The notes under the pieces were generated by a model that had not been told where the DNA came from, searched no databases, and saw only the letters and a program-made list of their open reading frames with translations. A program made the position numbers and the translations under genes. From NCBI RefSeq assembly GCF_001423185.1, contig NZ_LMOB01000002.1:478329-542328 (forward strand): a DNA stretch of 64,000 bases, written 5' to 3'. The stretch comes from Plantibacter sp. Leaf314 (GTDB lineage Bacteria; Actinomycetota; Actinomycetes; Actinomycetales; Microbacteriaceae). The stretch's first letter is position 1; every line of letters starts with the position of its first letter. Positions 1 to 64,000 of the stretch are shown piece after piece.

Positions 1-2
1 TG

Positions 3-1307
3 GCCGCGCGGGTGACCGGGGCGATCGCGCTTCGTCCGTCGCCGACGGGCCGCGACGGGAACCTCGTCCGGGCGGCCGGCTACGCCAACCCTGGCGTGAT
101 GGTGTCGGAGCGGTGGCGGGTGGCACGTGCCCGTGGTGCGGCCATCGCTGAGGTCGGCGCCGCGATCACCCAGCCCCGCGGGCTGCTCGGCGAGCTGGAG
201 GCGTGCCCGTTCCCGGACATCGCTGCCGCCCTCGACGCCCCGAGTGGCCTCGTCGAACCATCGGCTGAGGTCGAGGCCGCAGACACGCCAGCTACTGGGG
301 CGCCCGGCACACCTCCTGCCCCGCTCAGCGTCGACGGTGCGGCGGTCATCGTCCGCGAACTCCGCAACGCTGGCCGCATCTGCGCCACGGCCGAGCTGCA
401 GGCCGCGACGGTGATCGCGGTCGAGCACGCCGCGCACGCGCCCCTGCAGGACGTCGTCCGGATCGCGAAACTCGTCCGCACCCGCCTCGACCAGGACGGC
501 CGCGAACCCCGCGACGAACTCCTCCGCCGAGCCGAACGCGCCACCCTCCGAGAACTGCCCTCCGGCATGACGCTCCTGCGCGCCGAACTCGCCCCCGAAA
601 GCGCCGCGTTCGTCCGCGCCGGCCTCGACGCCCTCATCGGCGCCGGGCTGCGCCGACCGTCCTTCGTGGACACCGCCGCCGACACCGCCGGCGATCAGCC
701 CGACGGATCCGGCACGCCCATGCCGGAGGGCCTGTCGGTGATCCCCACCGACCGGCGCCGCGCGATCGCCCTCACCGAGATCTTCCGCCACACCGCCGGC
801 TGCAGTGGCGCCGCCACCGAGCTCGCACCCGTGTCCGTCGTCATCCGCGTCGACCACGACACCCTCGAAACCGGCCTCGGCGCAGCCACCATCGACGGCA
901 TCGAAGAACCCATCGGCCCTGGAGCCCTCCGGCGCCTCGCCGCGGACGCGAAACTCATCCCCATGGTCCTCGGCGGGCCGTCCCAGGTCCTCGACCTCGG
1001 CACCGGTGCCCGCCTCTTCTCCCGCGCCCAGAAAGTCGCCCTCGCTGAACGCGACGGCGGCTGCGCCTGGACCGGCTGCACCCACCCACCATCCTTCACC
1101 GAAGCCCACCATCTCGATTGGTGGTCAACAGGTGGCCCAACCGACCTCGAGAACGGCATCCTCCTCTGCCCCTTCCACCACCACCGCATCCACGACGACC
1201 ACTGGAACATCCAGGTGCGCGACGGCGTCCCCTGGTTCATCCCACCAGGCACCATCGACCGACACCGCACCCCCATCCGCGGCGGACGCATCCGCCTCGC
1301 CGCCTGA
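3..1307 (+). CDS. DUF222 / HNH endonuclease family protein (5' end outside window)
   Basis: The frame is open to the left edge, so the true start lies outside the window; the first in-frame start seen is GTG at 12. The product has the helical DUF222 region followed by a C-terminal HNH nuclease domain: a CxxTGC pair near residue 350 (counting from 12), then an EAHH...DWW stretch and a CPFHHHRIHD finish, which supply the His/Asn and zinc-type Cys residues. These '13E12 repeat' proteins occur in many copies in Microbacteriaceae and their role is not known; a selfish or repair-linked nuclease is often suspected. A cluster of palindromic repeats begins 36 bases after the stop. A second, diverged copy lies at 47.5-48.8 kb. 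Family call is firm, function unknown. Confidence 0.85.
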   Translation, partial: AARVTGAIALRPSPTGRDGNLVRAAGYANPGVMVSERWRVARARGAAIAEVGAAITQPRGLLGELEACPFPDIAAALDAPSGLVEPSAEVEAADTPATGAPGTPPAPLSVDGAAVIVRELRNAGRICATAELQAATVIAVEHAAHAPLQDVVRIAKLVRTRLDQDGREPRDELLRRAERATLRELPSGMTLLRAELAPESAAFVRAGLDALIGAGLRRPSFVDTAADTAGDQPDGSGTPMPEGLSVIPTDRRRAIALTEIFRHTAGCSGAATELAPVSVVIRVDHDTLETGLGAATIDGIEEPIGPGALRRLAADAKLIPMVLGGPSQVLDLGTGARLFSRAQKVALAERDGGCAWTGCTHPPSFTEAHHLDWWSTGGPTDLENGILLCPFHHHRIHDDHWNIQVRDGVPWFIPPGTIDRHRTPIRGGRIRLAA

Positions 1308-1611
1308 CGCATGGCACCCGTCTGCCCGCAGGCAACCACCCTGCCCTTCGACAAGCTCAGGGACCGGAACTGCCAGCAGAGACGGGGGCCACTCGCTCCC
1401 CGCGTCACTCTCGGAAACCAGAGCCCCGGTCCCTGAGCCTGTCGAAGGGCCCACGGACGACCACGCCCTTCGACAGGCTCAGGGACCGGTGCTGCGCTCT
1501 GAGACCGGTGGGGCGCTCAGGGACTGGTGCAGCCCTCTGGGACCGCGGACACCCCGCTCAGGGACCGCACCCCGACACACTCGGCGACCGGTCCGGCGCA
1601 CGCCGCACGGG
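1308..1611. repeat. Intergenic repeat cluster (palindromic GGTCCCTGAG... family)
   Basis: This 304-base non-coding stretch holds several copies of the repeat whose core is GGTCCCTGAGCCTGTCGAAG. One copy (reverse orientation) lies at 1343-1367. A perfect inverted pair with 25-nt arms lies at 1426-1450 and 1465-1489 with a 14-nt loop, able to form a very stable hairpin. Shorter degenerate copies (GCTCAGGGAC) follow at about 1517 and 1557. The cluster sits between two convergent genes, so it may also act as a terminator. Confidence 0.9.
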
Positions 1612-3105
1612 TCAACCCGCGGCGACGACCTCCTCGACGGCCGCACGCGCACCGACGGCAGCCAGTCGGTCGCGCGCCGCGACGAACGCCTCACGGAGCC
1701 GCGCATCCTGGCCGAGGTCTCCGAAGACGACCTCCAGGTCGAGGAACGCCCCGGGCTTCTCGGCTTCCTGAGCGACGGCCGCCTGCAGTTCGGCGAGCCG
1801 CCGGTCGACCGGCTGCAGCTCCCGACCATCGTCACCGACACCCTCGATGAACCGACTCCACGCCGCCAGCACGAGCGCCGAGCGCGCGATCCCGCCGCCC
1901 GTCCGCAGCTGCTCCCGCACGACCGGAAGCAGGAACTTGGGGATCCGTTCCGACCCGTCGACGATCTGCCGGGCCAGGGTGTCCTTGATCGCCTCACTGC
2001 CGAAGCGACGCATCAGCTCCGCGCTGTAGGCGTCGAGGTCGATGCCCGGCACCGGCGCAAGCGTCGGCCTCGCCTCCTCGTGCATGTAGCCGAGGAGGAA
2101 CCGGGCGAAGAGGTCATCGCGGCAGACGTCATGGACGTACGTCTCCCCCGCGAGCAAGCCCAGGTAGCTCATCGCCTGATGGGAAGCGTTCAGCAGCCGG
2201 AGCTTCATCAGCTCGTACGGTTCCACGTCCTCCACCAGCTGCACCCCGACCTGCTCGTACGGCGGACGGCCGTCACTGAAGTCGTCCTCCAACACCCACT
2301 GCTCGAACGACTCCGACAGCACCGGCCACCGGTCCTCGATCCCGAACCGCTCCGCGACCATGACCCGCTGCTCGTCGGTCGTCGCCGGGGTGATGCGGTC
2401 CACCATTGAGTTCGGGAAGCGCACCTCGGCGGCGATCCAGGCCGCGAGCGACGGGTCGATCCGCTCGGCGAACGCGAGGATCGCCGTGCGGGCGACGTGA
2501 CCGTTGCCCTGGATGTTGTCGCACGACATGACCGTGAACGGCACCGCCCCCGCGTCCCGACGAGCGCGCAGGCCGGCGGCGATGAATCCGAGCGGGCTCT
2601 GCGGCAGCGCACGCGCGGGCAGGCCGTCGAGATCCGCGAGGGTCGCACCGTCGCTCGGCTCGAACGCGCCCGTCGCGTCGTTGACGCCGTAGCCGCCCTC
2701 GGTGATCGTGAGCGACACGATCCGGGTCGAGGGATCACTCACCCGGGCCAGGACGGCGGCCGGGTCGTCGGGTGCGAAGAGGTACTCGACGATCGACCCG
2801 ACCACGCGCGCCTCGGCCTCGCCGTCGGGACTCGTCGTCACGAGCGTGTACAGCCGGTCCTGCGCACCCAGCGCGTCCCGCATCGCGGCATCGCCGGGCA
2901 GGGTGCCGACGCCGACAAGCCCCCAGGACGAGTGCTCGGCACCGGGCAGCGCGAGTACCCGGTCGACGAACATCGCCCCGTGGGCACGGTGGAAGGCGCC
3001 GACCCCGAAGTGGACAATGCCGGGGCGGACGGCGGAACGGTCGTAGGACGGCACGGCCACCTGCGGGTCGAGGGTGGAGAGGGTGGCGTCGGAGAGCTGG
3101 GTCAT
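1612..3105 (-). CDS. Mannitol 2-dehydrogenase / fructuronate reductase family oxidoreductase
   Basis: A 497-residue NAD(P)-dependent polyol dehydrogenase of the long-chain mannitol dehydrogenase family (Mannitol_dh plus Mannitol_dh_C), the usual length for the family. An N-terminal nucleotide-binding stretch VHFGVGAFHRAH is at 31-42. The family signature FPNSMVDRITP is at 230-240, and the catalytic KxxxxNxxH set is K301/N306/H309. It should interconvert mannitol (or another polyol) and fructose, or fructuronate and mannonate; the neighbours (kinase, xylulose-reductase-like SDR) favour a polyol. It is the second gene of a minus-strand operon, 49 bases after the kinase gene. Substrate is inferred, family is certain. 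Confidence 0.85.
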   Translation of the reverse strand: MTQLSDATLSTLDPQVAVPSYDRSAVRPGIVHFGVGAFHRAHGAMFVDRVLALPGAEHSSWGLVGVGTLPGDAAMRDALGAQDRLYTLVTTSPDGEAEARVVGSIVEYLFAPDDPAAVLARVSDPSTRIVSLTITEGGYGVNDATGAFEPSDGATLADLDGLPARALPQSPLGFIAAGLRARRDAGAVPFTVMSCDNIQGNGHVARTAILAFAERIDPSLAAWIAAEVRFPNSMVDRITPATTDEQRVMVAERFGIEDRWPVLSESFEQWVLEDDFSDGRPPYEQVGVQLVEDVEPYELMKLRLLNASHQAMSYLGLLAGETYVHDVCRDDLFARFLLGYMHEEARPTLAPVPGIDLDAYSAELMRRFGSEAIKDTLARQIVDGSERIPKFLLPVVREQLRTGGGIARSALVLAAWSRFIEGVGDDGRELQPVDRRLAELQAAVAQEAEKPGAFLDLEVVFGDLGQDARLREAFVAARDRLAAVGARAAVEEVVAAG

Positions 3106-3154
3106 GGGTGGTGCCTTCTCGTCGGTGAGCGGGTTCCGGATGGTGCGGTGGTCG

Positions 3155-3847
3155 TCAGGCGCCGTGGCTGGACTCGGTGGCCAGCGGCGTGGTGGCGTCG
3201 AGGGTCACGACGCGGGTGGCGCGATGCTTCGTGGCGTCCACCAGGCGCGCGTTCGGCTCGTCGACGCCGAGCACCCAGGCTTCGGCCTCGTCCCGCGGGT
3301 GGCCGTGGCCGAGGCGTCGGGCGATGAGGCGGTCGCGGCGGAGCTCGTCGTCCACGTCCACGTACCAGGACTCGTCGAGGTGCCGGGCGACGTCCTGCCA
3401 GCCGTGATCGTCGAACAGCAGGTAGTTGCCCTCGGTGATGACGAGCGGCACCTCGGGGCGAACGAGCACCGCGCTGCCGATGGAGACCTCGAGTGAGCGG
3501 TCGAACCGGGGCGCGTAGACCGGGGCGCCGGCCGACGCCTCCGTGCGACCGCTCGTGGCGAGCCGCGCCAGCAGGGCGACGTAGCCGTCGACGTCGAAGG
3601 TGTCCGGGGCGCCCTTGCGGTCGCGTCGCCCGAGGCGGACGAGTTCGGGGTTGTCGAGGTGGAAGCCGTCCATGCCGACGATGACCGCCTGGTCGCCGAG
3701 GGCCGCGGCGAGCGTGTCGCTGACGGTCGACTTCCCCGCGCCGGGAGCGCCGACGATGCCGAGGATGCGTCGCGACCCTGAGGCGGCGAGGGTCCGCGCG
3801 CGGTCGACGAGCTCGTCGAGGCTGGTCCCGGTCGTGCTGCCGCCCAT
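3155..3847 (-). CDS. Nucleoside/nucleotide kinase family P-loop protein (FrcK/YggC-like)
   Basis: A 230-residue P-loop kinase of the phosphoribulokinase/uridine kinase/pantothenate kinase fold. Walker A GAPGAGKST is at 33-41, followed by the DGFHLDN stretch (about 54-60) typical of YggC/FrcK-like kinases. I chose ATG at 3847 because a good ribosome site (GAGGTGGGG) lies just before it; a longer frame to 3934 has no such site and has low-complexity Arg-rich sequence. FrcK-type proteins are encoded with fructose or polyol genes in other bacteria, so it probably phosphorylates a ketose made by the downstream dehydrogenase; the substrate is not proven. First gene of the operon with the mannitol-type dehydrogenase. 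Confidence 0.8.
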   Translation of the reverse strand: MGGSTTGTSLDELVDRARTLAASGSRRILGIVGAPGAGKSTVSDTLAAALGDQAVIVGMDGFHLDNPELVRLGRRDRKGAPDTFDVDGYVALLARLATSGRTEASAGAPVYAPRFDRSLEVSIGSAVLVRPEVPLVITEGNYLLFDDHGWQDVARHLDESWYVDVDDELRRDRLIARRLGHGHPRDEAEAWVLGVDEPNARLVDATKHRATRVVTLDATTPLATESSHGA

Positions 3848-3939
3848 CGTGATGCCCCACCTCTCGTCGGGTCGGCGTCGTCGCGGTCGCGCCGTCGCCC
3901 GACTCACGGTAGGTCCAGGCGATGCCCGTGTCAACCGCG

Positions 3940-3992
3940 CATGTCACCGGTGTCACGACATTGGTCGGAAATGCCATGTCACGGGTGACATG
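3940..3992. promoter_or_regulatory. Twin palindromic operators in the divergent polyol promoter
   Basis: A perfect 18-bp palindrome CATGTCACGGGTGACATG lies at 3975-3992. An imperfect copy, CATGTCACCGGTGTCACG, lies at 3940-3957, 35 bp away. For the rightward SDR gene a -10 TATGAT is visible at 4009-4014, and GTGACA at 3985-3990 (18-bp spacer) can serve as -35, so the perfect copy overlaps the -35. The LacI-type regulator encoded at 4862-5833 is the likely binder (inference). Confidence 0.65.
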
Positions 3993-4068
3993 AGCGTGAA
4001 TCCGTGGATATGATGCTCGCGACCCGGTGCACCGACGCACGGGCCCCTCACGTCGATCGGAAGAACCC

Positions 4069-4797
4069 ATGACTGACTTCAACGGCCGTACCATCCTCGT
4101 CACCGGAGCGAGCGGCGGCATCGGCGGCGCGACCGTCCGCCACCTCGTCGCAGCGGGCGCACAGGTCATCGCCTCCGGCCGCAACGTGGAGCACCTCGAG
4201 GCCATCGCCGCCGAGACGGGTGCCGAGCCGCTGCCCTTCGACCTCACCTCCGAGGACAGCATCCGCGACGCCATCGAGGGTCGCGACATCTGGGGCGTCG
4301 TCAACTCCGGCGGCTGGGGCGGCGAGATCGCCTCTCCTCAGGAGACCGACATCGAGGTCTTCGACAAGGTCATCAGCATCAACGCGCGCGGATCGCTGCT
4401 CGTCACGAAGTATGCGTCGCGCGAGATGATCCGCCAGGAACGCGGCGGCGCGATCGTCAACGTCTCCAGCCAGGCTTCCCTCGTCGCCCTGTCGGGTCAC
4501 ATCTCCTACGGTTCGTCGAAGGCCGCCCTCGACAACATCACGCGGGTCTCCGCCCTCGAACTCGGGAAGTACGGCATCCGCGTCAACGCCGTCAACCCGA
4601 CGGTCGTCATGACGCCGATGTCCGCCTGGTACTGGGGCCGCCCCGACATCGAGGGCCCGTTCCTCGAGGCCATGCCGCTCGGCAAGTGGGCCACCGAGGA
4701 CGACATCGCCGGCCCCATCACCTTCCTCCTCAGCGACGCCGCCGGCATGATCTCGGGCGTCTCGCTGCCGATCGACGGCGGCTACACCGCACGCTGA
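4069..4797 (+). CDS. SDR family oxidoreductase, L-xylulose reductase-like
   Basis: A 242-residue classical short-chain dehydrogenase. The Rossmann motif TGASGGIGG is at 12-20, catalytic Ser is in NVSSQAS (131-137), and Tyr147/Lys151 form YGSSK. The stretches RVNAVNPTVVMT and MPLGKWATEDD match what I know of dicarbonyl/L-xylulose reductase (DCXR), so a role in xylitol/xylulose or arabitol interconversion is likely. The usual NNAG motif is replaced by NSGGWG, as tolerated in this group. ATG 4069 is preferred over an upstream in-frame ATG at 4027 because the fold starts right after it. A LacI gene follows 64 bases downstream. Confidence 0.85.
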   Translation: MTDFNGRTILVTGASGGIGGATVRHLVAAGAQVIASGRNVEHLEAIAAETGAEPLPFDLTSEDSIRDAIEGRDIWGVVNSGGWGGEIASPQETDIEVFDKVISINARGSLLVTKYASREMIRQERGGAIVNVSSQASLVALSGHISYGSSKAALDNITRVSALELGKYGIRVNAVNPTVVMTPMSAWYWGRPDIEGPFLEAMPLGKWATEDDIAGPITFLLSDAAGMISGVSLPIDGGYTAR

Positions 4798-4861
4798 CCC
4801 GGTCGGCACGGGCGGCGCGGCGAGCACGAGCGACACGAGCGAGCGGGAGGGAGGACGACGC

Positions 4862-5833
4862 ATGGCGACGATGCGACAGATCGCGGCAGCCGCCGGCGTG
4901 AGCGCGAAGACCGTCTCGCGCGTCTTCAACGACGATCCACACGTCCTCCCGGAGACGCGCGAACGCGTCGAGGCGATCATGCGCGAGCTCGACTACGTGC
5001 CGAACACGCTCGCCACCTCGTTCCGGTCCGGCCGCCCCTCGGTCATCGGGGTCGCCGTGCCCGACATCGTCGATCCGTTCTTCGCCGAGATCGCCCGGGC
5101 GGTGGAGCGGACCGCCCGCGACCACGACATGTCGACGCTCGTGACCAGCCTCGGCGACGATCCGGAACGCGAACGCGAGGTGCTGGAACCGATGCTGCGG
5201 CGGCAGCTCGCCGGGGTGGTGCTCGCGCCGATCGGCGACGACCAGAGCTCCCTGGCCGCGTGGGCGTCGCGGACGCCGTTCGTGTTCGTCGACCGTGCAC
5301 CCGGCGGACTGGCCGCCGACTCCTTCACGCAGGACGACTTCGGTGGGGCGTTCGCAGCGACGACGCACCTCGTCGAGCACGGCCACCGACGGATCGCCTT
5401 CATCGGCGACCAGCTGGCCCTGCCGACGACGGCCGAACGGTTGCGCGGATACCGGGCCGCACTCACGGAAGCCGGGCTGCCCGTCGACGAGGACCTCGTC
5501 GTCCTCGGCGCGGAGACCCGGGTGGGGGCCGCGGGTGCGCTGGCGGCGGTCGGCCCACGGGCGACGGCACTCTTCTCGTCGAACGCCGTCTGCACCATGG
5601 CGTTGCTGCCCGCCCTCGCCGAGCACCCGCCGCCCCTGGTCGCATTCGGTGACTTCCCCTTGGCCGAGCTCCTGCGACCGTCGGTGTCCGTCATCACGCA
5701 GGATCCGGAGACCCTCGGCCGACTCGCTGCCGAACGCATCATCGACCGCCTCGACCGCCCGGACGGACGCTATCGCCGGAGCACCGTCCTCCCGGTGCAC
5801 CTCGTCGAGCGGGACTCCTGCCGGGTCGCCTGA
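4862..5833 (+). CDS. LacI family transcriptional regulator (polyol locus)
   Basis: A 323-residue LacI/GalR-type repressor. The N-terminal helix-turn-helix spans residues 3-24 (MRQIAAAAGVSAKTVSRVFN), followed by the hinge region (DYVPNTLATSFRSGR) and the periplasmic-binding-like sugar domain. A strong ribosome site (GGGAGGGAGGA) precedes ATG 4862. It is co-oriented with the SDR gene and is the best candidate to bind the twin palindromes at 3940-3992, with a polyol or ketose as effector (inference). Confidence 0.9.
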   Translation: MATMRQIAAAAGVSAKTVSRVFNDDPHVLPETRERVEAIMRELDYVPNTLATSFRSGRPSVIGVAVPDIVDPFFAEIARAVERTARDHDMSTLVTSLGDDPEREREVLEPMLRRQLAGVVLAPIGDDQSSLAAWASRTPFVFVDRAPGGLAADSFTQDDFGGAFAATTHLVEHGHRRIAFIGDQLALPTTAERLRGYRAALTEAGLPVDEDLVVLGAETRVGAAGALAAVGPRATALFSSNAVCTMALLPALAEHPPPLVAFGDFPLAELLRPSVSVITQDPETLGRLAAERIIDRLDRPDGRYRRSTVLPVHLVERDSCRVA

Positions 5834-5840
5834 GTCACCC

Positions 5841-5942
5841 GGTCCCTGAGCTCCCTGCCGGTCCCTGAGCCCACCGCCGGTCCCTGAGCCCACCGCCGGT
5901 CCCTGAGCCCACCGCCGGTCCCTGAGCCTGTCGAAGGGCCCA
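5841..5942. repeat. 19-bp tandem repeat grown from the palindromic repeat family
   Basis: Five units start at 5841, 5860, 5879, 5898 and 5917, each beginning GGTCCCTGAG, with a regular 19-base step. The unit is GGTCCCTGAGCCCACCGCC; the first is a variant (GCTCCCTGCC tail). The last continues into the full family sequence CCTGTCGAAGGGCCC. This looks like local slippage expansion of half of a palindromic element between two convergent genes. Confidence 0.9.
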
Positions 5943-5958
5943 CGAGCACCCGACCGCC

Positions 5959-6900
5959 CTAGTAGCTCAGCACCGCCGGCGCGAGCTCCGCGGTCTGGTC
6001 GCCGACCCGGTCGGGATCGCGCGGGTCGAGCCGCAACACCTCGTCGGCGTCGGCGAGCCGGTCGAGCTCGACCCAGAAGATGTTGGGGCTCCTCGTCGAC
6101 CCGAAGTAGTACACCCGGTTCGTGAGGTCGGCCCCGGCCCGCCACCAGGTGGGGTACACGTCGCCCGTCGAATACGGTGCGCCGTACGGGACCGACACGT
6201 TCGCGATGAGCTGGAACACGCCCGCCACGGCCTCCACGGTGCCCTCGGGCTCCGGCAGGTAGTGGAGGAAGTAGGACGCGCGCACGAACCGGTCGAGCGA
6301 GGTGATGTCCCCGGGAGGCGGGAGCTCGCCACCGAACGGGCGGTACCGGTCGCGGTTGGCGAGCTGCTCGTCGAGACTCGGCGAGTTCGCCATGACGGTG
6401 TATTCACGGCCGTGGTGGACGACGAGCCGGCCATCGATGGGCTCGATGATCGCGGAGTCACCCGACGCGTCCTCGATGGCGATGTGGATGCCCATCTGGA
6501 GGCCGCGGAACAACGGGGACGTGATGCGGACGGTGTCGATGTCGGCGATCGCCTCGGCGACCGACGCGTAGCTGTCGAGGAGGTACTGCACCCAGAGCGC
6601 GTTCGACACCGTCGGGCGACCGTCGGGCTCGGCGAACGTCACGTCCTCCGGATCGAGGTAGAGCGCATGCGCACCGAGGCCGGCGGTGTTCAGGCCGTCG
6701 ACGGTCCCCATCCCCCACATGCTCGTGACGACGCTGCCGTACCGGGAGGTCCACCGATGCGAGGTGGCGTCTCCGGTCCCACCCCGGACCGTGCCGCTCG
6801 GGACGAACCACAGCTCCGGTTCGTCGCTTGCGGACCAGTCCATGCAGCGGCTGACCGTCTTGGCGACCGCGTTGTCATTCCAGAAGATTCGAGTGCACAC
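5959..6900 (-). CDS. Linear amide C-N hydrolase, choloylglycine hydrolase/penicillin V acylase family
   Basis: A 313-residue Ntn-type hydrolase. With GTG start at 6900 the protein begins M-C-T-R-I-F-W-N, so after Met removal Cys2 becomes the N-terminal nucleophile, the hallmark of this family. The CMDW motif (about 18-21) and a GLNTAGL-type stretch also fit (Arg/Asp/Asn catalytic partners). No signal peptide, so it should be cytoplasmic, unlike gut bile salt hydrolases. Likely activities are acyl-amide hydrolysis such as penicillin V or N-acyl-homoserine lactone cleavage; the substrate cannot be told from sequence. It is a single gene, flanked by the tandem repeat downstream. Confidence 0.85.
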   Translation of the reverse strand: MCTRIFWNDNAVAKTVSRCMDWSASDEPELWFVPSGTVRGGTGDATSHRWTSRYGSVVTSMWGMGTVDGLNTAGLGAHALYLDPEDVTFAEPDGRPTVSNALWVQYLLDSYASVAEAIADIDTVRITSPLFRGLQMGIHIAIEDASGDSAIIEPIDGRLVVHHGREYTVMANSPSLDEQLANRDRYRPFGGELPPPGDITSLDRFVRASYFLHYLPEPEGTVEAVAGVFQLIANVSVPYGAPYSTGDVYPTWWRAGADLTNRVYYFGSTRSPNIFWVELDRLADADEVLRLDPRDPDRVGDQTAELAPAVLSY

Positions 6901-6939
6901 GCGCTGAGCGTACTCCGCGAGCGGTGTTCGCCGGAGGGG

Positions 6940-7491
6940 TTATCGCCCACGCAGTGCCGCCGCCTCGCTGAGCCAGCGGGCGTACCCGTCCCAGGGGTCG
7001 ACGTCTCGGGCGACCGCGGCGATGTGGGCGAGGAGCCGCGGCGAACCGGTGAACCACTCGGAGCGTTCCAGGCGTTCGCGGGCGAACTGCTCGTGCCGGG
7101 CTCGTTCGACGTGTCGGTCGCCGCGTTCGAGCGCGAGCAGTTCGTCGTGCCAGATCGCGGCGAAGCGTTGGCGGGGGTTGGTCGTCGTGCCGATCTTCAC
7201 CCGGTCGCCGTGACGGAGGTAGTAGACGACGTCGATCCGTGGTCGGGCGAGGTCGTCGTCGGGCACCTCGCCCTGTCTCCATTCGCAGGTGGCGCACAAC
7301 CAGCCGGATGGGTAGTCGCGGCCGAGCCGTGAGCCGCACATGATGCACGGCGAGGGCAGGGTGTCGAGGACGCCCCATCGGCGTCCGGCCCACTCGGCGG
7401 CGAGCGCGAGGTGTTGTTCGCACAGCGCGACCGGCGCGTCCCGTGGAGCCGTGTCGTCGCACCCGGGCTGCACGCATCGTCTGTCGGACAT
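6940..7491 (-). CDS. Zinc-finger/GIY-YIG (MUG113/T5orf172-like) domain protein
   Basis: 183 residues. The N-terminal half has two putative zinc sites: C-x4-C-x12-C-x2-H at about 6-27 and C-x2-C-x14-C-x2-C at about 49-70. The C-terminal half contains VYYLRHGDRVKIGTT...RF, then ERxxHEQF...ERSEWF, the pattern of GIY-YIG nuclease-fold domains of the MUG113/T5orf172 type, where the GIY-YIG tyrosines read VYY...VKIG. Such proteins are often phage- or mobile-element-linked. ATG 7491 was chosen because the Cys motif begins at once; a longer frame is Pro/Arg-rich and lacks a ribosome site. Role unknown. Confidence 0.75.
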   Translation of the reverse strand: MSDRRCVQPGCDDTAPRDAPVALCEQHLALAAEWAGRRWGVLDTLPSPCIMCGSRLGRDYPSGWLCATCEWRQGEVPDDDLARPRIDVVYYLRHGDRVKIGTTTNPRQRFAAIWHDELLALERGDRHVERARHEQFARERLERSEWFTGSPRLLAHIAAVARDVDPWDGYARWLSEAAALRGR

Positions 7492-7526
7492 GTGGCGAGT
7501 CTCCCCCACCCCGCCGACACCCGTAG

Positions 7527-7550
7527 GTCCCAGAGCTCGTCGAAGAGCCC
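7527..7550. repeat. Degenerate copy of the palindromic repeat
   Basis: A diverged copy of the family (GTCCCAGAGCTCGTCGAAGA then GCCC) lies in the gap between the GIY-YIG gene start and the Gfo/Idh gene end. Confidence 0.6.
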
Positions 7551-7613
7551 AGGGCCACCACGGCACGCTCCCGGCTGGGAGGCGGTCGGGTGGCCTCCCA
7601 GCCGGCGCGCAGG

Positions 7614-8792
7614 TCACATCGCGATCGCTCGCCCCTCCTCGTGGGAACGGATCGCCGCACGGTAGATGTCGTGGGTCAGCGCCGCCTCCTCAGGACGGGC
7701 GGCACCGAACCGGTCACCGAGCGAGCCGTGACGCTCGGCCAGGAACACCGCCCACATCTGCAGGATCGTGTCGGAGAACCCCGACTCGAAGTTCGGCCCG
7801 GTGACCGTCGGCCACACCGACTGACTCCCCGCATCGAGCTGCTGCCACACCTGTTCGCGCCCGCCGCCCGGGATGTCCCGGATCGCGAACACCTCCACGA
7901 GCTTCGGGTTCTTCGTGCTGAACCGCACGCCACCGTCCAGCCCGATCGCCTCGAACTCCCAGGTGTTCTTCTGCCCGGGATCGATGCGCTTCGTCTCCGT
8001 CGTGAGCGGGAAACGCACGCCGTCGTGGCTCGCCCAACTGTGCAACACGGCGTTGTCCCACGTGTCGCACGGCACGAGCGAACCGTCAGGGCCCGGGCGT
8101 TCGGTCACGATGTTCTGCAACACGCCGTAGACGCTCTCGGGTGCCCAGCCGAGCCGCAACGGCACGTGCCAGGTGTGCATGCCGAGGTCGTTCATCACGC
8201 CGGCCTCGCCACAGAACTGCGTCTGGCGCTTCCAGTTGATCTGCTTGCCGCGATCGATGTCGCTCGAGTGCAGGAAGCTGTTGCGCGCCTCGACGATCGT
8301 GCCGAGCGCGCCGGAGCGGACGTAGACGATCGCCAGCTGCGCACCCGGGAAGAACGGCATCTCGCTCGAACACCGGACGAAACTCTCGGGGTGCTCGGCC
8401 ATGGCCGCGAGGACGGACTGCGCCGCCGCCGCGTCGATCCCGAACGGCTTCTCCGCGAGCAGACCCTTCCCGGCGCGGATGACGTCGGTGTAGATCTGCT
8501 CATGGAGGTCGTGACGCACGGCCACGTAGACGACGTCGACGGACGGGTCGGCGAGGAGCTCGTGGTAGTCGGTGGTCTTCGTCACGACGGTGTCGATCTC
8601 ATCGAACCAGTCCAGGGCGGCCGGGTTGATGTCGCACACCGCCGTCAGCCGGGGTCGCACCGGGTGGTCGATGAGCGCGGGCCAGCGCTGGATGGCCGCG
8701 GCGATCTCGCGCCCCATGAGGCCGCCGCCGATGATCGCGATGTTGACGCGTTCCGCCGCCACCCGGTCGGTCGTCCCCTGCTCGGCGCTCAT
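7614..8792 (-). CDS. Gfo/Idh/MocA family oxidoreductase
   Basis: A 392-residue NAD(P)-dependent sugar/cyclitol dehydrogenase-like protein. The Rossmann motif IIGGGLMGREIA lies at about 19-30 and the family's EKPFGID motif (catalytic Lys) at about 115-121. A GVMNDLGMH(T)WH segment supplies the usual catalytic His region. It overlaps the aldolase stop by ATGA (8789-8792), so the two are translationally coupled. It probably oxidises or reduces a sugar or sugar acid in the same pathway as the aldolase and the divergent PfkB kinase; substrate unknown. Confidence 0.85.
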   Translation of the reverse strand: MSAEQGTTDRVAAERVNIAIIGGGLMGREIAAAIQRWPALIDHPVRPRLTAVCDINPAALDWFDEIDTVVTKTTDYHELLADPSVDVVYVAVRHDLHEQIYTDVIRAGKGLLAEKPFGIDAAAAQSVLAAMAEHPESFVRCSSEMPFFPGAQLAIVYVRSGALGTIVEARNSFLHSSDIDRGKQINWKRQTQFCGEAGVMNDLGMHTWHVPLRLGWAPESVYGVLQNIVTERPGPDGSLVPCDTWDNAVLHSWASHDGVRFPLTTETKRIDPGQKNTWEFEAIGLDGGVRFSTKNPKLVEVFAIRDIPGGGREQVWQQLDAGSQSVWPTVTGPNFESGFSDTILQMWAVFLAERHGSLGDRFGAARPEEAALTHDIYRAAIRSHEEGRAIAM

Positions 8793-9631
8793 GCGCGGGC
8801 CGCCTCGAGGATCGCGAGGCCGGCGTCGGCGTCGGCACCGTCGTGCAGCACCGCCATGAGTGCCGCCGTGATGGCCGCCGGGTGCTCGTGCTGGATGATG
8901 TTGCGGCCGTAGACGATGCCGCTGACCCCGGCGTCGAGCACGGCGACCGTGCGCTCCAGCAGGGTCCGGTCGTCCACCCGGCCGCCACCGCGGACGAGGA
9001 CGGGGACGTCACCCGCGACCTCGACGACGCGCCCGTACTCGGTGATGTCACTGCTCGGATCGGCCTTGACGAGGTCGGCCCCCAGTTCGACCGCCTGACG
9101 CACGAGCGTGACGATCTTCTCGATGTCGCCGTCGACCTGGTAGCCGCCGGCCGTCGTGTTGTCCTGCATGACGAGGGGCTCGATCATGAGCGGCATCCCG
9201 TACCGGGTGGCCTCGCGGCGCAGCGCCATGATGGAGCGGATGTTCGCCTCCCGCACCTCGGGGTGGTCGGGGATCTGCATGAGGTTGACGCACACGGCGA
9301 CGGCGTCGAGCCGGACGGCCTCCTCGATCGCGTGCGGCACGTGGTGGCTGTACAGGAGCGAGTCGAGCGGGTTGCCGTAGACGTTGGCGACATCGGTCCG
9401 GAGGACGAGTGCCGGCTTGTCCTTGCCGGGGACCTGCTGCAGGTGTCGGGCCTGGCCGAGCGTCAGCTGGACGGCGTCGGGACCGGCGGCGACGAGGGTG
9501 CGGACGACCGTGCCCATGTCCTCGATGCCGGTGATGAACGAACGCTCTCCGAAGAACCCGTGGTCGACGGCGACGTCGAGCGCACGACCGGATCGGGCGT
9601 TGAAGAGACGATTGAGGCGGTACAGCGACAT
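8789..9631 (-). CDS. Class I (DhnA/LsrF-type) aldolase
   Basis: A 280-residue TIM-barrel aldolase of the DeoC/FbaB/LsrF family. AVDHGFF at 21-27 and the Schiff-base Lys189 in LGADLVKAD fit the family, as does RGGGR in the phosphate-binding loop. ATG 9631 is supported by AGGAG eight to nine bases upstream; a longer frame to 9706 would run through the regulatory palindrome. It should cleave or form a ketose-phosphate-like substrate. With a PfkB kinase and a Gfo/Idh dehydrogenase alongside, it is likely the C-C-bond-breaking step of an uncharacterised sugar route (inference). Not a canonical glycolytic aldolase context. Confidence 0.85.
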   Translation of the reverse strand: MSLYRLNRLFNARSGRALDVAVDHGFFGERSFITGIEDMGTVVRTLVAAGPDAVQLTLGQARHLQQVPGKDKPALVLRTDVANVYGNPLDSLLYSHHVPHAIEEAVRLDAVAVCVNLMQIPDHPEVREANIRSIMALRREATRYGMPLMIEPLVMQDNTTAGGYQVDGDIEKIVTLVRQAVELGADLVKADPSSDITEYGRVVEVAGDVPVLVRGGGRVDDRTLLERTVAVLDAGVSGIVYGRNIIQHEHPAAITAALMAVLHDGADADAGLAILEAARA

Positions 9632-9700
9632 TGCGGCGGCTCCTGATCGTGACGGGAAGGGTTTCCGGATCCTCCCTCGGTGTGTCACAGTAGTGGCCTG

Positions 9701-9714
9701 AGACAACGTTGTCT
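9701..9714. promoter_or_regulatory. 14-bp perfect palindrome, candidate LacI operator
   Basis: AGACAACGTTGTCT is a perfect palindrome with a central CG, as in LacI-family operators. It lies in the 125-bp divergent gap between the aldolase/oxidoreductase operon (minus) and the PfkB/LacI operon (plus). The LacI protein at 10850-11881 is the likely binder. Confidence 0.7.
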
Positions 9715-9756
9715 AGCGTGCGTCGGCTGAGCGTCGACGCGAAGAACGGAGGGTCC

Positions 9757-10833
9757 ATGGGCGAGATCGTCGTCGCCGGCCACATCTGCGTCGATCTGTC
9801 GCCCCGGCTCGGCGCGAGCGCGCGCATCGACCCCGGCGCGCTCATCGACACCGGCCCGCTCCGCATCTCGCTCGGTGGATGCGTCGCCAACACCGGTCTC
9901 GCGCTCGCCGACCTCGGCAGTGACGTCCGACTGCACGCGACCGTCGGTGACGACGAACTCGGCGCGATCGTCGCCGCCCGTATCGCCGCGCAGCCCCGCC
10001 TCCATCCGGCACTCGAGGTGACCGACCGGGCGGCGACCTCGTACAGCGTCGTCGTCGAACCCGAGGGCCTCGACCGCACGTTCTGGCACCACACGGGCGC
10101 GAACGAGGTCTTCACCGGCGAACACCTCGCCGTCGGTGGCGCGGACCTCGTCCACCTCGGGTATCCGCCGCTGCTGCCCGGCATCGTCGCCGACGGCGGA
10201 GCACCACTCGCCGCCCTCCTGGAGCGGGTCCGCACGCACGGGGCGACCACCTCGATGGACCTCGCCGTCGTCGACCCGAGCAGCACGGTGGGCGCCCTCG
10301 ACTGGGAGGCGATCCTTCGACGCACCCTCCCCCTCACCGACGTCGTGAGCCCGAGCGTCGACGACCTCCGATCCGCCCTCGGCACGACACTGCTCCCGGC
10401 CGACACCGCGCCGTCACCCCGGGCGCAGGCCGCCGCGTTCGCCGAGCTCCTCCTCGCCTGGGGTGCCGGCGTCGTGGCGATCTCGGCCGGCGAGGACGGG
10501 CTCGTGGTGCGCGCCGCCGGCGTCGACCGCCTCCGTCAGGCCGGCCGGATGCTCGCGCCGCTGGCTGCAGCCTGGGCCGACGCCGCGCTCGTCGCACCAC
10601 CGATCCCCGCTCCGGCGTTCGTGTCCACGAACGGCGCCGGAGACGCCTCGACCGCCGGTCTGCTGTTCGCCATGTCACGCGGCGCAGGACCTGCGGCCGC
10701 GGCGGACGTCGCCGGCGCCAGTGCCGCCGCGGTCATCGCCGGTCTCCGGCCGACCGCGGACGAGATCGTCCGGCTACGGCCGAGCGTCCGCCCGCTCCTG
10801 ACGGACGCATCGCCCGACCGACCCGCCGCGTGA
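9757..10833 (+). CDS. PfkB family carbohydrate kinase
   Basis: A 358-residue ribokinase-fold kinase. The N-terminal AGHICVDLSPR and the GGCVANTGLALADLG glycine motif (40-54) fit the family, and the C-terminal TNGAGDAST has GAGD at 293-296, with Asp296 as the catalytic base. ATG 9757 has ACGGAGGG just upstream, so the frame extension to 9709 is rejected. Substrate unknown; it probably phosphorylates the product of the Gfo/Idh enzyme or feeds the class I aldolase encoded divergently. A LacI gene starts 16 bases downstream. Confidence 0.9.
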   Translation: MGEIVVAGHICVDLSPRLGASARIDPGALIDTGPLRISLGGCVANTGLALADLGSDVRLHATVGDDELGAIVAARIAAQPRLHPALEVTDRAATSYSVVVEPEGLDRTFWHHTGANEVFTGEHLAVGGADLVHLGYPPLLPGIVADGGAPLAALLERVRTHGATTSMDLAVVDPSSTVGALDWEAILRRTLPLTDVVSPSVDDLRSALGTTLLPADTAPSPRAQAAAFAELLLAWGAGVVAISAGEDGLVVRAAGVDRLRQAGRMLAPLAAAWADAALVAPPIPAPAFVSTNGAGDASTAGLLFAMSRGAGPAAAADVAGASAAAVIAGLRPTADEIVRLRPSVRPLLTDASPDRPAA

Positions 10834-10849
10834 TCGGCGGTAGGCCAGG

Positions 10850-11881
10850 ATGGTGATCATGCGCAGCTCCCGGCCCCCGACCATGAACGACGTCGCCGCA
10901 GCGGCCGGCGTCGGTCTCAAGACGGTCTCGCGGTACGTGAACGGCGCGACGAACATCAACACCGAACTGTCGGAACGCATCGGCGCGGCCATCGAGTCGC
11001 TCGGCTACCGACACAACCTCGCGGCGGCGAGCATCAGGCCCGGACGGTCGAGCAAGGTCGTCGGACTCATCATCGGCGACCTGGCGAACCCGTACTACTC
11101 GGTGCTCGCCCGCTCCGTCGAACGGGTCTGCACCGAACACGGCTACCTCCTCATGTCGGCGAGCTCCGAGGAGGACGCCGGCCGGCACCGACTCCTCGTC
11201 GACCGCCTGGTCGCGCAGCGCGTCGACGGGCTCATCGTCGTTCCGCCTCGGCACGCCACGACGCCGTGGGCGACGAGCACGGTGGAGCACGCGCCGATGG
11301 TCCTCGTGGACCGCCCGACCGGACCGCTGGAGTCGGTCGAGGTGCACACGGTCCTCGCCGACAACGCGGGCGGGGCACGCCGGGCGACGGCGGCGATGCT
11401 CGACGGCGGGGCCCGGCGGATCGCGTTCCTCGGCGACTCCCTCGAGCTGTACACGATGCGGGAACGACTGACCGGCTACCACCGGGCCCTCGCCGAGGCG
11501 GACCACGTGAGCGCCACCGGCGCCGCGCCGCCCGAGCCGATCGTGTCCGACGGCGCGCACTCCGTCGAGGACGCGGCCGCGGTCGTGGCCGGCTTTCTCC
11601 GCGACGGCGTCGTGGACGGGGTGTTCGCGGCCAACAACCGTGCCGCGATCGGGACCATGCAGGCGTTCGCCGCGGCCGGACGTCGCCTCCCGCTCGTCGG
11701 CTTCGACGACTTCGAGGCGGCACCCCTCGTGACGCCGGCGGTGTCGGTGGTCGCGCAGGACGTCGCCCTCATGGGGCGGGTCGCCGCCGAGACCCTGCTG
11801 GCCCTCATCGCCGGCGAGGCCGGACCACCGACCACCCACACACTCGACGTGCACCTGGAGTTGCGCGGCTCCGAGCGCTGA
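10850..11881 (+). CDS. LacI family transcriptional regulator (aldolase/kinase locus)
   Basis: A 343-residue LacI-type repressor: HTH TMNDVAAAAGVGLKTVSRYV at about 11-30, hinge, then sugar-binding domain (GLIIGDLANPYYSVLARSVE). ATG 10850 and ATG 10859 are both possible starts; the HTH is intact with either. It forms an operon with the PfkB kinase and probably controls both divergent operons through the palindrome at 9701-9714. Confidence 0.9.
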   Translation: MVIMRSSRPPTMNDVAAAAGVGLKTVSRYVNGATNINTELSERIGAAIESLGYRHNLAAASIRPGRSSKVVGLIIGDLANPYYSVLARSVERVCTEHGYLLMSASSEEDAGRHRLLVDRLVAQRVDGLIVVPPRHATTPWATSTVEHAPMVLVDRPTGPLESVEVHTVLADNAGGARRATAAMLDGGARRIAFLGDSLELYTMRERLTGYHRALAEADHVSATGAAPPEPIVSDGAHSVEDAAAVVAGFLRDGVVDGVFAANNRAAIGTMQAFAAAGRRLPLVGFDDFEAAPLVTPAVSVVAQDVALMGRVAAETLLALIAGEAGPPTTHTLDVHLELRGSER

Positions 11882-11886
11882 GCGGG

Positions 11887-11985
11887 GGCCCTTCGACAGG
11901 CTCAGGGACCGGCGTGGGGTGCGCTCAGGGACCGGGGCGCCCTTCGACACGCTCAGGGACCGGGCCGGGGGTCGCTCAGGGACCG
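11887..11985. repeat. Palindromic repeat cluster
   Basis: Four partial or full copies of the family in one orientation (CCCTTCGACAGGCTCAGGGA then CCGG, at about 11888-11912 and 11939-11962, plus shorter GCTCAGGGACCG cores at about 11923 and 11975) lie between the convergent LacI and GH3 genes. The last one ends where the GH3 stop codon begins. Confidence 0.9.
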
Positions 11986-11986
11986 A

Positions 11987-13753
11987 TCAACCCGGGTAGC
12001 GCAGGCCGTGGCCGAAGCGGAACAGCGGGTCCTCGGTGTCGTAGGGCACGTCCGACCGACTCGCCTCCACGGCCGCCATCGACCGCGGGAGGTCGAAGGG
12101 CAGCGACCCCTCCGGCAGCGCTCGACCGAACACGACGTCAAGGAAGGCCGCATCACTGCCGCCGAAGCTCGCGACGAGTGCCGCGACCGCGTCGACCACG
12201 CCCGTGAGGATCGCCGGTCGGTCGAGGTGCATGTCGAGCACCGTCGGCACCGTCGCGGCGAGGTCCAGCAGGCGGGCGACCTCGTCGGCAGGGATGTCCA
12301 ACGATCCGGCGTGGAACATCGCCTCGAACCCGCCAGGCCGCGGTTCGTACGGGGTCTGCATGCGGACGAGTGCGAGGTCCGCCGACGCCGGGTCGGTGAC
12401 GACCTCGCCGTATCCGGCGGCCACGGCCTCGTCGATCCCCTCGACGTACAGCCGAGGACGCGGCGAGCGGACCGGGAGCGTCTCGTCGACGTTCGTCAGC
12501 ACGGTGAACGCCCGGCGCTGTGCAGCCTCACCGGCCGCGACGAAGTCGGCACGCCCGACGATCGCGCTCGCGGCCGACGCGTCGACGAGGGGCTGTTCGA
12601 AGAGCCCGAGCACGAACTTCTCGCGGAGCAGTCTCCGGACGGACGCGTCGATGCGGTCCTCGGTGATCCGTCCCTGTGCGACGAGTTCGACGACGAGTTC
12701 CGGTCGGGCCTCGCCGCCGAACTGGTCGCAGCCGGCCTGCAGGATGCGCTCCACGCGTGTCAGCTCGTCGAGGTGCTCGAGTCCCCAGGCCCGGGCGGGC
12801 ATCTCCTGCCCCATGATCGAGGTGTCGGTGATGAGCCCCCAGTCGGTGCAGACGATGCCGTCGAAGCCGAGCTCCTCGCGGAGCAGCCCGGTGATGATGC
12901 CGTGGTTGAACGCGAAGGCGACCTCCTCGTGCTCGGTGCCGACGGGCATCCCGTAGTACGGCATCATCTGGCCGGCACCGGCGGCGATCGCGGCACGGAA
13001 CGGGATGAGGTGGTAGTCGAAGTTGCCGCCCGGGTAGACCTGTTCGCGTCCGTAGGCGAAGTGCGGGTCCTCGCCGTCGAGCTGGGGCCCGCCGCCCGGG
13101 AAGTGCTTCGTCATGGTCGACACCGAGTCGGGGCCGAGTTCCGCACCCTGGAAGCCGCGGATGTAGCCGGCGACGAGCTCGGCGCTCAGCTCCGCGTCCT
13201 CGCCGAAGGTGCCGCCGATGCGCGACCAGCGGGGTTCGGTCGCGAGGTCGACCTGCGGGTGGAGGGCGAGCCGGATGCCGACCGCCAGGTACTCCTGGCG
13301 GGCGGTGTCGGCGAAGGCCTCGACGAGCTCGGTGGATCCGATGGCGGCGAGGCCGAGCGTCTCCGGCCACTGGGAGAACGCTCCGGCTCGGGCGGCGGTG
13401 CCCACGTTGTCGGTGAAGTGGTTGCGCGGGTCGGTGGAGAGGGTGACGGGGATGCCGAGCCGGGTACGCGACGCCCGCTCCTGGAGGGCGTTCGTCCACT
13501 CGGCGAGCGCCGTCGTGTCGGGTGCCGTGCCGAGCACGTTGAAGTGCGTCAGCAGCTGCTGGCCGATCATGTGCTCGCCGCTCGCGAGGCCCATGTGCGG
13601 GTTGGCCTCGTCGATCGGGCCGGGGGCGATCATCGTCTGGAACAGCATGCCGGCCTTCTCGGCGACGGTCATGCGGCCGAGGAGGTCGTCGACGCGCTCG
13701 TCGACCGGGAGGGTGGCGTCGCGGTAGGCCGGCGCGGGTTCGGGAACGCTCAT
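11987..13753 (-). CDS. Glycoside hydrolase family 3 protein (beta-glucosidase/xylosidase type)
   Basis: 588 residues. The GH3 N-terminal barrel carries KHFPG at 216-220 and the nucleophile Asp304 in GFDGIVCTDWG; a C-terminal alpha/beta sandwich follows, ending in FRFGHGLRYPG. No signal peptide after the chosen start (ATG 13753, MSVPEPAP), so it is predicted cytoplasmic. A much longer frame to 13987 would cross the regulatory palindrome and has no domain. It should remove sugar from the non-reducing end of plant glycosides or oligosaccharides. Located downstream of an esterase gene; both could act on plant-derived esters/glycosides. Confidence 0.85.
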   Translation of the reverse strand: MSVPEPAPAYRDATLPVDERVDDLLGRMTVAEKAGMLFQTMIAPGPIDEANPHMGLASGEHMIGQQLLTHFNVLGTAPDTTALAEWTNALQERASRTRLGIPVTLSTDPRNHFTDNVGTAARAGAFSQWPETLGLAAIGSTELVEAFADTARQEYLAVGIRLALHPQVDLATEPRWSRIGGTFGEDAELSAELVAGYIRGFQGAELGPDSVSTMTKHFPGGGPQLDGEDPHFAYGREQVYPGGNFDYHLIPFRAAIAAGAGQMMPYYGMPVGTEHEEVAFAFNHGIITGLLREELGFDGIVCTDWGLITDTSIMGQEMPARAWGLEHLDELTRVERILQAGCDQFGGEARPELVVELVAQGRITEDRIDASVRRLLREKFVLGLFEQPLVDASAASAIVGRADFVAAGEAAQRRAFTVLTNVDETLPVRSPRPRLYVEGIDEAVAAGYGEVVTDPASADLALVRMQTPYEPRPGGFEAMFHAGSLDIPADEVARLLDLAATVPTVLDMHLDRPAILTGVVDAVAALVASFGGSDAAFLDVVFGRALPEGSLPFDLPRSMAAVEASRSDVPYDTEDPLFRFGHGLRYPG

Positions 13754-13831
13754 GGGTGGTCCGTTTCTCGTCGATGAGTGGAGCAGCGTCGGGATCACCC
13801 GTGCCCGAACGGGCCGAGCATGAAAACCGAA

Positions 13832-13849
13832 CTCCGTTCGGGAACGGAG
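13832..13849. promoter_or_regulatory. 18-bp palindrome upstream of the GH3 gene
   Basis: CTCCGTTC-GG-GAACGGAG is a perfect inverted repeat with 8-nt arms in the 169-bp gap upstream of the GH3 gene. It looks like an operator for a sugar-responsive regulator; its sequence differs from the other palindromes in this window, so the binder is not obvious. Confidence 0.5.
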
Positions 13850-13922
13850 GATGTCTCTAGTATGCCCGCTGTCGACGATCGCGCAACGCGTCCGGGGGTG
13901 GCGATTCGCGCTGCATCCTCGT

Positions 13923-14897
13923 CTACCCGGCGCGCTCCTCCATCGCGCGGAGCCCCTCCGCCAGCCAGTCCAGCGAGGGCGCCACACCCGGCGCGACGGG
14001 ATGACGGTTCAGGTGCCCGTGGAGGACGCCCGGCTCGAGCCGGCTGCGGACGGATGCCCCGGCGGCCTCCGACGCGGCGATGAACGCCTCCCCGGACGGG
14101 CGGAGGTCGTCGAACTCCGACAGCAGGACGGAGAGCGGCGGGCGGTCGGCGGTCACCGGCACCACCCCCGGCAGGGCGAGCTCTGGCAGGTCGTCGAGGC
14201 GGCCGACGTAGTTCTCGACCATCCACTCGATCGACTCCCGCGGGAAGCGCATGAAGTCGGGCAGGACGTCCATCTCCGGAAGGACGTCCTGCGGCAGTGG
14301 CGGCACGACCGCGTGGAGGAACGGGTAGGCGAGGAGCACGGCGTCCGCTCGGCGGTCGCTGCGGAGCGAGGCAGCGAGCGCGAGGGCGGCTCCGGCACTG
14401 GCGCCGCCGATCGCCGTCCTCGAACCGGGGACGACCGACCGCTCGTCGACGAGCCACTCCCAGACGGCGAGCACGTCGTCGAGTGGCACCGGGTAGCGCG
14501 TCACCCCGTCCGCCAGCCGGTAGTCGACGGACACGACCTCGGCTCCGGCCCGAGCGGCCAGTTCGGCGCTCACGACGTGCGCCTCCGGCCAGTCGAGCGT
14601 CCCCGCCGCGAACCCACCACCGTGTGCCCAGAGGAGCGCGGGACGGGCGAGATGGGCGGCGGCCGGGTCGGCCCCTTCGGGAACGTAGCGCCTGATCGGG
14701 ATCTCGCCGTGGGGGCCGTCGACGACCTCGTCGGTGATGACGACGTCGACCGGTGGCTGCCACGGCCCGTCGTCGCCGTAGGCCGCGAGTCGCTCCTGGA
14801 ACGACGCCTCGAGTGCCCCACCGGCAGCGGCTCGCTGGGCATCGGAGAATCCGTCGAAGAGCTGCAGCCGGTCGCGGTAGTAGGGGTCGAGTGCCAT
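13923..14897 (-). CDS. Alpha/beta hydrolase, HSL (family IV) esterase-like
   Basis: 324 residues. The oxyanion motif HGGGF is at 92-96 and the nucleophile elbow GASAG at 165-169 (Ser167). The acid residue is likely Asp in LLSEFDDLRPSGEAF and the His lies in GVLHGHLN. This is the hormone-sensitive-lipase-like esterase arrangement. Cytoplasmic, no signal peptide. Substrate probably a short acyl ester, possibly an acetylated or feruloylated plant compound given the GH3 gene downstream; that is inference. Confidence 0.85.
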   Translation of the reverse strand: MALDPYYRDRLQLFDGFSDAQRAAAGGALEASFQERLAAYGDDGPWQPPVDVVITDEVVDGPHGEIPIRRYVPEGADPAAAHLARPALLWAHGGGFAAGTLDWPEAHVVSAELAARAGAEVVSVDYRLADGVTRYPVPLDDVLAVWEWLVDERSVVPGSRTAIGGASAGAALALAASLRSDRRADAVLLAYPFLHAVVPPLPQDVLPEMDVLPDFMRFPRESIEWMVENYVGRLDDLPELALPGVVPVTADRPPLSVLLSEFDDLRPSGEAFIAASEAAGASVRSRLEPGVLHGHLNRHPVAPGVAPSLDWLAEGLRAMEERAG

Positions 14898-14937
14898 GCG
14901 CCGAGCCTACCCAGCCGGCCCCGTGGACCCAGCCGCC

Positions 14938-15303
14938 TCAGACCACGACGCCGCCGACGCGGTCGAGGTAGACGTCGATGGCGTCCCGGCTGGCCTGGAT
15001 GGAGCCGAGCTTGGCGTCGAGCCGCGCGCGGTGTTCGAGGAGTCGCTCGAGCACCTCGGCCGACGGCGTCACCTGGTAGATCGTGTCGTCGTCCTCGAAG
15101 CACGGCAGGATCTGCAGGATGAGCGCGGTCGGCATGCCGACGGCGATCAGCTCGCGGATGCGCTGCACCTTCGCGACGAGGTGGTCGCCATACTCGCGGT
15201 ACCCGTTCGCGCAGCGGGTCGGTCGGAGCAGACCCTGCTGCTCGTAGTACCGCAGCAACCGCGGGGTGCTCCCGGTGGCCGCCGCCAGTTCGCCGATGCG
15301 CAT
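14938..15303 (-). CDS. MerR family transcriptional regulator
   Basis: 121 residues: winged HTH MRIGELAAATGSTPRLLRYY at 1-20, then YREYGDHLVAKVQRI and a C-terminal coiled coil. ATG 15303 is preceded by AAGGGG; the upstream frame extension is unrelated sequence. It has no conserved Cys cluster, so it is a drug/redox-type rather than metal-type MerR. It is divergent from the MFS gene and a fitting operator lies between them. Confidence 0.9.
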   Translation of the reverse strand: MRIGELAAATGSTPRLLRYYEQQGLLRPTRCANGYREYGDHLVAKVQRIRELIAVGMPTALILQILPCFEDDDTIYQVTPSAEVLERLLEHRARLDAKLGSIQASRDAIDVYLDRVGGVVV

Positions 15304-15385
15304 GCAAGACCCCTTCGAACGAGATGTGTCCATCTGCAGCAGCCGTCCGAGTCGGTTGGATATTCCCGAGCCGTCGCGTTCCGGC

Positions 15386-15418
15386 TTGACCCTGACACCA
15401 GTGGCAGGCCGCGAGACT
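15386..15418 (+). promoter_or_regulatory. MerR-type long-spacer promoter for the MFS gene
   Basis: TTGACC (15386-15391) is a good -35. An imperfect palindrome CCTGACACCAGTGGCAGG (15391-15408) fills the spacer, and a weak -10 lies around 15412-15418, giving the over-long spacer typical of MerR-activated promoters. The MFS start codon at 15426 is only about eight bases past the -10, so the mRNA should be leaderless. Confidence 0.6.
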
Positions 15419-15425
15419 TCCCGAC

Positions 15426-16622
15426 ATGACCACCGACGCCGTGCGCACCGCACCACCGACGACCCTGTCCCCGACCCGAGGCCGCTCGCCCCTCCCGACC
15501 GCGCTCCTCCTCGCCGCCGTCGGATTCGTGACCCTGCTCACCGAGGTCCTCCCAGCCGGCGTCCTGCCCGCGATGGCTGCCGACCTCGGCACCACGGAGG
15601 CGATCGCCGGCCAGAGCGTCGCGGTCTTCGCCCTCGGGTGCATCGTCGCCGCGATCCCGATCAGCCGCCTGCTCGCACGGCTCGACCGCCGCACGGTCGT
15701 GCTGCTCGCCATCGCGGTGTCGGCCCTCGCGAACGCCGGGACCGCCGCAGCACCCGACCTCCTCACACACCTCGCGACGCGCTTCGTCGCGGGACTCGTG
15801 GCCGGTGTCGTCTGGGCGATGCTCCCCGGGTACACCCGCGGGTTCACGAGCCAGGAGCGGTTCGGATCGACCCTCGGGATCGTGCTCTCAGGTGCGACGC
15901 TCGGCTTCGCCCTCGGCGTCCCGGCGGGTGCCGTCCTCAGCGCGGAGCTCGGGTGGCGGGCCGTGTTCGGCATCGTCGCCGCCACGACAGCGCTCCTCGG
16001 CGTCGTCGCCGTCGTCCTCGCGCCACGAGTGGCCGGAACGGTCTCCGGTCGCTCGACTCGCATGGGCGCTGCGCTCCGCCTCCCCGCGGTCGTGACGATC
16101 CTCGTGGCCCTGGCGGTCTGCATCATCGGTCAGAACATCGCGTACACCTACCTCGCGCCGGTCCTCGCCGACCGCGGGACGCCCGTGCCGCTCGGCCTGC
16201 TCCTCGCCGTGTTCGGGGTGGCGTCCGTCCTCGGCACCCTCGGGGCCGGACGGCTCGCGAACGTGCGTCTCGGGATCACCATCCTCGGCGCGGCCGTCCT
16301 CGGGACCGTCGGGCTCGGCGTCGTCGCGGCGGATCCACCGGTCGCGCTCCTCCTCGGCGCGGCCGGGGGCTGGGGGCTCGCCTTCGGCGCGTACTCCGTG
16401 CTCTTCCAGGTCGCGATCGCCCGGGTCGCCGGCAATGCGGCGGACGCGGCCCAGTCGGCGCTCGTCACGATGTGGAACGTCTCGATCGCGGTCGGCGGCG
16501 CGGTCGGCGGGATCATTCTCGGCACCTGGGGCGCCGCGCTCCTCCTCCCGGCCGCCGCGGCGCTGACCGTCGTCGCCGTCCCACTGTGCGTCGCGATCGC
16601 GCGATCCGTCCGTCCTCGGTGA
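15426..16622 (+). CDS. MFS transporter (AraJ/DHA1-type efflux)
   Basis: A 398-residue major facilitator with about 12 predicted membrane segments. The pattern LLTEVLPAGVLPAMAADLG...GQSVAVFALG is typical of the AraJ/YdhP-like sugar or drug efflux permeases. The central loop (around residues 200-215) is short. Divergent from a MerR regulator, suggesting drug- or stress-inducible efflux. No ribosome site before ATG 15426, consistent with a leaderless transcript. Confidence 0.85.
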   Translation: MTTDAVRTAPPTTLSPTRGRSPLPTALLLAAVGFVTLLTEVLPAGVLPAMAADLGTTEAIAGQSVAVFALGCIVAAIPISRLLARLDRRTVVLLAIAVSALANAGTAAAPDLLTHLATRFVAGLVAGVVWAMLPGYTRGFTSQERFGSTLGIVLSGATLGFALGVPAGAVLSAELGWRAVFGIVAATTALLGVVAVVLAPRVAGTVSGRSTRMGAALRLPAVVTILVALAVCIIGQNIAYTYLAPVLADRGTPVPLGLLLAVFGVASVLGTLGAGRLANVRLGITILGAAVLGTVGLGVVAADPPVALLLGAAGGWGLAFGAYSVLFQVAIARVAGNAADAAQSALVTMWNVSIAVGGAVGGIILGTWGAALLLPAAAALTVVAVPLCVAIARSVRPR

Positions 16623-16671
16623 GCCGCCGGACGCCACGGGACCGGCTTCGGATCCTCCTACACTCGATGGG

Positions 16672-17520
16672 ATGCCCGTCCCGTTCCTGCACTCGCCCAA
16701 CGTCCTCTTCGACACCGTCGTACAGGGCACCCGGCGTCTGTCCCCCGGCTTCGTGCGGGTGACCCTCGGCGACCCGTCGCTGGCGGACTTCGCCCCCTAC
16801 GAGCAGGATCAGCGCATCAAGATCCTCCTGCCGGATGGCGACGGCACCTATCCGGACGGACTCCGCGGTGGCCAACCCGAGCACGAGTGGCGACGGGCCT
16901 GGCGTGCCCTGCCAGCGGCGGAACGCCCGGTCATGCGGAGTTACACCGCGCACCGGGTCCGGCCCGGCCGGCACGAACTCGACCTCGACGTCTTCATCCA
17001 CGACCCGGCGGGCCCGGCCAGCCGCTGGGCGCTCGGCGCGAGCACCGGGGACCACCTGCTCGTCTCCGGGCCGGACCTCCGCCGCGGCGACCCGACGCAC
17101 GGCGTCCAGTGGGCGCCGGGAACCGCGACGACCGTCCTCCTCGCGGCAGACGAGACGGCCTTCCCCGCCGTCGACGGCATCCTGCGCTCCCTCGGCGAGG
17201 ACGCGCACGCACACCTCATCCTCGAGGCCGGAGACCCGGCCGACCTGGCCCTCCTGCAGCCGCTGCCCGAGCGGCACCGGGTCGAGGTCCACGAACGCGG
17301 AGGCCGGGCGGGCGGTGACGCCCTCGTCGACGCGGTCGAGCGGTGGCTCCGCGCACACGGTGCGCACGTCGCGACGCTCGGCCACGACTTCGCCGCCTGG
17401 TTGGTGACGGAGAGCACCAGGGTCCCACTCCTGCGAGCCGCGACGACCGCCCACGGCATCGCCCCTGAACGGGTCCACACCCAGGGCTACTGGAACGCCC
17501 GGCCAAGGACCACCGACTGA
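16672..17520 (+). CDS. Siderophore-interacting protein (FAD-dependent ferric reductase)
   Basis: 282 residues, SIP/ViuB family. The N-terminal FAD-binding beta-barrel has RVTLGDPSLADF and RSYTAHRVRP (the flavin-binding RxYT motif, about 88-91). The C-terminal SIP domain has LLAADETAFPAV and ends GYWNARPR, the family's W-rich tail. It releases iron from imported ferric siderophores in the cytoplasm. It precedes the ABC importer genes by 59 bases, in which the iron box lies. Confidence 0.9.
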   Translation: MPVPFLHSPNVLFDTVVQGTRRLSPGFVRVTLGDPSLADFAPYEQDQRIKILLPDGDGTYPDGLRGGQPEHEWRRAWRALPAAERPVMRSYTAHRVRPGRHELDLDVFIHDPAGPASRWALGASTGDHLLVSGPDLRRGDPTHGVQWAPGTATTVLLAADETAFPAVDGILRSLGEDAHAHLILEAGDPADLALLQPLPERHRVEVHERGGRAGGDALVDAVERWLRAHGAHVATLGHDFAAWLVTESTRVPLLRAATTAHGIAPERVHTQGYWNARPRTTD

Positions 17521-17521
17521 C

Positions 17522-17540
17522 AAAGGTTATGCTTGCCTTA
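17522..17540 (+). promoter_or_regulatory. IdeR/DtxR-like iron box
   Basis: AAAGGTTATGCTTGCCTTA matches the actinobacterial IdeR/DmdR consensus (TTAGGTTAGSCTAACCTAA) at 13 of 19 positions, including the AGGTTA half. It lies 40 bases before the GTG of the substrate-binding protein gene, so uptake should be repressed by iron. Confidence 0.75.
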
Positions 17541-17579
17541 CCCGGTCGCGTCGATCGCGACCCGTTCGAAAGGTGACCA

Positions 17580-18515
17580 GTGCCACTCCCCCTCGTCCGC
17601 CGCCGACGGCTCGCCGCCGTCGCCGCCCTCGCCGTCGCCGCCCTGAGCCTGGCCGCCTGCAGCAGCTCGAGCGCCTCCACACCCTCGGACGCCGCCACGA
17701 GCGCCACCCACGTGATGAAGCACGCCCACGGCGAGAGCACCATCCCGGACAGCCCGAAGCGGGTCGTCGTCCTCGAGCCGGTCCAGCTCGACACGACGGT
17801 CGCCCTCGGCATCACCCCGGTGGGCGCGGCCGTGCTGAACGAGACGGCCGGCGTGCCCGCGTACCTGGGGAAGCAGGCCGCCGACATCCCGACCGTCGGG
17901 ACCGTGGCCGAGCCGAACGTGCAGCTGATCGCCGCGGCGAAACCCGACCTCATCATCGGCACCGAGTCGCGCCACTCGGCCCTGTACGACCAGCTGTCCG
18001 AGATCGCTCCGACGGTGTTCATGGCGACGCAGACCGACCCGTGGCGGGACAACGTGCGCTTCGTGGCAGAGGCACTCGGCAAGCCGGACGGCGCCGACGA
18101 ACTCCTCGACGCCTACGACGCACGCTGCGCCGAGATCGCGACGAAGCACGACACCGCCGGCAAGACCGCACAGCTCATCCGCCCGCGCGACGGCGTCCTG
18201 ACGCTCTACGGCCCCACCTCCTTCGCCGGCAGCACGCTCGAGTGCGCCGGGTTCACCACGCCCGAGCACGCCTGGGAGGACATCTCCCTCGACCTCTCGC
18301 CCGAGCGGGTCCTCGAAGCGACCGCCGACCAGGTGTTCGTGACGAGTGTCGACCCCGACGACGCCTCGACCATGCCGGCCTCCCTCACCGCGAACACGGA
18401 CGCGTTCCCGGAGCTGCACCTCGTCGACCAGTCGTTCTGGATCACCGGCGTCGGTCCCCTCGGCGGCATGGCCGTGCTCGACGACCTCGACCGGCTGCTG
18501 TCCGCGGAGTCGTGA
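17580..18515 (+). CDS. Iron-siderophore ABC transporter substrate-binding lipoprotein
   Basis: 311 residues, FecB/FepB type. The signal peptide is RRRRLAAVAALAVAALSLAAC, with lipobox LAAC and Cys27 as lipid-anchored residue. The PKRVVVLEP start of the periplasmic-binding fold and the NVQLIAAAKPDLIIG motif follow. GTG 17580 is preceded by AAAGGTGA. It captures ferric siderophore outside the membrane for the two FecCD permeases, with which it overlaps (GTGA at 18512-18515). Confidence 0.9.
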   Translation: MPLPLVRRRRLAAVAALAVAALSLAACSSSSASTPSDAATSATHVMKHAHGESTIPDSPKRVVVLEPVQLDTTVALGITPVGAAVLNETAGVPAYLGKQAADIPTVGTVAEPNVQLIAAAKPDLIIGTESRHSALYDQLSEIAPTVFMATQTDPWRDNVRFVAEALGKPDGADELLDAYDARCAEIATKHDTAGKTAQLIRPRDGVLTLYGPTSFAGSTLECAGFTTPEHAWEDISLDLSPERVLEATADQVFVTSVDPDDASTMPASLTANTDAFPELHLVDQSFWITGVGPLGGMAVLDDLDRLLSAES

Positions 18516-19597
18516 CGGACAGCGTCACGACCGGCGCCATCGCGACGACCGATCCTGCCGGACGGGCCACGACGGACCCCCGGCCCGGCTTGCGGACGCC
18601 TCACCGACGGCATCGGTTCATCCCGCTGTTCGCCGGGCTCGGAGCGCTCGTGCTGGCCGTCGTCCTGTCGCTCCTCGTCGGCGCGAACCCGGTCAGCCCC
18701 GACGCGGTCTGGTCGGCACTCACCGGCGCAGGTTCCGGCGAGGCGCGGTTCGTCGTCTGGGACCAGCGGGTGCCGCGGACCATCGCAGCGCTCGCCGTCG
18801 GCGCCTCCCTGGGTGTCGCGGGAGCGCTCATGCAGGCGTTCACCCGCAACCCCCTCGCCGACCCCGGCATCCTCGGGGTCAACGCCGGGGCCGGGTTCGC
18901 CGTCGCCGCCGGCCTGGCGTTCCTCGGCGTCACGGCACCGAGCGAGATCGCCTGGCTCGCCTGCGGTGGCGCGCTCGTCGTCACCCTCGTCGTCTACACG
19001 ATCGGCTCGGGCGGACGCGAGCGGTCGTCCGCCGCCCGCCTGACCGTGACGGGTGTGGCGTTCGGCGCCGTGCTCGCCGGCCTGACGACGGGGATCGCCA
19101 TCACCCACCCCGACGCCTTCGACCGCATGCGCGGCTGGAACGCAGGGAGCCTCCTCGAACGCGACCTCGGCGTCGTCGTGCCCGTGCTCCCGTTCCTCGC
19201 GGCGGGGCTCGTCCTGGCGGCGGCGAGCGCCCGCAGTCTCAACGCGATCGCCCTCGGTCCCGACGTGGCTCGCGCGCAGGGGGTCAGCGTCGGCCGGAAT
19301 CGCGTCCTGGTGCTCGCGGCCGTCACCCTGCTCGCCGGCGGGGCGACCGCGATCGCCGGGCCGATCGCCTTCGTCGGCCTCGTCGTCCCCCACCTCGTGC
19401 GATGGACGGTCGGGAGCGATCAGCGCCGCATCCTCGCCGGCTCGGTCGTCGTCGGCTGCGTCCTCGTGCTCTGCTCCGACGTGGTCGGCCGGATCGCGGT
19501 GCTCCCCGGCGAGATGCCCGTCGGACTCGTGACCGCCTTCGTGGGCGCCCCCGTCCTCATCGCGCTCGCCCGGCGCAGGACGGCGTCAGGACTGTGA
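18512..19597 (+). CDS. FecCD family iron-siderophore ABC permease (first)
   Basis: 361 residues from GTG 18512, which overlaps the substrate-binding stop by four bases. FecCD features: PRTIAALAVGASLGVAGALMQAFTRNPLADPGILGVNAGAGF, about ten membrane segments, and the late AIAGPIAFVGLVVPHLVRW segment that contacts the ATPase. The longer open frame upstream is a shadow in the substrate-binding gene. Confidence 0.9.
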   Translation: MTDSVTTGAIATTDPAGRATTDPRPGLRTPHRRHRFIPLFAGLGALVLAVVLSLLVGANPVSPDAVWSALTGAGSGEARFVVWDQRVPRTIAALAVGASLGVAGALMQAFTRNPLADPGILGVNAGAGFAVAAGLAFLGVTAPSEIAWLACGGALVVTLVVYTIGSGGRERSSAARLTVTGVAFGAVLAGLTTGIAITHPDAFDRMRGWNAGSLLERDLGVVVPVLPFLAAGLVLAAASARSLNAIALGPDVARAQGVSVGRNRVLVLAAVTLLAGGATAIAGPIAFVGLVVPHLVRWTVGSDQRRILAGSVVVGCVLVLCSDVVGRIAVLPGEMPVGLVTAFVGAPVLIALARRRTASGL

Positions 19598-20622
19598 CCG
19601 CGATCCGTGAACGGGCGGCGGACGTGCCGCGCACCAGGAATCGGCCGGCACCGCGCCTGCTCATCGTCTGCGGCGCGGCCCTGTTGCTGATCGTCGTCGC
19701 GGCCATCGCCGGTCTCGCCCTCGGCGACTACCCGCTGAGCGCCGAGGAGGTGCTCGGTGTCCTCTCCGGCCGGGTCGACGGCCTCGCCCGCACCGTGGTG
19801 CTCGAGTGGCGACTGCCGCGGGTCCTCGCCGCGATCGGCTTCGGCGCGGCGCTCGCCCTGTCCGGTGCGATCTTCCAGACGCTCACGCGGAACCCGCTGG
19901 CGAGCCCCGACATCATCGGTCTCGCCAACGGCTCCTTCACCGGCATGCTCGTGGCGCTCCTCCTCCTCGGCGGCGGCTGGCCGGCCCTCATGGCCGGTTC
20001 CCTGATCGGCGGCCTGGCCGCTGCGGTCGCGATCTTCCTCCTCGCCCTGCGGCAGGGCTTGTCGGGCTTCCGCTTCATCGTCGTCGGCATCGGCGTCTCG
20101 GCCATGCTCGCCGCGTTCAACAGCTGGCTCCTCCTCCGAGCCGACCTCGACGTCGCCCTCTTCGCCGCCGCCTGGGGCGCCGGCACCCTGAACACCGCGA
20201 CCGCGACGGTGGTCTGGCCGGCCCTCGGCTGCCTGCTGGTCCTGTTCGCATTGCTCCCGCTCGTCGCCCGCCCGCTCCGCCAGCTCGAGCTCGGTGACGA
20301 CGTGGCCGCCGCGACCGGGGTGCGCCTCACCCGCGAACGCGCGATCCTCATCGGCATGGCCGTCGCCCTCGTGAGCGCGGTGACCGCCGTCGCCGGGCCG
20401 ATCGCGTTCATCGCCCTGGCTGCCCCGCAGATCGCCCGCCGCCTGACCCGGTCACCGGGCATCCCGCTCGTCGCGACGGCGCTCGTCGGTGGGGTCCTGC
20501 TGCTCGGGTCCGACCTCGTCGCCCAGCATCTGATCCCGCTGACGGTTCCGGTGGGCGTCGTCACGGTGGTGATCGGCGGGCTCTACCTCACACAGCTGCT
20601 CCTCCGCGAGCGCCGGCGCTGA
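19594..20622 (+). CDS. FecCD family iron-siderophore ABC permease (second)
   Basis: 342 residues from GTG 19594, again a GTGA overlap with the previous stop. It shows the same family motifs (LPRVLAAIGFGAALALSGAIFQ, NPLASPDIIGLANG, AVAGPIAFIALAAPQIARRL). It pairs with the first permease to form the membrane channel. The expected ATPase gene (FepC/FecE type) does not follow; the next gene is on the other strand. Confidence 0.9.
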   Translation: MTAIRERAADVPRTRNRPAPRLLIVCGAALLLIVVAAIAGLALGDYPLSAEEVLGVLSGRVDGLARTVVLEWRLPRVLAAIGFGAALALSGAIFQTLTRNPLASPDIIGLANGSFTGMLVALLLLGGGWPALMAGSLIGGLAAAVAIFLLALRQGLSGFRFIVVGIGVSAMLAAFNSWLLLRADLDVALFAAAWGAGTLNTATATVVWPALGCLLVLFALLPLVARPLRQLELGDDVAAATGVRLTRERAILIGMAVALVSAVTAVAGPIAFIALAAPQIARRLTRSPGIPLVATALVGGVLLLGSDLVAQHLIPLTVPVGVVTVVIGGLYLTQLLLRERRR

Positions 20623-20671
20623 GGGATCGGCGCGGAGGGTCGGCGCTGAGGGGTCAGCGCGGAGGGGTCGG
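20614..20671. repeat. Short imperfect tandem repeat at the end of the iron operon
   Basis: Four imperfect units of about 14 bases (GGCGCTGAGGGGT / GGCGCGGAGGGT) run from the end of the second permease gene into the gap before the XRE gene. Probably slippage; no function visible. Confidence 0.6.
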
Positions 20672-20682
20672 CACCGGACGGC

Positions 20683-20922
20683 TCAGGGTGCGGCGTCGAG
20701 CTCGAGCAGCTCGCCGATCTCGCAGTCGAGCGCGCGGCAGATGGCGGTGAGGGTCGAGAACCGGATCGCCTTCGCGCGGTCGTTCTTGAGCACCGACAGG
20801 TTCACCACGCTCACCCCGACGAGCTCGCTGAGTCGGGCGAGGGTGAGGCCGCGGTCGGCGAGCAACCGGTCGAGGGTGCAGTGCACCCCGGTCGCCGCGT
20901 CGTCGTCGATGGCCGGGACCAT
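20683..20922 (-). CDS. Small XRE/Cro-CI-type HTH regulator (YozG-like)
   Basis: 79 residues, almost all of it the HTH: CTLDRLLADRGLTLARLSELVGVS...LSVLKNDRAKAIRFSTLTAICRALDC, ending GELLEL. Regulators of this size are commonly co-encoded with DUF2975 membrane proteins. ATG 20922 overlaps the last base of the DUF2975 stop region, so the two genes are coupled. It probably represses its own promoter at about 21586-21618. Confidence 0.85.
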   Translation of the reverse strand: MVPAIDDDAATGVHCTLDRLLADRGLTLARLSELVGVSVVNLSVLKNDRAKAIRFSTLTAICRALDCEIGELLELDAAP

Positions 20923-21572
20923 CAGACGAGCCCCTCGGTGTCGGCGCGCAGTCGCTCGCCGGCACGGAACGCGATCGCGAGGCCGCCGACCGCCATGGCG
21001 ACGAGCACGGGGACCCAGGTGAGTGGGTACGGGGTTCCCTCCACCGCACCGTCGGTCGCGACCGCGAGCGCGCCGTTCGACGCCATCGTGCCGAACCAGG
21101 TGTCCGCGATCCACCCGCAGAGGATGGCGATGGAGGCGATCGAGAGCAGGCGTGCGTTGCCGGGCGCGAAGGCGTCGCCGCGCAGCAGGCGGCGGAAGAA
21201 CCTGAACCCGCAGACGATGACGACGAGGTTCGCGATCGCCGGCAGGATCGCGGCGAGCAGGACACACACGAAGGTCACGACCGGGAGGTCGACCACGACG
21301 ATCGAACCCTGGTCGACCGTGACGGAGCCGGCTCCCGCTGCGCCCGGCAGGGCCACGTCGACGGCGTCGAAGAACACGGGGACCCGGGTCCCGTCGGTGC
21401 CGAAGACGTCGAGCAGCCGGAGGACGAGGATGACGACGACGGCTCCTGCGGCGGCGACGGCGGCACCGAGCACGGACACGAGGTCGTTGCGGTTGGAGCG
21501 CTGGGTCTTCGCCGCCTGCCAGGCGGCGTGGTCGAAGCCGGACGGCGTCGGGCGATCGGTGGAGTCGGTCAT
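20922..21572 (-). CDS. DUF2975 membrane protein
   Basis: 216 residues from ATG 21572 (MTDSTDRPTPSG); ATG 21578 and 21587 are in-frame alternatives. Four predicted membrane segments (VLGAAVAAAGAVVVILVLRLL, PVVTFVCVLLAAILPAIANLVVIVCGF, LLSIASIAILCGWIADTWF, TWVPVLVAMAVGGLAIAF). The RRLLRGDAFAPGNARLLSIAS loop is the DUF2975 signature. Function unknown; the family is always seen with a small XRE protein, as here. Confidence 0.8.
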   Translation of the reverse strand: MTDSTDRPTPSGFDHAAWQAAKTQRSNRNDLVSVLGAAVAAAGAVVVILVLRLLDVFGTDGTRVPVFFDAVDVALPGAAGAGSVTVDQGSIVVVDLPVVTFVCVLLAAILPAIANLVVIVCGFRFFRRLLRGDAFAPGNARLLSIASIAILCGWIADTWFGTMASNGALAVATDGAVEGTPYPLTWVPVLVAMAVGGLAIAFRAGERLRADTEGLV

Positions 21573-21585
21573 GATCATCACATCC

Positions 21586-21618
21586 ATATCGATTGTCGTT
21601 GGTATCGATAAACGATAT
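21586..21618. promoter_or_regulatory. AT-rich TATCGAT repeats, candidate XRE operator
   Basis: In otherwise G/C-rich DNA, ATATCGAT (21586-21593) and TATCGATAAACGATAT (21603-21618) form direct and inverted repeats around the DUF2975 start. On the minus strand the second reads ATATCGTTTATCGATA. The likely binder is the XRE protein of the same operon. Confidence 0.6.
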
Positions 21619-21690
21619 GTCGAGATCGTCCGGAGCGCAAGTCCGGCCCCCTGGATCACCCCTGGATCACCCCCAGGATCGCCCCTGCGG

Positions 21691-22026
21691 TCACTCGTCG
21701 AGCGCGTCGAGCTCCTCGAGCGCCGCCTCAGCGCGTTCGAGCCGTGCCGCCTCGGGCTCCTCCCACCAGGTCGGACCACGTTCACCGAGCCCGTGTTTCG
21801 CGAGGCCGACCCGACGGCGTGCGGCAGCCACAGCCTCCTCGTCGCCCGCGCGCTTCGCGACCCCGACGCCCGAGCGGCCACGGCCGAGGTGCGACTGCAG
21901 CGCGGCGACGAGGTCCTCCGGCAGGCTCGGGTCGGTGCGACGCCAGCGTCGACCCTTCACGACGAACCAGTGCTCGTCCTCCGCCGGTCCGCCCTCCTCC
22001 GGCCCGTCATCCGAACGCGGCGTCAC
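21691..22026 (-). CDS. Conserved small actinobacterial protein, function unknown
   Basis: 111 residues, charged, no membrane segment. Key stretches are DEHWFVVKGRRWRRTDPSLP, LVAALQSHLGRGRSGVGVAKRAGDEEAVAAARRRVGLAKHGLGERGPTWWE and an Ala/Glu-rich C-terminal helix. Proteins of this pattern are common single-copy genes in high-GC actinobacteria. I do not know a function; helix content suggests a small soluble nucleic-acid- or protein-binding protein. Confidence 0.75.
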   Translation of the reverse strand: MTPRSDDGPEEGGPAEDEHWFVVKGRRWRRTDPSLPEDLVAALQSHLGRGRSGVGVAKRAGDEEAVAAARRRVGLAKHGLGERGPTWWEEPEAARLERAEAALEELDALDE

Positions 22027-22107
22027 GGACGCCTCCCGGAGACGACGCAGGGCCCGGTCCCCCGCAGACGCGGACGGGACCGGACCCTGGTGGTCATGAT
22101 CGGTCGA

Positions 22108-22413
22108 TCAGCCCTTGACGGCGTCGAGCACGCCGGCCCAGCCGAACGAGGAGATCGCGTCGGCGAACGTGGAGTCGCCGCGTCCCTCGCCGAGCTGCTT
22201 GCCTGCAGCGTCGCGGACGACGACCGTGTGGTCCTTCTCGGCCTCGGTGCCGTTGCCCTCTTCGACGAAGTCGATGTGGATCTCGGTGTCGCCGAGGGTG
22301 CCGGTGACCGTGGTCGTCGCGTCCTGCTCGGTGGTCTTCGTCGTGAGGAACGGGCCGCCGCCGAGTGCCGCGAGCGCCTCGTTGATCTGGTTGATGAGCG
22401 ATGAGGTGTTCAT
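22108..22413 (-). CDS. Hypothetical protein
   Basis: 101 residues from ATG 22413, preceded by AGGGAGAG. It reads MNTSSLINQINEALAALGG... followed by an acidic, Thr-rich beta-type segment (TTTVTGTLGDTEIHIDFVEEGN) and ends SSFGWAGVLDAVKG. Low pI, no signal or membrane segment. Not recognised; the start is firm because upstream frame sequence is Arg/Cys-rich shadow. Confidence 0.65.
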   Translation of the reverse strand: MNTSSLINQINEALAALGGGPFLTTKTTEQDATTTVTGTLGDTEIHIDFVEEGNGTEAEKDHTVVVRDAAGKQLGEGRGDSTFADAISSFGWAGVLDAVKG

Positions 22414-22485
22414 GTGTCTCTCCCTGCGGTCGTGAAGCCTCCAGGGTAGTGAGCGGACCCGAGAACGGCAGGAGCATGGCGTTCG

Positions 22486-22500
22486 CGCACGAGATGTGCG
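22486..22500. promoter_or_regulatory. Inverted repeat in a 245-bp divergent gap
   Basis: CGCAC-GAGAT-GTGCG lies in the 22414-22658 gap between two divergent genes; a GATAGG (22499-22504) next to it could be a weak -10. Nothing else notable is seen in this gap. Confidence 0.3.
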
Positions 22501-22658
22501 ATAGGACCAACCTGGCCTGCGCGCAGAGCAGAAGAAGCCGCTCCCGTCAACGGTCCCGCGCATCCAGGTGCGGTCGGAGCCGCGAGTCGTAGGCTGCGAG
22601 CCACGCAGACCGGCACCCCGACACCGACGGGCCGGTCGACGAGACGAAGGAGACCCCC

Positions 22659-23144
22659 ATGGCCGGAGACACCGACCCCTACACGACCCTCAACAAGCTG
22701 CTCGCGGACTTCCGCTTCGCGATGCTCACCACGGTGGACCTCGACGGCAAGCTCGTCGCCCACCCGCTCACCGTCCAGGAGCGCGAGTTCGACGGCGACC
22801 TGTGGTTCATCGTCGGCAAGGACGCCTCCGCCGTGCAGCAGCTCGACGTCAACCCGAACGCCGGCGTCACGCTGAGCTCGGACAGCTCGTGGGTGTCGCT
22901 CGCCGGCACCGCCGGACTCGTCGAGGACCACGCCAAGCTGGAAGAGCTGTGGAACAGCGTCGTCGAGGCCTGGTTCCCGGACGGCCCCTCCGACCCGCGC
23001 GTCGGTCTGCTGAAGTTCTCGGCCGACAGCGCCGAGTACTGGGACAGCCCCGGCGGCAAGATCGCGACCGCCGTCGCGTTCGTGAAGTCGAAGGTCACCG
23101 GCGAGACCTACGACGGCGGCGACAACGCGAAGCTCGACCTGTAA
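22659..23144 (+). CDS. Pyridoxamine 5'-phosphate oxidase-fold protein (general stress protein 26-like)
   Basis: 161 residues with the split-barrel flavin-binding fold: FRFAMLTTVDLDGKLVAHPLTVQ, then DLWFIVGKDASAVQQLDVNPNAGVTLS, and VSLAGTAGLVEDHAKLEELWNS...WFPDGPSDPRVGLLKF. That combination is the general stress protein 26 (Gsp26) subgroup. It probably binds FMN or F420 and acts on an unknown substrate under stress. ATG 22659 has GAAGGAGA upstream. Confidence 0.85.
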   Translation: MAGDTDPYTTLNKLLADFRFAMLTTVDLDGKLVAHPLTVQEREFDGDLWFIVGKDASAVQQLDVNPNAGVTLSSDSSWVSLAGTAGLVEDHAKLEELWNSVVEAWFPDGPSDPRVGLLKFSADSAEYWDSPGGKIATAVAFVKSKVTGETYDGGDNAKLDL

Positions 23145-23170
23145 GCAGGGCGTCAGCCAACGGCGCCGAC

Positions 23171-23216
23171 GCGCTCGTCCGCGAGCACCTCAGGCGCGCT
23201 CGTCCGCCAGCACCTC
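23171..23216. repeat. 21-bp direct duplication at the MocR 3' end
   Basis: GCGCTCGTCCGC-GAGCACCTC (23171-23191) and GCGCTCGTCCGC-CAGCACCTC (23196-23216) differ at one base and are 25 bp apart. The right copy encodes the protein's EVLADERA end; the left copy would encode the same words in another frame just past the stop, so a duplication has probably replaced the former C-terminus. Confidence 0.7.
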
Positions 23217-24602
23217 GCCCAGGATGCGGGCCGCTTCCTCGAAGCGGTCCGCATCCTCGCCGGAGTAGTTCAACCGGATGAAGGACCCGGCGGGTTCAGC
23301 GGGGAACCACTCGGCGCCGTCGGCGATGATGAGCCCGCGGCTCTCGCAGGAGCGCACCACCTGCGCCGCATCCGTGCCGTCCGGCAGTCGCCCCCACAGG
23401 TTCAGGCCGCCGGCGGGGACGAACCCGAGGTGGACCGTCGGCGCATGTTCGGCGAGGCTCGCGACGAGTCGGTCGCGTCGGGCACGCAGGCGGGGACGCA
23501 GGCCACGGAGGTGCGTCCGCCAACCGGGTTGGGTCACGACGTCGAGCGTCGCCGCCTGGAGCAGGCCACTGATGTACATGGACTCGGCGGACCGGTCCGC
23601 CAGGATCCGGTCGCGCGCCGGCCCCCTCGCGATGACCGCGGCGACCCGCAGCGACGGGGACACGCTCTTCGTCAACGACCGCAGGTAGATCACGTGTCCG
23701 TCGCCGTCGAGCGCGGCGAGGGGACGTGGCTCGGTGTCGATGGCGAGGTCGTGCGCCCAGTCGTCCTCGATGAGGAACGCGCCGTGGCGCCGCACGGACT
23801 CGAGGACCGCGAGTCCGGTCTCCTCCGGCCACTGCCCGCCGCTCGGATTGGCGAAGGTCGGCTGCGCATAGAAGGCGCGGGCTCCCGTGTCCTGGAAGGC
23901 GCGCTCCACGGCGTCCGGATCCGGCCCGGTCGGTCCGGTCGGCACGGGCACGAGCGTGACGCCGGCCTGCTCGGCCGCGAGGATCGCACCCCAGTAGCTC
24001 GGCGACTCGATGAGCATCGGCTGCCCTGGCCCCACGAGCGCCCGGAAGATCGAGCTGAGGCCGCTCTGACTGCCGGCGATCACGATGACGTCTCGAGCCG
24101 TCGCCGGGGTGACCCCGGGCGGCGTGACGGCTGCGAGTTCGGCGGCGAACCAGGCTTGGAGTCCGGGCGCTCCGGCTGCCGGCGAGCGGGTCATGGCGAC
24201 GTCGGTGCGGGCTGCGCGGGCCAGCGCCGCGCGGACGAGGCGTTCCGGGAGGAGTTCACGGGCCGGGTAGCCCGAGTGCAGCGCGATCGTGTCGGGCGCG
24301 ACCGACCGCTGAGCCGCGGACAGCGCACCGGGCCGCCAGGGCAGCGCACCGAGCGCGGCCGTCTGCCAGCCGTAGTCGACGGCTCGGTTGGTCCGCGCCG
24401 CCCGGACGAAGGTGCCGACCCCCGGCCGGCTCTCGACGAGCCCTCGCCCGGCGAGTTGCCGCATCGCGTTCTGCACGGTGACCGGACTCGCGCCGAACTC
24501 CCCGGTGAGCGCCCGGTTCGACGGCACCCGAGCGCCTGGCGGGGCGGCGGCGATCCAGGCGGTCATGGCCACGACGATCCGCTCGGTGCTATCGTTGTTC
24601 AT
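23190..24602 (-). CDS. MocR-type regulator: GntR HTH fused to PLP aminotransferase domain
   Basis: 470 residues. The N-terminal winged HTH has RVPSNRALTGEFGASPVTVQNAMRQL (about 25-50). The fold-type I aminotransferase domain has the PLP-binding Lys in LRSLTKSVSPSLR and the LIEDDWAHDL aspartate. MocR proteins sense PLP or amino acids and do not usually catalyse. It faces an EamA exporter gene whose ATG overlaps its own start codon, so it very likely controls that exporter. The last codons overlap a short direct duplication. Confidence 0.9.
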   Translation of the reverse strand: MNNDSTERIVVAMTAWIAAAPPGARVPSNRALTGEFGASPVTVQNAMRQLAGRGLVESRPGVGTFVRAARTNRAVDYGWQTAALGALPWRPGALSAAQRSVAPDTIALHSGYPARELLPERLVRAALARAARTDVAMTRSPAAGAPGLQAWFAAELAAVTPPGVTPATARDVIVIAGSQSGLSSIFRALVGPGQPMLIESPSYWGAILAAEQAGVTLVPVPTGPTGPDPDAVERAFQDTGARAFYAQPTFANPSGGQWPEETGLAVLESVRRHGAFLIEDDWAHDLAIDTEPRPLAALDGDGHVIYLRSLTKSVSPSLRVAAVIARGPARDRILADRSAESMYISGLLQAATLDVVTQPGWRTHLRGLRPRLRARRDRLVASLAEHAPTVHLGFVPAGGLNLWGRLPDGTDAAQVVRSCESRGLIIADGAEWFPAEPAGSFIRLNYSGEDADRFEEAARILGEVLADERA

Positions 24603-25515
24603 GAGTCAACAGAGTAGCGTTATCGCTCAGGCACTGGTGGCGTTATCCCGTGCCGGTCTCGGCTGGGGGCTGCTCGGCGTGCTGGCGTTCTCGCTCACCG
24701 TCCCGCTCACCAAGGTCGCGCTGACCGGGATGTCCGCGCTGTTCATCGGCTCGGCTCGCGCCGTCGTCGCGGCCCTCCTCGCCCTCCTCGTCCTGTCGAT
24801 CACCCGTCCACGGCGTCCCGTCGGCGCGCAGTGGGCCCGCCTCGCCGTCGTCGGCGGCGGGGTCGTCGTCGGGTTCCCGCTTCTGACCTCCTTCGCGCTC
24901 ACCACGGCTCCCGCGGGCCACAGCGCCGTCGTGATCGGCCTGCTCCCCGCCGCCACCGCGGTCGCCGGGGTCGTCCGCGGCGGCGAGCGCCCATCCCGCG
25001 TGTTCTGGATCTTCGCCGGCCTGGGTGCGGTCGCCGCCGTGGGGTTCGCCGCCCTGCGGACCGACGGACTCGCCCCGCTGGACTGGTCCGACCTCCTCCT
25101 CCTGGGCGCCGTCGTCGCCGCCGCGATCGGCTATGCCGAGGGCGGCTTGCTCGCCCGCGAGCTCGGCTCCTGGCAGACCATCTGCTGGGCACTCGTCCTG
25201 GCCTCGCCGCTCATGGTGACGCTCACCGCGATCGCGTGGGCCGCGGAACCGCCGACGGCGACGCCGGTGGCCTGGCTCGCCTTCGGGTACCTCGGCGTGG
25301 TCAGCATGTTCCTCGGCTTCTTCGCCTGGTACCGCGGGCTCGCGATCGGCCCCCTGTCGCGCGTGAGCCAGATCCAACTCGTCCAACCGGTGCTGAGCAT
25401 CGGGTGGGCGACCCTCATCCTCCGCGAGGACCTCGACCGGGCCACCGTGCTCGGCGGCCTCGCGGTCATCCTGTGCGCCGGCCTCGCCGTCCGCACCCGC
25501 CTCGACCGGAAGTGA
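24601..25515 (+). CDS. EamA family (DMT) exporter
   Basis: 304 residues, ten predicted membrane segments in two EamA halves (first around LGWGLLGVLAFSLTVPLTKVAL, second around DLLLLGAVVAAAIGYAEGG). The WYRGLAIGPLSRVSQIQLVQPVLSI stretch is typical of RhtA/YddG-like amino-acid or metabolite exporters. ATG 24601 overlaps the divergent MocR ATG; GTG 24637 is an alternative start. Control by the MocR protein is likely. A PaiB-like gene follows after 7 bases in the same operon. Confidence 0.85.
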   Translation: MSQQSSVIAQALVALSRAGLGWGLLGVLAFSLTVPLTKVALTGMSALFIGSARAVVAALLALLVLSITRPRRPVGAQWARLAVVGGGVVVGFPLLTSFALTTAPAGHSAVVIGLLPAATAVAGVVRGGERPSRVFWIFAGLGAVAAVGFAALRTDGLAPLDWSDLLLLGAVVAAAIGYAEGGLLARELGSWQTICWALVLASPLMVTLTAIAWAAEPPTATPVAWLAFGYLGVVSMFLGFFAWYRGLAIGPLSRVSQIQLVQPVLSIGWATLILREDLDRATVLGGLAVILCAGLAVRTRLDRK

Positions 25516-25522
25516 CCCCACC

Positions 25523-26140
25523 ATGCGCCACACCCCCACGTACCTCATGACCGACGTCGACGAGGTCAAGCGCCTCATCCGCAACCACCCGTGGGCGACG
25601 TTCGTCTCGCCCGCGAGCACCGGCCTGGTCGCCTCCCACTACCCCGCGATCCTCGAGGAGGACGTCGACGACCTGTCCATCGTCAGCCACTTCGGCCGAC
25701 CGGACGAGGCGTCGCACGAGCTCGGCGCGCACGAGATCCTCGTCATCATCCAGGGGCCGCACGACTACGTGTCGCCGAGTTGGTACCCGGAGGGCCAGCT
25801 CATCCCCACGTGGAACCACGTCACCGCCCACCTGTACGGGACACCTGAGGTCCTCAGCGAGGACGAGAACTACGAGATGTTGAGCAAGCTGACGGACCAC
25901 TTCGAGGACTCCCGGCCAGACGGCCGCCACCTGTCCGAGGACGAGGCCGGCACCCGGCGCGCCGCGAAGGGCACGGTCGGCCTGCGCATGCGGGTGACGC
26001 GCTTCGACGCCCGCGCGAAGCTCAGTCAGAACAAGGCGCCCGAGGTGGTCGACGACATCACCGAGCACCTTGCGGAGCGGAATCCGGAGCTCGCCGAGGA
26101 GATGCGTCGCCAGCGGGAGCTCCGGACGCCGGGTCACTGA
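25523..26140 (+). CDS. FMN-binding protein of the PaiB family
   Basis: 205 residues. The split-barrel FMN-binding fold shows HPWATFVSP, VASHYPAIL and the family's VSPSWYPEGQLIPTWNHVTAHLYG block (about 88-111). PaiB-like proteins are described as transcriptional repressors of sporulation/protease genes in Bacillus or as FMN-binding oxidoreductase-like proteins. Operon with the EamA exporter. Its last 80 or so bases overlap the tail of the convergent exporter gene. Confidence 0.85.
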   Translation: MRHTPTYLMTDVDEVKRLIRNHPWATFVSPASTGLVASHYPAILEEDVDDLSIVSHFGRPDEASHELGAHEILVIIQGPHDYVSPSWYPEGQLIPTWNHVTAHLYGTPEVLSEDENYEMLSKLTDHFEDSRPDGRHLSEDEAGTRRAAKGTVGLRMRVTRFDARAKLSQNKAPEVVDDITEHLAERNPELAEEMRRQRELRTPGH

Positions 26141-27038
26141 CCCGACTCCGGGCACCGACCCGACCGCGGGCGTCGCTGACGAGCACGAGGGCGACGCCCG
26201 CCGCACTCAGGAGGAACCCGCCGGCCGTCAGGAGGGTGAACGGCTCGCGGAAGAGGAGCGCCCCGGCGACGGCGGTCGTCGGGGCGACGAGGAACAGGAG
26301 GGCGTTCAGGACCGTCACGCCGATCCGACGCAGCAACCACCAGTAGAGACCGTAAGCGGAGAGCGTCGGCACGAGCGCGAGGAAGAGCGTCGTGAGCCAG
26401 AAGGTCGCGTCGCCCGGCGGCACGGCCGCACCGGTCGCGAGGGCGAGGACGGCGAGGAGCACCGTGGTCGCCGTCGCGTGGACGGTCAGCGTGAGGAGGA
26501 CCGGGGATCGGTGCGGCGAGCGCCGTTCCAGGATCGTCGCGGTGATGAGGCTGGCCATGGCCAGCGCAGGGAGGGCGTAGGCGATCGGCGGCGCATCCGA
26601 GGCGCCGAACTGGGACTGCACGATGAGGAACACCCCGACCGCACCGATCCCGAGTCCCAGCCATTGCGCGCCGGGGACGCGCACGTGCAGCAGCGGGCCG
26701 GCGAGTGCGGCGATGACGAGCGGCTGGACGGCGTCGATGAGCGCGGTCGTCCCGGTCGAGATGCCCACGGCGACCGAGGCGTAGACGAACACGACGTAGC
26801 CGAACTGCGCGAACAGGCCGATGACGAGTTGTGAGCGCAGTTGGGCCTGGCTGGCGTTCCTCCACTGCCCGCTGACCAGCAGCACGATCGCGAGCCCGAC
26901 GGCGAGCGGGACGAACCGCCAGAGCAGGACGGTGAGCACGGGCACGTCCTCGGTGCCGATCTTCGCGACGATGAAGCCTGAGCTCCAAGCGAGGACGAAG
27001 GCTGCGGCCGCGAAAACTATACCGATCTGTTTACTCAT
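26058..27038 (-). CDS. EamA family (DMT) transporter, TetR-controlled
   Basis: 326 residues from ATG 27038 with about ten membrane segments; the GTTALIDAVQPLVIAAL and LLFLVAPTTAVAGALLFREPFT stretches are typical of the EamA fold. A Ser/Arg-rich cytoplasmic tail (last about 30 residues) overlaps the PaiB gene on the other strand by 83 bases. Divergent from a TetR gene, with a long inverted repeat around the start. Probable exporter of a metabolite or drug. Confidence 0.85.
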   Translation of the reverse strand: MSKQIGIVFAAAAFVLAWSSGFIVAKIGTEDVPVLTVLLWRFVPLAVGLAIVLLVSGQWRNASQAQLRSQLVIGLFAQFGYVVFVYASVAVGISTGTTALIDAVQPLVIAALAGPLLHVRVPGAQWLGLGIGAVGVFLIVQSQFGASDAPPIAYALPALAMASLITATILERRSPHRSPVLLTLTVHATATTVLLAVLALATGAAVPPGDATFWLTTLFLALVPTLSAYGLYWWLLRRIGVTVLNALLFLVAPTTAVAGALLFREPFTLLTAGGFLLSAAGVALVLVSDARGRVGARSRVSDPASGAPAGDASPRRAPDSAPQGAR

Positions 27039-27067
27039 CCCCGCAGTATACAGACTGGTATAGTTTT
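27013..27067. promoter_or_regulatory. Large inverted repeat, candidate TetR operator
   Basis: AAAACTATACCGATCTGT (27013-27030) and ACAGACTGGTATAGTTTT (27050-27067) are inverted copies matching at 16 of 18 positions. The left arm lies inside the first codons of the EamA gene. The right arm contains TATAGT (27059-27064), a good -10 for the TetR gene just before its ATG at 27071. AGTATA (27045-27050), read on the minus strand as TATACT, is a -10 for EamA. Confidence 0.75.
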
Positions 27068-27070
27068 TGC

Positions 27071-27658
27071 ATGACGGTCGACACGCCAGAGCTCGCACCC
27101 CTCACGCCGGGCGCCCGACGGGTGCTCGACGCCGCGTCCGTCCTCTTCTACGAGAACGGCATCCACGCGGTCGGCGTCGACACCATCGCCGAGGCCGCCG
27201 GGGTCACGAAGAAGACCCTCTACGACCGCTTCGGCAGCAAGGAGGCCCTTGTGCTCTCCTATCTGCAGCACCGCGATGCACGGTGGCGGGCCTGGCTCGA
27301 CGAGGTCCTCGCCCGGCACCCGGAACCCGGGATCGACCGGGTGCTCGCGATCTTCGATGCGGCGATCGGCTGGTCCGACGACAACAGCCCGAAGGGCTGC
27401 AGCGCCGTGAACGCCCGCGCTGAGATCCCCGATCACGCGACGAGCGGCCTGGTCCTCCCCGAGGTCACCCGGCAGAAGCAGTGGCTGCTCGACCGCTTCG
27501 CCGAGCTCATCACCGAAGCAGGCCTGCCGGACCCCGGGGCACGCGCCCGCGAACTCATGCTGCTCTACGAGGGCGCCATCGTGACGGTCGGGATGCGGAC
27601 CTTCCGTGAGCCGTTCGAGACCGCCCGCGCGATCGCCGGTCGCCTCTTGGCCGCCTGA
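27071..27658 (+). CDS. TetR family transcriptional regulator
   Basis: 195 residues: N-terminal HTH with VGVDTIAEAAGVTKKTLYDRFGSKEALVLSYL, then a helical ligand domain containing SPKGCSAVNARAEI. The CSAVNA pattern is common in TetR proteins that control neighbouring exporters. A -10 six bases before the ATG suggests a leaderless mRNA. Expected to repress itself and the EamA gene through the inverted repeat at 27013-27067. Confidence 0.9.
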   Translation: MTVDTPELAPLTPGARRVLDAASVLFYENGIHAVGVDTIAEAAGVTKKTLYDRFGSKEALVLSYLQHRDARWRAWLDEVLARHPEPGIDRVLAIFDAAIGWSDDNSPKGCSAVNARAEIPDHATSGLVLPEVTRQKQWLLDRFAELITEAGLPDPGARARELMLLYEGAIVTVGMRTFREPFETARAIAGRLLAA

Positions 27659-27712
27659 CCGGAGCCGGACCCGGCCTGTCGGCGACCACCCGACATCGCG
27701 TAGGGTCTCGGG

Positions 27713-28501
27713 ATGGACTTCACCGACGACGCCGCCGCCGACCGCATCGCCATCATCACCGGGGTCGGGCGCCGCCGGTCGATCGGGGCCGGTCTCGCCG
27801 TCGGCCTCGCCGCCGACGGTTGGAACCTGGTCCTCAACGCCTGGCGCCCCTACGACGAGCGCCTCGGCTACGAACGGACCCCCGACGACCCGGAGTCGAT
27901 CGCCGAGGAGTGCCGTGCCCTCGGCGTCACGGTCGACGTCGTGTTCGGCGACCTCGCCGACCCGGCCTTCCCCGCAGAACTCGTCGAGCGGGCGGCGCGC
28001 TCCGGTCGCGTGTCCGGACTCGTGATGTCGCACTGCGAGTCGGTCGACAGCTCGATCCTCACCACGGACGTCGACAGCTGGGACCGCCACTTCGCCGTGA
28101 ACGCCAGGGCCACCTGGCTGCTCATCAAAGCGTTCGCCGAACAGCTCCCGGTGCAGGAAGGGACGCCGGAGGTGGCCGGCCGGATCGTCGCGCTGACGAG
28201 CGACCACTCGGTGCACAACCTCCCCTACGGCGCCAGCAAGGGCGCGCTCGACCGCATCGTCACGGCGGCCGCGGTGGAGCTCGCCGACCGCGGGGTGCGG
28301 TCGAACGTCATCAATCCGGGGCCGATCGACACGGGCTGGATGACCGAGGACATCCGTCGCGCGGGGGCCGAGGCGACGCCGGCGGGCCGGCTCGGCACGC
28401 CGTCCGACACCGCGGACCTCGTCCGGTTCCTGTTCTCCCCCGCAGGTTCCTGGATCAACGGCCAACTGCTCTCGAGCAACGGCGGGTTCAACGTCGGCTA
28501 G
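27713..28501 (+). CDS. SDR family oxidoreductase
   Basis: 262 residues. The nucleotide-binding loop is TGVGRRRSIGAGLA (about 16-29), longer than the standard TGxxxGIG and close to 3-oxoacyl-ACP-reductase-like SDRs with a GxxRRxxIG loop. The catalytic YGASK is at about 170-174. The substrate is not clear. Its stop overlaps the stop of the convergent methyltransferase gene by two bases. Confidence 0.85.
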   Translation: MDFTDDAAADRIAIITGVGRRRSIGAGLAVGLAADGWNLVLNAWRPYDERLGYERTPDDPESIAEECRALGVTVDVVFGDLADPAFPAELVERAARSGRVSGLVMSHCESVDSSILTTDVDSWDRHFAVNARATWLLIKAFAEQLPVQEGTPEVAGRIVALTSDHSVHNLPYGASKGALDRIVTAAAVELADRGVRSNVINPGPIDTGWMTEDIRRAGAEATPAGRLGTPSDTADLVRFLFSPAGSWINGQLLSSNGGFNVG

Positions 28502-29427
28502 CCGGGCCCTGCCACATCGACTCCGGGCTCGAACGCATCGGCCCTGCCCCGGATGACGGCGATGTCGTCGGGCAGGATCCGGCAGCAGCCACCGACGACG
28601 CTCGCACCGGCCTCCAGCCAGGCGTCGACGTCGCCGACACCGCCACGCCCGCGCCAGACCCGCGCCTCGGCGTCCCACCGTTCACCGGAGTTCGGATAGA
28701 CGACGATCGCGCAGTCCGTCACCGCGCGAGCGGCTCGGATGGCCGGCAGCACCTCGTCCGGATGGGAGCAGTTCACGCCCACCGCCTGGATCTCGTCGAC
28801 ACCCTCGACCAGCCGGAAGCCCTCCTCCATCGGTTCACCGGACCGCAGGCGACCACCCGCGACCGTGAAGGACAACCAGGCCGGCACCCCGGAGCCGCGC
28901 ACCAGCTCGGCGAGCGCCGTCGCCTCGTCGAGGGAGGGGATGGTCTCGAGGGCGAGGAGGTCCGGACCGGCGTCGGCGAGGACCGTCAATCGCCGTTCAT
29001 GCCACCGACGCAGTTCCGCTCGCGTGAGGCCGGAGTCGCCCCGGTATTCGGAGCCGTCGCCGAGGGTCGCACCGTACGGTCCGACGGAGGCCGCAACGAG
29101 GAGGCGACCCTCGTCGTCCGGATCCGTTCGCGTGTCGCGGGCCCGACGGGCGAGGTCCACGCTCGACCGCAGGAGCCGTTCCGTGTCCGAGGCGGTGAAG
29201 CCGATGCGCTCGAACGCCTCGAAGCCGACCTGGTAGGAGGCGGTGATCGCGATCTGCGCACCGGTATCGAAGAACTCCTGATGAGCCGCCTGAACGGCCG
29301 CTGGCTGATCGACGAGCAACCGGGCGCTCCAGAGCGCGTCGGAGAGGTCGTGACCGCGCGCCTCGAGGAGGGTCCCGAGACCGCCGTCGAGCGTCCACGA
29401 GCGATGCCTCAGGTCCATGCAGCCCAT
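28498..29427 (-). CDS. mmuM: Homocysteine S-methyltransferase (MmuM/BHMT family)
   Basis: 309 residues from ATG 29427. N-terminal WTLDGGLGTLLEARG is the family start. The zinc ligands are Cys in GVNCSHPDEVL and the adjacent Cys pair in VVGGCCRILPDD. This is the cobalamin-independent enzyme that makes methionine from homocysteine using S-methylmethionine (a plant compound) or SAM. No S-methylmethionine permease (MmuP) is adjacent, though the next gene to the right is a transporter of another class. ATG 29418 is an alternative start. Confidence 0.85.
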   Translation of the reverse strand: MGCMDLRHRSWTLDGGLGTLLEARGHDLSDALWSARLLVDQPAAVQAAHQEFFDTGAQIAITASYQVGFEAFERIGFTASDTERLLRSSVDLARRARDTRTDPDDEGRLLVAASVGPYGATLGDGSEYRGDSGLTRAELRRWHERRLTVLADAGPDLLALETIPSLDEATALAELVRGSGVPAWLSFTVAGGRLRSGEPMEEGFRLVEGVDEIQAVGVNCSHPDEVLPAIRAARAVTDCAIVVYPNSGERWDAEARVWRGRGGVGDVDAWLEAGASVVGGCCRILPDDIAVIRGRADAFEPGVDVAGPG

Positions 29428-29468
29428 TGTGCCCCCACCACCGCGGGGAGGGGCGGCACTGAACACCT

Positions 29469-29483
29469 GGTATTGTCTATACC
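29469..29483. promoter_or_regulatory. Short palindrome upstream of mmuM/MHS transporter
   Basis: GGTAT-TGTCT-ATACC is a perfect 5-nt-arm inverted repeat in the 227-bp divergent gap 29428-29654, of the size seen for GntR-type operators. No other clear signal is visible there. Confidence 0.4.
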
Positions 29484-29654
29484 CGTCCAGAGCCGAGAGG
29501 ACGCGTTCGCACCCGAACGAACCGCCACCCGACGTGTAGCTCCCCCGAGCTCCGTGCCAGTGCAGCATGGCGATCCTCCGGCATTTCTCGGGCACTGAGC
29601 GATTACGCGAGTGCCGAATGATTCAACACGACTGTCAGGAAACGAGTACTGCTT

Positions 29655-31238
29655 GTGAACTCCAGCGACAACGCGGCATCATCGTCCCCCGCATCCCCCT
29701 CCCCCAAAACCGGCCGGAAGCCGGCCCGCAAGACCAGGCGCCTCCGCGTCGACGACGTCCTCGTCGTGAAGCGCTCGCGCATCCGCACCGCCATCTCGGG
29801 CACCGTCGTCGGCAACTTCATGGAGTGGTTCGACTTCGGCATCTACGGCTACCTCGCCGTCACCATGACCGTCGTCTTCACCGAGGGCCTGCCGCCTGAA
29901 GCCGGCATCCTCGTCACCCTGTTCGGCTTCGCCGTGTCGTTCCTCGTCCGTCCGCTCGGCGGCCTGGTGCTCGGGCCGCTCGGCGACAAGATCGGCCGGA
30001 AGAAGATCCTCTTCCTCACGATGTCGATGATGGCTGCGGCCACCGCGCTCATCGGTGTGCTGCCGACGGCTGCGCAGATCGGCCTGTGGGCCATCGCCCC
30101 GCTGTACCTGCTGAAGATGATCCAGGGCTTCTCGACCGGTGGTGAGTACGCCGGCGCCTCCACCTACGTCGCCGAGTTCTCCCCCGACCGCCGCCGTGGC
30201 TTCTGGGCGTCCTGGCTCGACGTCGGCTCCTACGTCGGCTTCGCGGCCGGTGCCGGAACCGTCGCCCTCACCACCCTGATCGCGGAGGGCCTCGCCGGGC
30301 CGGACGCGATGACCGAGTTCGGTTGGCGCATCCCGTTCCTCATCGCCCTGCCGCTCGGTGCCGTGGCGGTGTGGTTCCGCCTCAAGATCCCCGAGACCCC
30401 GGCCTACGAGGTCGCCGAGACCGCCGGTGGGATCGAGTCCGAGCACGAGGACCCCATGGCCCGCCAGGGGATCTTCGGGATCTTCCGCCACTTCTGGCGC
30501 CAGATCCTCATCGCGATGGCGATCGTCGCCGCGACGAACACCGCCGGGTACGCCCTCACGAGCTACATGCCGACCTACCTCGAGAAGGACGTCGGCGTCT
30601 CCAACCTGACGGCCGCGGTGGCCACCATCCCGGTGCTGCTCATCATGTCCGCCTGCCTGCCGCTCGTCGGCCGCATGTCCGACAAGATCGGCCGCAAGCC
30701 GGTGTACCTCCTGGCCGTCGGCGCGACCCTCGTGCTCATGGTGCCGGCGTTCGCGGTCATGCAGATCGGTGAGATCTGGGCGATCTTCATCGCGCTGTTC
30801 ATGGTCGCCGCCCCCGTCGCGCTGTGGGCAGGACCGTCCGCGGCCTCGCTGCCGGCGTTCTTCCCGACGGCGTCCCGCTTCGGTGCCATGGCGATCGCGT
30901 ACAACCTGTCGGTCTCCCTGTTCGGTGGCACGACGCCGCTGTTCAGCGAGTTCCTCATCCAGCTGACGGGCAACACGTTCATGCCGGCGTTCTACATCAT
31001 GTTCTTCGCGGCGGTGGCCGGCGTTGGTGTGCTCACCATGCGGGAGACGGCTCGTCGTCCGCTCATCGGCTCGGTGCCGACGGTCGAGACGAAGGCCGAG
31101 GCGGTGGAGCTCGTCAAGGGGCAGGACGACAACCCGCTCATCGACACCCACACGATGCCGCTCGACATCCTGCCGCCCGCCGGTTCGTTCTCTGCGGCGG
31201 ACGGTCAGGACGGGCGCGTCACGACGCCCGCCGGCTAG
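29655..31238 (+). CDS. MFS transporter, metabolite:H+ symporter (MHS, ProP-like) family
   Basis: 527 residues, GTG start. After a polar N-terminus, GTVVGNFMEWFDFGIYGYLA is the MHS family's first helix. LVRPLGGLVLGPLGDKIGRKK is the loop 2-3 motif, GFSTGGEYAGASTYVAEF follows, and GRMSDKIGRKP is the second copy. Family members import osmolytes, dicarboxylates or shikimate with protons. The C-terminal hydrophilic tail is long (about 70 residues). The ribosome site (AGGAAA) is somewhat far from the GTG. Substrate not determinable. Confidence 0.85.
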   Translation: MNSSDNAASSSPASPSPKTGRKPARKTRRLRVDDVLVVKRSRIRTAISGTVVGNFMEWFDFGIYGYLAVTMTVVFTEGLPPEAGILVTLFGFAVSFLVRPLGGLVLGPLGDKIGRKKILFLTMSMMAAATALIGVLPTAAQIGLWAIAPLYLLKMIQGFSTGGEYAGASTYVAEFSPDRRRGFWASWLDVGSYVGFAAGAGTVALTTLIAEGLAGPDAMTEFGWRIPFLIALPLGAVAVWFRLKIPETPAYEVAETAGGIESEHEDPMARQGIFGIFRHFWRQILIAMAIVAATNTAGYALTSYMPTYLEKDVGVSNLTAAVATIPVLLIMSACLPLVGRMSDKIGRKPVYLLAVGATLVLMVPAFAVMQIGEIWAIFIALFMVAAPVALWAGPSAASLPAFFPTASRFGAMAIAYNLSVSLFGGTTPLFSEFLIQLTGNTFMPAFYIMFFAAVAGVGVLTMRETARRPLIGSVPTVETKAEAVELVKGQDDNPLIDTHTMPLDILPPAGSFSAADGQDGRVTTPAG

Positions 31239-31683
31239 CGGGTTCTGCGGCGACGACGCGTTCGTCGATCACGATCAGGGCGGGTGCGCGATGCGCATCC
31301 GCCCCGTCGCGTCCGACCCGCTCGAGGAGTGCGGCCTGCCAGCCGCCGCTGGCGAGAGGCTTCGCCGGGACAGGCGGCACGGTCGGGCCCTGGTCCTCAG
31401 CCACTGACTCGAGCGGCCCATCCGGCCGACGCTCCTCGGCGAGTGCCTCCTGGATGATCCGTCGGGGATCGAATTGTCGGGGGTCCAGGCGTCTCCACTC
31501 GGTCGCGTCGAACTCGGGGCCGAGTTCCTCGGCAGCACGCGCCTTGGTCGTGGCGACGAGGTCTCGGACGGTGCGGACGAGCACCCCGAGTCTCTCGGCG
31601 TACACCGGCAACTGCTTCGGGCCGATGAGCACGGCCGCGAGGATGCCGATGACGATCAGCTTGTCCATGGTGAGTCCGAACAC
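31219..31683 (-). CDS. tatB: Twin-arginine translocase subunit TatB-like
   Basis: 154 residues from GTG 31683, starting MFGLTMDKLIVIGILAAVLIGPKQLP: the short membrane helix and GPKQLP hinge of TatB. An amphipathic helix (VYAERLGVLVRTVRDLVATTKA) and a polar tail follow. It should join TatA and a TatC encoded elsewhere to export folded proteins. It follows tatA (15 bases) and the Tat-signal dioxygenase gene on the minus strand. Its 3' end overlaps the convergent transporter gene by 20 bases. Confidence 0.85.
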   Translation of the reverse strand: MFGLTMDKLIVIGILAAVLIGPKQLPVYAERLGVLVRTVRDLVATTKARAAEELGPEFDATEWRRLDPRQFDPRRIIQEALAEERRPDGPLESVAEDQGPTVPPVPAKPLASGGWQAALLERVGRDGADAHRAPALIVIDERVVAAEPASRRAS

Positions 31684-31698
31684 GATGCGCTCCGACGA

Positions 31699-31902
31699 TC
31701 AGGCGGCAGGGGTGTCGGCGCGGGTATCGGCGCGGGCGTCGGCCCCGGTGTCCACGTCGCCCGACACCTCGTCCTTCAGGATGCGCGCCGACTGCCCGAC
31801 GCTGCGGGCGAGACTCGGGAGCTTCGCGGCGCCGAAGAACAGCAGGATGACGGCGAGGACGATGAGGGCGTGCCAGCCGGTGAGGTTCTGGAGGATTCCC
31901 AT
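31699..31902 (-). CDS. tatA: Twin-arginine translocase subunit TatA
   Basis: 67 residues: membrane helix [28 protein letters not shown] with the FGAAKLP hinge and following amphipathic helix, as in TatA/E. Ribosome site AAAGGACC. It lies between the Tat-signal dioxygenase gene (57 bases upstream) and tatB, forming a three-gene operon. A tatC is not nearby. An extra tatA/B set next to one Tat substrate suggests dedicated or boosted export of that substrate. Confidence 0.85.
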
Positions 31903-31959
31903 GACGGGTCCTTTCGGGTCGATGCGGGTGAGGGCGGGAGTGTGTGGAGGTGTCGGCGG

Positions 31960-32943
31960 TCAGCGCCCGCTCGGCGGCGTTCCTCCGCCGCCGCCAGCTC
32001 CACCACCGCCGGACGGAGCGGCACCGGCGGTCGGCGTCGTCGTGGTGTCCACCCGCACGGTGAGCGCCACCTGGTACCCGGAGGTCGCGTCGCCCGTCAC
32101 CGTCGCGAGCTGCAAGGCACCGCCGTCGTCGCCGAAGACGTTGTCGGCGTCGAGGCTCACCTGCGAGAGGTTCGCGCTCGAACCGTCGTAGCCGGACAAG
32201 GCGTAGACGGTGTCGCACGCCGCCTGCGGCAGGGCGACCTGGGAGGTCGCGATGGCGTTCGCGGAGTCGGAGATGTCCGCCACCGTGGGGTAGACCTCGA
32301 AGTGGATGTGCGGCCACCGTCCCGAGTAGCAGGCCGGGAAGATGGAGGTGTACGAGACGGTCCCCGAGCTGTCGGCGACCTGGACGCCGCGGAGGTAGGT
32401 CTCGTCCTCGATCCCGTCGGAGTACATCGAGTAGCCGCCCGACGCGTCGCAGTGCCAGACGTACACAGCGACGTCGGCGAACGGGGCGTCACCGTTCGCC
32501 AGGTCGAGGATGGTGAGTGAGAGGGCCATGGGGACCCCGCTCGCGGTGGTGCCGGACCCGATACTCGACCGGATGTCGCTGCGCACGATGCCGGACTCCT
32601 CGAGCACGTCGGCACCGTTCGAGCCGTCGCCTGGGTAGGGGCCCGCGGTCTCGTCCGGGATCTCGCCGGCGGGGAGGTCGCCGGTCGCGGTCGCGCTGCT
32701 CGCGCCGGACCCAGCGGCGCCGGTGCTCGTATTGCTGCTGCCGGACGCCCCGGTGGAGCAGGCGGCGAGCGCGACGGCTCCGACCCCGGCGCCCACGAGA
32801 CTGAGCACCGTGCGCCGACTGACGAGGGTTCCGAGGTCGAACGCGACCCCCTGGTCGACGACCTCCTCGTCGGCGCGGTCCAGCAGGCGGCCCTCGTAGG
32901 CCGGGCCGTCCGGGGTGGTCTCGGGTTCGGGGATCCTGCTCAT
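31960..32943 (-). CDS. Tat-exported lipoprotein with intradiol ring-cleavage dioxygenase domain
   Basis: 327 residues. A polar N-terminus of about 40 residues precedes SRRTVLSLVGAGVGAVALAAC, a twin-arginine signal ending in a lipobox (LAAC). A Ser/Gly linker follows, then the dioxygenase domain: VYVWHCDASGGYSMY (first Tyr ligand), and CYSGRWPHIHFEVY (second Tyr and the two His iron ligands). A Gly/Pro tail ends it. This is the protocatechuate/catechol intradiol dioxygenase fold, here placed outside the cell. ATG 32943 has AAGGCGAGG upstream. Likely acts on aromatic compounds such as plant phenolics; substrate unknown. Confidence 0.85.
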   Translation of the reverse strand: MSRIPEPETTPDGPAYEGRLLDRADEEVVDQGVAFDLGTLVSRRTVLSLVGAGVGAVALAACSTGASGSSNTSTGAAGSGASSATATGDLPAGEIPDETAGPYPGDGSNGADVLEESGIVRSDIRSSIGSGTTASGVPMALSLTILDLANGDAPFADVAVYVWHCDASGGYSMYSDGIEDETYLRGVQVADSSGTVSYTSIFPACYSGRWPHIHFEVYPTVADISDSANAIATSQVALPQAACDTVYALSGYDGSSANLSQVSLDADNVFGDDGGALQLATVTGDATSGYQVALTVRVDTTTTPTAGAAPSGGGGAGGGGGTPPSGR

Positions 32944-33039
32944 GGTGCGCCTCGCCTTCATCTGCGATCGGTGGTCTCGATCGGTCGTGGGACGAGCCTC
33001 GGCGTGCGGGCTATGGACTTCCTATGAGCCGTCCATACC

Positions 33040-34035
33040 TCATCCATGGGTCTGCTGGGCGGTTGCCGAGCGCGCTTCATCCCACCAGCTGAGGACCCGG
33101 GAACCGATGAGCGTGAGCCACTTCGACGGTTCGCCCTCGGGCGCGTCGACGTCGAACCAGACCCGGCCGGGCAGACGGGCGCCCTGCAGCCAGGTGCCGT
33201 CGGCTTGCCGTGCACGGCGGACGAGTTCGACGGCGTCCGCGAGTCGAGCGTCCGGCGGGGTCCCCTCGGCGATGGACACGGCCCGGAAGTGGTCGAGGGC
33301 GACGAGGGCGCTGTAGCGATAGCGGTTCGGGTAGACGAAGTGTTCGACGAAACCGCCGACCCGCTCCCCGGTGGACGCGCGGTTGAGCAGCCGGCGAGAG
33401 AGCAGGTACTCCTCGCCGCCGCGGCGGGCCTCGCGCACACTCGTGTCACCGGTGGTCGTCTCGTAGGCGAGGAGTCCGCGGACGGCGTTGAGGGTGGAGT
33501 GGAAGGAGGAACGGACGGAGTCGCCCTCCTCCGCCTCGCAGTTCCAGCCGCCGTCGGCGAGGCGGTGGGTGGTGAACCAGGCGGCCAGCTGGGTCACGTC
33601 CACGCCGAGCCAGGCGCCGCTCGCGAGGGTGAACGCGTTGATGCAGACGTCGACCTCCCCACTCCAGTAGGGCAGGTCGTCGTAGTCCCAGCGACTGTTG
33701 GCGGCCAGGCGCGCGGCGGTGTCGGTCAGGACGGCGGCATCCACGCCCCACTCACGGAGGTCCTTGAGCGCCCAGGTGGTCGCGACCCAGGGCTGGCCGG
33801 GTTGCTGGGCCTCGGGGCTGTCGAAGAAGCCGGCCGGGAAGAACGCACCGCCCGCCCACTGCCCGTCCGGGTCCTGATGCGCGAGGAGTTCCGCGCCGAA
33901 CCCGGTGGAGGGGATGCTCGCCCGGGTCGCCTCCCACACCTCGGGCGGTGCCCCGGCGAGGTCCCGTTCGACCTGCCACCGGAGGGCCGGGTCGGCGTCG
34001 AGCATCCAGTCGAGCAGCTTCGCGTTGATCGCCAT
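33040..34035 (-). CDS. Squalene-cyclase-like (alpha/alpha-barrel) hypothetical protein
   Basis: 331 residues, no signal peptide. It begins MAINAKLLDWMLDADPALRWQVERDL and shows repeated helical units with Trp/Gly-rich turns (DPDGQWAGG, RLADGGWNCE, QADGTWLQG), which resemble the QxxDGxW repeats of terpenoid/prenyltransferase toroids. The DxDD-type catalytic motif of real cyclases is not seen. Such proteins are common in actinobacteria, without a known reaction. Single gene. Confidence 0.75.
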   Translation of the reverse strand: MAINAKLLDWMLDADPALRWQVERDLAGAPPEVWEATRASIPSTGFGAELLAHQDPDGQWAGGAFFPAGFFDSPEAQQPGQPWVATTWALKDLREWGVDAAVLTDTAARLAANSRWDYDDLPYWSGEVDVCINAFTLASGAWLGVDVTQLAAWFTTHRLADGGWNCEAEEGDSVRSSFHSTLNAVRGLLAYETTTGDTSVREARRGGEEYLLSRRLLNRASTGERVGGFVEHFVYPNRYRYSALVALDHFRAVSIAEGTPPDARLADAVELVRRARQADGTWLQGARLPGRVWFDVDAPEGEPSKWLTLIGSRVLSWWDEARSATAQQTHG

Positions 34036-34107
34036 GCGGGAACGCTACTCCTCGTGGGGCGCGGCCGACAGGGTGGTGTCGACCGCGTCCGGCATCGGAT
34101 CGGACCG

Positions 34108-34383
34108 TCAACGCGGGGTGGCTTTGATGCCGTTCGGTGGGCCGTCGCGATCGGACGAGGTGCGGAGGACGTCGTAGCGGACGAGCGCGTCGGCCTGTTC
34201 GAGGGTGGGTTGCACGCTCATCAGGACGCGTTTCGTCGGATCGATGTCCCACGCGATGACGAAGTAGGCGTCGGACCCCGACCGGTCGCGGCGGCGTTCG
34301 ATGACCGCCTTCGGGATGACCGGGTCGTTCCGCATGACGAGCCACGTGTTGTGGTCGAGTCGGATCGGACGGGGGCGGGTCAT
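34108..34383 (-). CDS. Hypothetical protein
   Basis: 91 residues, basic, single domain: PRPIRLDHNTWLVMRNDPVIPKAVIERRR...SDAYFVIAWDIDPTKRVLMS. Not recognised. The start codon lies beside CGAACATACGTTCG (about 34388-34401), an AT-containing palindrome that may hold its promoter or operator. Confidence 0.6.
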   Translation of the reverse strand: MTRPRPIRLDHNTWLVMRNDPVIPKAVIERRRDRSGSDAYFVIAWDIDPTKRVLMSVQPTLEQADALVRYDVLRTSSDRDGPPNGIKATPR

Positions 34384-34387
34384 GTAT

Positions 34388-34401
34388 CGAACATACGTTC
34401 G
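34388..34401. promoter_or_regulatory. CGAACATACGTTCG imperfect palindrome at the divergent start
   Basis: CGAAC-ATAC-GTTCG is a 5-nt-arm inverted repeat five bases upstream of the hypothetical gene at 34108-34383 and 80 bases upstream of the HAD gene. It resembles a LexA-type site (GAAC-x4-GTTC), though the classical actinobacterial SOS box (CGAAC-x4-GTTCG) is exactly this pattern. Confidence 0.6.
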
Positions 34402-34480
34402 AATCTGCGGTGAGGCAAGCCGAGATGCGCCCGGCGCGTCGGCAGTTGGCGGCCGAGAGGGATGTCGTTACCGTTGGCAC

Positions 34481-35176
34481 GTGCGCACGCTTCGGGCAGT
34501 CGGGTTCGACCTCGACGGCACCCTGTTCGACCACCGTGGTTCCGCTCGCGACGGGGTGCGCCACTTCCTCCGATCACTGGGCGTCGAACCGTCGTCAGGG
34601 GCTCTCGAGTCCTGGTTCACGGCGGAGGACATCCAGTTCGAACGGTGGCGGGTCGGGGAGATCGGTTTCCAGGAGCAGCGACGACAGCGCCTGCGAGCCG
34701 TGCTGCCAGCATTGGGCGTCACGCTGCCGACGGACGACGCCGGGCTGGATGCGCTGTTCGACGGCTATCTTCAGGCCTATCGCCGGTCGTGGCGGGCGTT
34801 TCCGGACAGCCGAGACCTGATCGACACCCTCCGTGCCAGCGGCTACCGGGTCGGCCTCCTCACGAACGGAACGCAGGCTCAGCAACTCGACAAGCTGCAT
34901 CGAACCGACCTGTTCGGCGGGTTCGACGCGGTGTGCATTTCCGAACACCTCGGCGTGCAGAAACCGGATCCCCAGGCGTTCATCGCCCTCGCCACGCAGT
35001 TGAGCGTCGCGCCGGAAGCGGTCCTGTTCGTCGGCGACCATCAGGCGCACGACGTCGACGGCGCCCGGTCGGCCGGCATGCGCGGGCTACTCGTCGACCG
35101 CTCCGCGACACATACGGCGGGGATCGCGGACGTCGTTCGGGGTGCGCTTCGCGCCGGCGTCGAGCCCGCCCGATAG
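34481..35176 (+). CDS. HAD family hydrolase
   Basis: 231 residues from GTG 34481. Motif I FDLDGT has Asp10/Asp12, motif II is LLTNGT, motif III Lys is in GVQKPDP and motif IV is FVGDHQAHDVDGARSAG. This is subfamily I (haloacid dehalogenase/phosphoglycolate phosphatase-like) with a helical cap. It probably dephosphorylates a small sugar phosphate or nucleotide; exact substrate unknown. The upstream frame extension is not coding-like. Confidence 0.85.
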   Translation: MRTLRAVGFDLDGTLFDHRGSARDGVRHFLRSLGVEPSSGALESWFTAEDIQFERWRVGEIGFQEQRRQRLRAVLPALGVTLPTDDAGLDALFDGYLQAYRRSWRAFPDSRDLIDTLRASGYRVGLLTNGTQAQQLDKLHRTDLFGGFDAVCISEHLGVQKPDPQAFIALATQLSVAPEAVLFVGDHQAHDVDGARSAGMRGLLVDRSATHTAGIADVVRGALRAGVEPAR

Positions 35177-35230
35177 GCCGATGCCGAACGGCTCGGCGAC
35201 CACACGGAGCAGGCCACGTCATCGGCGAGT

Positions 35231-35318
35231 TGCTTAACTTTGCTTAACCGCTTGACCACCCTCTTGAGGTCCCGCTACGGTAACCGCGTAACCGATTAAC
35301 CACTCAACGCAGAGGACG
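35231..35318 (+). promoter_or_regulatory. Fructan operon promoter with TTAACC direct-repeat array
   Basis: A good -35 TTGACC (35252-35257) and -10 TACGGT (35276-35281) are 18 bases apart. Before and after them are phased copies of a TTAACC-like word: TTAACT, TTAACC, TTGACC upstream, and GTAACC, GTAACC, TTAACC, TCAACG downstream with 8-base steps (35280-35308). No LacI-type palindrome is evident, so the binding protein is unclear. Confidence 0.55.
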
Positions 35319-35320
35319 TC

Positions 35321-36814
35321 ATGAACCAACGAGGGTTCCACCAGCCGAACGGCGCATGGGTCGGAGACGTCATCCCGTGGCAAGAGGACGGTGTCTTCCA
35401 CCTGCTCTACCTGCACGAGTCGCGTCGCGTGCCGAAGATCGGCATGCCGTGGCACCGCGTGACCACCCGGAACCTCGTCGACTTCGACGACCTCGGCGAG
35501 GCGCTGGCGTCGGGCGGCCCGTCCGCACCTGACTTCAACATCTACACGGGCAGTGTCGTCCTGGACCCCGACGGCGTCCACCACGTCTTCTACACGGGCC
35601 AGCACCCCGACCACCGCGGTGCCGACGGCCTGGCGCTGCAACTGGTCATGCACGCTGTCAGCACCGATGGCATGCGCACCTGGGAGCGCCGGGAGGCCGA
35701 CACCTTCGGCGCCACCGCCGGATACGAGACCGCCGACTGGCGCGACCCGTTCGTCTTCTGGGACGAGGAGGCCGCCCTCTGGCGGATGCTGATCACCGCC
35801 CGCCACGCCGACGGACCCGAGCGCCGCCGAGGCGTGATCGCCCAGTGCACCTCCACCGACCTCTCCACCTGGGAACCCGTCGAGCCGTTCTGGAACCCGC
35901 GCCGCTACATCGCCCACGAGTGCCCCGAGGTGTTCCAGTGGGGTGACTGGTGGTACCTCGTGTACTCCGAGTTCAGCGAATCGTTCACGACGCGGTACCG
36001 GATGTCCCGCACGCTGCACGGCCCCTGGCTCGTCCCCGAGCACGACACACTCGACGGTCGCGCCTACTACGCGGCGAAATCCGCCGCCCGCGACGGACGT
36101 CGGTTCTTCTTCGGCTGGATCGCCTCCCGCGACGGAGCCCAGGACGCGGGCGCGTGGCAGTGGGCCGGCACCATGTCCGTCCTGGAGGCCGAGCAGCGTA
36201 CCGACGGCACCCTCGCCTTCCATCCTCCGGCCGAATTGCGTGACACCTTCGCACCCACCGGGGAGCCGAACGACACCGTCGTCCCCTCGGGCACGGTGCT
36301 CAGCGCTCCTGACGGCTATGCCGACGCTCTCTCCTCCGCGGACGCACCGGATTCCTTCCGACTCGTCACCCGGTTCGACATCGCCCCCGGCACGACCGAG
36401 TGCGGTGTCCTCCTCCGGGCGAGCGCCGACGGCGACGAGGGCTACGTCCTCCGTCTGGAGCCGAAGCGCGACCGCCTCGTCTTCGACCGCTGGCCGCGCT
36501 CCACCACCGGCACGGAGCAGTGGCAGATCTCGGGCGACGTCCCGTTCGCCGTCGAACTCGAACGCCCCTGCCACCTCGCCCCCGGACGGCACGAGCTCGA
36601 GGTGATCGTCGACGGCGACCTCTGCGTCGCCACCGTCGACGACACGGTCGTCCTCAGCACGCGCCTCTACGACCGGCCGACCGGCCGCGTCGGTGTCTTC
36701 GTCGGCGAAGGGACCGTCACCGTCGAGGACTGCACCCTGCTGGAACGTGGTGATGCCGACCCCGACGACGACCACGCGACATCGCGCCGACTCGTCGCCA
36801 GCACCACGTCCTGA
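35321..36814 (+). CDS. Atypical GH32-clan enzyme (intracellular)
   Basis: 497 residues. The five-bladed propeller plus beta-sandwich layout of GH32 is seen, but the usual WMNDPNG start reads HQPNGAWVGDVIPWQ with Asp16 in the nucleophile place. RDP at 141-143 and the acid/base Glu200 in HECPEVFQWGDWWYLVY complete the triad. There is no signal peptide, so it should act in the cytoplasm on an imported fructo-oligosaccharide or difructose anhydride. It is the first gene of the eight-gene fructan operon, 92 bases before the binding-protein gene. The exact reaction is inferred only. Confidence 0.75.
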   Translation: MNQRGFHQPNGAWVGDVIPWQEDGVFHLLYLHESRRVPKIGMPWHRVTTRNLVDFDDLGEALASGGPSAPDFNIYTGSVVLDPDGVHHVFYTGQHPDHRGADGLALQLVMHAVSTDGMRTWERREADTFGATAGYETADWRDPFVFWDEEAALWRMLITARHADGPERRRGVIAQCTSTDLSTWEPVEPFWNPRRYIAHECPEVFQWGDWWYLVYSEFSESFTTRYRMSRTLHGPWLVPEHDTLDGRAYYAAKSAARDGRRFFFGWIASRDGAQDAGAWQWAGTMSVLEAEQRTDGTLAFHPPAELRDTFAPTGEPNDTVVPSGTVLSAPDGYADALSSADAPDSFRLVTRFDIAPGTTECGVLLRASADGDEGYVLRLEPKRDRLVFDRWPRSTTGTEQWQISGDVPFAVELERPCHLAPGRHELEVIVDGDLCVATVDDTVVLSTRLYDRPTGRVGVFVGEGTVTVEDCTLLERGDADPDDDHATSRRLVASTTS

Positions 36815-36906
36815 TCCCGACACCACGCGCCGCCCGCCTGCTCCACCCGCCTGCACCGCCCCGCACACCCGCACCCACCTGTGATCGATCAACGGAGATT
36901 CCGACC

Positions 36907-38268
36907 ATGCCAACCACCGCACGCACACGCACCATGCGCCCCACCCGCAGCACCGCCTTCGTGGCCCTCGTCGCGGCGTCAGCGCTCGCCCTCTCCGGCT
37001 GCGCCGGCGGATCGAGCGCCACAGACCCGACCGACGTCGACCCGAAGGGCGACATCGTCCCCCGCGAGATCTCCTGGCTGCTCTCCCGCCCGGCCGACGG
37101 CGGCGTGATCACCGCGATGGAGCAGATCGCCGACGAGTATGCGAAGGACCACCCCGGCTTCTCGCTCAACCTCATCACCACGCCCGACCGCCCGTCCTAC
37201 ATCCAGAAGTACGAGACCCTCGCGGCGGCGAACAAGCTCCCCGAGCTGTTCGACACCGACGCGACACCGTTCGCCCAGAAGCTCGCGAAGCAGGGTCGGA
37301 TGGTCGACGTCGACCTGCTCCTCGAGGACCTCGGTCTCGCCGACTCCTACCGCGAGGCGGCGCTCAACTACCAGCGGTTCGACGACGGTTCGCTGTACAT
37401 GGTGCCGTTCGAGTTCCAGCTGGAGTTCTTCTGGTACAACCGCTCCCTGCTCGCGGACGCCGGTGTCACCGTCCCGGCCACGCTCGACGACTTCCCCGCC
37501 ATGTGCAAGGCGCTCCGAGCCAAGGGCGTCACCCCGATCGCGCTCGACGGGCAGGACCAGTGGCCGCTCGAACGTTACATGGCCTACTACCCGTTCCGGA
37601 TGGCGGGTCCCGAGTACATCCAGGACCTGAAGGCCGGGAAGGCCTCGTTCTCCGACCCGGCCGGGAAGGCCGCAGCCGAGTGGCTGTACGACCTCGGGCA
37701 GGCGGGCTGCTTCCAGGAGGGCTTCTCCTCGACCGGCTACGCGGACGCTCAAGCGCTCTTCACCTCGGGCAAGGCGGCGGTCTACAACATCGGCACGTGG
37801 GAGCTGTCGAACCTCGCGACGGATGCGCTCGACCCGGGCGTCCGTGACGCGGTCGGCACCTTCACCCTGCCGACCATCGACGGCGCCGTCACCGCCGACA
37901 ACGAGTACGTGACCCCCTCCGGCATCGGCATGGCGGTGAACGCGAAGACGTACGATCCGCTGGTCCGCGACTTCCTCGCCTTCGCCCTCGAGCGCTACCC
38001 GGAGCTGTACGCGGCGACCGGCGCGCTGTCGCCGACGACCTCCGCGCAGACGACCGTCCCCGCGAACGCGACCGAGCTGTACGCGAGCTCCGTGGCGCAG
38101 GCCGACGGCGTCGGACCGGCGATCGCGATGCCCTGGGACACCCAGCTCGACCCGGCCACGAACACCCGACTCCAGCAGGAACTGACCCTGCTCGTGCAGG
38201 GCGACATCACGCCGGACGAGTTCATCGCGACGATGGACGCCGCCCTCACGGAGAACGTCGATGACTGA
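36907..38268 (+). CDS. CUT1 ABC transporter substrate-binding lipoprotein (fructan operon)
   Basis: 453 residues: signal peptide with lipobox LSGC (Cys32), then family-1 solute-binding fold (REISWLLSRPADGGVITAMEQIADEY, NRSLLADAGVTVPATLDDF, GKAAVYNIGTWE). Ribosome site GGAGA. It should capture the oligosaccharide made by the secreted GH32 enzyme of the same operon and hand it to the two permeases; its gene overlaps the first permease by 8 bases. Confidence 0.9.
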   Translation: MPTTARTRTMRPTRSTAFVALVAASALALSGCAGGSSATDPTDVDPKGDIVPREISWLLSRPADGGVITAMEQIADEYAKDHPGFSLNLITTPDRPSYIQKYETLAAANKLPELFDTDATPFAQKLAKQGRMVDVDLLLEDLGLADSYREAALNYQRFDDGSLYMVPFEFQLEFFWYNRSLLADAGVTVPATLDDFPAMCKALRAKGVTPIALDGQDQWPLERYMAYYPFRMAGPEYIQDLKAGKASFSDPAGKAAAEWLYDLGQAGCFQEGFSSTGYADAQALFTSGKAAVYNIGTWELSNLATDALDPGVRDAVGTFTLPTIDGAVTADNEYVTPSGIGMAVNAKTYDPLVRDFLAFALERYPELYAATGALSPTTSAQTTVPANATELYASSVAQADGVGPAIAMPWDTQLDPATNTRLQQELTLLVQGDITPDEFIATMDAALTENVDD

Positions 38269-39220
38269 ATTCACCCAGACCGCGGTGGGCGCGGCACCGG
38301 CCCGCCCACCGCGGCGGCGGAAGCCGATGTCCACGTCGATGCTGCCCCGCCGGTCGACGCTGTCGGTGCTCGTCTTCCTGGTGCCGCCGCTCGTCCTCTA
38401 CGGCGTCGCCGTGCTCCTGCCGATCGTGCAGTCGCTGTTCCTCAGCCTCTTCTCGTGGGACGGCATCACCGACATGGCGTTCGTCGGACTCGACAACTAC
38501 GTCAAGATGCTCACCCGCGACGACGTCTTCTGGACCTCGTTCGGCAACGCGCTCGGCTACCTCGCCATCTGCCTGGTGCTCCAGCTCGGTGGGGCGCTCC
38601 TCGTCGCCGGGCTGCTCACCGCCCTCCCCCGAGCCCGTGAGCTCGTCAAGACGCTCTACCTCCTGCCGGCCGTCATCTCGACGGTCGCGATCGCCATCCT
38701 GTTCCAGCGGCTGTACGCGCTCGAACCGGTCGGACTCATCAACCAGCTGCTCGCCTGGGTCGGTCTCGGTGACCTCCAGACGGCCTGGCTGTCCAACGTG
38801 CAGACCGTCCTCGCAGCCGTCTCGATCCCGGAGGGCTGGCGGTTCACCGGGCTGTACATGCTCATCATCTACGCCGCCCTCATGGCCGTGCCCCGCGACC
38901 TCGAGGAGGCCGCCCGGCTGGACGGCGCGTCCTGGTGGCAGATCTTCTGGCGGATCCGCTTCCCCTACATCCGGCCGGTGTGGATCACGACGACGGTCAT
39001 GGCGACGACCTTCGCCCTCCGCGGCTTCGACATCCCGTACCTGCTCACGAACGGCGGGCCCGGTCAGTCGTCCGAGCTGCTGACCACGTACATGTACAAG
39101 ACGGCGTTCGTCCACACGGACTACGGCTACGCCAGCGCGATCTCCATGTTCATCGTCGTCGAGTGTCTCGTCGCCGTCGGCCTCATCTTCCTGCTGCTCC
39201 GACGGAAGGACAAGTCATGA
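38261..39220 (+). CDS. CUT1 ABC sugar permease (MalF-type)
   Basis: 319 residues, six membrane segments, with the EAA-loop EEAARLDGASWWQIFWRIRFPYIRP (about 207-231) that docks on the ATPase. It overlaps both neighbours (8 bases with the binding protein; ATGA with the next permease). Forms the sugar channel with the following permease. Confidence 0.9.
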   Translation: MTEFTQTAVGAAPARPPRRRKPMSTSMLPRRSTLSVLVFLVPPLVLYGVAVLLPIVQSLFLSLFSWDGITDMAFVGLDNYVKMLTRDDVFWTSFGNALGYLAICLVLQLGGALLVAGLLTALPRARELVKTLYLLPAVISTVAIAILFQRLYALEPVGLINQLLAWVGLGDLQTAWLSNVQTVLAAVSIPEGWRFTGLYMLIIYAALMAVPRDLEEAARLDGASWWQIFWRIRFPYIRPVWITTTVMATTFALRGFDIPYLLTNGGPGQSSELLTTYMYKTAFVHTDYGYASAISMFIVVECLVAVGLIFLLLRRKDKS

Positions 39221-40131
39221 CCGCCACCCTCCCCGCCCGGCCGACCGAACAGGTCGCGCCCCCGGCTGCGCCGGCACCGAAGCGGAAGCCCCGCCACACC
39301 CCGCGCGTCCGGGTGCAGCGGACGATCCTCACCGTGACCGTCGTCGCGATCGTGCTGGTTCAGGTCTACCCGCTCGTCTGGTTGCTGCTCACGAGCTTCC
39401 GGACAGCGGCGGACTTCGCCGGCGGCAACCCCTTCGCGCTGCCGTCCGAGTGGACGCTCGACAACTACGCCAGAGCGTTCTCCACCGGCAACCTCGGGCT
39501 GAACATCGTCAACAGCCTGATCGTCACCCTCGGGTCGAGCGCCCTGATCGTCATCGCCGGCATGATGGCGGCCTACGCGCTCCAGGTCCTCGGCTTCCGG
39601 TTCAGCGGGCTCGTCCGCGGCCTGTTCCTCCTCGGCATCATCGTGCCCGTGCAGATCGCGCTCGTCCCCCTGTTCATCGACTACTCGCAGGTCGGTCTGC
39701 TCGACACCCACCTGTCGATGATCATCCCGCTGGCGGCGTTCGCCCTGCCGATGGCGGTCTACCTGTTCTCCTCCTTCTACGAGTACATCCCGAGGGAGAT
39801 GTACGAGGCCGCGTCGCTCGACGGCGCGGGCCCGTACCGGATCTTCGGCCAGATCACCTTCCCGCTCTCCGTCAACACGATCATCACGGTCGTGCTCGTC
39901 AACAGCATCTTCATCTGGAACGACTTCATCTTCGCGAACACCTTCGTGCTCTCGGACGGATTGAAGACCATCCCGCTCGGCCTGCAGAACTACATCGGGG
40001 CGATGGGGAACACTGATTGGACGGCGACGTTCGCCGCCGTCTGCGTCACGGTCACACCGCTGCTGCTGGTGTTCCTCGTGTTGAACAAAGCGATGATCAG
40101 CGGCCTCGAGAGCGGAGCGACCAAGGGATGA
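39217..40131 (+). CDS. CUT1 ABC sugar permease (MalG-type)
   Basis: 304 residues, six membrane segments, EAA loop MYEAASLDGAGPYRIFGQITFPLS. It starts at ATG 39217 overlapping the previous stop; the longer open frame is a shadow in the MalF-type gene. Its stop overlaps the LacI start (ATGA, 40128-40131). No ATPase gene is in the operon. Confidence 0.9.
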   Translation: MTATLPARPTEQVAPPAAPAPKRKPRHTPRVRVQRTILTVTVVAIVLVQVYPLVWLLLTSFRTAADFAGGNPFALPSEWTLDNYARAFSTGNLGLNIVNSLIVTLGSSALIVIAGMMAAYALQVLGFRFSGLVRGLFLLGIIVPVQIALVPLFIDYSQVGLLDTHLSMIIPLAAFALPMAVYLFSSFYEYIPREMYEAASLDGAGPYRIFGQITFPLSVNTIITVVLVNSIFIWNDFIFANTFVLSDGLKTIPLGLQNYIGAMGNTDWTATFAAVCVTVTPLLLVFLVLNKAMISGLESGATKG

Positions 40132-41168
40132 GCAGCACCGACCAGCCGAAACCCGGCGCGGACCACCCGAAGAACACCTCGGGCATCACGATGCGCGACG
40201 TCGCGAAGGCCGCCGGTGTCTCCGTCGCGACGGTCTCGCACGTCGTCAACGACAAGCCGGGCTCGCGGATCGGCGAGGACGCCAAGCGCCGGGTGCACGA
40301 GGCGGTGGCCGAGCTCGGCTACCGACCGAACGCCCTCGCGAAGACGCTGTCCCAGGGGCACTCCCGCTTCATCGGCCTCGTCGCCGACGCGATCGCGACG
40401 ACCCCCTTCGCCGGCCAGATCATCCACGGCGCCCAGGACGAGGCGTGGCGACACGGCTACGTCCTGCTCGTCGCCAACACCGACGGCAACACGGCCGCCG
40501 AGGATGAGGCGATCGCGATGATGCTGGAGCACCAGGTCCGCGGGATCCTGTACTCGACCTGGTTCCACCACGAGATCACCGTGCCGGAGGCGCTCCACCA
40601 GACCGACACCGTGCTCGTCGACTGCTTCGCCGGCGGCAGCGGACTCCCGGCCGTCGTCCCCGACGAGGAGCAGGGCGGACGGACCGCGACCGAGGCGCTG
40701 CTCGCGGCCGGCCACCGACGGATCGCGTTCGTCAACACCACGACCCCTTCACCGGCACAGACCGGACGGCTCGCCGGGTACCGCTCGGCACTGCAGGCCG
40801 CGGGGGTCGCGTTGGACGACGCCCTCGTGTTCCCGGCCTCGCCGGAGCAGGAGGGCGGGTACGCGGTGACCGCCGAGGTCGTCGACTCAGGCGCCACCGC
40901 GGTGTTCTGCCACAACGACCGCGTGGCCATGGGACTCTACGACGGGCTGCGGGAACGCGGACTGCGGATCCCCGACGACATGGCGGTCATGGGGTTCGAC
41001 AACCAGGACGTCATCGCCGCCCACCTCAGGCCGCCGCTGTCGACGGTCGCCCTCCCCCACTACGAGCTCGGAGCGGCCGGTGTCCGTCGGCTGCTCGGCC
41101 TCGACGCCACGCCGTCCACCGGGCCGCAGCTCATCGCCTGCCCGGCCGTCCCGCGGCACTCCGTCTGA
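40128..41168 (+). CDS. LacI family transcriptional regulator (fructan operon)
   Basis: 346 residues. After a polar N-terminal arm of about 20 residues comes the HTH ITMRDVAKAAGVSVATVSHVVND, hinge YRPNALAKTLSQG, then a sugar-binding domain. It lies inside the operon it presumably controls, between the importer and the GH32 gene, so repressor is made together with the pathway. Its operator is not obvious. Confidence 0.9.
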   Translation: MSSTDQPKPGADHPKNTSGITMRDVAKAAGVSVATVSHVVNDKPGSRIGEDAKRRVHEAVAELGYRPNALAKTLSQGHSRFIGLVADAIATTPFAGQIIHGAQDEAWRHGYVLLVANTDGNTAAEDEAIAMMLEHQVRGILYSTWFHHEITVPEALHQTDTVLVDCFAGGSGLPAVVPDEEQGGRTATEALLAAGHRRIAFVNTTTPSPAQTGRLAGYRSALQAAGVALDDALVFPASPEQEGGYAVTAEVVDSGATAVFCHNDRVAMGLYDGLRERGLRIPDDMAVMGFDNQDVIAAHLRPPLSTVALPHYELGAAGVRRLLGLDATPSTGPQLIACPAVPRHSV

Positions 41169-41178
41169 GGGCGCGGCC

Positions 41179-42621
41179 ATGCACGACGAACCGAGCGTCC
41201 TCCCGAGGCCTGGCTTCCACCTGACGCCGGAGCGCAACTGGATGAACGACCCGAACGGCTTGGTCTTCCATCGTGGGCGCTGGCACGCGTTCTTCCAGTA
41301 CAACCCGGAGGGCAGCGACTGGGGCAACATGAGCTGGGGTCATGCGACGAGCGTCGACCTGCAGCACTGGGACGAGCTCCCGGTCGCCCTGCGGTTCACC
41401 GCCGAGGAACAGGTGTACTCGGGATCCGTGGTCGCCGCAGGGACCGACGGACGGCTCACGGCGTACTACACGAGCGTGTCCACCGACGGTCGGCAGGCGC
41501 AGTCCCGGGCGACCAGTGACGATGACGGGCTGACCTGGCAGCGCGATCCGGACAACCCGATCCTCGACCGCGGTTCGCAGGCGTTCCGCGACCCGAAGAT
41601 CATCCGATACGAGGACGGCGCGGGGTTCCGCTGGATCATGCTCACCGTGGAAGCCGTCGAGCGGCAGGTCCTCGTGTACTCCTCCACCGACCTCCGCACC
41701 TGGGAGCACGTCAGCACCTTCGGTCCGGTCGGTCCCACCGGCGTCGTGTGGGAGTGCCCAGACCTCATCTCGCTCGCCGTCGACGGTCGTCCCGAGGAGA
41801 CCCGGTGGGTGCTGCTCCTCAGCACCAATCCGGTCGGTGACGCGCAGGATCCGGACGGATCGTCGATGAGCTACCTCGTCGGCGACTTCGACGGCTCCAC
41901 CTTCATCCCTGAGCGGTCCGAGCCACAGCGGCTCGACCACGGCCGGGACTTCTACGCGGCGGTCGGCTTCGACAGCGCTCCAGGCGGTGAAGCGGTCATC
42001 CTCGGTTGGATGGGCAACTGGCGCTACGCCGCCGACCTCCCCGCCTCGCCGTGGCGGGGTGCGATGTCGCTCCCCAGACGGCTCTCGCTGACCACGGTCG
42101 ACGACGAGCCACGACTCGTGCAGGAGCCGCCGGCCTTCGTGACGGAACGGTTGGCGGCGATCGAACCGACGACCATCGCCGTGTCCTCGGACGCCGTCGA
42201 TCTGCCGCTCGACGGCGACGGGGTGGTCGCGCTGCACTGGGATCCGTCGATCACGGGCGAGCTGCGGCTCCGGCTGACGGCCGACACCGACGGCGAGGTC
42301 GTCATCGTCCACGACCCGACGGCGGCGACACTCGCCGTCACCCGGTCGGGCGGCACCATGGACACGGTGCACCCCGACTTCGCCTCGACCAGCATCGTCC
42401 CGCTCGCCGGTGACCGGCCGGCCCGGCTCCTCCTCAGCCTCGACGGCCCACTGCTCGAGCTGTTCGTCGACGGTGGTCTCGCCACCGTCTCCGACCTCGT
42501 CCTCCTCGGGAGCGGGCAGCCCCGACTCACCCTCGCGAGCGAACGCGCCAGCCCCGTCTCGGTCGCCGTCGCCGTCCTCCACCGGGCGTCCGTGATCGAC
42601 CAGGCGCACGCGTTCGCCTGA
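41179..42621 (+). CDS. GH32 beta-fructosidase (intracellular levanase/exo-inulinase type)
   Basis: 480 residues. WMNDPNG at 21-27 with nucleophile Asp24, RDP at 137-139 and acid/base Glu192 in WECPDL. The DFYAAVGFDS and GWMGNWRYA motifs are those of exo-acting levanases/inulinases. There is no signal peptide, so it works on imported oligosaccharides. A C-terminal beta-sandwich module (EVVIVHDPTAATLAV..., FVDGGLATVSD) is present. It starts 10 bases after the LacI stop. Confidence 0.9.
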   Translation: MHDEPSVLPRPGFHLTPERNWMNDPNGLVFHRGRWHAFFQYNPEGSDWGNMSWGHATSVDLQHWDELPVALRFTAEEQVYSGSVVAAGTDGRLTAYYTSVSTDGRQAQSRATSDDDGLTWQRDPDNPILDRGSQAFRDPKIIRYEDGAGFRWIMLTVEAVERQVLVYSSTDLRTWEHVSTFGPVGPTGVVWECPDLISLAVDGRPEETRWVLLLSTNPVGDAQDPDGSSMSYLVGDFDGSTFIPERSEPQRLDHGRDFYAAVGFDSAPGGEAVILGWMGNWRYAADLPASPWRGAMSLPRRLSLTTVDDEPRLVQEPPAFVTERLAAIEPTTIAVSSDAVDLPLDGDGVVALHWDPSITGELRLRLTADTDGEVVIVHDPTAATLAVTRSGGTMDTVHPDFASTSIVPLAGDRPARLLLSLDGPLLELFVDGGLATVSDLVLLGSGQPRLTLASERASPVSVAVAVLHRASVIDQAHAFA

Positions 42622-42702
42622 CCCTCCTCCACCCGCACGATCCAGCACCATCCCGCCACGGGTGCCTTCGGCGCGCCCGTAGCACCGACGAAAGGAACCG
42701 CA

Positions 42703-44289
42703 ATGACGCACGACCTCTCCAGACGGACCATCCTCCAGGGCGCAGGCCTCGGGGCGCTCGCAATGTTCGCGAGCACCGGGGCTCCGCTCACGGCCCAGGC
42801 CGCTCAAGCGACGACCGCCGCGCAGGCACAGGCCTCGCTCCGCTCGGTGTTCCACATGACGCCGCCCTCGGGGTGGCTCTGCGACCCGCAACGACCGGTG
42901 TTCACGAACGGCGCGTACCAGCTGTACTACCTCCACTCCGGCCAGAACAACGGTCCGGGCGGTTGGGATCACGCGACGACGACCGACGGCGTCGCATTCA
43001 CCCACCACCGGACGGTCATGCCCCTCCAACCGGACTTCCCGGTGTGGTCGGGATCCGCCGTCGTGGACACCGCGAACACGGCGGGCTACGGTGCCGGGGC
43101 GGTCATCGCCCTCGCCACGCAGCCCACGGACGGGGTCCGGAAGTACCAGGAGCAGTACCTCTACTGGTCCACCGATGGCGGCTTCACCTTCACGATGCGC
43201 CCGGATCCGGTGATCGTGAACACCGACGGACGGACGGCCCAGACCGCGGCGGAGATCGACAATGCCGAGTGGTTCCGGGATCCGAAGGTGCACTGGGACG
43301 CGGCGAGGAGCGAGTGGGTCTGCGTCATCGGCCGTGCACGCTACGCGGCCTTCTACACCTCGACGAACCTCACGACGTGGCAGTTGCAGCACAACTTCGA
43401 CTATCCGAACCACGACCTCGGCGGCATCGAATGCCCCGACCTGTTCCAGATGCGAGCGGGCGACGGCAGCTGGCACTGGGTGTTGGGCGCCAGTATGGAC
43501 GCCTACTCGATCGGCCTGCCCATGACCTACGCCTACTGGACGGGCACCTGGGACGGGACGCGGTTCACGGCCGACGACCTCACCCCGCAGTGGCTCGACT
43601 GGGGGTGGGACTGGTATGCCGCGGTCACCTGGCCGAAGGCGGAGTCGCCCGAAGACCGCCGGCTGGCGATCGCCTGGATGAACAACTGGAAGTACGCGAA
43701 CCGCGACGTCCCCACCGACGCCTCAGACGGGTACAACGGCCAGAACTCCGTCGTCCGGGAACTGCGACTCGAGGCCCAGTCGGGTGGTCGGTACAGCCTG
43801 CTCAGCTCGCCCGTCGACGCCCTCGCCGGGTATGCGACCGCGACCCTCACCCTCCCCGACCAGACGGTCACCGGGAGCGCCGTCCTGCCCTGGAGCGGCC
43901 GAGCGTACGAGATCGAGCTCGACCTCACGTGGGATGCCGCGAGCAACGTCGGGCTCTCCGTCGGACGCTCGGCGGACGGCTCCCGGCACACCAACATCGG
44001 CAAGGCCGGGGCCGAGCTCTACGTCGATCGGGCGCCGTCCGACCAGGCCGGCTTCTCACTGCAGCCGTACACGCGGGCCGCAGCGCCGATCGACGCGGCT
44101 GCGCGCTCCGTCCACCTGCGGGTCTTCGTCGACACGCAGAGCGTCGAGGTCTTCGTCAACGCCGGTCACACGGTCGTGTCGCAGCAGGTGCACTTCGCCG
44201 AGGGCGACACGGGGATCTCGTTCTACGCCGACGGTGGACCGCTGACCGTCTCGGGGATCACGATCCGCGAGTTCGGAACAGCGATCTAG
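42703..44289 (+). CDS. Secreted GH32 enzyme, probable levan fructotransferase (difructose anhydride IV-forming)
   Basis: 528 residues. N-terminal Tat signal LSRRTILQGAGLGALAMFAS with an Ala-rich cleavage region around 30-40. The active site is not the usual WMNDPNG but GWLCDPQRPVF (Asp61). RDP is at 192-194 and Glu243 lies in GIECPDLFQM. The WLCDPQ, NNGPGGWDHATTTDG and WDWYAAVTWP stretches match what I recall of levan fructotransferase from Arthrobacter ureafaciens and not ordinary levanase. That enzyme turns levan into difructose anhydride IV by intramolecular transfer (EC 4.2.2.16). A related levan-oligosaccharide-releasing enzyme is the alternative. Ribosome site AAAGGAACC. Confidence 0.75.
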   Translation: MTHDLSRRTILQGAGLGALAMFASTGAPLTAQAAQATTAAQAQASLRSVFHMTPPSGWLCDPQRPVFTNGAYQLYYLHSGQNNGPGGWDHATTTDGVAFTHHRTVMPLQPDFPVWSGSAVVDTANTAGYGAGAVIALATQPTDGVRKYQEQYLYWSTDGGFTFTMRPDPVIVNTDGRTAQTAAEIDNAEWFRDPKVHWDAARSEWVCVIGRARYAAFYTSTNLTTWQLQHNFDYPNHDLGGIECPDLFQMRAGDGSWHWVLGASMDAYSIGLPMTYAYWTGTWDGTRFTADDLTPQWLDWGWDWYAAVTWPKAESPEDRRLAIAWMNNWKYANRDVPTDASDGYNGQNSVVRELRLEAQSGGRYSLLSSPVDALAGYATATLTLPDQTVTGSAVLPWSGRAYEIELDLTWDAASNVGLSVGRSADGSRHTNIGKAGAELYVDRAPSDQAGFSLQPYTRAAAPIDAAARSVHLRVFVDTQSVEVFVNAGHTVVSQQVHFAEGDTGISFYADGGPLTVSGITIREFGTAI

Positions 44290-44323
44290 GCGAGCGTGCA
44301 CATCCGTGCGTCAGGATGGACGG

Positions 44324-44911
44324 ATGGATCTCCTAGACCTGACCGAGCACGGACGCTGGACGACGGCCCCTGCGGCGGTGACGAAGGAGCCTGACGGTTC
44401 CCTCCTCGTCACCGCCGACGAGGGCAGCGACGCCTGGCGCCACACCTCGTACGGGTTCGTCCACGACACGGAGCACGCCCTGGTCGCCCCGATGCCACGC
44501 CGCGGGGCCGTCGAGGTGACGTTCGTCCTCGACGGCTCCGAGCAGTTCGATCAGGCAGGGGTGTTCCTGCGGGTGTCCGAGACGGACTGGATCAAGGCCG
44601 GCGTCGAGGTGTCTGACGGGGTCGCCCAGCTCGGCGCGGTCGTCACGCACGGCACCTCCGACTGGTCGGTCGCGCCCGTCCCCGACTGGCTCGGCCGTCC
44701 CGTGACCATCCGAGCGAGTCGGGACGGCGACGCGGTGACGGTGCGCGCCCGGGTGGACGAGGAGGACTGGCGCCTGGTCCGGGTGGCGCACCTCGACCCG
44801 GATGCCGAGGTCGAGGCCGGGCTGTTCTGCGCGGCGCCCACCCGCGCGGGACTCACCGTCCGGTTCACCGCCGTCCGCCTCGGCCCGCCGGACGAGGCGC
44901 TGCACGGCTGA
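44324..44911 (+). CDS. DUF1349 domain protein (concanavalin-like fold)
   Basis: 195 residues from ATG 44324. The DUF1349 jelly-roll pattern is visible: WRHTSYGFVHDTEHALV, VEVTFVLDGSEQFDQAGVFLRVSETDWIKAGVEVSDG, LGAVVTHGTSDWS. Proteins of this family resemble yeast Ree1 and bacterial carbohydrate-binding jelly rolls. Cytoplasmic. It follows the secreted GH32 gene by 34 bases and is likely the last gene of the operon. Role in sugar use not known. Confidence 0.8.
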   Translation: MDLLDLTEHGRWTTAPAAVTKEPDGSLLVTADEGSDAWRHTSYGFVHDTEHALVAPMPRRGAVEVTFVLDGSEQFDQAGVFLRVSETDWIKAGVEVSDGVAQLGAVVTHGTSDWSVAPVPDWLGRPVTIRASRDGDAVTVRARVDEEDWRLVRVAHLDPDAEVEAGLFCAAPTRAGLTVRFTAVRLGPPDEALHG

Positions 44912-44920
44912 CCGCGGTCA

Positions 44921-45901
44921 TCACCGGGGAGTTGCCGCCCCGCGGGTCGCCGTCGCCACGTTGCGCTCGGCGAGCACCGCGAACGCCGCAGCCAGTTCCG
45001 GGGGCTCGACCACCTCGATCTCCGTGTCGAAGCGGTTGAGTGAGGCGGCGAGCGCGACCCACGACCAGGCACCGGCGGTGTATCGGGTGCGGTCATCGCC
45101 TGCCGCCTCGGCCGCGCCGTCACCGACGAAGGGCTCGACGGCGGACAGCGGGAGGTGCAGGAGGACGGTTCCGACGCACGGCCACCGGTCGGCGTGCTCC
45201 GAGCCCTTGAACCGCGCGGCGACGAACGCCCGCACGTCTTCCCCGGGCACCTCGCGCGGGCGGAAGCGCGGTCCGGTCGGCGTCCGCGGCTCGATGAGAT
45301 CGGCACGGAAGATGCGCCAGTCGTCGCGGTCGAGGTCCCAGGCCACGAGGTACCACCGCTCGTCGGAGAGCACCAGGTGATGCGGTTCCACCCGACGCGG
45401 CGGTTCCGGGTCGTCGACCGCCCGACCGAAGCGGAGCACGTGTCGGTCCCGGATGGCGGCTGAGACCGAGAGCAGCACCTCGGAGGAGACCGTGGGCGTC
45501 GGCGCGGCTCCGGTGCGGGCCACGTTCGCGACCTCCAGGGCCTCCAAGCGGTGACGGACCCGCGAGGGCAACACCTGTCGGACGGTGGTCAGGGCACGCA
45601 GCGCCGCCTCGCCGATCCCCGCACCCGCCACGGCGGCGGTCTGGAGCGCCACGGTCAGCGCGACCACCTGGTCGTCGTCGAACAGGAGCGGTGGCAGTTC
45701 GCTCCCGGCGTCCAGGCGATACCCACCGTCCGGACCCATCGTCGCCTCGATCCGGTAGCCCATCTCGCGCAGGCGGTCGACGTCGCGCCTGATCGTGCGG
45801 TGACTGACGCTCAGTCGATCGGCGAGGAGCGCGCCCGGCCAGTCCCGCCGGGCCTGGAGCAGGGAGAGCAGCTGCAGCAGACGCGAGGTCGGTGAGGACA
45901 T
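44921..45901 (-). CDS. WYL-domain HTH transcriptional regulator (YafY-like)
   Basis: 326 residues from ATG 45901. The N-terminal winged HTH is SRLLQLLSLLQARRDWPGALLADRLSVSHRTIRRDVDRLRE. The WYL domain carries RRVEPHHLVLSDERWYLVAWD(L), the sensor motif. Divergent from a VOC gene with an inverted repeat between them; such pairs are common in actinobacteria. The ligand is unknown. Confidence 0.9.
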   Translation of the reverse strand: MSSPTSRLLQLLSLLQARRDWPGALLADRLSVSHRTIRRDVDRLREMGYRIEATMGPDGGYRLDAGSELPPLLFDDDQVVALTVALQTAAVAGAGIGEAALRALTTVRQVLPSRVRHRLEALEVANVARTGAAPTPTVSSEVLLSVSAAIRDRHVLRFGRAVDDPEPPRRVEPHHLVLSDERWYLVAWDLDRDDWRIFRADLIEPRTPTGPRFRPREVPGEDVRAFVAARFKGSEHADRWPCVGTVLLHLPLSAVEPFVGDGAAEAAGDDRTRYTAGAWSWVALAASLNRFDTEIEVVEPPELAAAFAVLAERNVATATRGAATPR

Positions 45902-45924
45902 GATGCGAGCGTAAACCAAGTAGC

Positions 45925-45939
45925 GGACACGATCTGTCC
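45925..45939. promoter_or_regulatory. GGACA-x5-TGTCC, candidate WYL regulator operator
   Basis: GGACA-CGATC-TGTCC lies in the 98-bp gap between the divergent WYL and VOC genes, 24 bases upstream of the WYL gene start. It is a perfect 5-nt-arm inverted repeat, embedded in TAG...CTA flanks. Confidence 0.6.
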
Positions 45940-45999
45940 TAGACGCCGATGATCATGGTGCTCAGCCGGGAGGAGCCCGGTCCGAATCGAGGAGCACTC

Positions 46000-46458
46000 A
46001 TGAGCATCACGACCACCACCCACCTGAACTTCGGCGGCGACGCCCGCACGGCACTGGCCTTCTACGCGTCCGTCTTCGGCGGGCAGACGACGATCGCGAG
46101 CTATGCGGACTTCGGCATGCCCAAGGACGCTCCCGGGGCGGAGCTGGTCGTCTTCGGACAGCTCGAGTCCGCCGACGGGTTCCGGATCATGGCCTACGAC
46201 AGCCCGGGCGCTGTGGGCGGCTCGCTCATCGGAGGAGGCGCCACGCGACGCGAACACGGCACGACCGTCACGGAGCAGTCGTGCTTCGTCTCGGTGCGCG
46301 GCGAGACGCTCGCGGAGGTCGAGGCCTTCTGGGCCAAGCTCACCGAAGGCGGCACGGTCGTCGAGGAGCTCGCGGCGTCCGCTTGGAGTCCGGGCTTCGG
46401 CATGGTCACCGACCGGTTCGGGGTCACCTGGATCCTCGACGTCGCCGCGGCGTCCTGA
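46000..46458 (+). CDS. VOC family protein (PhnB/glyoxalase-like)
   Basis: 152 residues from ATG 46000 with GAGGAG upstream. It has the beta-alpha-beta-beta-beta fold of PhnB/3-demethylubiquinone methyltransferase-like VOC proteins: LNFGGDARTALAFYASVFGG, DGFRIMAYD, FWAKLTEGGTVVEEL, GMVTDRFGVTWILD. Often a metal-dependent detoxification enzyme or resistance protein; substrate unknown. Probably controlled by the divergent WYL regulator. Confidence 0.85.
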   Translation: MSITTTTHLNFGGDARTALAFYASVFGGQTTIASYADFGMPKDAPGAELVVFGQLESADGFRIMAYDSPGAVGGSLIGGGATRREHGTTVTEQSCFVSVRGETLAEVEAFWAKLTEGGTVVEELAASAWSPGFGMVTDRFGVTWILDVAAAS

Positions 46459-46501
46459 GACGACCGCTCGCTGAGCGACCGCACTCACTGAGGCGGAGAC
46501 A

Positions 46502-46540
46502 GAACGGGCCGGCGCGGAGGACATCCGCACCGGCCCGTTC
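46502..46540. terminator. Strong bidirectional hairpin
   Basis: Arms GAACGGGCCGGCGCGG (46502-46517) and CCGCACCGGCCCGTTC (46525-46540) pair at 15 of 16 positions around a 7-nt loop. It lies between the convergent VOC and DUF805 genes and probably ends both transcripts. Confidence 0.8.
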
Positions 46541-46559
46541 CCGGTGATCAGTGTGCGGC

Positions 46560-47153
46560 TCAGCGCAGCTTGTCGAACCGCTGACCTTCGGGCTTCGAGG
46601 GCAGGAGGAAGAGGACGAGCAGGATGATGCCGCCGATCGACGGGATGAGCGAGAAGAAGTAGAACGGGCCGGGGAAGTTGGCGTCGTGCAGTCGGCGCCA
46701 GATGAGGGCGAGGCTCGGCACGATGGTCGCCAAGCCGATGAGCATCAGCAGGACGAAACCGACGATGATGAGCGGTGCAGCCCCCGGGATCTCGAGGATG
46801 CCGGGCTGGGTGTAGTAGGTCTTCGAGCCGGCACTGTTGTCGAACACGATCGCCTCGCGCTGTGCGGCAGCCGACGACGCACCGATCGCGACACCCGTGA
46901 TCAGCAGGATGTTCGGGATGAGCGTGACCAGGAACAGGAACAGCGTGACCCACCAGTACTCGCTCCGCGAGGCACGGCCGGAGAAGGTCGCGTACTTGCG
47001 GAGGTAGCGCTTCGCCGCCTGCGTGAACGTCGCCCCGTAGAGCGGAAGCGAGAGGTCGTCGGGCGAGGTGGCGCCGCGCGGAGCCTGGGGAGCGTCGTTC
47101 GGGGCCGCGTACGACGGGGTTGCGGGGTATTCGGGTGTCGGGTTGGAACTCAT
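46560..47153 (-). CDS. DUF805 membrane protein
   Basis: 197 residues. After a Pro/Ala-rich cytoplasmic N-terminus (about 40 residues) comes KYATFSGRASRSEYWWVTLFLFLV, the DUF805 signature, and four predicted membrane helices, ending WRRLHDANFPGPFYFFSLIPSIGGIILLVLFLL with the family's RRLHD loop. Function of the family is not established; members include E. coli YhaH. Single gene. Confidence 0.9.
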   Translation of the reverse strand: MSSNPTPEYPATPSYAAPNDAPQAPRGATSPDDLSLPLYGATFTQAAKRYLRKYATFSGRASRSEYWWVTLFLFLVTLIPNILLITGVAIGASSAAAQREAIVFDNSAGSKTYYTQPGILEIPGAAPLIIVGFVLLMLIGLATIVPSLALIWRRLHDANFPGPFYFFSLIPSIGGIILLVLFLLPSKPEGQRFDKLR

Positions 47154-47282
47154 GGCTGCTTTCGGTCGAAGTCGGTCGATGACTCAATTCTGGCAGCGCC
47201 GGAAAGCACCCCTGGACGGGTTGCGTTCCGGCGGGGTGGACGGTTCCCTTCCGGCGCGATCCACTGAGCCCGAGTCGGTCGC

Positions 47283-47436
47283 CGAGCCTGTCGAGGAGCG
47301 CCCTTCGACAAGCTCAGGGACCGAAACGTGTCCGGTCCGCGACACCCGGTCACTGAGCCTGTCGACGCGCGCCCAGCAGCAGGCGCGCGGCCCGAGCGAA
47401 CCCATCAACCACACCCGGTCACTGAGCTTGTCGAAG
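47283..47436. repeat. Palindromic repeat cluster upstream of second DUF222 gene
   Basis: The 357-base gap 47154-47510 holds at least four copies of the repeat: CGAGCCTGTCGAGGA (47283-47297), a reverse copy GCCCTTCGACAAGCTCAGGG (47300-47319, full match to 47323), CCCGGTCACTGAGCCTGTCG (47345-47364) and CCCGGTCACTGAGCTTGTCG (47414-47433). The first two form an inverted pair. The rest of the gap shows no gene or clear promoter. Confidence 0.85.
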
Positions 47437-47510
47437 TGCTCACGGAGATGCCTCCACACCCACTCGTACTCGGCATCTGGAATGTCAGTGGTCCATGGTG
47501 GACTGGAGTC

Positions 47511-48779
47511 ATGACCGAGACCACCACCGCGACTAGCGCGAGCGACGAGTACGCCGCGCAGCTCGCCGAGTTCTCGGACGAGTACGCGGAGATCGGCCGG
47601 CTGCGGGCCGTGCTCGACGCGCGTGAAGCGCGGTTGCTCGCGCGGTCCGCTGCGTATGCGGACGCTCTCGCTGACTCCGTCGTCCCCGCGATCTACCCGC
47701 CCGCAGAGCGGCGTGCACTCTCGCGGCGTTCGACGTGCGCGATGCTCGCGATGGCCACCCGCTCGGCCGAGCGGACAGTCCTGCACGCGACGGACGACGC
47801 CGAGCGGCTCGTGAACGAGGCCCCCGCAGTGTTGGCGGCGCTTGAAGCGGGCATGATTTCCGGGCGGCATGCGCGGACGATCACCGACCAACTGCGTGAG
47901 GTCCCGTCCGCTGGTCGCGCATCGTTTCTCGCCGAGGTACTCCCGATGGCTGAGCGATTGACCGCCGCGCGGCTCAAAAAGCGCGCGAAAGACCTCCGCG
48001 AACGACTCCACCCCGAATCCATCACCGCGCGCGCACTGCGTTCCGAGGCGGACCGCCGCGTCGAACTCGAGCCGGCCTCAGACGGCATGGCCTGGGTGCA
48101 CCTCTTCACCACGGCACCCATCGCGCAGGGCATCGTCGAGCGACTCGAGGCCGCGGCTGCGGAGTCACGCAAGGCCGGCGATACTCGCACCTGTGGGCAG
48201 TTGCAAGCCGACGCCCTCGCGGCCCTGGCCCTCACCGGTGTCACCCCGGACGATGTCGCTTCGAACCCGGTCCTCCCGCATCCGATCGAGGTGCAGGAGC
48301 ACATCAAGCCGACTGTGCAGATCACTGTCCCGGCGCTGAGCATGGCCGGGGTGAGCGACGCACCCGGCACCCTCGACGGATACGGGCTGATCGACCCCAC
48401 GACCGCAGCGCGCATCGCGGTCAACGCACCGTCCTTCACCCGCATCCTCGTCCAGCCCGAAACCGGCGCCGTTCTCTCCGTTGGGCGGAATCAGTACCGT
48501 GTGCCAGCCGATCTTCAACGGGCAGTGCGCCTTCGGGACGGCACCTGTCGCGCACCCGGCTGCGGGAGGCGAGCCAGGGCCTGCGACCTCGACCACTCGG
48601 TCGCCTGGCAGGACGGCGGAACGACAGACGTGGGGAATCTCGCCTGCCTGTGCCGACATCACCACCGGATGAAGCACCTGCCGGGCTGGAACCTCGAGCA
48701 CCGGCCGGGCGGTGTCCTCGATTGGACGACACCCGATGGGAAACACCACCGCACCGATCCGGATCCCGCACCGTTCTGA
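47511..48779 (+). CDS. DUF222 / HNH endonuclease family protein (complete copy)
   Basis: 422 residues from ATG 47511 (CTGGAG upstream). Helical DUF222 region (LRAVLDAREARLLARSAAYADALADSVVP onward, AERTVLHATDDAERLVNEAPAVLAALEAGMISGRHARTITDQL) followed by the HNH domain: RDGTCRAPGCGRRARACDLDHSVAW...LACLCRHHHRMKH, with CxxxxC zinc-type Cys, DLDH and CRHHH. It differs markedly from the copy at the left edge. Both are bordered by the palindromic repeats. Biological role unknown. Confidence 0.9.
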   Translation: MTETTTATSASDEYAAQLAEFSDEYAEIGRLRAVLDAREARLLARSAAYADALADSVVPAIYPPAERRALSRRSTCAMLAMATRSAERTVLHATDDAERLVNEAPAVLAALEAGMISGRHARTITDQLREVPSAGRASFLAEVLPMAERLTAARLKKRAKDLRERLHPESITARALRSEADRRVELEPASDGMAWVHLFTTAPIAQGIVERLEAAAAESRKAGDTRTCGQLQADALAALALTGVTPDDVASNPVLPHPIEVQEHIKPTVQITVPALSMAGVSDAPGTLDGYGLIDPTTAARIAVNAPSFTRILVQPETGAVLSVGRNQYRVPADLQRAVRLRDGTCRAPGCGRRARACDLDHSVAWQDGGTTDVGNLACLCRHHHRMKHLPGWNLEHRPGGVLDWTTPDGKHHRTDPDPAPF

Positions 48780-48785
48780 GCCCCG

Positions 48786-48843
48786 CCGGTGCCTGAGCCT
48801 GTCGAAGGGCTCCTCGCGAGCACTTCGACAAGCTCAGCGACCG
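48786..48843. repeat. Inverted repeat pair downstream of second DUF222 gene
   Basis: CCGGTGCCTGAGCCTGTCGA... (48786-48810) and CACTTCGACAAGCTCAGCGA... (48821-48843) are opposing copies of the palindromic family with a 10-base loop, starting six bases after the DUF222 stop. Likely hairpin or terminator. Confidence 0.85.
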
Positions 48844-48888
48844 ACGGAAGCGCGCCTGAAACGTCTCGCTCCCTGAGCATGCCACCTC

Positions 48889-48903
48889 AGGAAAGCGCTT
48901 GCC
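48889..48903. promoter_or_regulatory. AAGCGCTT-centred palindrome upstream of the BNR-4 gene
   Basis: AGGAAAGCGCTTGCC is a near-palindrome around AAGCGCTT, the type of site bound by LacI-family sugar repressors. It lies about 55 bases before the BNR-4 start codon. No LacI gene is adjacent, so an unlinked regulator would act here. Confidence 0.45.
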
Positions 48904-48956
48904 GAGCGCGCGGTCACGCCGGTAGCCTCGTCCGGAACCCCACCCGGAAGGTCGCA

Positions 48957-50360
48957 ATGCCGCGCCGACACGAGCGTCACTCCACCCGTGACCGCCCCAC
49001 ACCGATCGTCGTCAACGACAACGCCGCCTGGTGCTGGTTCCAGGACGAACGGGCACTCGTCGATCCGGTCGCCGGCGTCCTCCTCGTGGGATCGATCGCC
49101 TCGACCACTGGTATCGACGGCGAGCGCCGCGGCGGCAACGTCGAAGTCACCGTCGTCGACCTCACCACCGGCACCGCCGACGTCGTCGTCCTCCACGAGC
49201 GACTCGAATCCGACGACCACGACGTACCCGCCCTCTGGCACCGCCCCGACGGCCGCTGGCTCGCGATGTACACCCGCCACAAGACCGACGACCTCACCCG
49301 CTGGCGCATCAGCGAACCCGACGACCCACGCCACTGGGGACCCGAGCAGACCTTCGACTGGAGCCCCCACACCGGCGGGTCCGGCGTGACGTACGCGAAC
49401 GTCCACGAGCTCGACGGTCGCCTGTACTGCTTCGCCCGCGCCGTCAACGACGACCAGTGCGCGCTCGTCTCCGACGACCACGGTGACACCTGGCGGTACG
49501 CCGGCAAGCTCTTCACCCGCCCGAAGGTGGGCTACGTGAACGGCTACACCCGCTACACCTCCGCGCCCACCCGCATCGACCTCATCACCACCGACCACCA
49601 CCCGCGCGACTACGACAACAGCGTCTACCACGGGTTCCTCGACGCCGACGGCCTCCACCGCACCGACGGCAGTGTCGTCGACCCGCACCCACTGAGCGGC
49701 GACGCGCCCTCACAGGTGGACCTCACGACGCTCGTCGCCGCCGGGTCCACCCTTCCCGAGGGCGGCCGATGGCCGGGTGTGCGTGTCGGCCACGGCTGGA
49801 CGGTCGACCTCCGGCGAGCCGCCGACGGCACCCTCGCCGCCGTCGTCTCCGCCCGCGCCGACGACGATCCGGCCCACCCGGACGAGGCCACCGAACGCTT
49901 CCGGCCCGTCCTCGACCACCGCTTCCTGTACGCCCACCTGCCGCCGGGAGGCGACTGGTCCGTGCACCCGCTCGCCCTCGCGGGCGCCGGGCTCCTCCCC
50001 CACGAGCAGGACTACACGGGTCTCGTCGCGATCGATCCCGACGACCTCGACTCCGTCTACCTCTCGAGCGCGATCGACCCACGCGACGACACGACCCTGC
50101 CGCACCACGAGATCTTCCACGGACGGACCACCGACGCCGGGGCGAGCTGGTCGTGGACGTCCGTGACGGAGCATTCGGCGCACGACAACCTCAGACCGAT
50201 CGTCGCACCTGGCGATCCGTCGACCGTCTCGCTGCTCTGGTTCCGTGGCAGCATGGCGAGCTCTCAGGACTACCGATGCGAAGCCGTCCTCCTGCGCCTG
50301 CCCCGCGCCCCGCACCTCTCGCGCGAAGCGGTCACTCCGGCCAGGACACCTCGCCGCTGA
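48957..50360 (+). CDS. BNR-4 repeat (sialidase-like propeller) protein
   Basis: 467 residues from ATG 48957 (GGAAGG upstream); no signal peptide. It begins PIVVNDNAAWCWFQDERALVDPVAGVLLVGSIAS, the usual start of BNR_4 family proteins, followed by Asp-box-like turns (SDDHGDTWRYAG, TTDAGASWSW) and NVHELDGRLYCFARA. The BNR_4 family covers seven-bladed propellers including polysaccharide lyases (ulvan-type PL24/25) and uncharacterised proteins of sugar loci. It probably binds or cleaves a plant or algal polysaccharide fragment in the cytoplasm; reaction unknown. Its 3' end overlaps the convergent GNAT gene by 29 bases. Confidence 0.8.
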   Translation: MPRRHERHSTRDRPTPIVVNDNAAWCWFQDERALVDPVAGVLLVGSIASTTGIDGERRGGNVEVTVVDLTTGTADVVVLHERLESDDHDVPALWHRPDGRWLAMYTRHKTDDLTRWRISEPDDPRHWGPEQTFDWSPHTGGSGVTYANVHELDGRLYCFARAVNDDQCALVSDDHGDTWRYAGKLFTRPKVGYVNGYTRYTSAPTRIDLITTDHHPRDYDNSVYHGFLDADGLHRTDGSVVDPHPLSGDAPSQVDLTTLVAAGSTLPEGGRWPGVRVGHGWTVDLRRAADGTLAAVVSARADDDPAHPDEATERFRPVLDHRFLYAHLPPGGDWSVHPLALAGAGLLPHEQDYTGLVAIDPDDLDSVYLSSAIDPRDDTTLPHHEIFHGRTTDAGASWSWTSVTEHSAHDNLRPIVAPGDPSTVSLLWFRGSMASSQDYRCEAVLLRLPRAPHLSREAVTPARTPRR

Positions 50361-50643
50361 AGTCCGGGTGCTTCCGCAGGTAGGCCTGGATGAAGGGGCA
50401 GTAGGGCACGATCGTCAGACCGCGCTCGGCGGCGTCGTCGAGGGCCGCTGACGCGAGGACGCTGCCGAGCCCCTGCCCGCCGAAGTCGGGATCGATCTCC
50501 GTGTGGGTGAAGAGGATCCGGCCCGGTTCGTCGCGGTACCCGGCGATCCCCGCGACGCGGTCGCCCACGCGGATCTCGTACTCGTGGCTCTCGTCGTTGC
50601 GGACGACCTCCGGGGTGTCCGCGTCGGTGCTGGGTGTCGTCAT
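50332..50643 (-). CDS. GNAT-fold N-acetyltransferase, YjdJ type
   Basis: 103 residues: HEYEIRVGDRVAGIAGYRDEPGRILFTHTEIDPDFGGQGLGSVLASAALDDA with the QGLGS acetyl-CoA loop and VPYCPFIQAYLRKHPDF at the end. This is the short Gcn5-related (Acetyltransf_CG) subgroup found singly in many bacteria. The substrate is unknown. Start at ATG 50643; a much longer frame on the same strand is a shadow of amtB. Confidence 0.85.
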   Translation of the reverse strand: MTTPSTDADTPEVVRNDESHEYEIRVGDRVAGIAGYRDEPGRILFTHTEIDPDFGGQGLGSVLASAALDDAAERGLTIVPYCPFIQAYLRKHPDFSGEVSWPE

Positions 50644-50722
50644 CGGGGCTCCGTTCCACTCGGTCCTCACTGTACGTCCGATGCGCCCCGTCATGAGCTG
50701 TTTACACGGCGTCCGGATCCGC

Positions 50723-50771
50723 AACCTGCCGGAAACATGGGCACACGCCGACGGAAACACGGTGGTGTCAC
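50723..50771 (+). promoter_or_regulatory. GlnR-like nitrogen box upstream of amtB
   Basis: Two GAAAC words (50734-50738 and 50756-50760) are exactly 22 bases apart. GCAAC (50723-50727) lies six bases before the first and GTGTC (50767-50771) six after the second; these are near matches to the GlnR consensus gTnAC-n6-GAAAC repeated every 22 bases. The middle gTnAC position (50745-50749, ACACG) is poor. It lies 53 to 101 bases before the amtB ATG. Confidence 0.6.
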
Positions 50772-50823
50772 GCTGGGCGCACCCGACGCGCTCCAGCCGC
50801 GTCCCTGCGGAGAGGCACCTCGA

Positions 50824-52092
50824 ATGGATCAAGGAAACACAGCGTTCATCCTGATAGCTGCGGCACTCGTGCTGCTCATGACTCCAGGGCTCGCGTTCTT
50901 CTACGGCGGCCTGGTGAAGGCGAAGAGCGTCATCAGCATGATGATGATGAGCTTCGGCGCACTCGGCCTCATCGGCGTCCTCTGGGTGCTGTACGGCTAC
51001 GCGATCGCGTTCCCCGGCTCCGAAGGCACCGTCGCCCCGTGGGCGATCGACACCGCGAACATCGGCCTGACCGGTGCCCTCGAGACGCCGGAGGGTGCCT
51101 CCTACCCGCCGCTCGCCTTCGTCGCGTTCCAGGCGACCTTCGCGATCATCACCGTCGCGCTCGTCTCCGGCGCGATCGCGGACCGCGCGAAGTTCGGCTC
51201 CTGGATGATCTTCGCCGGCATCTGGGCGACCGTCGTCTACTTCCCCGTCGCCAGCTGGGTCTTCAACTTCGGCCTCGCCGATGACGGCAGCTTCGCCTAC
51301 GGCGGCTGGATCACGCACGGCCTCCAGGACGTCTTCGGCGTCGGCGTCATCGACTTCGCCGGTGGTACCGCGGTGCACATCAACGCCGGTGCGGCAGCGC
51401 TCGCCCTCGCGCTCGTCCTCGGCCGTCGCGTCGGGTTCAAGAAGGGCGCCTACGTCCCCCACAACCCGCCGTTCGTCCTCCTCGGCGCCGGCCTCCTCTG
51501 GTTCGGCTGGTTCGGCTTCAACGCCGGCTCCGAGCTGGCCGCCGACGGCACCGCTGCACTCGCCTTCGTCAACACGATCGCCGCTCCGGCCGCCGCCCTG
51601 CTCGCCTGGCTCGTGGTGGAGCGCGTCAAGGACGGCAAGCCGACCTCCGTCGGTGCCGCATCCGGTGCGGTCGCCGGTCTCGTCGCGATCACCCCGGCGT
51701 GCGCCTCGCTGCACCCGATCTGGGCGATCGTCCTCGGTATCGTCGCCGGCGCGGTCTGCGCACTCGCGATCGACCTGAAGTTCAAGCTCGGCTTCGACGA
51801 CTCGCTCGACGTCGTCGGCATCCACCTCGTCGGTGGCCTCATCGGCACGCTCTACCTGGGCTTCTTCGCCAACGGCACCGGCCTGTTCATGGGTGGCGAC
51901 GGTTCGCAGCTGCTCGTCCAGGCGATCGCCGCGTTCTCCGTCCTCATCTACTCCTTCGTGCTCGCCTTCATCATCGGCTTCGCGATCGAGAAGACGATCG
52001 GCTTCCGCGTGAAGAACGAGGACGAGATCGCCGGCATCGACACCGTGGTCCACGGTGAAGAGGGCTACATCCTCGTCGACGCCAAGGCCTGA
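50824..52092 (+). CDS. amtB: Ammonium transporter AmtB
   Basis: 422 residues, eleven predicted membrane helices. The twin pore histidines are His185 (GTAVHINAGA) and His334 (VVGIHLVGG); PGLAFFYGGLV at the start and NPPFVLLGAGLLWFGWFGFNAGS are family hallmarks. It imports ammonium/ammonia at low nitrogen. Ribosome site GGAGAGG. No glnK gene follows; the usual amtB-glnK-glnD set is not present here. Confidence 0.95.
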   Translation: MDQGNTAFILIAAALVLLMTPGLAFFYGGLVKAKSVISMMMMSFGALGLIGVLWVLYGYAIAFPGSEGTVAPWAIDTANIGLTGALETPEGASYPPLAFVAFQATFAIITVALVSGAIADRAKFGSWMIFAGIWATVVYFPVASWVFNFGLADDGSFAYGGWITHGLQDVFGVGVIDFAGGTAVHINAGAAALALALVLGRRVGFKKGAYVPHNPPFVLLGAGLLWFGWFGFNAGSELAADGTAALAFVNTIAAPAAALLAWLVVERVKDGKPTSVGAASGAVAGLVAITPACASLHPIWAIVLGIVAGAVCALAIDLKFKLGFDDSLDVVGIHLVGGLIGTLYLGFFANGTGLFMGGDGSQLLVQAIAAFSVLIYSFVLAFIIGFAIEKTIGFRVKNEDEIAGIDTVVHGEEGYILVDAKA

Positions 52093-52148
52093 CCGACCGA
52101 CCGCACCACTAACCGACCTGCACCACCTCCCGACCCGACGAGGACGAG

Positions 52149-52772
52149 ATGCGCGCAGCAGCTGGACCCGAACCGGCTGCCACTCCCGCTCATCTCGTCC
52201 TCGTCGACGTCGTCCCACGACCACCCGCGACACCAGGGCCGTCCCGGATCATCCGCTTCGACGACCTCGTCCGGCAACCACTCGACCGGGGCCGCGGCAG
52301 CGTGCGGGACGTCTGGATCAGCACCGACGTCGACCATCGCATCCGCTGGCGACTGCAGCTCGTCGAGCTCCGTGACGCGAGCGGCCTCATCTCCGCCCCC
52401 GACGACCTCAACCACGCCATCGTGGGGTTCGCCGGCCCGCAGGTCGTGGTGCGCGCCGGCGGGAGCGCCGCGACCGGCCCTGGCCGGATCCTGCACCGGG
52501 AGGAGGTCCTCACCGTGCACGAGTCGTCGGTGCGGTTCTCCAGGCCGCGCCTCCGGGCGTCCGGGTCGAGCTCGATGATCGTGCTCAGCTACAGCGTCGC
52601 CGAAGACCCGCCGGCCCTGACGTTCCGACACACGGACGCCCCGACCGGACCCGTCGACGGCCTGCAGATCGTCCTCGCCCTCGGGACGCCGGTACCGCAC
52701 GACTCGGGCGAGATCCCACGCGGGGCCGCGCTCGTCTCCGCGCCGCTCGCCGTTCCGCCGCGCTACCGCTGA
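52149..52772 (+). CDS. Hypothetical protein
   Basis: 207 residues with GAGGACGAG before ATG. Mostly beta-type sequence (RIRWRLQLVELRDASGL, SMIVLSYSVAEDPPALTF, GLQIVLALGTPV), no signal peptide or membrane helix. The first 14 codons have lower GC3 than the rest, so the true start may be a little further in. Not recognised. It ends ten bases inside the convergent DUF3592 gene. Confidence 0.6.
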   Translation: MRAAAGPEPAATPAHLVLVDVVPRPPATPGPSRIIRFDDLVRQPLDRGRGSVRDVWISTDVDHRIRWRLQLVELRDASGLISAPDDLNHAIVGFAGPQVVVRAGGSAATGPGRILHREEVLTVHESSVRFSRPRLRASGSSSMIVLSYSVAEDPPALTFRHTDAPTGPVDGLQIVLALGTPVPHDSGEIPRGAALVSAPLAVPPRYR

Positions 52773-53281
52773 CCGGCGGGTGGCTGCATCGCTGCACGGC
52801 GCGCCTGTGCGCGTTCCGACCGGCCCCGAGCGGCCATCACCAGCATCATGACGCCCGTCCCGCCGAGGATGACGGTGAAGACGGCTCCGAGTCCGGTCAT
52901 CCACTCACCCTCGCCGCCGTAGCCCTCCACGACCGCCGTCCCCGGATCGGAGTCCCGGTACACGATCGCGACCTCGTCGCCGACGGATGGTCGATCGCTG
53001 ATGTCCCACGACTCCCAGACGGTGTGCACGCTGTCGTCGGTGGCGCGGTACTCGACCCGGAAGTCGAGGTCCGAGGCCTCCACACCGTCCTGCACCTCGG
53101 TGATCGTGCCGGTGGTGCGCGTGCCCGTCTGGAGCAGCTCGTCATCGGCCATCCGGAGGCCGACCCCGATCGCGATCATGACCGGACCGACGAGCAGCAT
53201 GCCGAGGATGAGGGCGACCATGCCGAAGCTCTTGCGGGTCGGGTGCGACGCCGCTGGCGCCGGCTGCTTCTGGAGGTCCAC
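52763..53281 (-). CDS. DUF3592 membrane protein
   Basis: 172 residues from GTG 53281. Membrane helix KSFGMVALILGMLLVGPVMIAIGVGL, then an extracytoplasmic beta domain TGTRTTGTITEVQDGVEAS...FRVEYRATDDSVHTVWE...VGDEVAIVYRDSDPGTAVVEG (the DUF3592 core), then a second helix near the end. Function unknown. A gap of about 65 bases with CACGTCGG direct repeats separates it from the DUF4188 gene. Confidence 0.8.
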   Translation of the reverse strand: MDLQKQPAPAASHPTRKSFGMVALILGMLLVGPVMIAIGVGLRMADDELLQTGTRTTGTITEVQDGVEASDLDFRVEYRATDDSVHTVWESWDISDRPSVGDEVAIVYRDSDPGTAVVEGYGGEGEWMTGLGAVFTVILGGTGVMMLVMAARGRSERAQARRAAMQPPAGQR

Positions 53282-53291
53282 CCGCCTATTC

Positions 53292-53343
53292 CAACACACG
53301 TCGGCTGGGGCTCGACACACGTCGGGTGGGGCTCGAGACACCG
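53292..53343. repeat. Short direct repeat CACGTCGGxTGGGGCTCGA
   Basis: ACACGTCGGCTGGGGCTCGA and ACACGTCGGGTGGGGCTCGA lie back to back (about 53296-53337), followed by a partial third copy (ACACCGTCGG) running into the DUF4188 3' end. Non-coding; no function seen. Confidence 0.7.
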
Positions 53344-53347
53344 TCGG

Positions 53348-53845
53348 TCAGGCCGCTTCCGTCCCACCGGTACGGCCGTCGGCGAACCGCTGACGCGCGT
53401 GCTGGTTGCGGGAGCCGATGGGGACCGCCTCGGTCGCGGCCGGCAGTCCCATGGCGGGCGTCGACACGTAGATGCTCTCGGCGCGCTCGACGAGGAACGT
53501 CTCGTGCCAGACGCCGACCGCCTTCGGGGCCGACCGGGCACGACGGTTGAACCGCGACCAGGCCGGTCGATGCTCGGAGGCGGGCGCGGACGCGTAGGCG
53601 TAGAGCTTCTCGATCGACGACCAGTACTGCACGAGGTACGGTCCGGACGCACCGAGCAGGATGTGCGAGCCGAGCAGACCGGAGTCCGGGTCGGTCATCA
53701 GCTCGCGCAACATGCGCGGCATCTCCCCGAAGATCGGCATCCACTGGTCGGGACGCCACCACTGGTTGACGGTCATCCCGATGTGGAAGACGACGAGCTC
53801 CCCCTCGTGACGGTGGGTGATTCGGCCGGCGACGACGCGTGACAT
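53348..53845 (-). CDS. DUF4188 domain protein
   Basis: 165 residues: FHIGMTVNQWWRPDQWMPIFGEMPRMLRELMTDPDSGLLGSHILLGASGPYLVQYWSSIEKLYAYASAP... is the DUF4188 pattern (a ferredoxin-like, antibiotic-monooxygenase-type fold). FNRRARSAPKAVGVWHETFLV follows. Function not established. It is divergent from a MerR regulator with several overlapping inverted repeats between them, suggesting inducible expression. Confidence 0.85.
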   Translation of the reverse strand: MSRVVAGRITHRHEGELVVFHIGMTVNQWWRPDQWMPIFGEMPRMLRELMTDPDSGLLGSHILLGASGPYLVQYWSSIEKLYAYASAPASEHRPAWSRFNRRARSAPKAVGVWHETFLVERAESIYVSTPAMGLPAATEAVPIGSRNQHARQRFADGRTGGTEAA

Positions 53846-53861
53846 ACACTGCTCCTTGTTC

Positions 53862-53899
53862 GATAGGGACGCTATCCAAGTTGGATAGTAGCACTATCC
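53862..53899. promoter_or_regulatory. MerR operator with overlapping GATAG/CTATC repeats
   Basis: CTATCCAA-G-TTGGATAG (53872-53888) is a perfect 17-bp palindrome. Further half-sites GATAG (53862-53866) and CTATCC (53894-53899) flank it, each able to pair with an arm of the central palindrome. It sits between the divergent DUF4188 and MerR genes. Confidence 0.75.
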
Positions 53900-53915
53900 A
53901 TGCGAGAAGGACACG

Positions 53916-54557
53916 ATGCGGATCTCCGAACTCGCCGCGGCATCCGAGGTGCCGGTGGCGACCATCAAGTACTACCTGCGCGAGCGACTCCTCCCGGAGG
54001 GTGAGCGCACCTCGGCGACCCAGGCGCGGTACGGCGACGCCCACCTGTCCCGGCTCCGAGTCATCCGAGCCCTCCTGACCGCCGGCGTCAGCATCGCCGA
54101 GACCCGGAACGTCGTGGCCGCCCTCGACGCACCGCCGCCCGGCCCGTACGACCTCCTCGGTGTGGCGCACGCCGCCGTCACCCCGCGCCCCTCGGGGCCT
54201 CTCGACACCACCGGCGCACTCGAGCTCTACGAACGGCTCGGCGGCGTCGCGGCGCAGTGCGACCCCGGGCTCCTCGCCGGCCTCGCCCAGGCGCTCGACA
54301 CCCTGGAATGCGCCGGCTTCACGGTGCCGTCCGAGGTGCTCGACCGCTACGTCGAGGCCGCGCGTCGCATCGCCGAAGCGGAGATCGACGGCATCCCCAC
54401 CGACTCCCCGGAGCTCGCCGTGCAGTACATCGTGCTCGGGACGGTCCTCACCGAACCACTCATCCTCGCCCTCCGCCGGGCGGCGCAGCAGGTGGTGTCC
54501 TCGGCGCGGTTCGGCGGGCCGGACGCGACGATGCCGATGACGCCGCAGGAGTCCTGA
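53916..54557 (+). CDS. MerR family transcriptional regulator
   Basis: 213 residues: winged HTH MRISELAAASEVPVATIKYYLRERLL, then a large C-terminal helical domain containing TGALELYERLGGVAAQCDPGLLAGLAQALDTLE. This is the non-metal, effector-binding type. Ribosome site AGAAGGA. It probably controls itself and the divergent DUF4188 gene. Confidence 0.9.
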   Translation: MRISELAAASEVPVATIKYYLRERLLPEGERTSATQARYGDAHLSRLRVIRALLTAGVSIAETRNVVAALDAPPPGPYDLLGVAHAAVTPRPSGPLDTTGALELYERLGGVAAQCDPGLLAGLAQALDTLECAGFTVPSEVLDRYVEAARRIAEAEIDGIPTDSPELAVQYIVLGTVLTEPLILALRRAAQQVVSSARFGGPDATMPMTPQES

Positions 54558-54576
54558 GCGTCAGGCGTCCTGAGCG

Positions 54577-55494
54577 TCAGGCGTTCAGTTCCGCCAGCGT
54601 CGGCGGGTTCGCCCCCGGGCGCGACACGGTGACACTCGCGGCGCGCGCAGCACGCTCGAGGAGTCGACGGAGCTCGTCGTCGGAGATCGCCCCGAGCCGC
54701 TCCTCGGCCTCCGGCCCGGAGACCCCCGCGGTCAGCAGGCCGTCGATGAGCGCACCCATGAACGTGTCGCCGGCACCGACGGTGTCGGCCACCGTCACCC
54801 GCGGCGACGCGATCTCGAACACCGAGCCGGCGCGCACCACGAGCGCTCCGTCGCCACCCCTCGTCACGACGACGAGGCCCGGCCCCGACGCCACCCACTG
54901 CTTCGCCGCGTCGACGAGCGCGAGGTCCGGGTGCAGGAACGCTACGTCCTCGTCGCTCGCCTTCACCACGTGGGCCCGTGCGATGCACGCGAGCGCCGTT
55001 CGCCGAACACGCTCGGCGTCGTCGACGAGCGTGGGACGGATGTTGGGGTCGTAGGTGATGAGCGCCGATGCCCGACGGGCCTCCACCAGCGCGCTCAGGC
55101 GACCGGCACTGGGCTCGAGGACGGACGCGATCGAGCCGGTGTGCACGACGGACGCCTCCGGAGCATCCGTGGCGTCGAGGTCGAGGGAGAGGTCGAACTC
55201 GTAGGTGGCCGCACCGTCCGCGTCGAGCGTCGCCTGCGCCGTGGAGGTCCGACCGGTGGGCGCTGACACCAGCGAGACCCCGGACGCGTCGAGCCAGGCC
55301 CGGATCGCCGCGCCACGCTCGTCGTCGCCGACGTGGGTCACGAGCGCCGGGACCCGGCCGAGTCGGCCGAGGGTGATGCCGACGTTCGCCGGGCTGCCGC
55401 CGGGACTCTCGGCCTGCGTCCCGTCGAGTCGACGGACGATGTCGATGAGCGTCTCGCCGGCGATGAGCACGTCGGTCGTCGGGGTCGTGTGCAT
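54577..55494 (-). CDS. PfkB family carbohydrate kinase, probable fructokinase
   Basis: 305 residues: VLIAGETLIDIVRR, PGGSPANVGITLGRLG (31-46, sugar-binding glycines), YDPNIRP and the catalytic DTVGAGDTF with GAGD at 240-243. PGGSPANVA-type kinases in fructan loci are usually fructokinases. It lies 25 bases after the LacI gene and opposite the importer/GH32 operon, so it would phosphorylate the fructose released there. Confidence 0.85.
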   Translation of the reverse strand: MHTTPTTDVLIAGETLIDIVRRLDGTQAESPGGSPANVGITLGRLGRVPALVTHVGDDERGAAIRAWLDASGVSLVSAPTGRTSTAQATLDADGAATYEFDLSLDLDATDAPEASVVHTGSIASVLEPSAGRLSALVEARRASALITYDPNIRPTLVDDAERVRRTALACIARAHVVKASDEDVAFLHPDLALVDAAKQWVASGPGLVVVTRGGDGALVVRAGSVFEIASPRVTVADTVGAGDTFMGALIDGLLTAGVSGPEAEERLGAISDDELRRLLERAARAASVTVSRPGANPPTLAELNA

Positions 55495-55519
55495 GGCTGT
55501 TCTCTCTGCTGGATCCGGG

Positions 55520-56572
55520 TCAGACGACGTCGGGTGACGGGGTGGCTGGTGACAGGGTGGCGAGCGAGTCCCGCTCGATGATCGGCATGGTGACGAGCTC
55601 GTGCCCGAGGGCGTGCCGACCGAGGAGCATCGACGCTCCGAGCGCGCCGATCTCCTGGTAGGGCAACCGGGCGGTGGTGAGCCCCGGCCGGAGATAGCCC
55701 GCGAGGATCTCGTCGTCGAAGGAGACCACGGAGACGTCCTGCGGGATCCGGCGTCCCCGCTCGAGCAGCACCTGGTACCCACCGAAGGCGACGCCGTCGT
55801 TCGCGGCGAGGATGGCGGTGACGTCGGGGTGCCGGTCGAGGAGGGCGACCGTCGCCTCGTAGCCAGGTTCCGGCTGCCACTCGACGATGTCGACCCGGGC
55901 CGGTTCGATCCCGGCCTCCGCGAACGCGGCGGCGATGCCCTCGAAGCGGAGCGCGACGGTCGCGGTCTGGCGGAGATCGCTGATGACCTCGCGCGGGAGG
56001 TCGCCGACGACGCCGATGCGGCGGTGGCCGGCGTCCACGAGTCGCTTCGCGACCGCGTACCCGGCGGCGCGTTCGTCGGGCAGGACGTTCGCATGACCCG
56101 ACGAGGAAGCGCCGTTGAGGACGACCACCGGGACCCCGGTCGAGGTACTCGGGAGGTCGATGAGACGGGCGCCGAGCAGGCCGATGAGGATACCGTCGAC
56201 ACGGTGGTCGATCATCGTCTCGAACGCCCGGGCGAGGCCGCCCTCGATCCCCTGGGTCTCCGCGATGAGCATCGTGTGGTCGTTGGCCTTCGAGACCTCG
56301 AGCGCGCCGCCGATGAGCCCCGAGGCGTGGCGGGTCAGCGTGACCTCGTCGGAGATGAACCCGATCGTCCGGGTCTTGCCTCGCCGGAGCACCTGGGCCG
56401 CGGGGTTCGGGCGGTAGTCGAGTTCGGCAGCGGCCGCGCGCACCCGCTCCACGGCGTCCGCCGACAGCCGCGACCCCGGGCGGTCGTTCATGATCATGCT
56501 GACAGCGGCCTTCGACATGCCCGAGCGCTCGGCGACGTCCGCGAGGGTCGTGCGGCGGCGCTGGGTAGACAT
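55520..56572 (-). CDS. LacI family transcriptional regulator (second fructan locus)
   Basis: 350 residues: HTH TTLADVAERSGMSKAAVSMIMND at about 8-30, hinge YRPNPAAQVLRRGKT, sugar-binding domain. It is first of a two-gene operon with the PfkB kinase and diverges from the importer genes. Two almost identical 18-bp palindromes lie in the divergent gap and one overlaps the likely importer promoter, so repression of both directions is expected. Confidence 0.9.
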   Translation of the reverse strand: MSTQRRRTTLADVAERSGMSKAAVSMIMNDRPGSRLSADAVERVRAAAAELDYRPNPAAQVLRRGKTRTIGFISDEVTLTRHASGLIGGALEVSKANDHTMLIAETQGIEGGLARAFETMIDHRVDGILIGLLGARLIDLPSTSTGVPVVVLNGASSSGHANVLPDERAAGYAVAKRLVDAGHRRIGVVGDLPREVISDLRQTATVALRFEGIAAAFAEAGIEPARVDIVEWQPEPGYEATVALLDRHPDVTAILAANDGVAFGGYQVLLERGRRIPQDVSVVSFDDEILAGYLRPGLTTARLPYQEIGALGASMLLGRHALGHELVTMPIIERDSLATLSPATPSPDVV

Positions 56573-56591
56573 GACACTCCTTCGTGCGGGT

Positions 56592-56609
56592 TGCTGAATC
56601 AGTTCAGCA
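56592..56609. promoter_or_regulatory. LacI operator O1
   Basis: TGCTGAATCAGTTCAGCA, an inverted repeat with 8-nt arms matching except at the centre. It is 20 bases upstream of the LacI start. It matches the second operator at 56639-56656 in 17 of 18 positions. Confidence 0.85.
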
Positions 56610-56638
56610 TATCGCGCGGAGCTGTGTTATGTTTCGTC

Positions 56639-56656
56639 TGCTGAATCCGTTCAGCA
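56639..56656. promoter_or_regulatory. LacI operator O2 downstream of the importer -10
   Basis: TGCTGAATCCGTTCAGCA, 47 bases from the first copy. TATGTT (56628-56633) just before it could be the -10 of the importer operon, so binding here would block transcription start or escape. It is the second of a clear pair. Confidence 0.85.
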
Positions 56657-56722
56657 CTCCCATTCATGGCTCATCGTCCGCGCCCTGCGAACGGTCGGCC
56701 CCGATTTCGCAGGAGCAACAAC

Positions 56723-58105
56723 GTGGTTGATCTGAGTCGCAGGGCGGCACTCGCCCTGCTCGGTCTCGGTCTGGCGGGCACGGCCATCTCCTGGCCGCGC
56801 CTCACCGGCGGAGACATCCCAGGCCGTGGCGACGACGCCCTCACCGTCGCCCTCTTCGGCACCGCCCAGGACGCCGCCGCCCGACAGTCGCTCGTGGACG
56901 GCTTCCAGAAGCTGCACCCCGACATCCCCGTCCGGATCATCGCGATCCAGGGCCAGGACTGGGGCAACTTCTTCGCGAAGATCCTCACGATGGTCGCAGC
57001 GGGCACCCCGCCGGACATCGTGTCGGTGGCGACCGAGGGCACCCAGCTGTTCGCCGAGCGCCTCGCCCACCCCATCGACGAGTACGTGCAGCGCGACGCC
57101 GCCGAGCTGCAGGAGTACTTCGACGACGTGAACCCCTCGCTCATCGAGTCGTTCATGTACAAGGGCAACCTGTTCCAGCTGCCCGACAACTTCAACGCCG
57201 CGAACATGTACTACAACACCTCGGCGTTCGAACGTGCAGGGCTCGAGCGCCCCCGGGACGACTGGTCGGTCGACGACTTCTTCACCGTCGCCCGCACCAT
57301 GCAGGGCAGCGCCCCCGGCTCGTTCCTCCCGTACTTCTGGAACAACCGGCTCTGGGGCGGCGTCGTGCCGTGGCTGTACATCAACGACACGAGCTTCCTC
57401 ACCGAGGAGAAGGCGGCAGGCGGCGACTGGATGTGGTCGCAGTTCTACCCGAACGAGACCCCGCGAGGTGGCGGGTACCTGTGGGAGAACGCCGACGCGC
57501 TGAGCGACCGCACCGTGGAGAGCTTCGAGGTCCTCGAGCGCATGGTCTCCGAGGGGATCGCCGCGAACCCCGCGCAGGGTGGTGGCAACGAGCTCGTCTC
57601 CCTCTTCTCCCGCGGGTCGGTCGGCATGACGCCTGCCGGCGGGTTCTGGGTGAAGGGGCTCAACGACGCCGGCCTCGGCAACGACGAGTACGACGTGACC
57701 TACTTCCCGAAGATGCGCGGCCAGCGGCACCAGTTCGGCGCCGGCGGCTACGCGATGATGCGGACCTCCGAGCGCAAGGACGAGGCGTGGGAGTGGATGA
57801 AGTACTGCATCTCCGTCGAGGGGATGTCGATCGCGCACCAGCAGCCCGACTCCTCGCTCCCCCGCCGGTCCCTCAACGCCGAGCTGTACGGCGGCGACAT
57901 CGGGCCGAAGCACTGGGAGGTCTTCTACGACACCCTCGACCGCTTCCCGACGACGGGCCCGATGCCCGCGCCGCCCCAGCAGGCCGCCGTCGAGTCGGCC
58001 CTCATCAAGAACGTGGTCGGCACGATCACCAACGGCCAGAACGGTGTCCGCCGGGGCCTCGAGACGATGCAGCGGGACCTCGAACTCGCACTGAAGGGAC
58101 GATGA
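56723..58105 (+). CDS. CUT1 ABC transporter substrate-binding protein with Tat-type signal
   Basis: 460 residues from GTG 56723, which has AGGAG eight bases upstream; ATG 56666 in the same frame lacks a ribosome site and would put 19 polar residues first. The N-terminus MVDLSRRAALALLGLGLAGTA is a twin-arginine signal but no lipobox Cys follows, so anchoring is unclear. The remainder is a family-1 sugar-binding fold (FGTAQDAAARQSLVDGFQKLHPDIPVRI, WVKGLNDAG). It should bind a fructo-oligosaccharide for the permeases downstream. Confidence 0.85.
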   Translation: MVDLSRRAALALLGLGLAGTAISWPRLTGGDIPGRGDDALTVALFGTAQDAAARQSLVDGFQKLHPDIPVRIIAIQGQDWGNFFAKILTMVAAGTPPDIVSVATEGTQLFAERLAHPIDEYVQRDAAELQEYFDDVNPSLIESFMYKGNLFQLPDNFNAANMYYNTSAFERAGLERPRDDWSVDDFFTVARTMQGSAPGSFLPYFWNNRLWGGVVPWLYINDTSFLTEEKAAGGDWMWSQFYPNETPRGGGYLWENADALSDRTVESFEVLERMVSEGIAANPAQGGGNELVSLFSRGSVGMTPAGGFWVKGLNDAGLGNDEYDVTYFPKMRGQRHQFGAGGYAMMRTSERKDEAWEWMKYCISVEGMSIAHQQPDSSLPRRSLNAELYGGDIGPKHWEVFYDTLDRFPTTGPMPAPPQQAAVESALIKNVVGTITNGQNGVRRGLETMQRDLELALKGR

Positions 58106-59055
58106 TGGCACTGCAGTCACCGACGGCGACCCGCGCGCTCGTCGTCCCGCCCGAGGCCAAGTCCGGCCGCCGACGTCCCGCCCCGCGCGGCAGCCGGCTG
58201 CTCGTCTGGGTGTTCCTCGCCCCGACACTCATCGGGCTCGGGCTCTTCAGCTTCGTCCCGATCATCGGCTCGTTCCTGCTGGCGTTCTTCCGCTGGGACA
58301 TCATCTCGGCACCCGAGTTCGTCGGTGTCGGCAACTTCGTCGACCTCGCCGCGAACCCCACGGTGCGTGTGTCGTTCCTCAACACCGTCGGCTTCGTCGT
58401 GGTCGCCGTGACGCTGCAGCTGGCCGTCGCCCTCCTCCTGGCGATCCTCGTGCAGTCCCGCATGCCGGAGTGGATCCGGACCTTCTTCCGCTCGGCGTTG
58501 TTCTTCCCGCTGGTGCTGTCGGCGGCGTCCGTGTCGCTCGTGATGTCGTACCTGTTCAACCAGGAGTTCGGTCTCGTGAACGAGTTCCTCGGGCTCTTCG
58601 GCGTCGGGGACATCGGCTGGTTGACGACCGGGTTCGGCGCGAAGATCGTCGTGCTGCTCGTCTACGTGTGGCAGAACTTCGGCTTCACCTTCCTGCTGTT
58701 CATCGGCGGGCTCGCCGCGATCCCGCGCGAGGTCTACGAGGCGTCGTCGCTCGACGGCGCGCACGGCTGGAGCCAGTTCCGACACGTGACCCTCCCGCTC
58801 GTGAGCCCGACGATGCTCGTCGCCTCCGTCATGGCCATCATCAGCGCCCTGCAGATCTTCGACCAGCCGTACGTCCTCACCCGCGGCGGGCCCGGAGACG
58901 ACACCCGCACCGCCGTCATGGTGATCTACGAATCCGCGTTCCAGCAGCTCGACTTCGGTCTCGCTGCAGCGATCGGCATCGTGCTGACGCTCCTGATCAT
59001 GCTGGTCACCGCCGCGCAGTTCCGGCTCAGCAAGCGTTTCGTCTTCTACGGATGA
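58102..59055 (+). CDS. CUT1 ABC sugar permease (MalF-type)
   Basis: 317 residues, six membrane segments, EAA loop YEASSLDGAHGWSQFRHVTLPLVSP. ATG 58102 overlaps the binding-protein stop (ATGATGA); ATG 58105 is equally possible. It pairs with the next permease. Confidence 0.9.
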   Translation: MMALQSPTATRALVVPPEAKSGRRRPAPRGSRLLVWVFLAPTLIGLGLFSFVPIIGSFLLAFFRWDIISAPEFVGVGNFVDLAANPTVRVSFLNTVGFVVVAVTLQLAVALLLAILVQSRMPEWIRTFFRSALFFPLVLSAASVSLVMSYLFNQEFGLVNEFLGLFGVGDIGWLTTGFGAKIVVLLVYVWQNFGFTFLLFIGGLAAIPREVYEASSLDGAHGWSQFRHVTLPLVSPTMLVASVMAIISALQIFDQPYVLTRGGPGDDTRTAVMVIYESAFQQLDFGLAAAIGIVLTLLIMLVTAAQFRLSKRFVFYG

Positions 59056-59063
59056 GGTCCACG

Positions 59064-59897
59064 ATGTCCACCGCAGTTATCGCCCCGAACCAGACGCGCC
59101 GCCGACTGGCCACGGCGGGGAAGTTCCTCGTCCTCATCATCGCCGCCTTCCTCACGCTCGCTCCGGTCGTGTGGACGCTCGTCACGGCGCTCACGCCCGC
59201 GAACGTCGACACCGGGCAGACCGAGTTCGGTCCCGGCGCGTTCATCGACGTGTTCCAGAAGATCCCGATCCTGCTGTACACCTGGAACAGCGCGCTCGTG
59301 ACCCTCCTCATCGCCGCCGGGCAGATGCTCAGTGCCGCCATGGCCGGCTACGTGTTCGCGCGCTTCGACTTCGGCGGCAAGCGCATCCTGTTCGGGCTCA
59401 TCCTCGCCACGATGATGGTGCCGATGCAGGTGACGATCGTCCCGGTGTTCATGCTCATCCGCGGCATGGGGCTGTCGGACACCCTGCTCGCACTCATCAT
59501 CCCGATGATCCCGACGGCGTTCGGCACCTTCCTCATGCGGCAGTACTTCATGGGGTTGCCGCCGGAACTCGCCGAGGCGGCACAGATCGACGGTGCCGGG
59601 CCGTGGAAGATCTTCTTCCGCATCTACCTGCCGTTGGCCGCACCCGGCCTCGCGATCGTCGGCATCCTCGCGTTCAACTACCACTGGAACGAGTTCTTCC
59701 GACCACTCATCCTCACGATCAGCGAGCAGAACTTCACCCTCCCGCTCGGGCTCGTGACCCTGCAGGGCAACCTCGGCACCGGGTCCGTCGCGACCGTGCT
59801 CGCCGGCGTCGTCCTGTCGATGATCCCTGCCGCCCTCGTGTTCGTCTTCGGGCAGAAGCCGTTGCGCGAGGGACTCACCGCCGGCGTCAGCAAGTGA
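59064..59897 (+). CDS. CUT1 ABC sugar permease (MalG-type)
   Basis: 277 residues from ATG 59064 (GAGGT upstream; ATG 59052 overlapping the previous stop is the alternative). Six membrane segments, EAA loop LAEAAQIDGAGPWKIFFRIYLPLAAP. No ATPase gene follows. Confidence 0.9.
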   Translation: MSTAVIAPNQTRRRLATAGKFLVLIIAAFLTLAPVVWTLVTALTPANVDTGQTEFGPGAFIDVFQKIPILLYTWNSALVTLLIAAGQMLSAAMAGYVFARFDFGGKRILFGLILATMMVPMQVTIVPVFMLIRGMGLSDTLLALIIPMIPTAFGTFLMRQYFMGLPPELAEAAQIDGAGPWKIFFRIYLPLAAPGLAIVGILAFNYHWNEFFRPLILTISEQNFTLPLGLVTLQGNLGTGSVATVLAGVVLSMIPAALVFVFGQKPLREGLTAGVSK

Positions 59898-59965
59898 CCG
59901 ACGTCGACACCCGCACCGCGATCCGAACCACCTCGACCAGACCGATCTCCGACCGAAAGGGAGCC

Positions 59966-61288
59966 ATGACCGGCCTCCAGTCCCCGCAGCACGCCGACCG
60001 CAGCTTCCCGCGGTTGCACCCGAGGCCCGAGGCCGGCTGGGTGAACGACCCCAACGGCATCATGTTCGTCGACGGACGCTGGCACGTGTTCTTCCAGTAC
60101 AACCCGGGGTCCGCCCGGCACGAGGACATCCACTGGGGCCACACGAGCTCCGCGGACCTGCTGGCGTGGGAGGAGCACCCGGTGGCGCTGCACCCTCGCC
60201 CGGGCACCACGGACGGCTTCGGGTGCTGGAGCGGCGTCGGTGTCGTCGACGGCGGTCTGCCGGCGGTCGTCTACTCCGCCGCCCGCGACCGACACGGGCG
60301 CTCCGAGGTGGTCGTCGTGCACGGCTCGGCCGACGCCCGCGACTGGAGCGGCGAGCGCCTCGTCGCCGCCGCCCTCCCCTCGGACGAGCGGGTGACGATG
60401 GTGCGGGACCCGTTCCTCTTCGAGCTGGGCGGGCGCCGCTGGGCGATCCAGGGTGCCGGCCGCTCCGACGTCGGCGGCGCACTGTTGCTCTACGGTGCGG
60501 ACGACCTCGACGCCTGGACGGAGGAGGGGTACCTGCTCGACGCCGAGGCGCCGGTGGTCTCGGACCTCGCGCCGTGCGAGGGCTGGGAGTGCCCGCAGCT
60601 GGTCCAGGTGGGCGAGGACTGGGTGCTGATCATGTCGCTGTGGTTGGACGGGCAGCCGCACCGCGGGGTCGCGTGGGCGCTCGGCTCGCTGACCATCGAC
60701 GAGGGCACCGGCCGCCCCGTGTTCAGCGCGCGCCGCACCGGCCTCATCGACGAGGGCTCGAGCTTCTACGCGCCGCAGGCCGTGCAGTCCGACGGCGCCG
60801 ACGGGCAGCCGGCGCGCGTGCTCCTCTGGGGGTGGGCGCAGGAGCTCGCGCCGGCCGGCGTCCGCGGTCGGACCCAGGCGGAGGCCGACGAGCACGGGTG
60901 GTCCGGCATGCTGACCTTCCCGCGCGAACTCATCGTCCGAGACGACCAGGTCGAACTCGTCCCGGCGAGAGAGCTGACCGCGCTCCGCGCCGAGCCGGTC
61001 GACGTGACCGCGCTCCCCGACCAGGCCGAGGTGGTGCTGACCGGGGCGGGGACGGTGGAACTCGTCCTCGGCGGCTCGGCCGAGCAGACCGTCTGGCAGG
61101 GCGAGCTGTCCGCCGGCGACGAGGTGCGGGTCCTCATCGACACGTCCATCGTCGAGATCCACCGGAGCGGCCACCCGTCGCTGACCTTCCGTGCCTACCC
61201 CTCGGACGGCGAGCACTACGCCCTGCGGCATGACGCGGGTGTGACGGCGGAGGCGTGGTCGTTGCGGGTCCCGACGCCGGCCGCCTGA
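59966..61288 (+). CDS. GH32 beta-fructofuranosidase (sucrose/fructo-oligosaccharide hydrolase)
   Basis: 440 residues. WVNDPNG at 25-31 with nucleophile Asp28, VRDPFLF with RDP at 147-149, and acid/base Glu208 in WECPQL. It has the GH32 propeller and a short C-terminal sandwich. No signal peptide, so it cleaves imported sucrose-like or fructo-oligosaccharide substrate to fructose for the PfkB kinase. Ribosome site AAAGGGAG; GTG 59894 overlapping the permease stop is a less likely start. Confidence 0.9.
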   Translation: MTGLQSPQHADRSFPRLHPRPEAGWVNDPNGIMFVDGRWHVFFQYNPGSARHEDIHWGHTSSADLLAWEEHPVALHPRPGTTDGFGCWSGVGVVDGGLPAVVYSAARDRHGRSEVVVVHGSADARDWSGERLVAAALPSDERVTMVRDPFLFELGGRRWAIQGAGRSDVGGALLLYGADDLDAWTEEGYLLDAEAPVVSDLAPCEGWECPQLVQVGEDWVLIMSLWLDGQPHRGVAWALGSLTIDEGTGRPVFSARRTGLIDEGSSFYAPQAVQSDGADGQPARVLLWGWAQELAPAGVRGRTQAEADEHGWSGMLTFPRELIVRDDQVELVPARELTALRAEPVDVTALPDQAEVVLTGAGTVELVLGGSAEQTVWQGELSAGDEVRVLIDTSIVEIHRSGHPSLTFRAYPSDGEHYALRHDAGVTAEAWSLRVPTPAA

Positions 61289-61336
61289 TCCGCTGACGAG
61301 CTGATCGCCAGACGGCCTGATCGATCGACCACCGGG

Positions 61337-61376
61337 CGCCGAGGGCCGACCGCGAACCATGCGCGGCCCCTCGGCG
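61337..61376. terminator. Hairpin between convergent genes
   Basis: CGCCGAGGGCCG (61337-61348) pairs with CGGCCCCTCGGCG (61364-61376), with one bulged base. It lies in the 187-bp gap between the GH32 gene and the convergent alpha/beta hydrolase gene and likely ends transcription from both. Confidence 0.65.
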
Positions 61377-61475
61377 TCACGGTCTCAACCCGGGTTCGCG
61401 CAGCGGCGTAGCGTCCCCGCAGTCGGGCGATGGGGCACGAGGCACCCACCGCCCGACGCTCGCGCGCTTCCGCGA

Positions 61476-62312
61476 CTACCGCGCGAGGAACTCCAGGACG
61501 ACCCGGTTCCACTCCTCCGCGTGGCTGACGTTCACGCCGTGTGGAGCTCCCGCCACGACGTGGAGCGTCGACGACGGGATCGCCGCATGCGTCCGCGCGC
61601 CGGAGCCCTCGAGCGGCACGGTCGCGTCGCTGTCACCGTGGATGACGAGCGTCGGCACGGTGACGTTCGGCAGGTCGTCGCGGAAGTCGGTGTTCGCGAA
61701 CGACGCCATCGCCTCGAGGGCGGCCGGCTTGAAGGCCTGGTGCGCGAGCGCGAGCGCCTCCTGACGCTGCTCCTCGGTCACCTTGAGCTCACCGTCGACC
61801 GAGAAGAAGTCGGTCGTGAACTGGTCGTAGAAGGCGTCCTGGTCGGCCGTCAGACCGGCCGTCATCTTCGCCGCCTCGCTGACGGGAAGCGGGCCGTCCG
61901 GGTTGCCGGGCGTCTGCAGCAGGTAGGGCGGCACGGCGGAGGCGAACACCGCACTGTGGATGCGCTCCGAACCGTGGCGGGTGAAGTAGCGGGCGACTTC
62001 GCCGCCACCCATCGAGAACCCCACGAGGGTCACGTCGCGGAGGTCGAGCGCTTCGAGCACGGCCTGCAGGTCGTCGGTGAGCCGGTCGTAGCCGTAGCCG
62101 GTCAGCGGCTTGTCGCTGCGACCGAATCCACGTCGGTCGTACGTGATGACCCGGTAGCCGGCAGCCTCGAACGCCGGGACCTGCTCCTTCCAGGATTCGC
62201 CCGACAGCGGCCAGCCGTGGATGAGGACGACCGGGCGACCGGAGCCGCCGGTGTCGTCGACGTGCAGCTTCGTGTCCTGCAGCAGGCCGTGGTGGGCGGT
62301 GATCTCCGTCAT
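61476..62312 (-). CDS. Alpha/beta hydrolase, non-haem chloroperoxidase-like
   Basis: 278 residues from ATG 62312 (AGAGGA upstream). HGWPLSGESW, YDRRGFGRS, nucleophile Ser100 in VGFSMGGGE, acid Asp in VIHGDSDATVP and His in GAPHGVN make the typical set of the bacterial cofactor-free haloperoxidase/esterase group. Cytoplasmic. It is likely an esterase or lactonase in vivo; the peroxidase activity of this family is a side reaction. The frame extends to 62435 but the family start is at 62312. Confidence 0.85.
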   Translation of the reverse strand: MTEITAHHGLLQDTKLHVDDTGGSGRPVVLIHGWPLSGESWKEQVPAFEAAGYRVITYDRRGFGRSDKPLTGYGYDRLTDDLQAVLEALDLRDVTLVGFSMGGGEVARYFTRHGSERIHSAVFASAVPPYLLQTPGNPDGPLPVSEAAKMTAGLTADQDAFYDQFTTDFFSVDGELKVTEEQRQEALALAHQAFKPAALEAMASFANTDFRDDLPNVTVPTLVIHGDSDATVPLEGSGARTHAAIPSSTLHVVAGAPHGVNVSHAEEWNRVVLEFLAR

Positions 62313-62450
62313 GGCATTCCTCTCCCGGGCTGCGCGTCGCAGCCCCTCGTCCTCAGCTTCGGAGCTGCCGGCCGGAACCGATGGGGGCTTGCGATCGGCC
62401 ATGCGATGTCCTAACCGTGCCGTTCGGCGCGCCACGCACAGCGCTGCGGC

Positions 62451-64000
62451 TCACCGCTCGGGCGGCAGCAGTCCCAGTCGTCGAGCGGTGGCCAGGGCGT
62501 CCTCGCGGGAGTCGACGTCGAGCTTCCGGTAGACGTTCCGGAAGTGGAACTTCACCGTGTTCGCGGATACGTACAGCTCCAGTGCGATGTCCTGGCGGCT
62601 GCGTCCCTCGGCCGACAGGAGGAGGATCCGGCGCTCGGTCGCGGTGAGTTCCACGAGGTGCGCGCGCTCGGGTGTCGGCTCGGGACTCGACACCAGCATG
62701 CGGTCGATCCGCGTGTGCGTCTCGCTGGGCGTCATCGTGCCGAGCAACTGACGGAGAGGCGTCCGGGGTGCGACCACGAAGGGGGTGAGCATCCCCGTCC
62801 GCGCCGTGGTCGCGATCGCCTGCGTGAGGTGTCGCCGGCCGTCCTCGTCGGACGCGTCGGCGAGCGCCGAGGCGATGAGGAGGTCCGTCTGCGCGCCCGC
62901 GTCGATGTTCACCTCCGCGAGGCCGGCGGTGGCGAGTTCGCGGGCGAGTGGTTTGCGGTCCGTGAGGAGTGCGAGCCGCGATGCGACGGCGGCGGTGTAG
63001 GCGTTCCGGTCGCGGTCATCGAGGAGGGCGTTCGCCTCGGTCGGGCGTTCGAGGGCGAGCAGCAGGGAGGCCTCCACCGCGTCGAGGAGTCGTTCCGCTC
63101 CGGCCTGGCGCAGGCTGCGACCGGCGAAGACGCGGGTGCGTTCGATGATCTGCAGCGCCGCCCGGCGGTCGCCCCAGAGGAGCGCGTACTGCGCCTGGGC
63201 ATAGGTGATGAACGGCGCCCAGGACCGCTCCCGGTTCACCTGCAGTTCGAGGGTCGCGAGGGCCGCCTGCGCGGCGGGTTGGTCCATGCGGGCGATCGCG
63301 ATGAGCGCCCGGGCGATCGCCCCGGAGAGTCGGACGAGCGGCACCATCCAGCCATGGGCACCGTCGCCCTCGTCGTGCCGGTCGAGCCAGCGCTCCGCCT
63401 CGACGATCTCGCCGCGGACGGCGTTCAGCAGGGCGAGCTTGCCGGAGGCGTCCGGCCCGTTCCGGCCGTCCCAGGACTCGTGGCGGAGTTCGTAGGCCTC
63501 ACGCAGCACCAGGCTCGCCTCGTGGTGGTCGCCGACGAGCAGCTTCGTGATCCCCACCTGCAGGAGGGCGGTGGGCACCCTGGGCACGAACTCGTTCGGC
63601 TGGTGCACGCGGGCCCGCCGGGCGAGCTCCTCCGTGATCCTCGCGTAGTACAGCGCCTGCTGATGCCGGCCGTGCACCCGGTAGGCGATCATGAAGGCGG
63701 TCGCCGCGCTCAGGCTGATCCGGGCGAGCTCGGAGCGGGCGCGGTCGCGGAGGTCGTCCGGGTGGGTCGGGAGGTCGACCCGGCCGGCCGAGTGGTCGAG
63801 TGCGTCGGTCTCGCCGCGGATGTTGAGCCGGATCTCGCGAACGGCGAACACGATCGGGTGGGCGGAGAGCATCCGTGCTGGGAGGGCCCGCAGCGCCCGG
63901 TCGAGCGTGGGCAGGTCGAGGGCCATGAGGATCCCCCACTCGTGCTCGATCACCGAGACGACGGTCTCCCACTCCTCATCCTCGATGGCGGTCGCGAGGA
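62451..64000 (-). CDS. LuxR-type transcriptional regulator (5' end outside window)
   Basis: At least 516 residues; the frame runs past the right edge, so the N-terminal part (an ATPase domain if it is a LAL/MalT-like protein) is not seen. Most of the visible part is tetratricopeptide-like helical repeat (RALPARMLSAHPIVFAVREIRL, YARITEELARRARVHQPNEF, AIARMDQPAAQAALATLELQ). The C-terminal HTH is LTATERRILLLSAEGRSRQDIALELYVSANTVKFHFRNVYRKL. GTG 63953 is only an internal start. Targets unknown. Confidence 0.85.
   Translation of the reverse strand, partial: LATAIEDEEWETVVSVIEHEWGILMALDLPTLDRALRALPARMLSAHPIVFAVREIRLNIRGETDALDHSAGRVDLPTHPDDLRDRARSELARISLSAATAFMIAYRVHGRHQQALYYARITEELARRARVHQPNEFVPRVPTALLQVGITKLLVGDHHEASLVLREAYELRHESWDGRNGPDASGKLALLNAVRGEIVEAERWLDRHDEGDGAHGWMVPLVRLSGAIARALIAIARMDQPAAQAALATLELQVNRERSWAPFITYAQAQYALLWGDRRAALQIIERTRVFAGRSLRQAGAERLLDAVEASLLLALERPTEANALLDDRDRNAYTAAVASRLALLTDRKPLARELATAGLAEVNIDAGAQTDLLIASALADASDEDGRRHLTQAIATTARTGMLTPFVVAPRTPLRQLLGTMTPSETHTRIDRMLVSSPEPTPERAHLVELTATERRILLLSAEGRSRQDIALELYVSANTVKFHFRNVYRKLDVDSREDALATARRLGLLPPER

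Follow-up and report, generated by a model that had tools for sequence, protein, structure and literature searches.

Levan fructotransferase (LFTase) has been both investigated and put to use as a producer of difructose anhydride IV (DFA IV), which raises the question of how the bacteria that own this enzyme feed on its product. In the open-licence PMC literature searched, no description was found of such feeding, of a DFA IV hydrolase or importer, or of import and hydrolysis genes accompanying LFTase. A 64-kb stretch of DNA from Plantibacter sp. Leaf314 (the window) contains a gene cluster that supplies concrete candidates for the missing hydrolase and importer. We consider it likely that this cluster is a LacI-controlled system for both producing and consuming DFA IV. 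The initial annotation had proposed that levan is converted to DFA IV outside the cell and that the anhydride is imported, opened and hydrolysed by two cytoplasmic GH32 enzymes. The LFTase identity, the import system, the cytoplasmic GH32 proteins and their co-regulation were supported by our analyses, whereas the scheme for the two GH32 enzymes needs refining.

Gene content and the secreted LFTase

Eight open reading frames, all on the + strand, were confirmed in the window, and their coordinates and Pfam families (three GH32, one SBP_bac_1, two BPD_transp_1, one LacI and one DUF1349) bore out the co-orientation and gene order described earlier (Table 1). Four stop/start overlaps had been claimed, but three were counted (38261/38268, 39217/39220 and 40128/40131). 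The LacI gene stops at 41168, ahead of the ATG of P0006 at 41179, and the LFTase gene stops at 44289, ahead of a DUF1349 start at either GTG 44306 or ATG 44324; neither pair overlaps. A simple gene caller took antisense shadow ORFs in GC-rich parts of the window, and the gene calls in the window were made without it; the neighbour lists of relatives are the output of this caller and may also contain errors. No sigma-70 promoters or terminators were found between positions 34900 and 45100, the matches being no more than chance.

Table 1. Positions of the cluster features in the window
Feature	Position	Strand	Remarks
LacI-type palindromic operator TGCTTAACCGCTTGACCA (candidate)	35241..35258	+	~63 bp upstream of P0001 start codon
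P0001, cytoplasmic GH32, BT1760-related, proposed DFA IV ring-opening hydrolase	35321..36814	+	GH32N/GH32C
P0002, lipoprotein solute-binding protein of CUT1-type ABC importer	36907..38268	+	SBP_bac_1; lipobox-like LALSGC, by eye
P0003, importer permease 1	38261..39220	+	BPD_transp_1; 8 bp overlap with P0002
P0004, importer permease 2	39217..40131	+	BPD_transp_1; 4 bp overlap with P0003
P0005, LacI-family regulator	40128..41168	+	LacI HTH, Peripla_BP_3; 4 bp overlap with P0004
P0006, cytoplasmic exo-type GH32 (WMNDPNG), proposed levanbiose/fructoside hydrolase, optional	41179..42621	+	8i12 nearest structure
P0007, secreted LFTase, Tat-type signal SRRTILQ, motif WLCDPQR	42703..44289	+	81.5% identity to 4FFF
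P0008, DUF1349 protein, non-core, Plantibacter-only neighbour	44324..44911 (alternative GTG 44306)	+	PF07081

P0007, which has the GH32 catalytic and C-terminal domains (PF00251 and PF08244), was identical to the crystallised LFTase of PDB 4FFF at 392 of 481 aligned residues. The earlier wording "levan-fructotransferase-like" understated the match. WLCDPQ, RDPK and ECPD motifs are present, and the nucleophile mutated in 4FFH and 4FFI (D to N within WLCDPQ) is intact. The secreted GH32 LFTase of Paenarthrobacter (Arthrobacter) ureafaciens (EC 4.2.2.16, PDB 4FFF to 4FFI), an ortholog with the same nucleophile motif, is known as a lone enzyme, and the title of entry 4FFG reports crystallisation with DFA IV. 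The export signal of P0007, as read by eye, is a twin-arginine motif followed by a hydrophobic stretch, and a rough search pattern, RRx(hydrophobic)2, matched 60 of the 72 relatives that bear WLCD. The motif WLCDPQR was shared by all 72 relatives at or above 60% identity, apart from WLCDGQR in two Actinomyces, whereas WKNDPQR was found in four relatives from Halobacillus and Paenibacillus with ~38% identity, none of which had the partner genes. Two of these four were compared further and scored as LevB1-type endo-levanases (743 and 754 bits versus 332 for LFTase). With respect to levan synthesis by the strain itself, there was no GH68 match in the genome, while the control matched in B. subtilis.

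Conservation and regulation of the gene set

Orthologs of the first five genes (P0001 to P0005) accompanied an LFTase of at least 60% identity at 59 of 59 fully flanked loci from many genera, an arrangement that is far beyond chance. These candidate genes for the hydrolase and importer were conserved across dozens of actinobacterial species, P0002 being co-conserved with P0001. Every genome with an LFTase of at least 70% identity in the family sample (11/11), or of at least 66% in the order sample (6/6), also had P0001; the combined 17 of 17 rows come from two overlapping samples, in both of which the window's own genome is counted. LFTase was absent from 15 of 29 P0001 genomes in the family sample; in the order sample this held for 9 of 15. 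Strict one-to-one coupling was rejected because LFTase-less clusters are scattered over the P0001 tree, in which the LFTase label changed eight times, at least seven of the changes being forced by starred branches. This quick tree contained 45 of the 78 clade rows, six of the seven outgroup rows and the window, and the label LFT denotes an LFTase found in the fetched stretch.

Some LFTase relatives with 45 to 58% identity (in A. oris L075 and genomes G165, G255 and G406) were without P0001, their neighbours being a short GH32 and a binding protein of another kind; P0001 was present with three other relatives, of 50 to 56% identity, in G331, G337 and G404. In Curtobacterium, LFTase and P0001 were retained together while the importer is a different one; TatA/TatC and a PfkB kinase lie alongside, and the other GH32 of this cassette is only 29% like P0006. 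One of 72,556 plasmid records carried an LFTase of at least 60% identity and, among the 15 matches listed, which ranked above 94 further rows, this record was the only one with P0001 at 50% or more. The DUF1349 gene, previously included in the fructan operon, occurred at 4 of 77 LFTase-relative loci, all of them in Plantibacter, and was rejected as part of the pathway.

P0005 has the HTH, effector domain and nearby palindromic predicted operator of a local LacI-family regulator. The operator pattern (TGCTTAACCGCTTGACCA) had a sole match in the window when up to one mismatch was allowed and none in 100 shuffles. At 77 of 78 P0001 loci, a site was found no further than 250 bp ahead of the P0001 or the LFTase gene, and 177 of all 178 sites fell within this distance, the pattern having been derived from the same upstream regions in which the sites were counted. 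The conserved site suggests that LacI would repress at a single operator upstream of P0001.

The cytoplasmic GH32 proteins and a proposed route for DFA IV

By sequence and by fold, the solved structure nearest to P0001 was that of BT1760 from Bacteroides thetaiotaomicron (PDB 6R3R/6R3U; ~25% identity), an endo-levanase specific for beta-2,6 linkages. BT1760 leaves levanbiose uncleaved (PMC6560043). Homology extends over the full length and the catalytic triad is present, D16, R141-D142 and E200-C201 being invariant among 41 orthologs. P0001 begins directly with the catalytic domain and has no visible signal peptide; it was not classed as an endo-levanase of the BT1760 type because it is not surface exposed or secreted. 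The alignment, as read, further indicated that P0001 is without counterparts of BT1760 Gln239 and Arg244. In comparison with BT1760, P0001 also has an additional conserved loop near residues 390 to 415. A clade-specific loop, DRWPRxxTGxxQW, was found in 77 of 78 P0001 rows versus none of seven paralogs. We know of no report of BT1760 opening DFA IV. The residue before the nucleophile (N in P0006, C in LFTase and G in P0001) was dropped as an exo/endo marker because LevB1-like relatives also carry N.

P0006, also without a visible signal peptide, was closest among solved structures to the exo-inulinase InuAMN8 (PDB 8I12, 376 bits). A GH32 scoring at least 200 bits to P0006 was present at 23 of the 59 fully flanked LFTase loci, and P0006 was rejected as an obligatory partner. 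Hence, of the two cytoplasmic GH32 proteins put forward earlier as partners, P0001 was constant (59/59) and P0006 was optional. All 36 genomes checked in which the cluster was without a P0006-scoring GH32 (36 of 40 such loci) had at least three GH32 matches overall, so an exo-type GH32 could be supplied from elsewhere in the genome. The importer consists of the lipoprotein and two permeases of CUT1 type, and an ATPase gene is absent among the eight. Judged by their names, the solved binding proteins nearest to P0002 either have xylo- or chitin-oligosaccharides as ligands or carry no assignment, and are uninformative on the ligand of P0002.

In the pathway that we propose, the Tat-exported LFTase would cut difructosyl units off levan and cyclise them to DFA IV outside the cell, as its orthology with the crystallised enzyme suggests. 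The binding protein and permeases, energised by an ATPase encoded elsewhere, would bring DFA IV into the cell. Asp16 of P0001 would then attack C2 of one fructose, with Glu200 donating a proton to O6 of the second, and the ring would open to give levanbiose. For this reaction a substituent on O6 of the subsite -1 fructose has to be accommodated, and endo-type GH32 pockets have the space for it. Levanbiose would finally be cleaved to fructose by an exo-type GH32, either P0006 or another one in the genome. Genomes with P0001 and the importer but without LFTase may be scavengers of DFA IV made by others. As a joint reading, we narrowly favour the view that P0001 founds an undescribed GH32 specificity, that at least two, perhaps three, actinobacterial cassettes were assembled separately on the scheme of secreted LFTase, importer and intracellular GH32, and that the LFTase-less clusters scavenge a privatised public good. 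In this reading, P0001 would be a cytosolic hydrolase that opens DFA IV and so reverses the LFTase ring closure, through the same covalent difructosyl-enzyme chemistry.

Alternative readings and related systems

The earlier suggestion that the importer and GH32 serve the LFTase product gains strength from the conservation, the retention of LFTase and P0001 with a different importer and the shared operator. It sits less easily with the frequent occurrence of P0001 without LFTase, because of which the substrate of P0001 may be levanbiose or levan oligosaccharides generally. Accordingly, an alternative that we regard as unlikely, though deserving attention, is that levanbiose or levan oligosaccharides are imported and P0001 works as a levanase inside the cell, its substrates being linear beta-2,6 oligosaccharides that LFTase leaves behind or that the levanases of others produce, with DFA IV a side product or not imported. 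Linear oligosaccharides are possible ligands of the importer, and the nearest characterised relative of P0001 cuts them (PMC6560043). However, ~73 to 75% of levan is converted to DFA IV by LFTase preparations (PMC6245366), and most of the product would therefore go to waste. Moreover, LFTase at or above the 66 to 70% thresholds never occurred without P0001 in the overlapping samples, while the four clusters around LevB1-like relatives had neither P0001 nor this importer.

Importation of DFA IV followed by ring opening by P0006 or another exo-type GH32, with P0001 confined to the second step or to trimming, appears improbable. Both intracellular GH32 proteins are present in the window, and other GH32 genes are available where P0006 is missing from the cluster, but P0001 is the constant one, also in the Curtobacterium cassette, and exo-type pockets accept a single terminal fructose (PMC6560043). 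Least probable, and by our estimate very nearly negligible, is an ordinary operon for uptake of sucrose or inulin-type fructans in which the LFTase-like enzyme is merely a levanase. Every Pfam and NCBIfam family assigned is a widespread GH32, CUT1 or LacI type, and an apparent LFTase ortholog bears the published annotation of levanbiose-producing levanase (PMC8325422); levB of C. cellulans MP1, published under this name, looks like an LFTase. The close identity to an enzyme crystallised with DFA IV and the motif that sets LFTase apart from its 38% relatives argue against such an operon.

If DFA IV is indeed the imported sugar, levan, a plant and microbial polymer, would feed an overlooked sugar pathway. 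The suggested strategy is conversion of levan to a cyclic sugar that should lie beyond the reach of the exo-fructosidases of competitors, followed by private import; a practical hint is that hosts for DFA IV production should be without P0001-type genes. The logic proposed here, with import, intracellular opening and finishing by GH32, is that of the DFA III clusters of Blautia and Arthrobacter (GH91 DFA-IIIase, GH32 and ABC transporter; PMC11538131), in which the opener is a GH91 beta-helix enzyme and the anhydride is derived from inulin; the present system would instead use a GH32 opener and a levan-derived sugar. LacI, importer, intracellular opener and GH32 also occur together in the DFA I operon of Bifidobacterium dentium (GH172, GH32, ABC transporter and LacI; PMC8605356), but GH172 targets alpha-fructofuranosyl bonds and DFA IV contains beta bonds only. 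The present cluster combines an importer with two intracellular GH32 proteins, one of which would open the anhydride. GH172 (PF11175) gave no match in the strain's own genome, but the control genomes gave no match either. On the Paenarthrobacter plasmid pCZY, an operon of a P0001-like paralog (35%) lies ~4 kb from a GH172 gene.

Secreted enzyme and operon of the window

All eight co-oriented genes claimed in the initial annotation were present in the window, while only three of the four stop/start overlaps claimed with them were found (8, 4 and 4 bp, between adjacent pairs) and the fourth was absent. The host genome (3.96 Mb, three contigs) contained five GH32 matches, all inside ~54 kb of contig 2. 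The closest named relatives at the locus were Plantibacter (L006 to L009), with levan fructotransferases (LFTases) 93 to 97% identical to that of the window. A further GH32 of the window had a WVNDPNG motif and no obvious signal peptide. The top NCBIfam match of a PfkB-family kinase in the window was fructokinase (130 of 450 bits, well below the cut-off); a PfkB gene was also present in L113, a cluster that lacks LFTase, and in the cassette of Curtobacterium described below, and similar genes adjoined the LFTase in L141 and L142.

Coordinates of the operon, the operator-like site and features of compared loci
Feature	Location	Strand	Description
Operon	window 35321-44911	+	eight genes, in the order of the next six rows (Pfam)
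P0001	35321-36814	+	cytoplasmic GH32
P0002	 	+	binding lipoprotein
P0003, P0004; P0005	 	+	two permeases; LacI regulator
P0006	41179-42621	+	cytoplasmic exo-type GH32
P0007	42703-44289	+	Tat-type secreted GH32
P0008	 	+	DUF1349
Operator-like site	window 35241-35258	 	match to TGNTYAANCGNTTRANCA
PfkB-family kinase	window 54577-55494	-	 
Further GH32	window 59960-61288	+	 
L023	8453-15275	 	79% LFTase ortholog and GH68
L118 LFTase remnant	6080-6418	 	112-residue ORF
L118 split permease	9593-10377	 	 
L135	1724-11422	 	Paenarthrobacter plasmid pCZY
L136	NZ_CP081962.1 150876-163762	 	pTCL cassette: LFTase, P0001, LacI, SBP, two permeases, another GH32, PfkB kinase, TatA/TatC

The secreted GH32 had been described as levan-fructotransferase-like with a WLCDPQ active site, and comparison with solved structures bore this out. 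P0007 was identical to the crystallised LFTase (PDB 4FFF) at 392 of 481 residues (81.5%; 84.4% over the first 315 aligned residues) and scored 933 bits against LFTase and 355 bits against the next relative, the endo-levanase LevB1. The D54N mutation of 4FFH/4FFI falls in the WLCDPQ motif, which the window protein retains. Judged by sequence, P0007 is an LFTase ortholog. The 72 relatives that share at least 60% identity had WLCDPQR throughout, apart from WLCDGQR in two Actinomyces, while four ~38% relatives from Halobacillus/Paenibacillus had WKNDPQR instead; the two of these four that were tested were LevB1-like (743 and 754 bits versus 332 for LFTase).

PMC6828762 describes LFTases of A. ureafaciens, A. 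nicotinovorans, A. oxydans and Microbacterium. The cluster was present in strains that bear the names P. nicotinovorans (L042), P. oxydans (L046, truncated at the end of its contig) and Microbacterium, which differ from the assayed ones. An LFTase is included in a Clavibacter secretome table (PMC7839047, in extract), and Clavibacter locus L069 carried the whole cluster. The 'levB' of C. cellulans MP1 was published as a levanbiose-producing levanase (PMC8325422, in extract), a product assignment that is doubtful. By gene order, 'levB' corresponds in L023 to an LFTase ortholog of 79% identity that has WLCDPQR; two genes beyond lies a 616-residue GH68, the length given for the MP1 levansucrase in the same extract.

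Co-conservation of LFTase and P0001

A genome scan for LFTase yielded 77 distinct loci from the best 80 of 84 matches; among those listed, 72 had an LFTase of at least 60% identity (best segment) and 5 a lower one. By bit-score thresholds, P0001, the binding protein, both permeases and LacI were found in all 59 fully flanked loci of the 72, drawn from these best 80 of 84 matches, and one or more partners were missing in 6 of the 13 loci with short flanks. At the same thresholds, the partner genes were absent from all five lower-identity loci (four Halobacillus/Paenibacillus and one Actinomyces oris). A second GH32 of at least 200 bits to P0006 was present in 23 of the 59, a few of these being 37 to 44% relatives and not orthologs. 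In the 28 fully flanked Arthrobacter-type loci, LFTase and P0001 were divergent, and the flanks yielded no further GH32. Genome-wide, at least three GH32 matches were detected in 36 of 36 genomes whose P0001 locus has no P0006-scoring GH32 (the search covered 36 of 40 such loci, leaving out L035, L040, L073 and L077); a separate levanbiose-cleaving enzyme is, therefore, possible in each.

Within an order sample of 297 genomes, LFTase of at least 66% was present in six, all of which had a P0001 of ~50% or more, while nine further genomes had P0001 without such an LFTase (Fisher p 5.5e-9, uncorrected for kinship). An overlapping family sample (299 genomes, matches at E up to 1e-100) gave P0001 in 11 of 11 genomes with LFTase of at least 70% and in 14 of 15 at 50% or above, the exception being G406; two genomes with 45% LFTase relatives (G318 and G069) were without P0001. 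The converse did not hold, as 15 of the 29 P0001 genomes of this sample were without LFTase. In the order sample, a P0002 ortholog adjoined P0001 in 15 of 15 loci, and the nine LFTase-less loci had homologs of both permeases and LacI close by, one permease being split in L118. LFTase-less clusters were scattered on a quick tree of P0001, where the label changed 8 times (at least 7 of these being forced); the tree does not separate loss from gain of LFTase. Next to P0001 in L118 is an LFTase remnant (79% over the matched part), and its first permease spans two ORFs while relatives have intact copies. Owing to the split permease, L118 may be a decaying cluster and not a working scavenger, or may reflect assembly errors.

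Alternative cassettes and an operator-like site

On plasmid pTCL of Curtobacterium sp. TC1, a cassette (L136) combined an LFTase of 70% identity with a P0001 ortholog of 50%. Its SBP did not match P0002 at E 1e-5, and its permeases and LacI resembled those of the window only at the 28 to 35% level; the LFTase and P0001 pair thus stays together despite the change of importer. This type of cassette was also present in G326 and, truncated where the contig ends, in G397, while G351 had the Curtobacterium-type importer and P0001 without LFTase. The TatA and TatC genes of L136, which sit between the LFTase and the PfkB kinase, apparently encode a private Tat exporter beside its Tat substrate; the same Tat genes adjoin LFTase in G326 and G397. 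A possible third type of cassette combined 45 to 58% LFTase relatives with another SBP, LacI and a short single-domain GH32 of ~304 aa where intact (L075 of A. oris, L122, L123 and L142).

The pattern TGNTYAANCGNTTRANCA was derived by inspecting upstream regions of the compared loci and had a single match in the window, against none in 100 shuffles. Across 78 loci (1.59 Mb, including near-duplicates such as L062/L125), 177 of 178 sites with at most one mismatch were located no more than 250 bp upstream of either P0001 or LFTase. The lone outlier lay in L035, a locus with an interrupted P0001 frame, just upstream of the true P0001 start. Derivation of the pattern from those same regions accounts for part of the upstream enrichment, but not for the lack of sites in the remaining sequence. 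Genome-wide, the host had a single perfect site and, elsewhere, a site with one mismatch, the latter equal to the reversed-pattern control level.

Proposed route through DFA IV

The analysis establishes the gene content and orthology of the operon, its co-conservation and the presence of a conserved operator-like site. From these, a route is inferred in which the window LFTase would produce difructose anhydride IV (DFA IV), the importer would take it up as its ligand and P0001 would open the ring. The chemical argument is drawn from the retaining GH32 mechanism: as either fructose of DFA IV bears its partner on O6, attack at C2 in subsite -1 would require room at -2. According to extracts of PMC6560043, the pocket of the endo-levanase BT1760, to which P0001 is related, offers such space (levantetraose was bound at -3 to +1), exo-type GH32 pockets accept one terminal fructose, and BT1760 does not cleave levanbiose; hence, an exo-type GH32 such as P0006 would plausibly complete the route.

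Blautia and Arthrobacter clusters for DFA III, which use GH91 (PMC11538131), follow the same logic, as does a B. dentium operon for DFA I, which uses GH172 (PMC8605356). No DFA IV hydrolase or importer was found in the literature searched, which mostly excluded subscription papers, and one enzyme family of the operon probably has a new specificity. On plasmid pCZY (L135), the operon of a P0001-like paralog (with SBP, two permeases and GH32) starts ~4 kb from a GH172 gene accompanied by permeases and a kinase, which hints at a DFA I module. Residues ~389 to 415 of P0001 form a clade-specific, strongly conserved loop that the monomer structure model left unordered.
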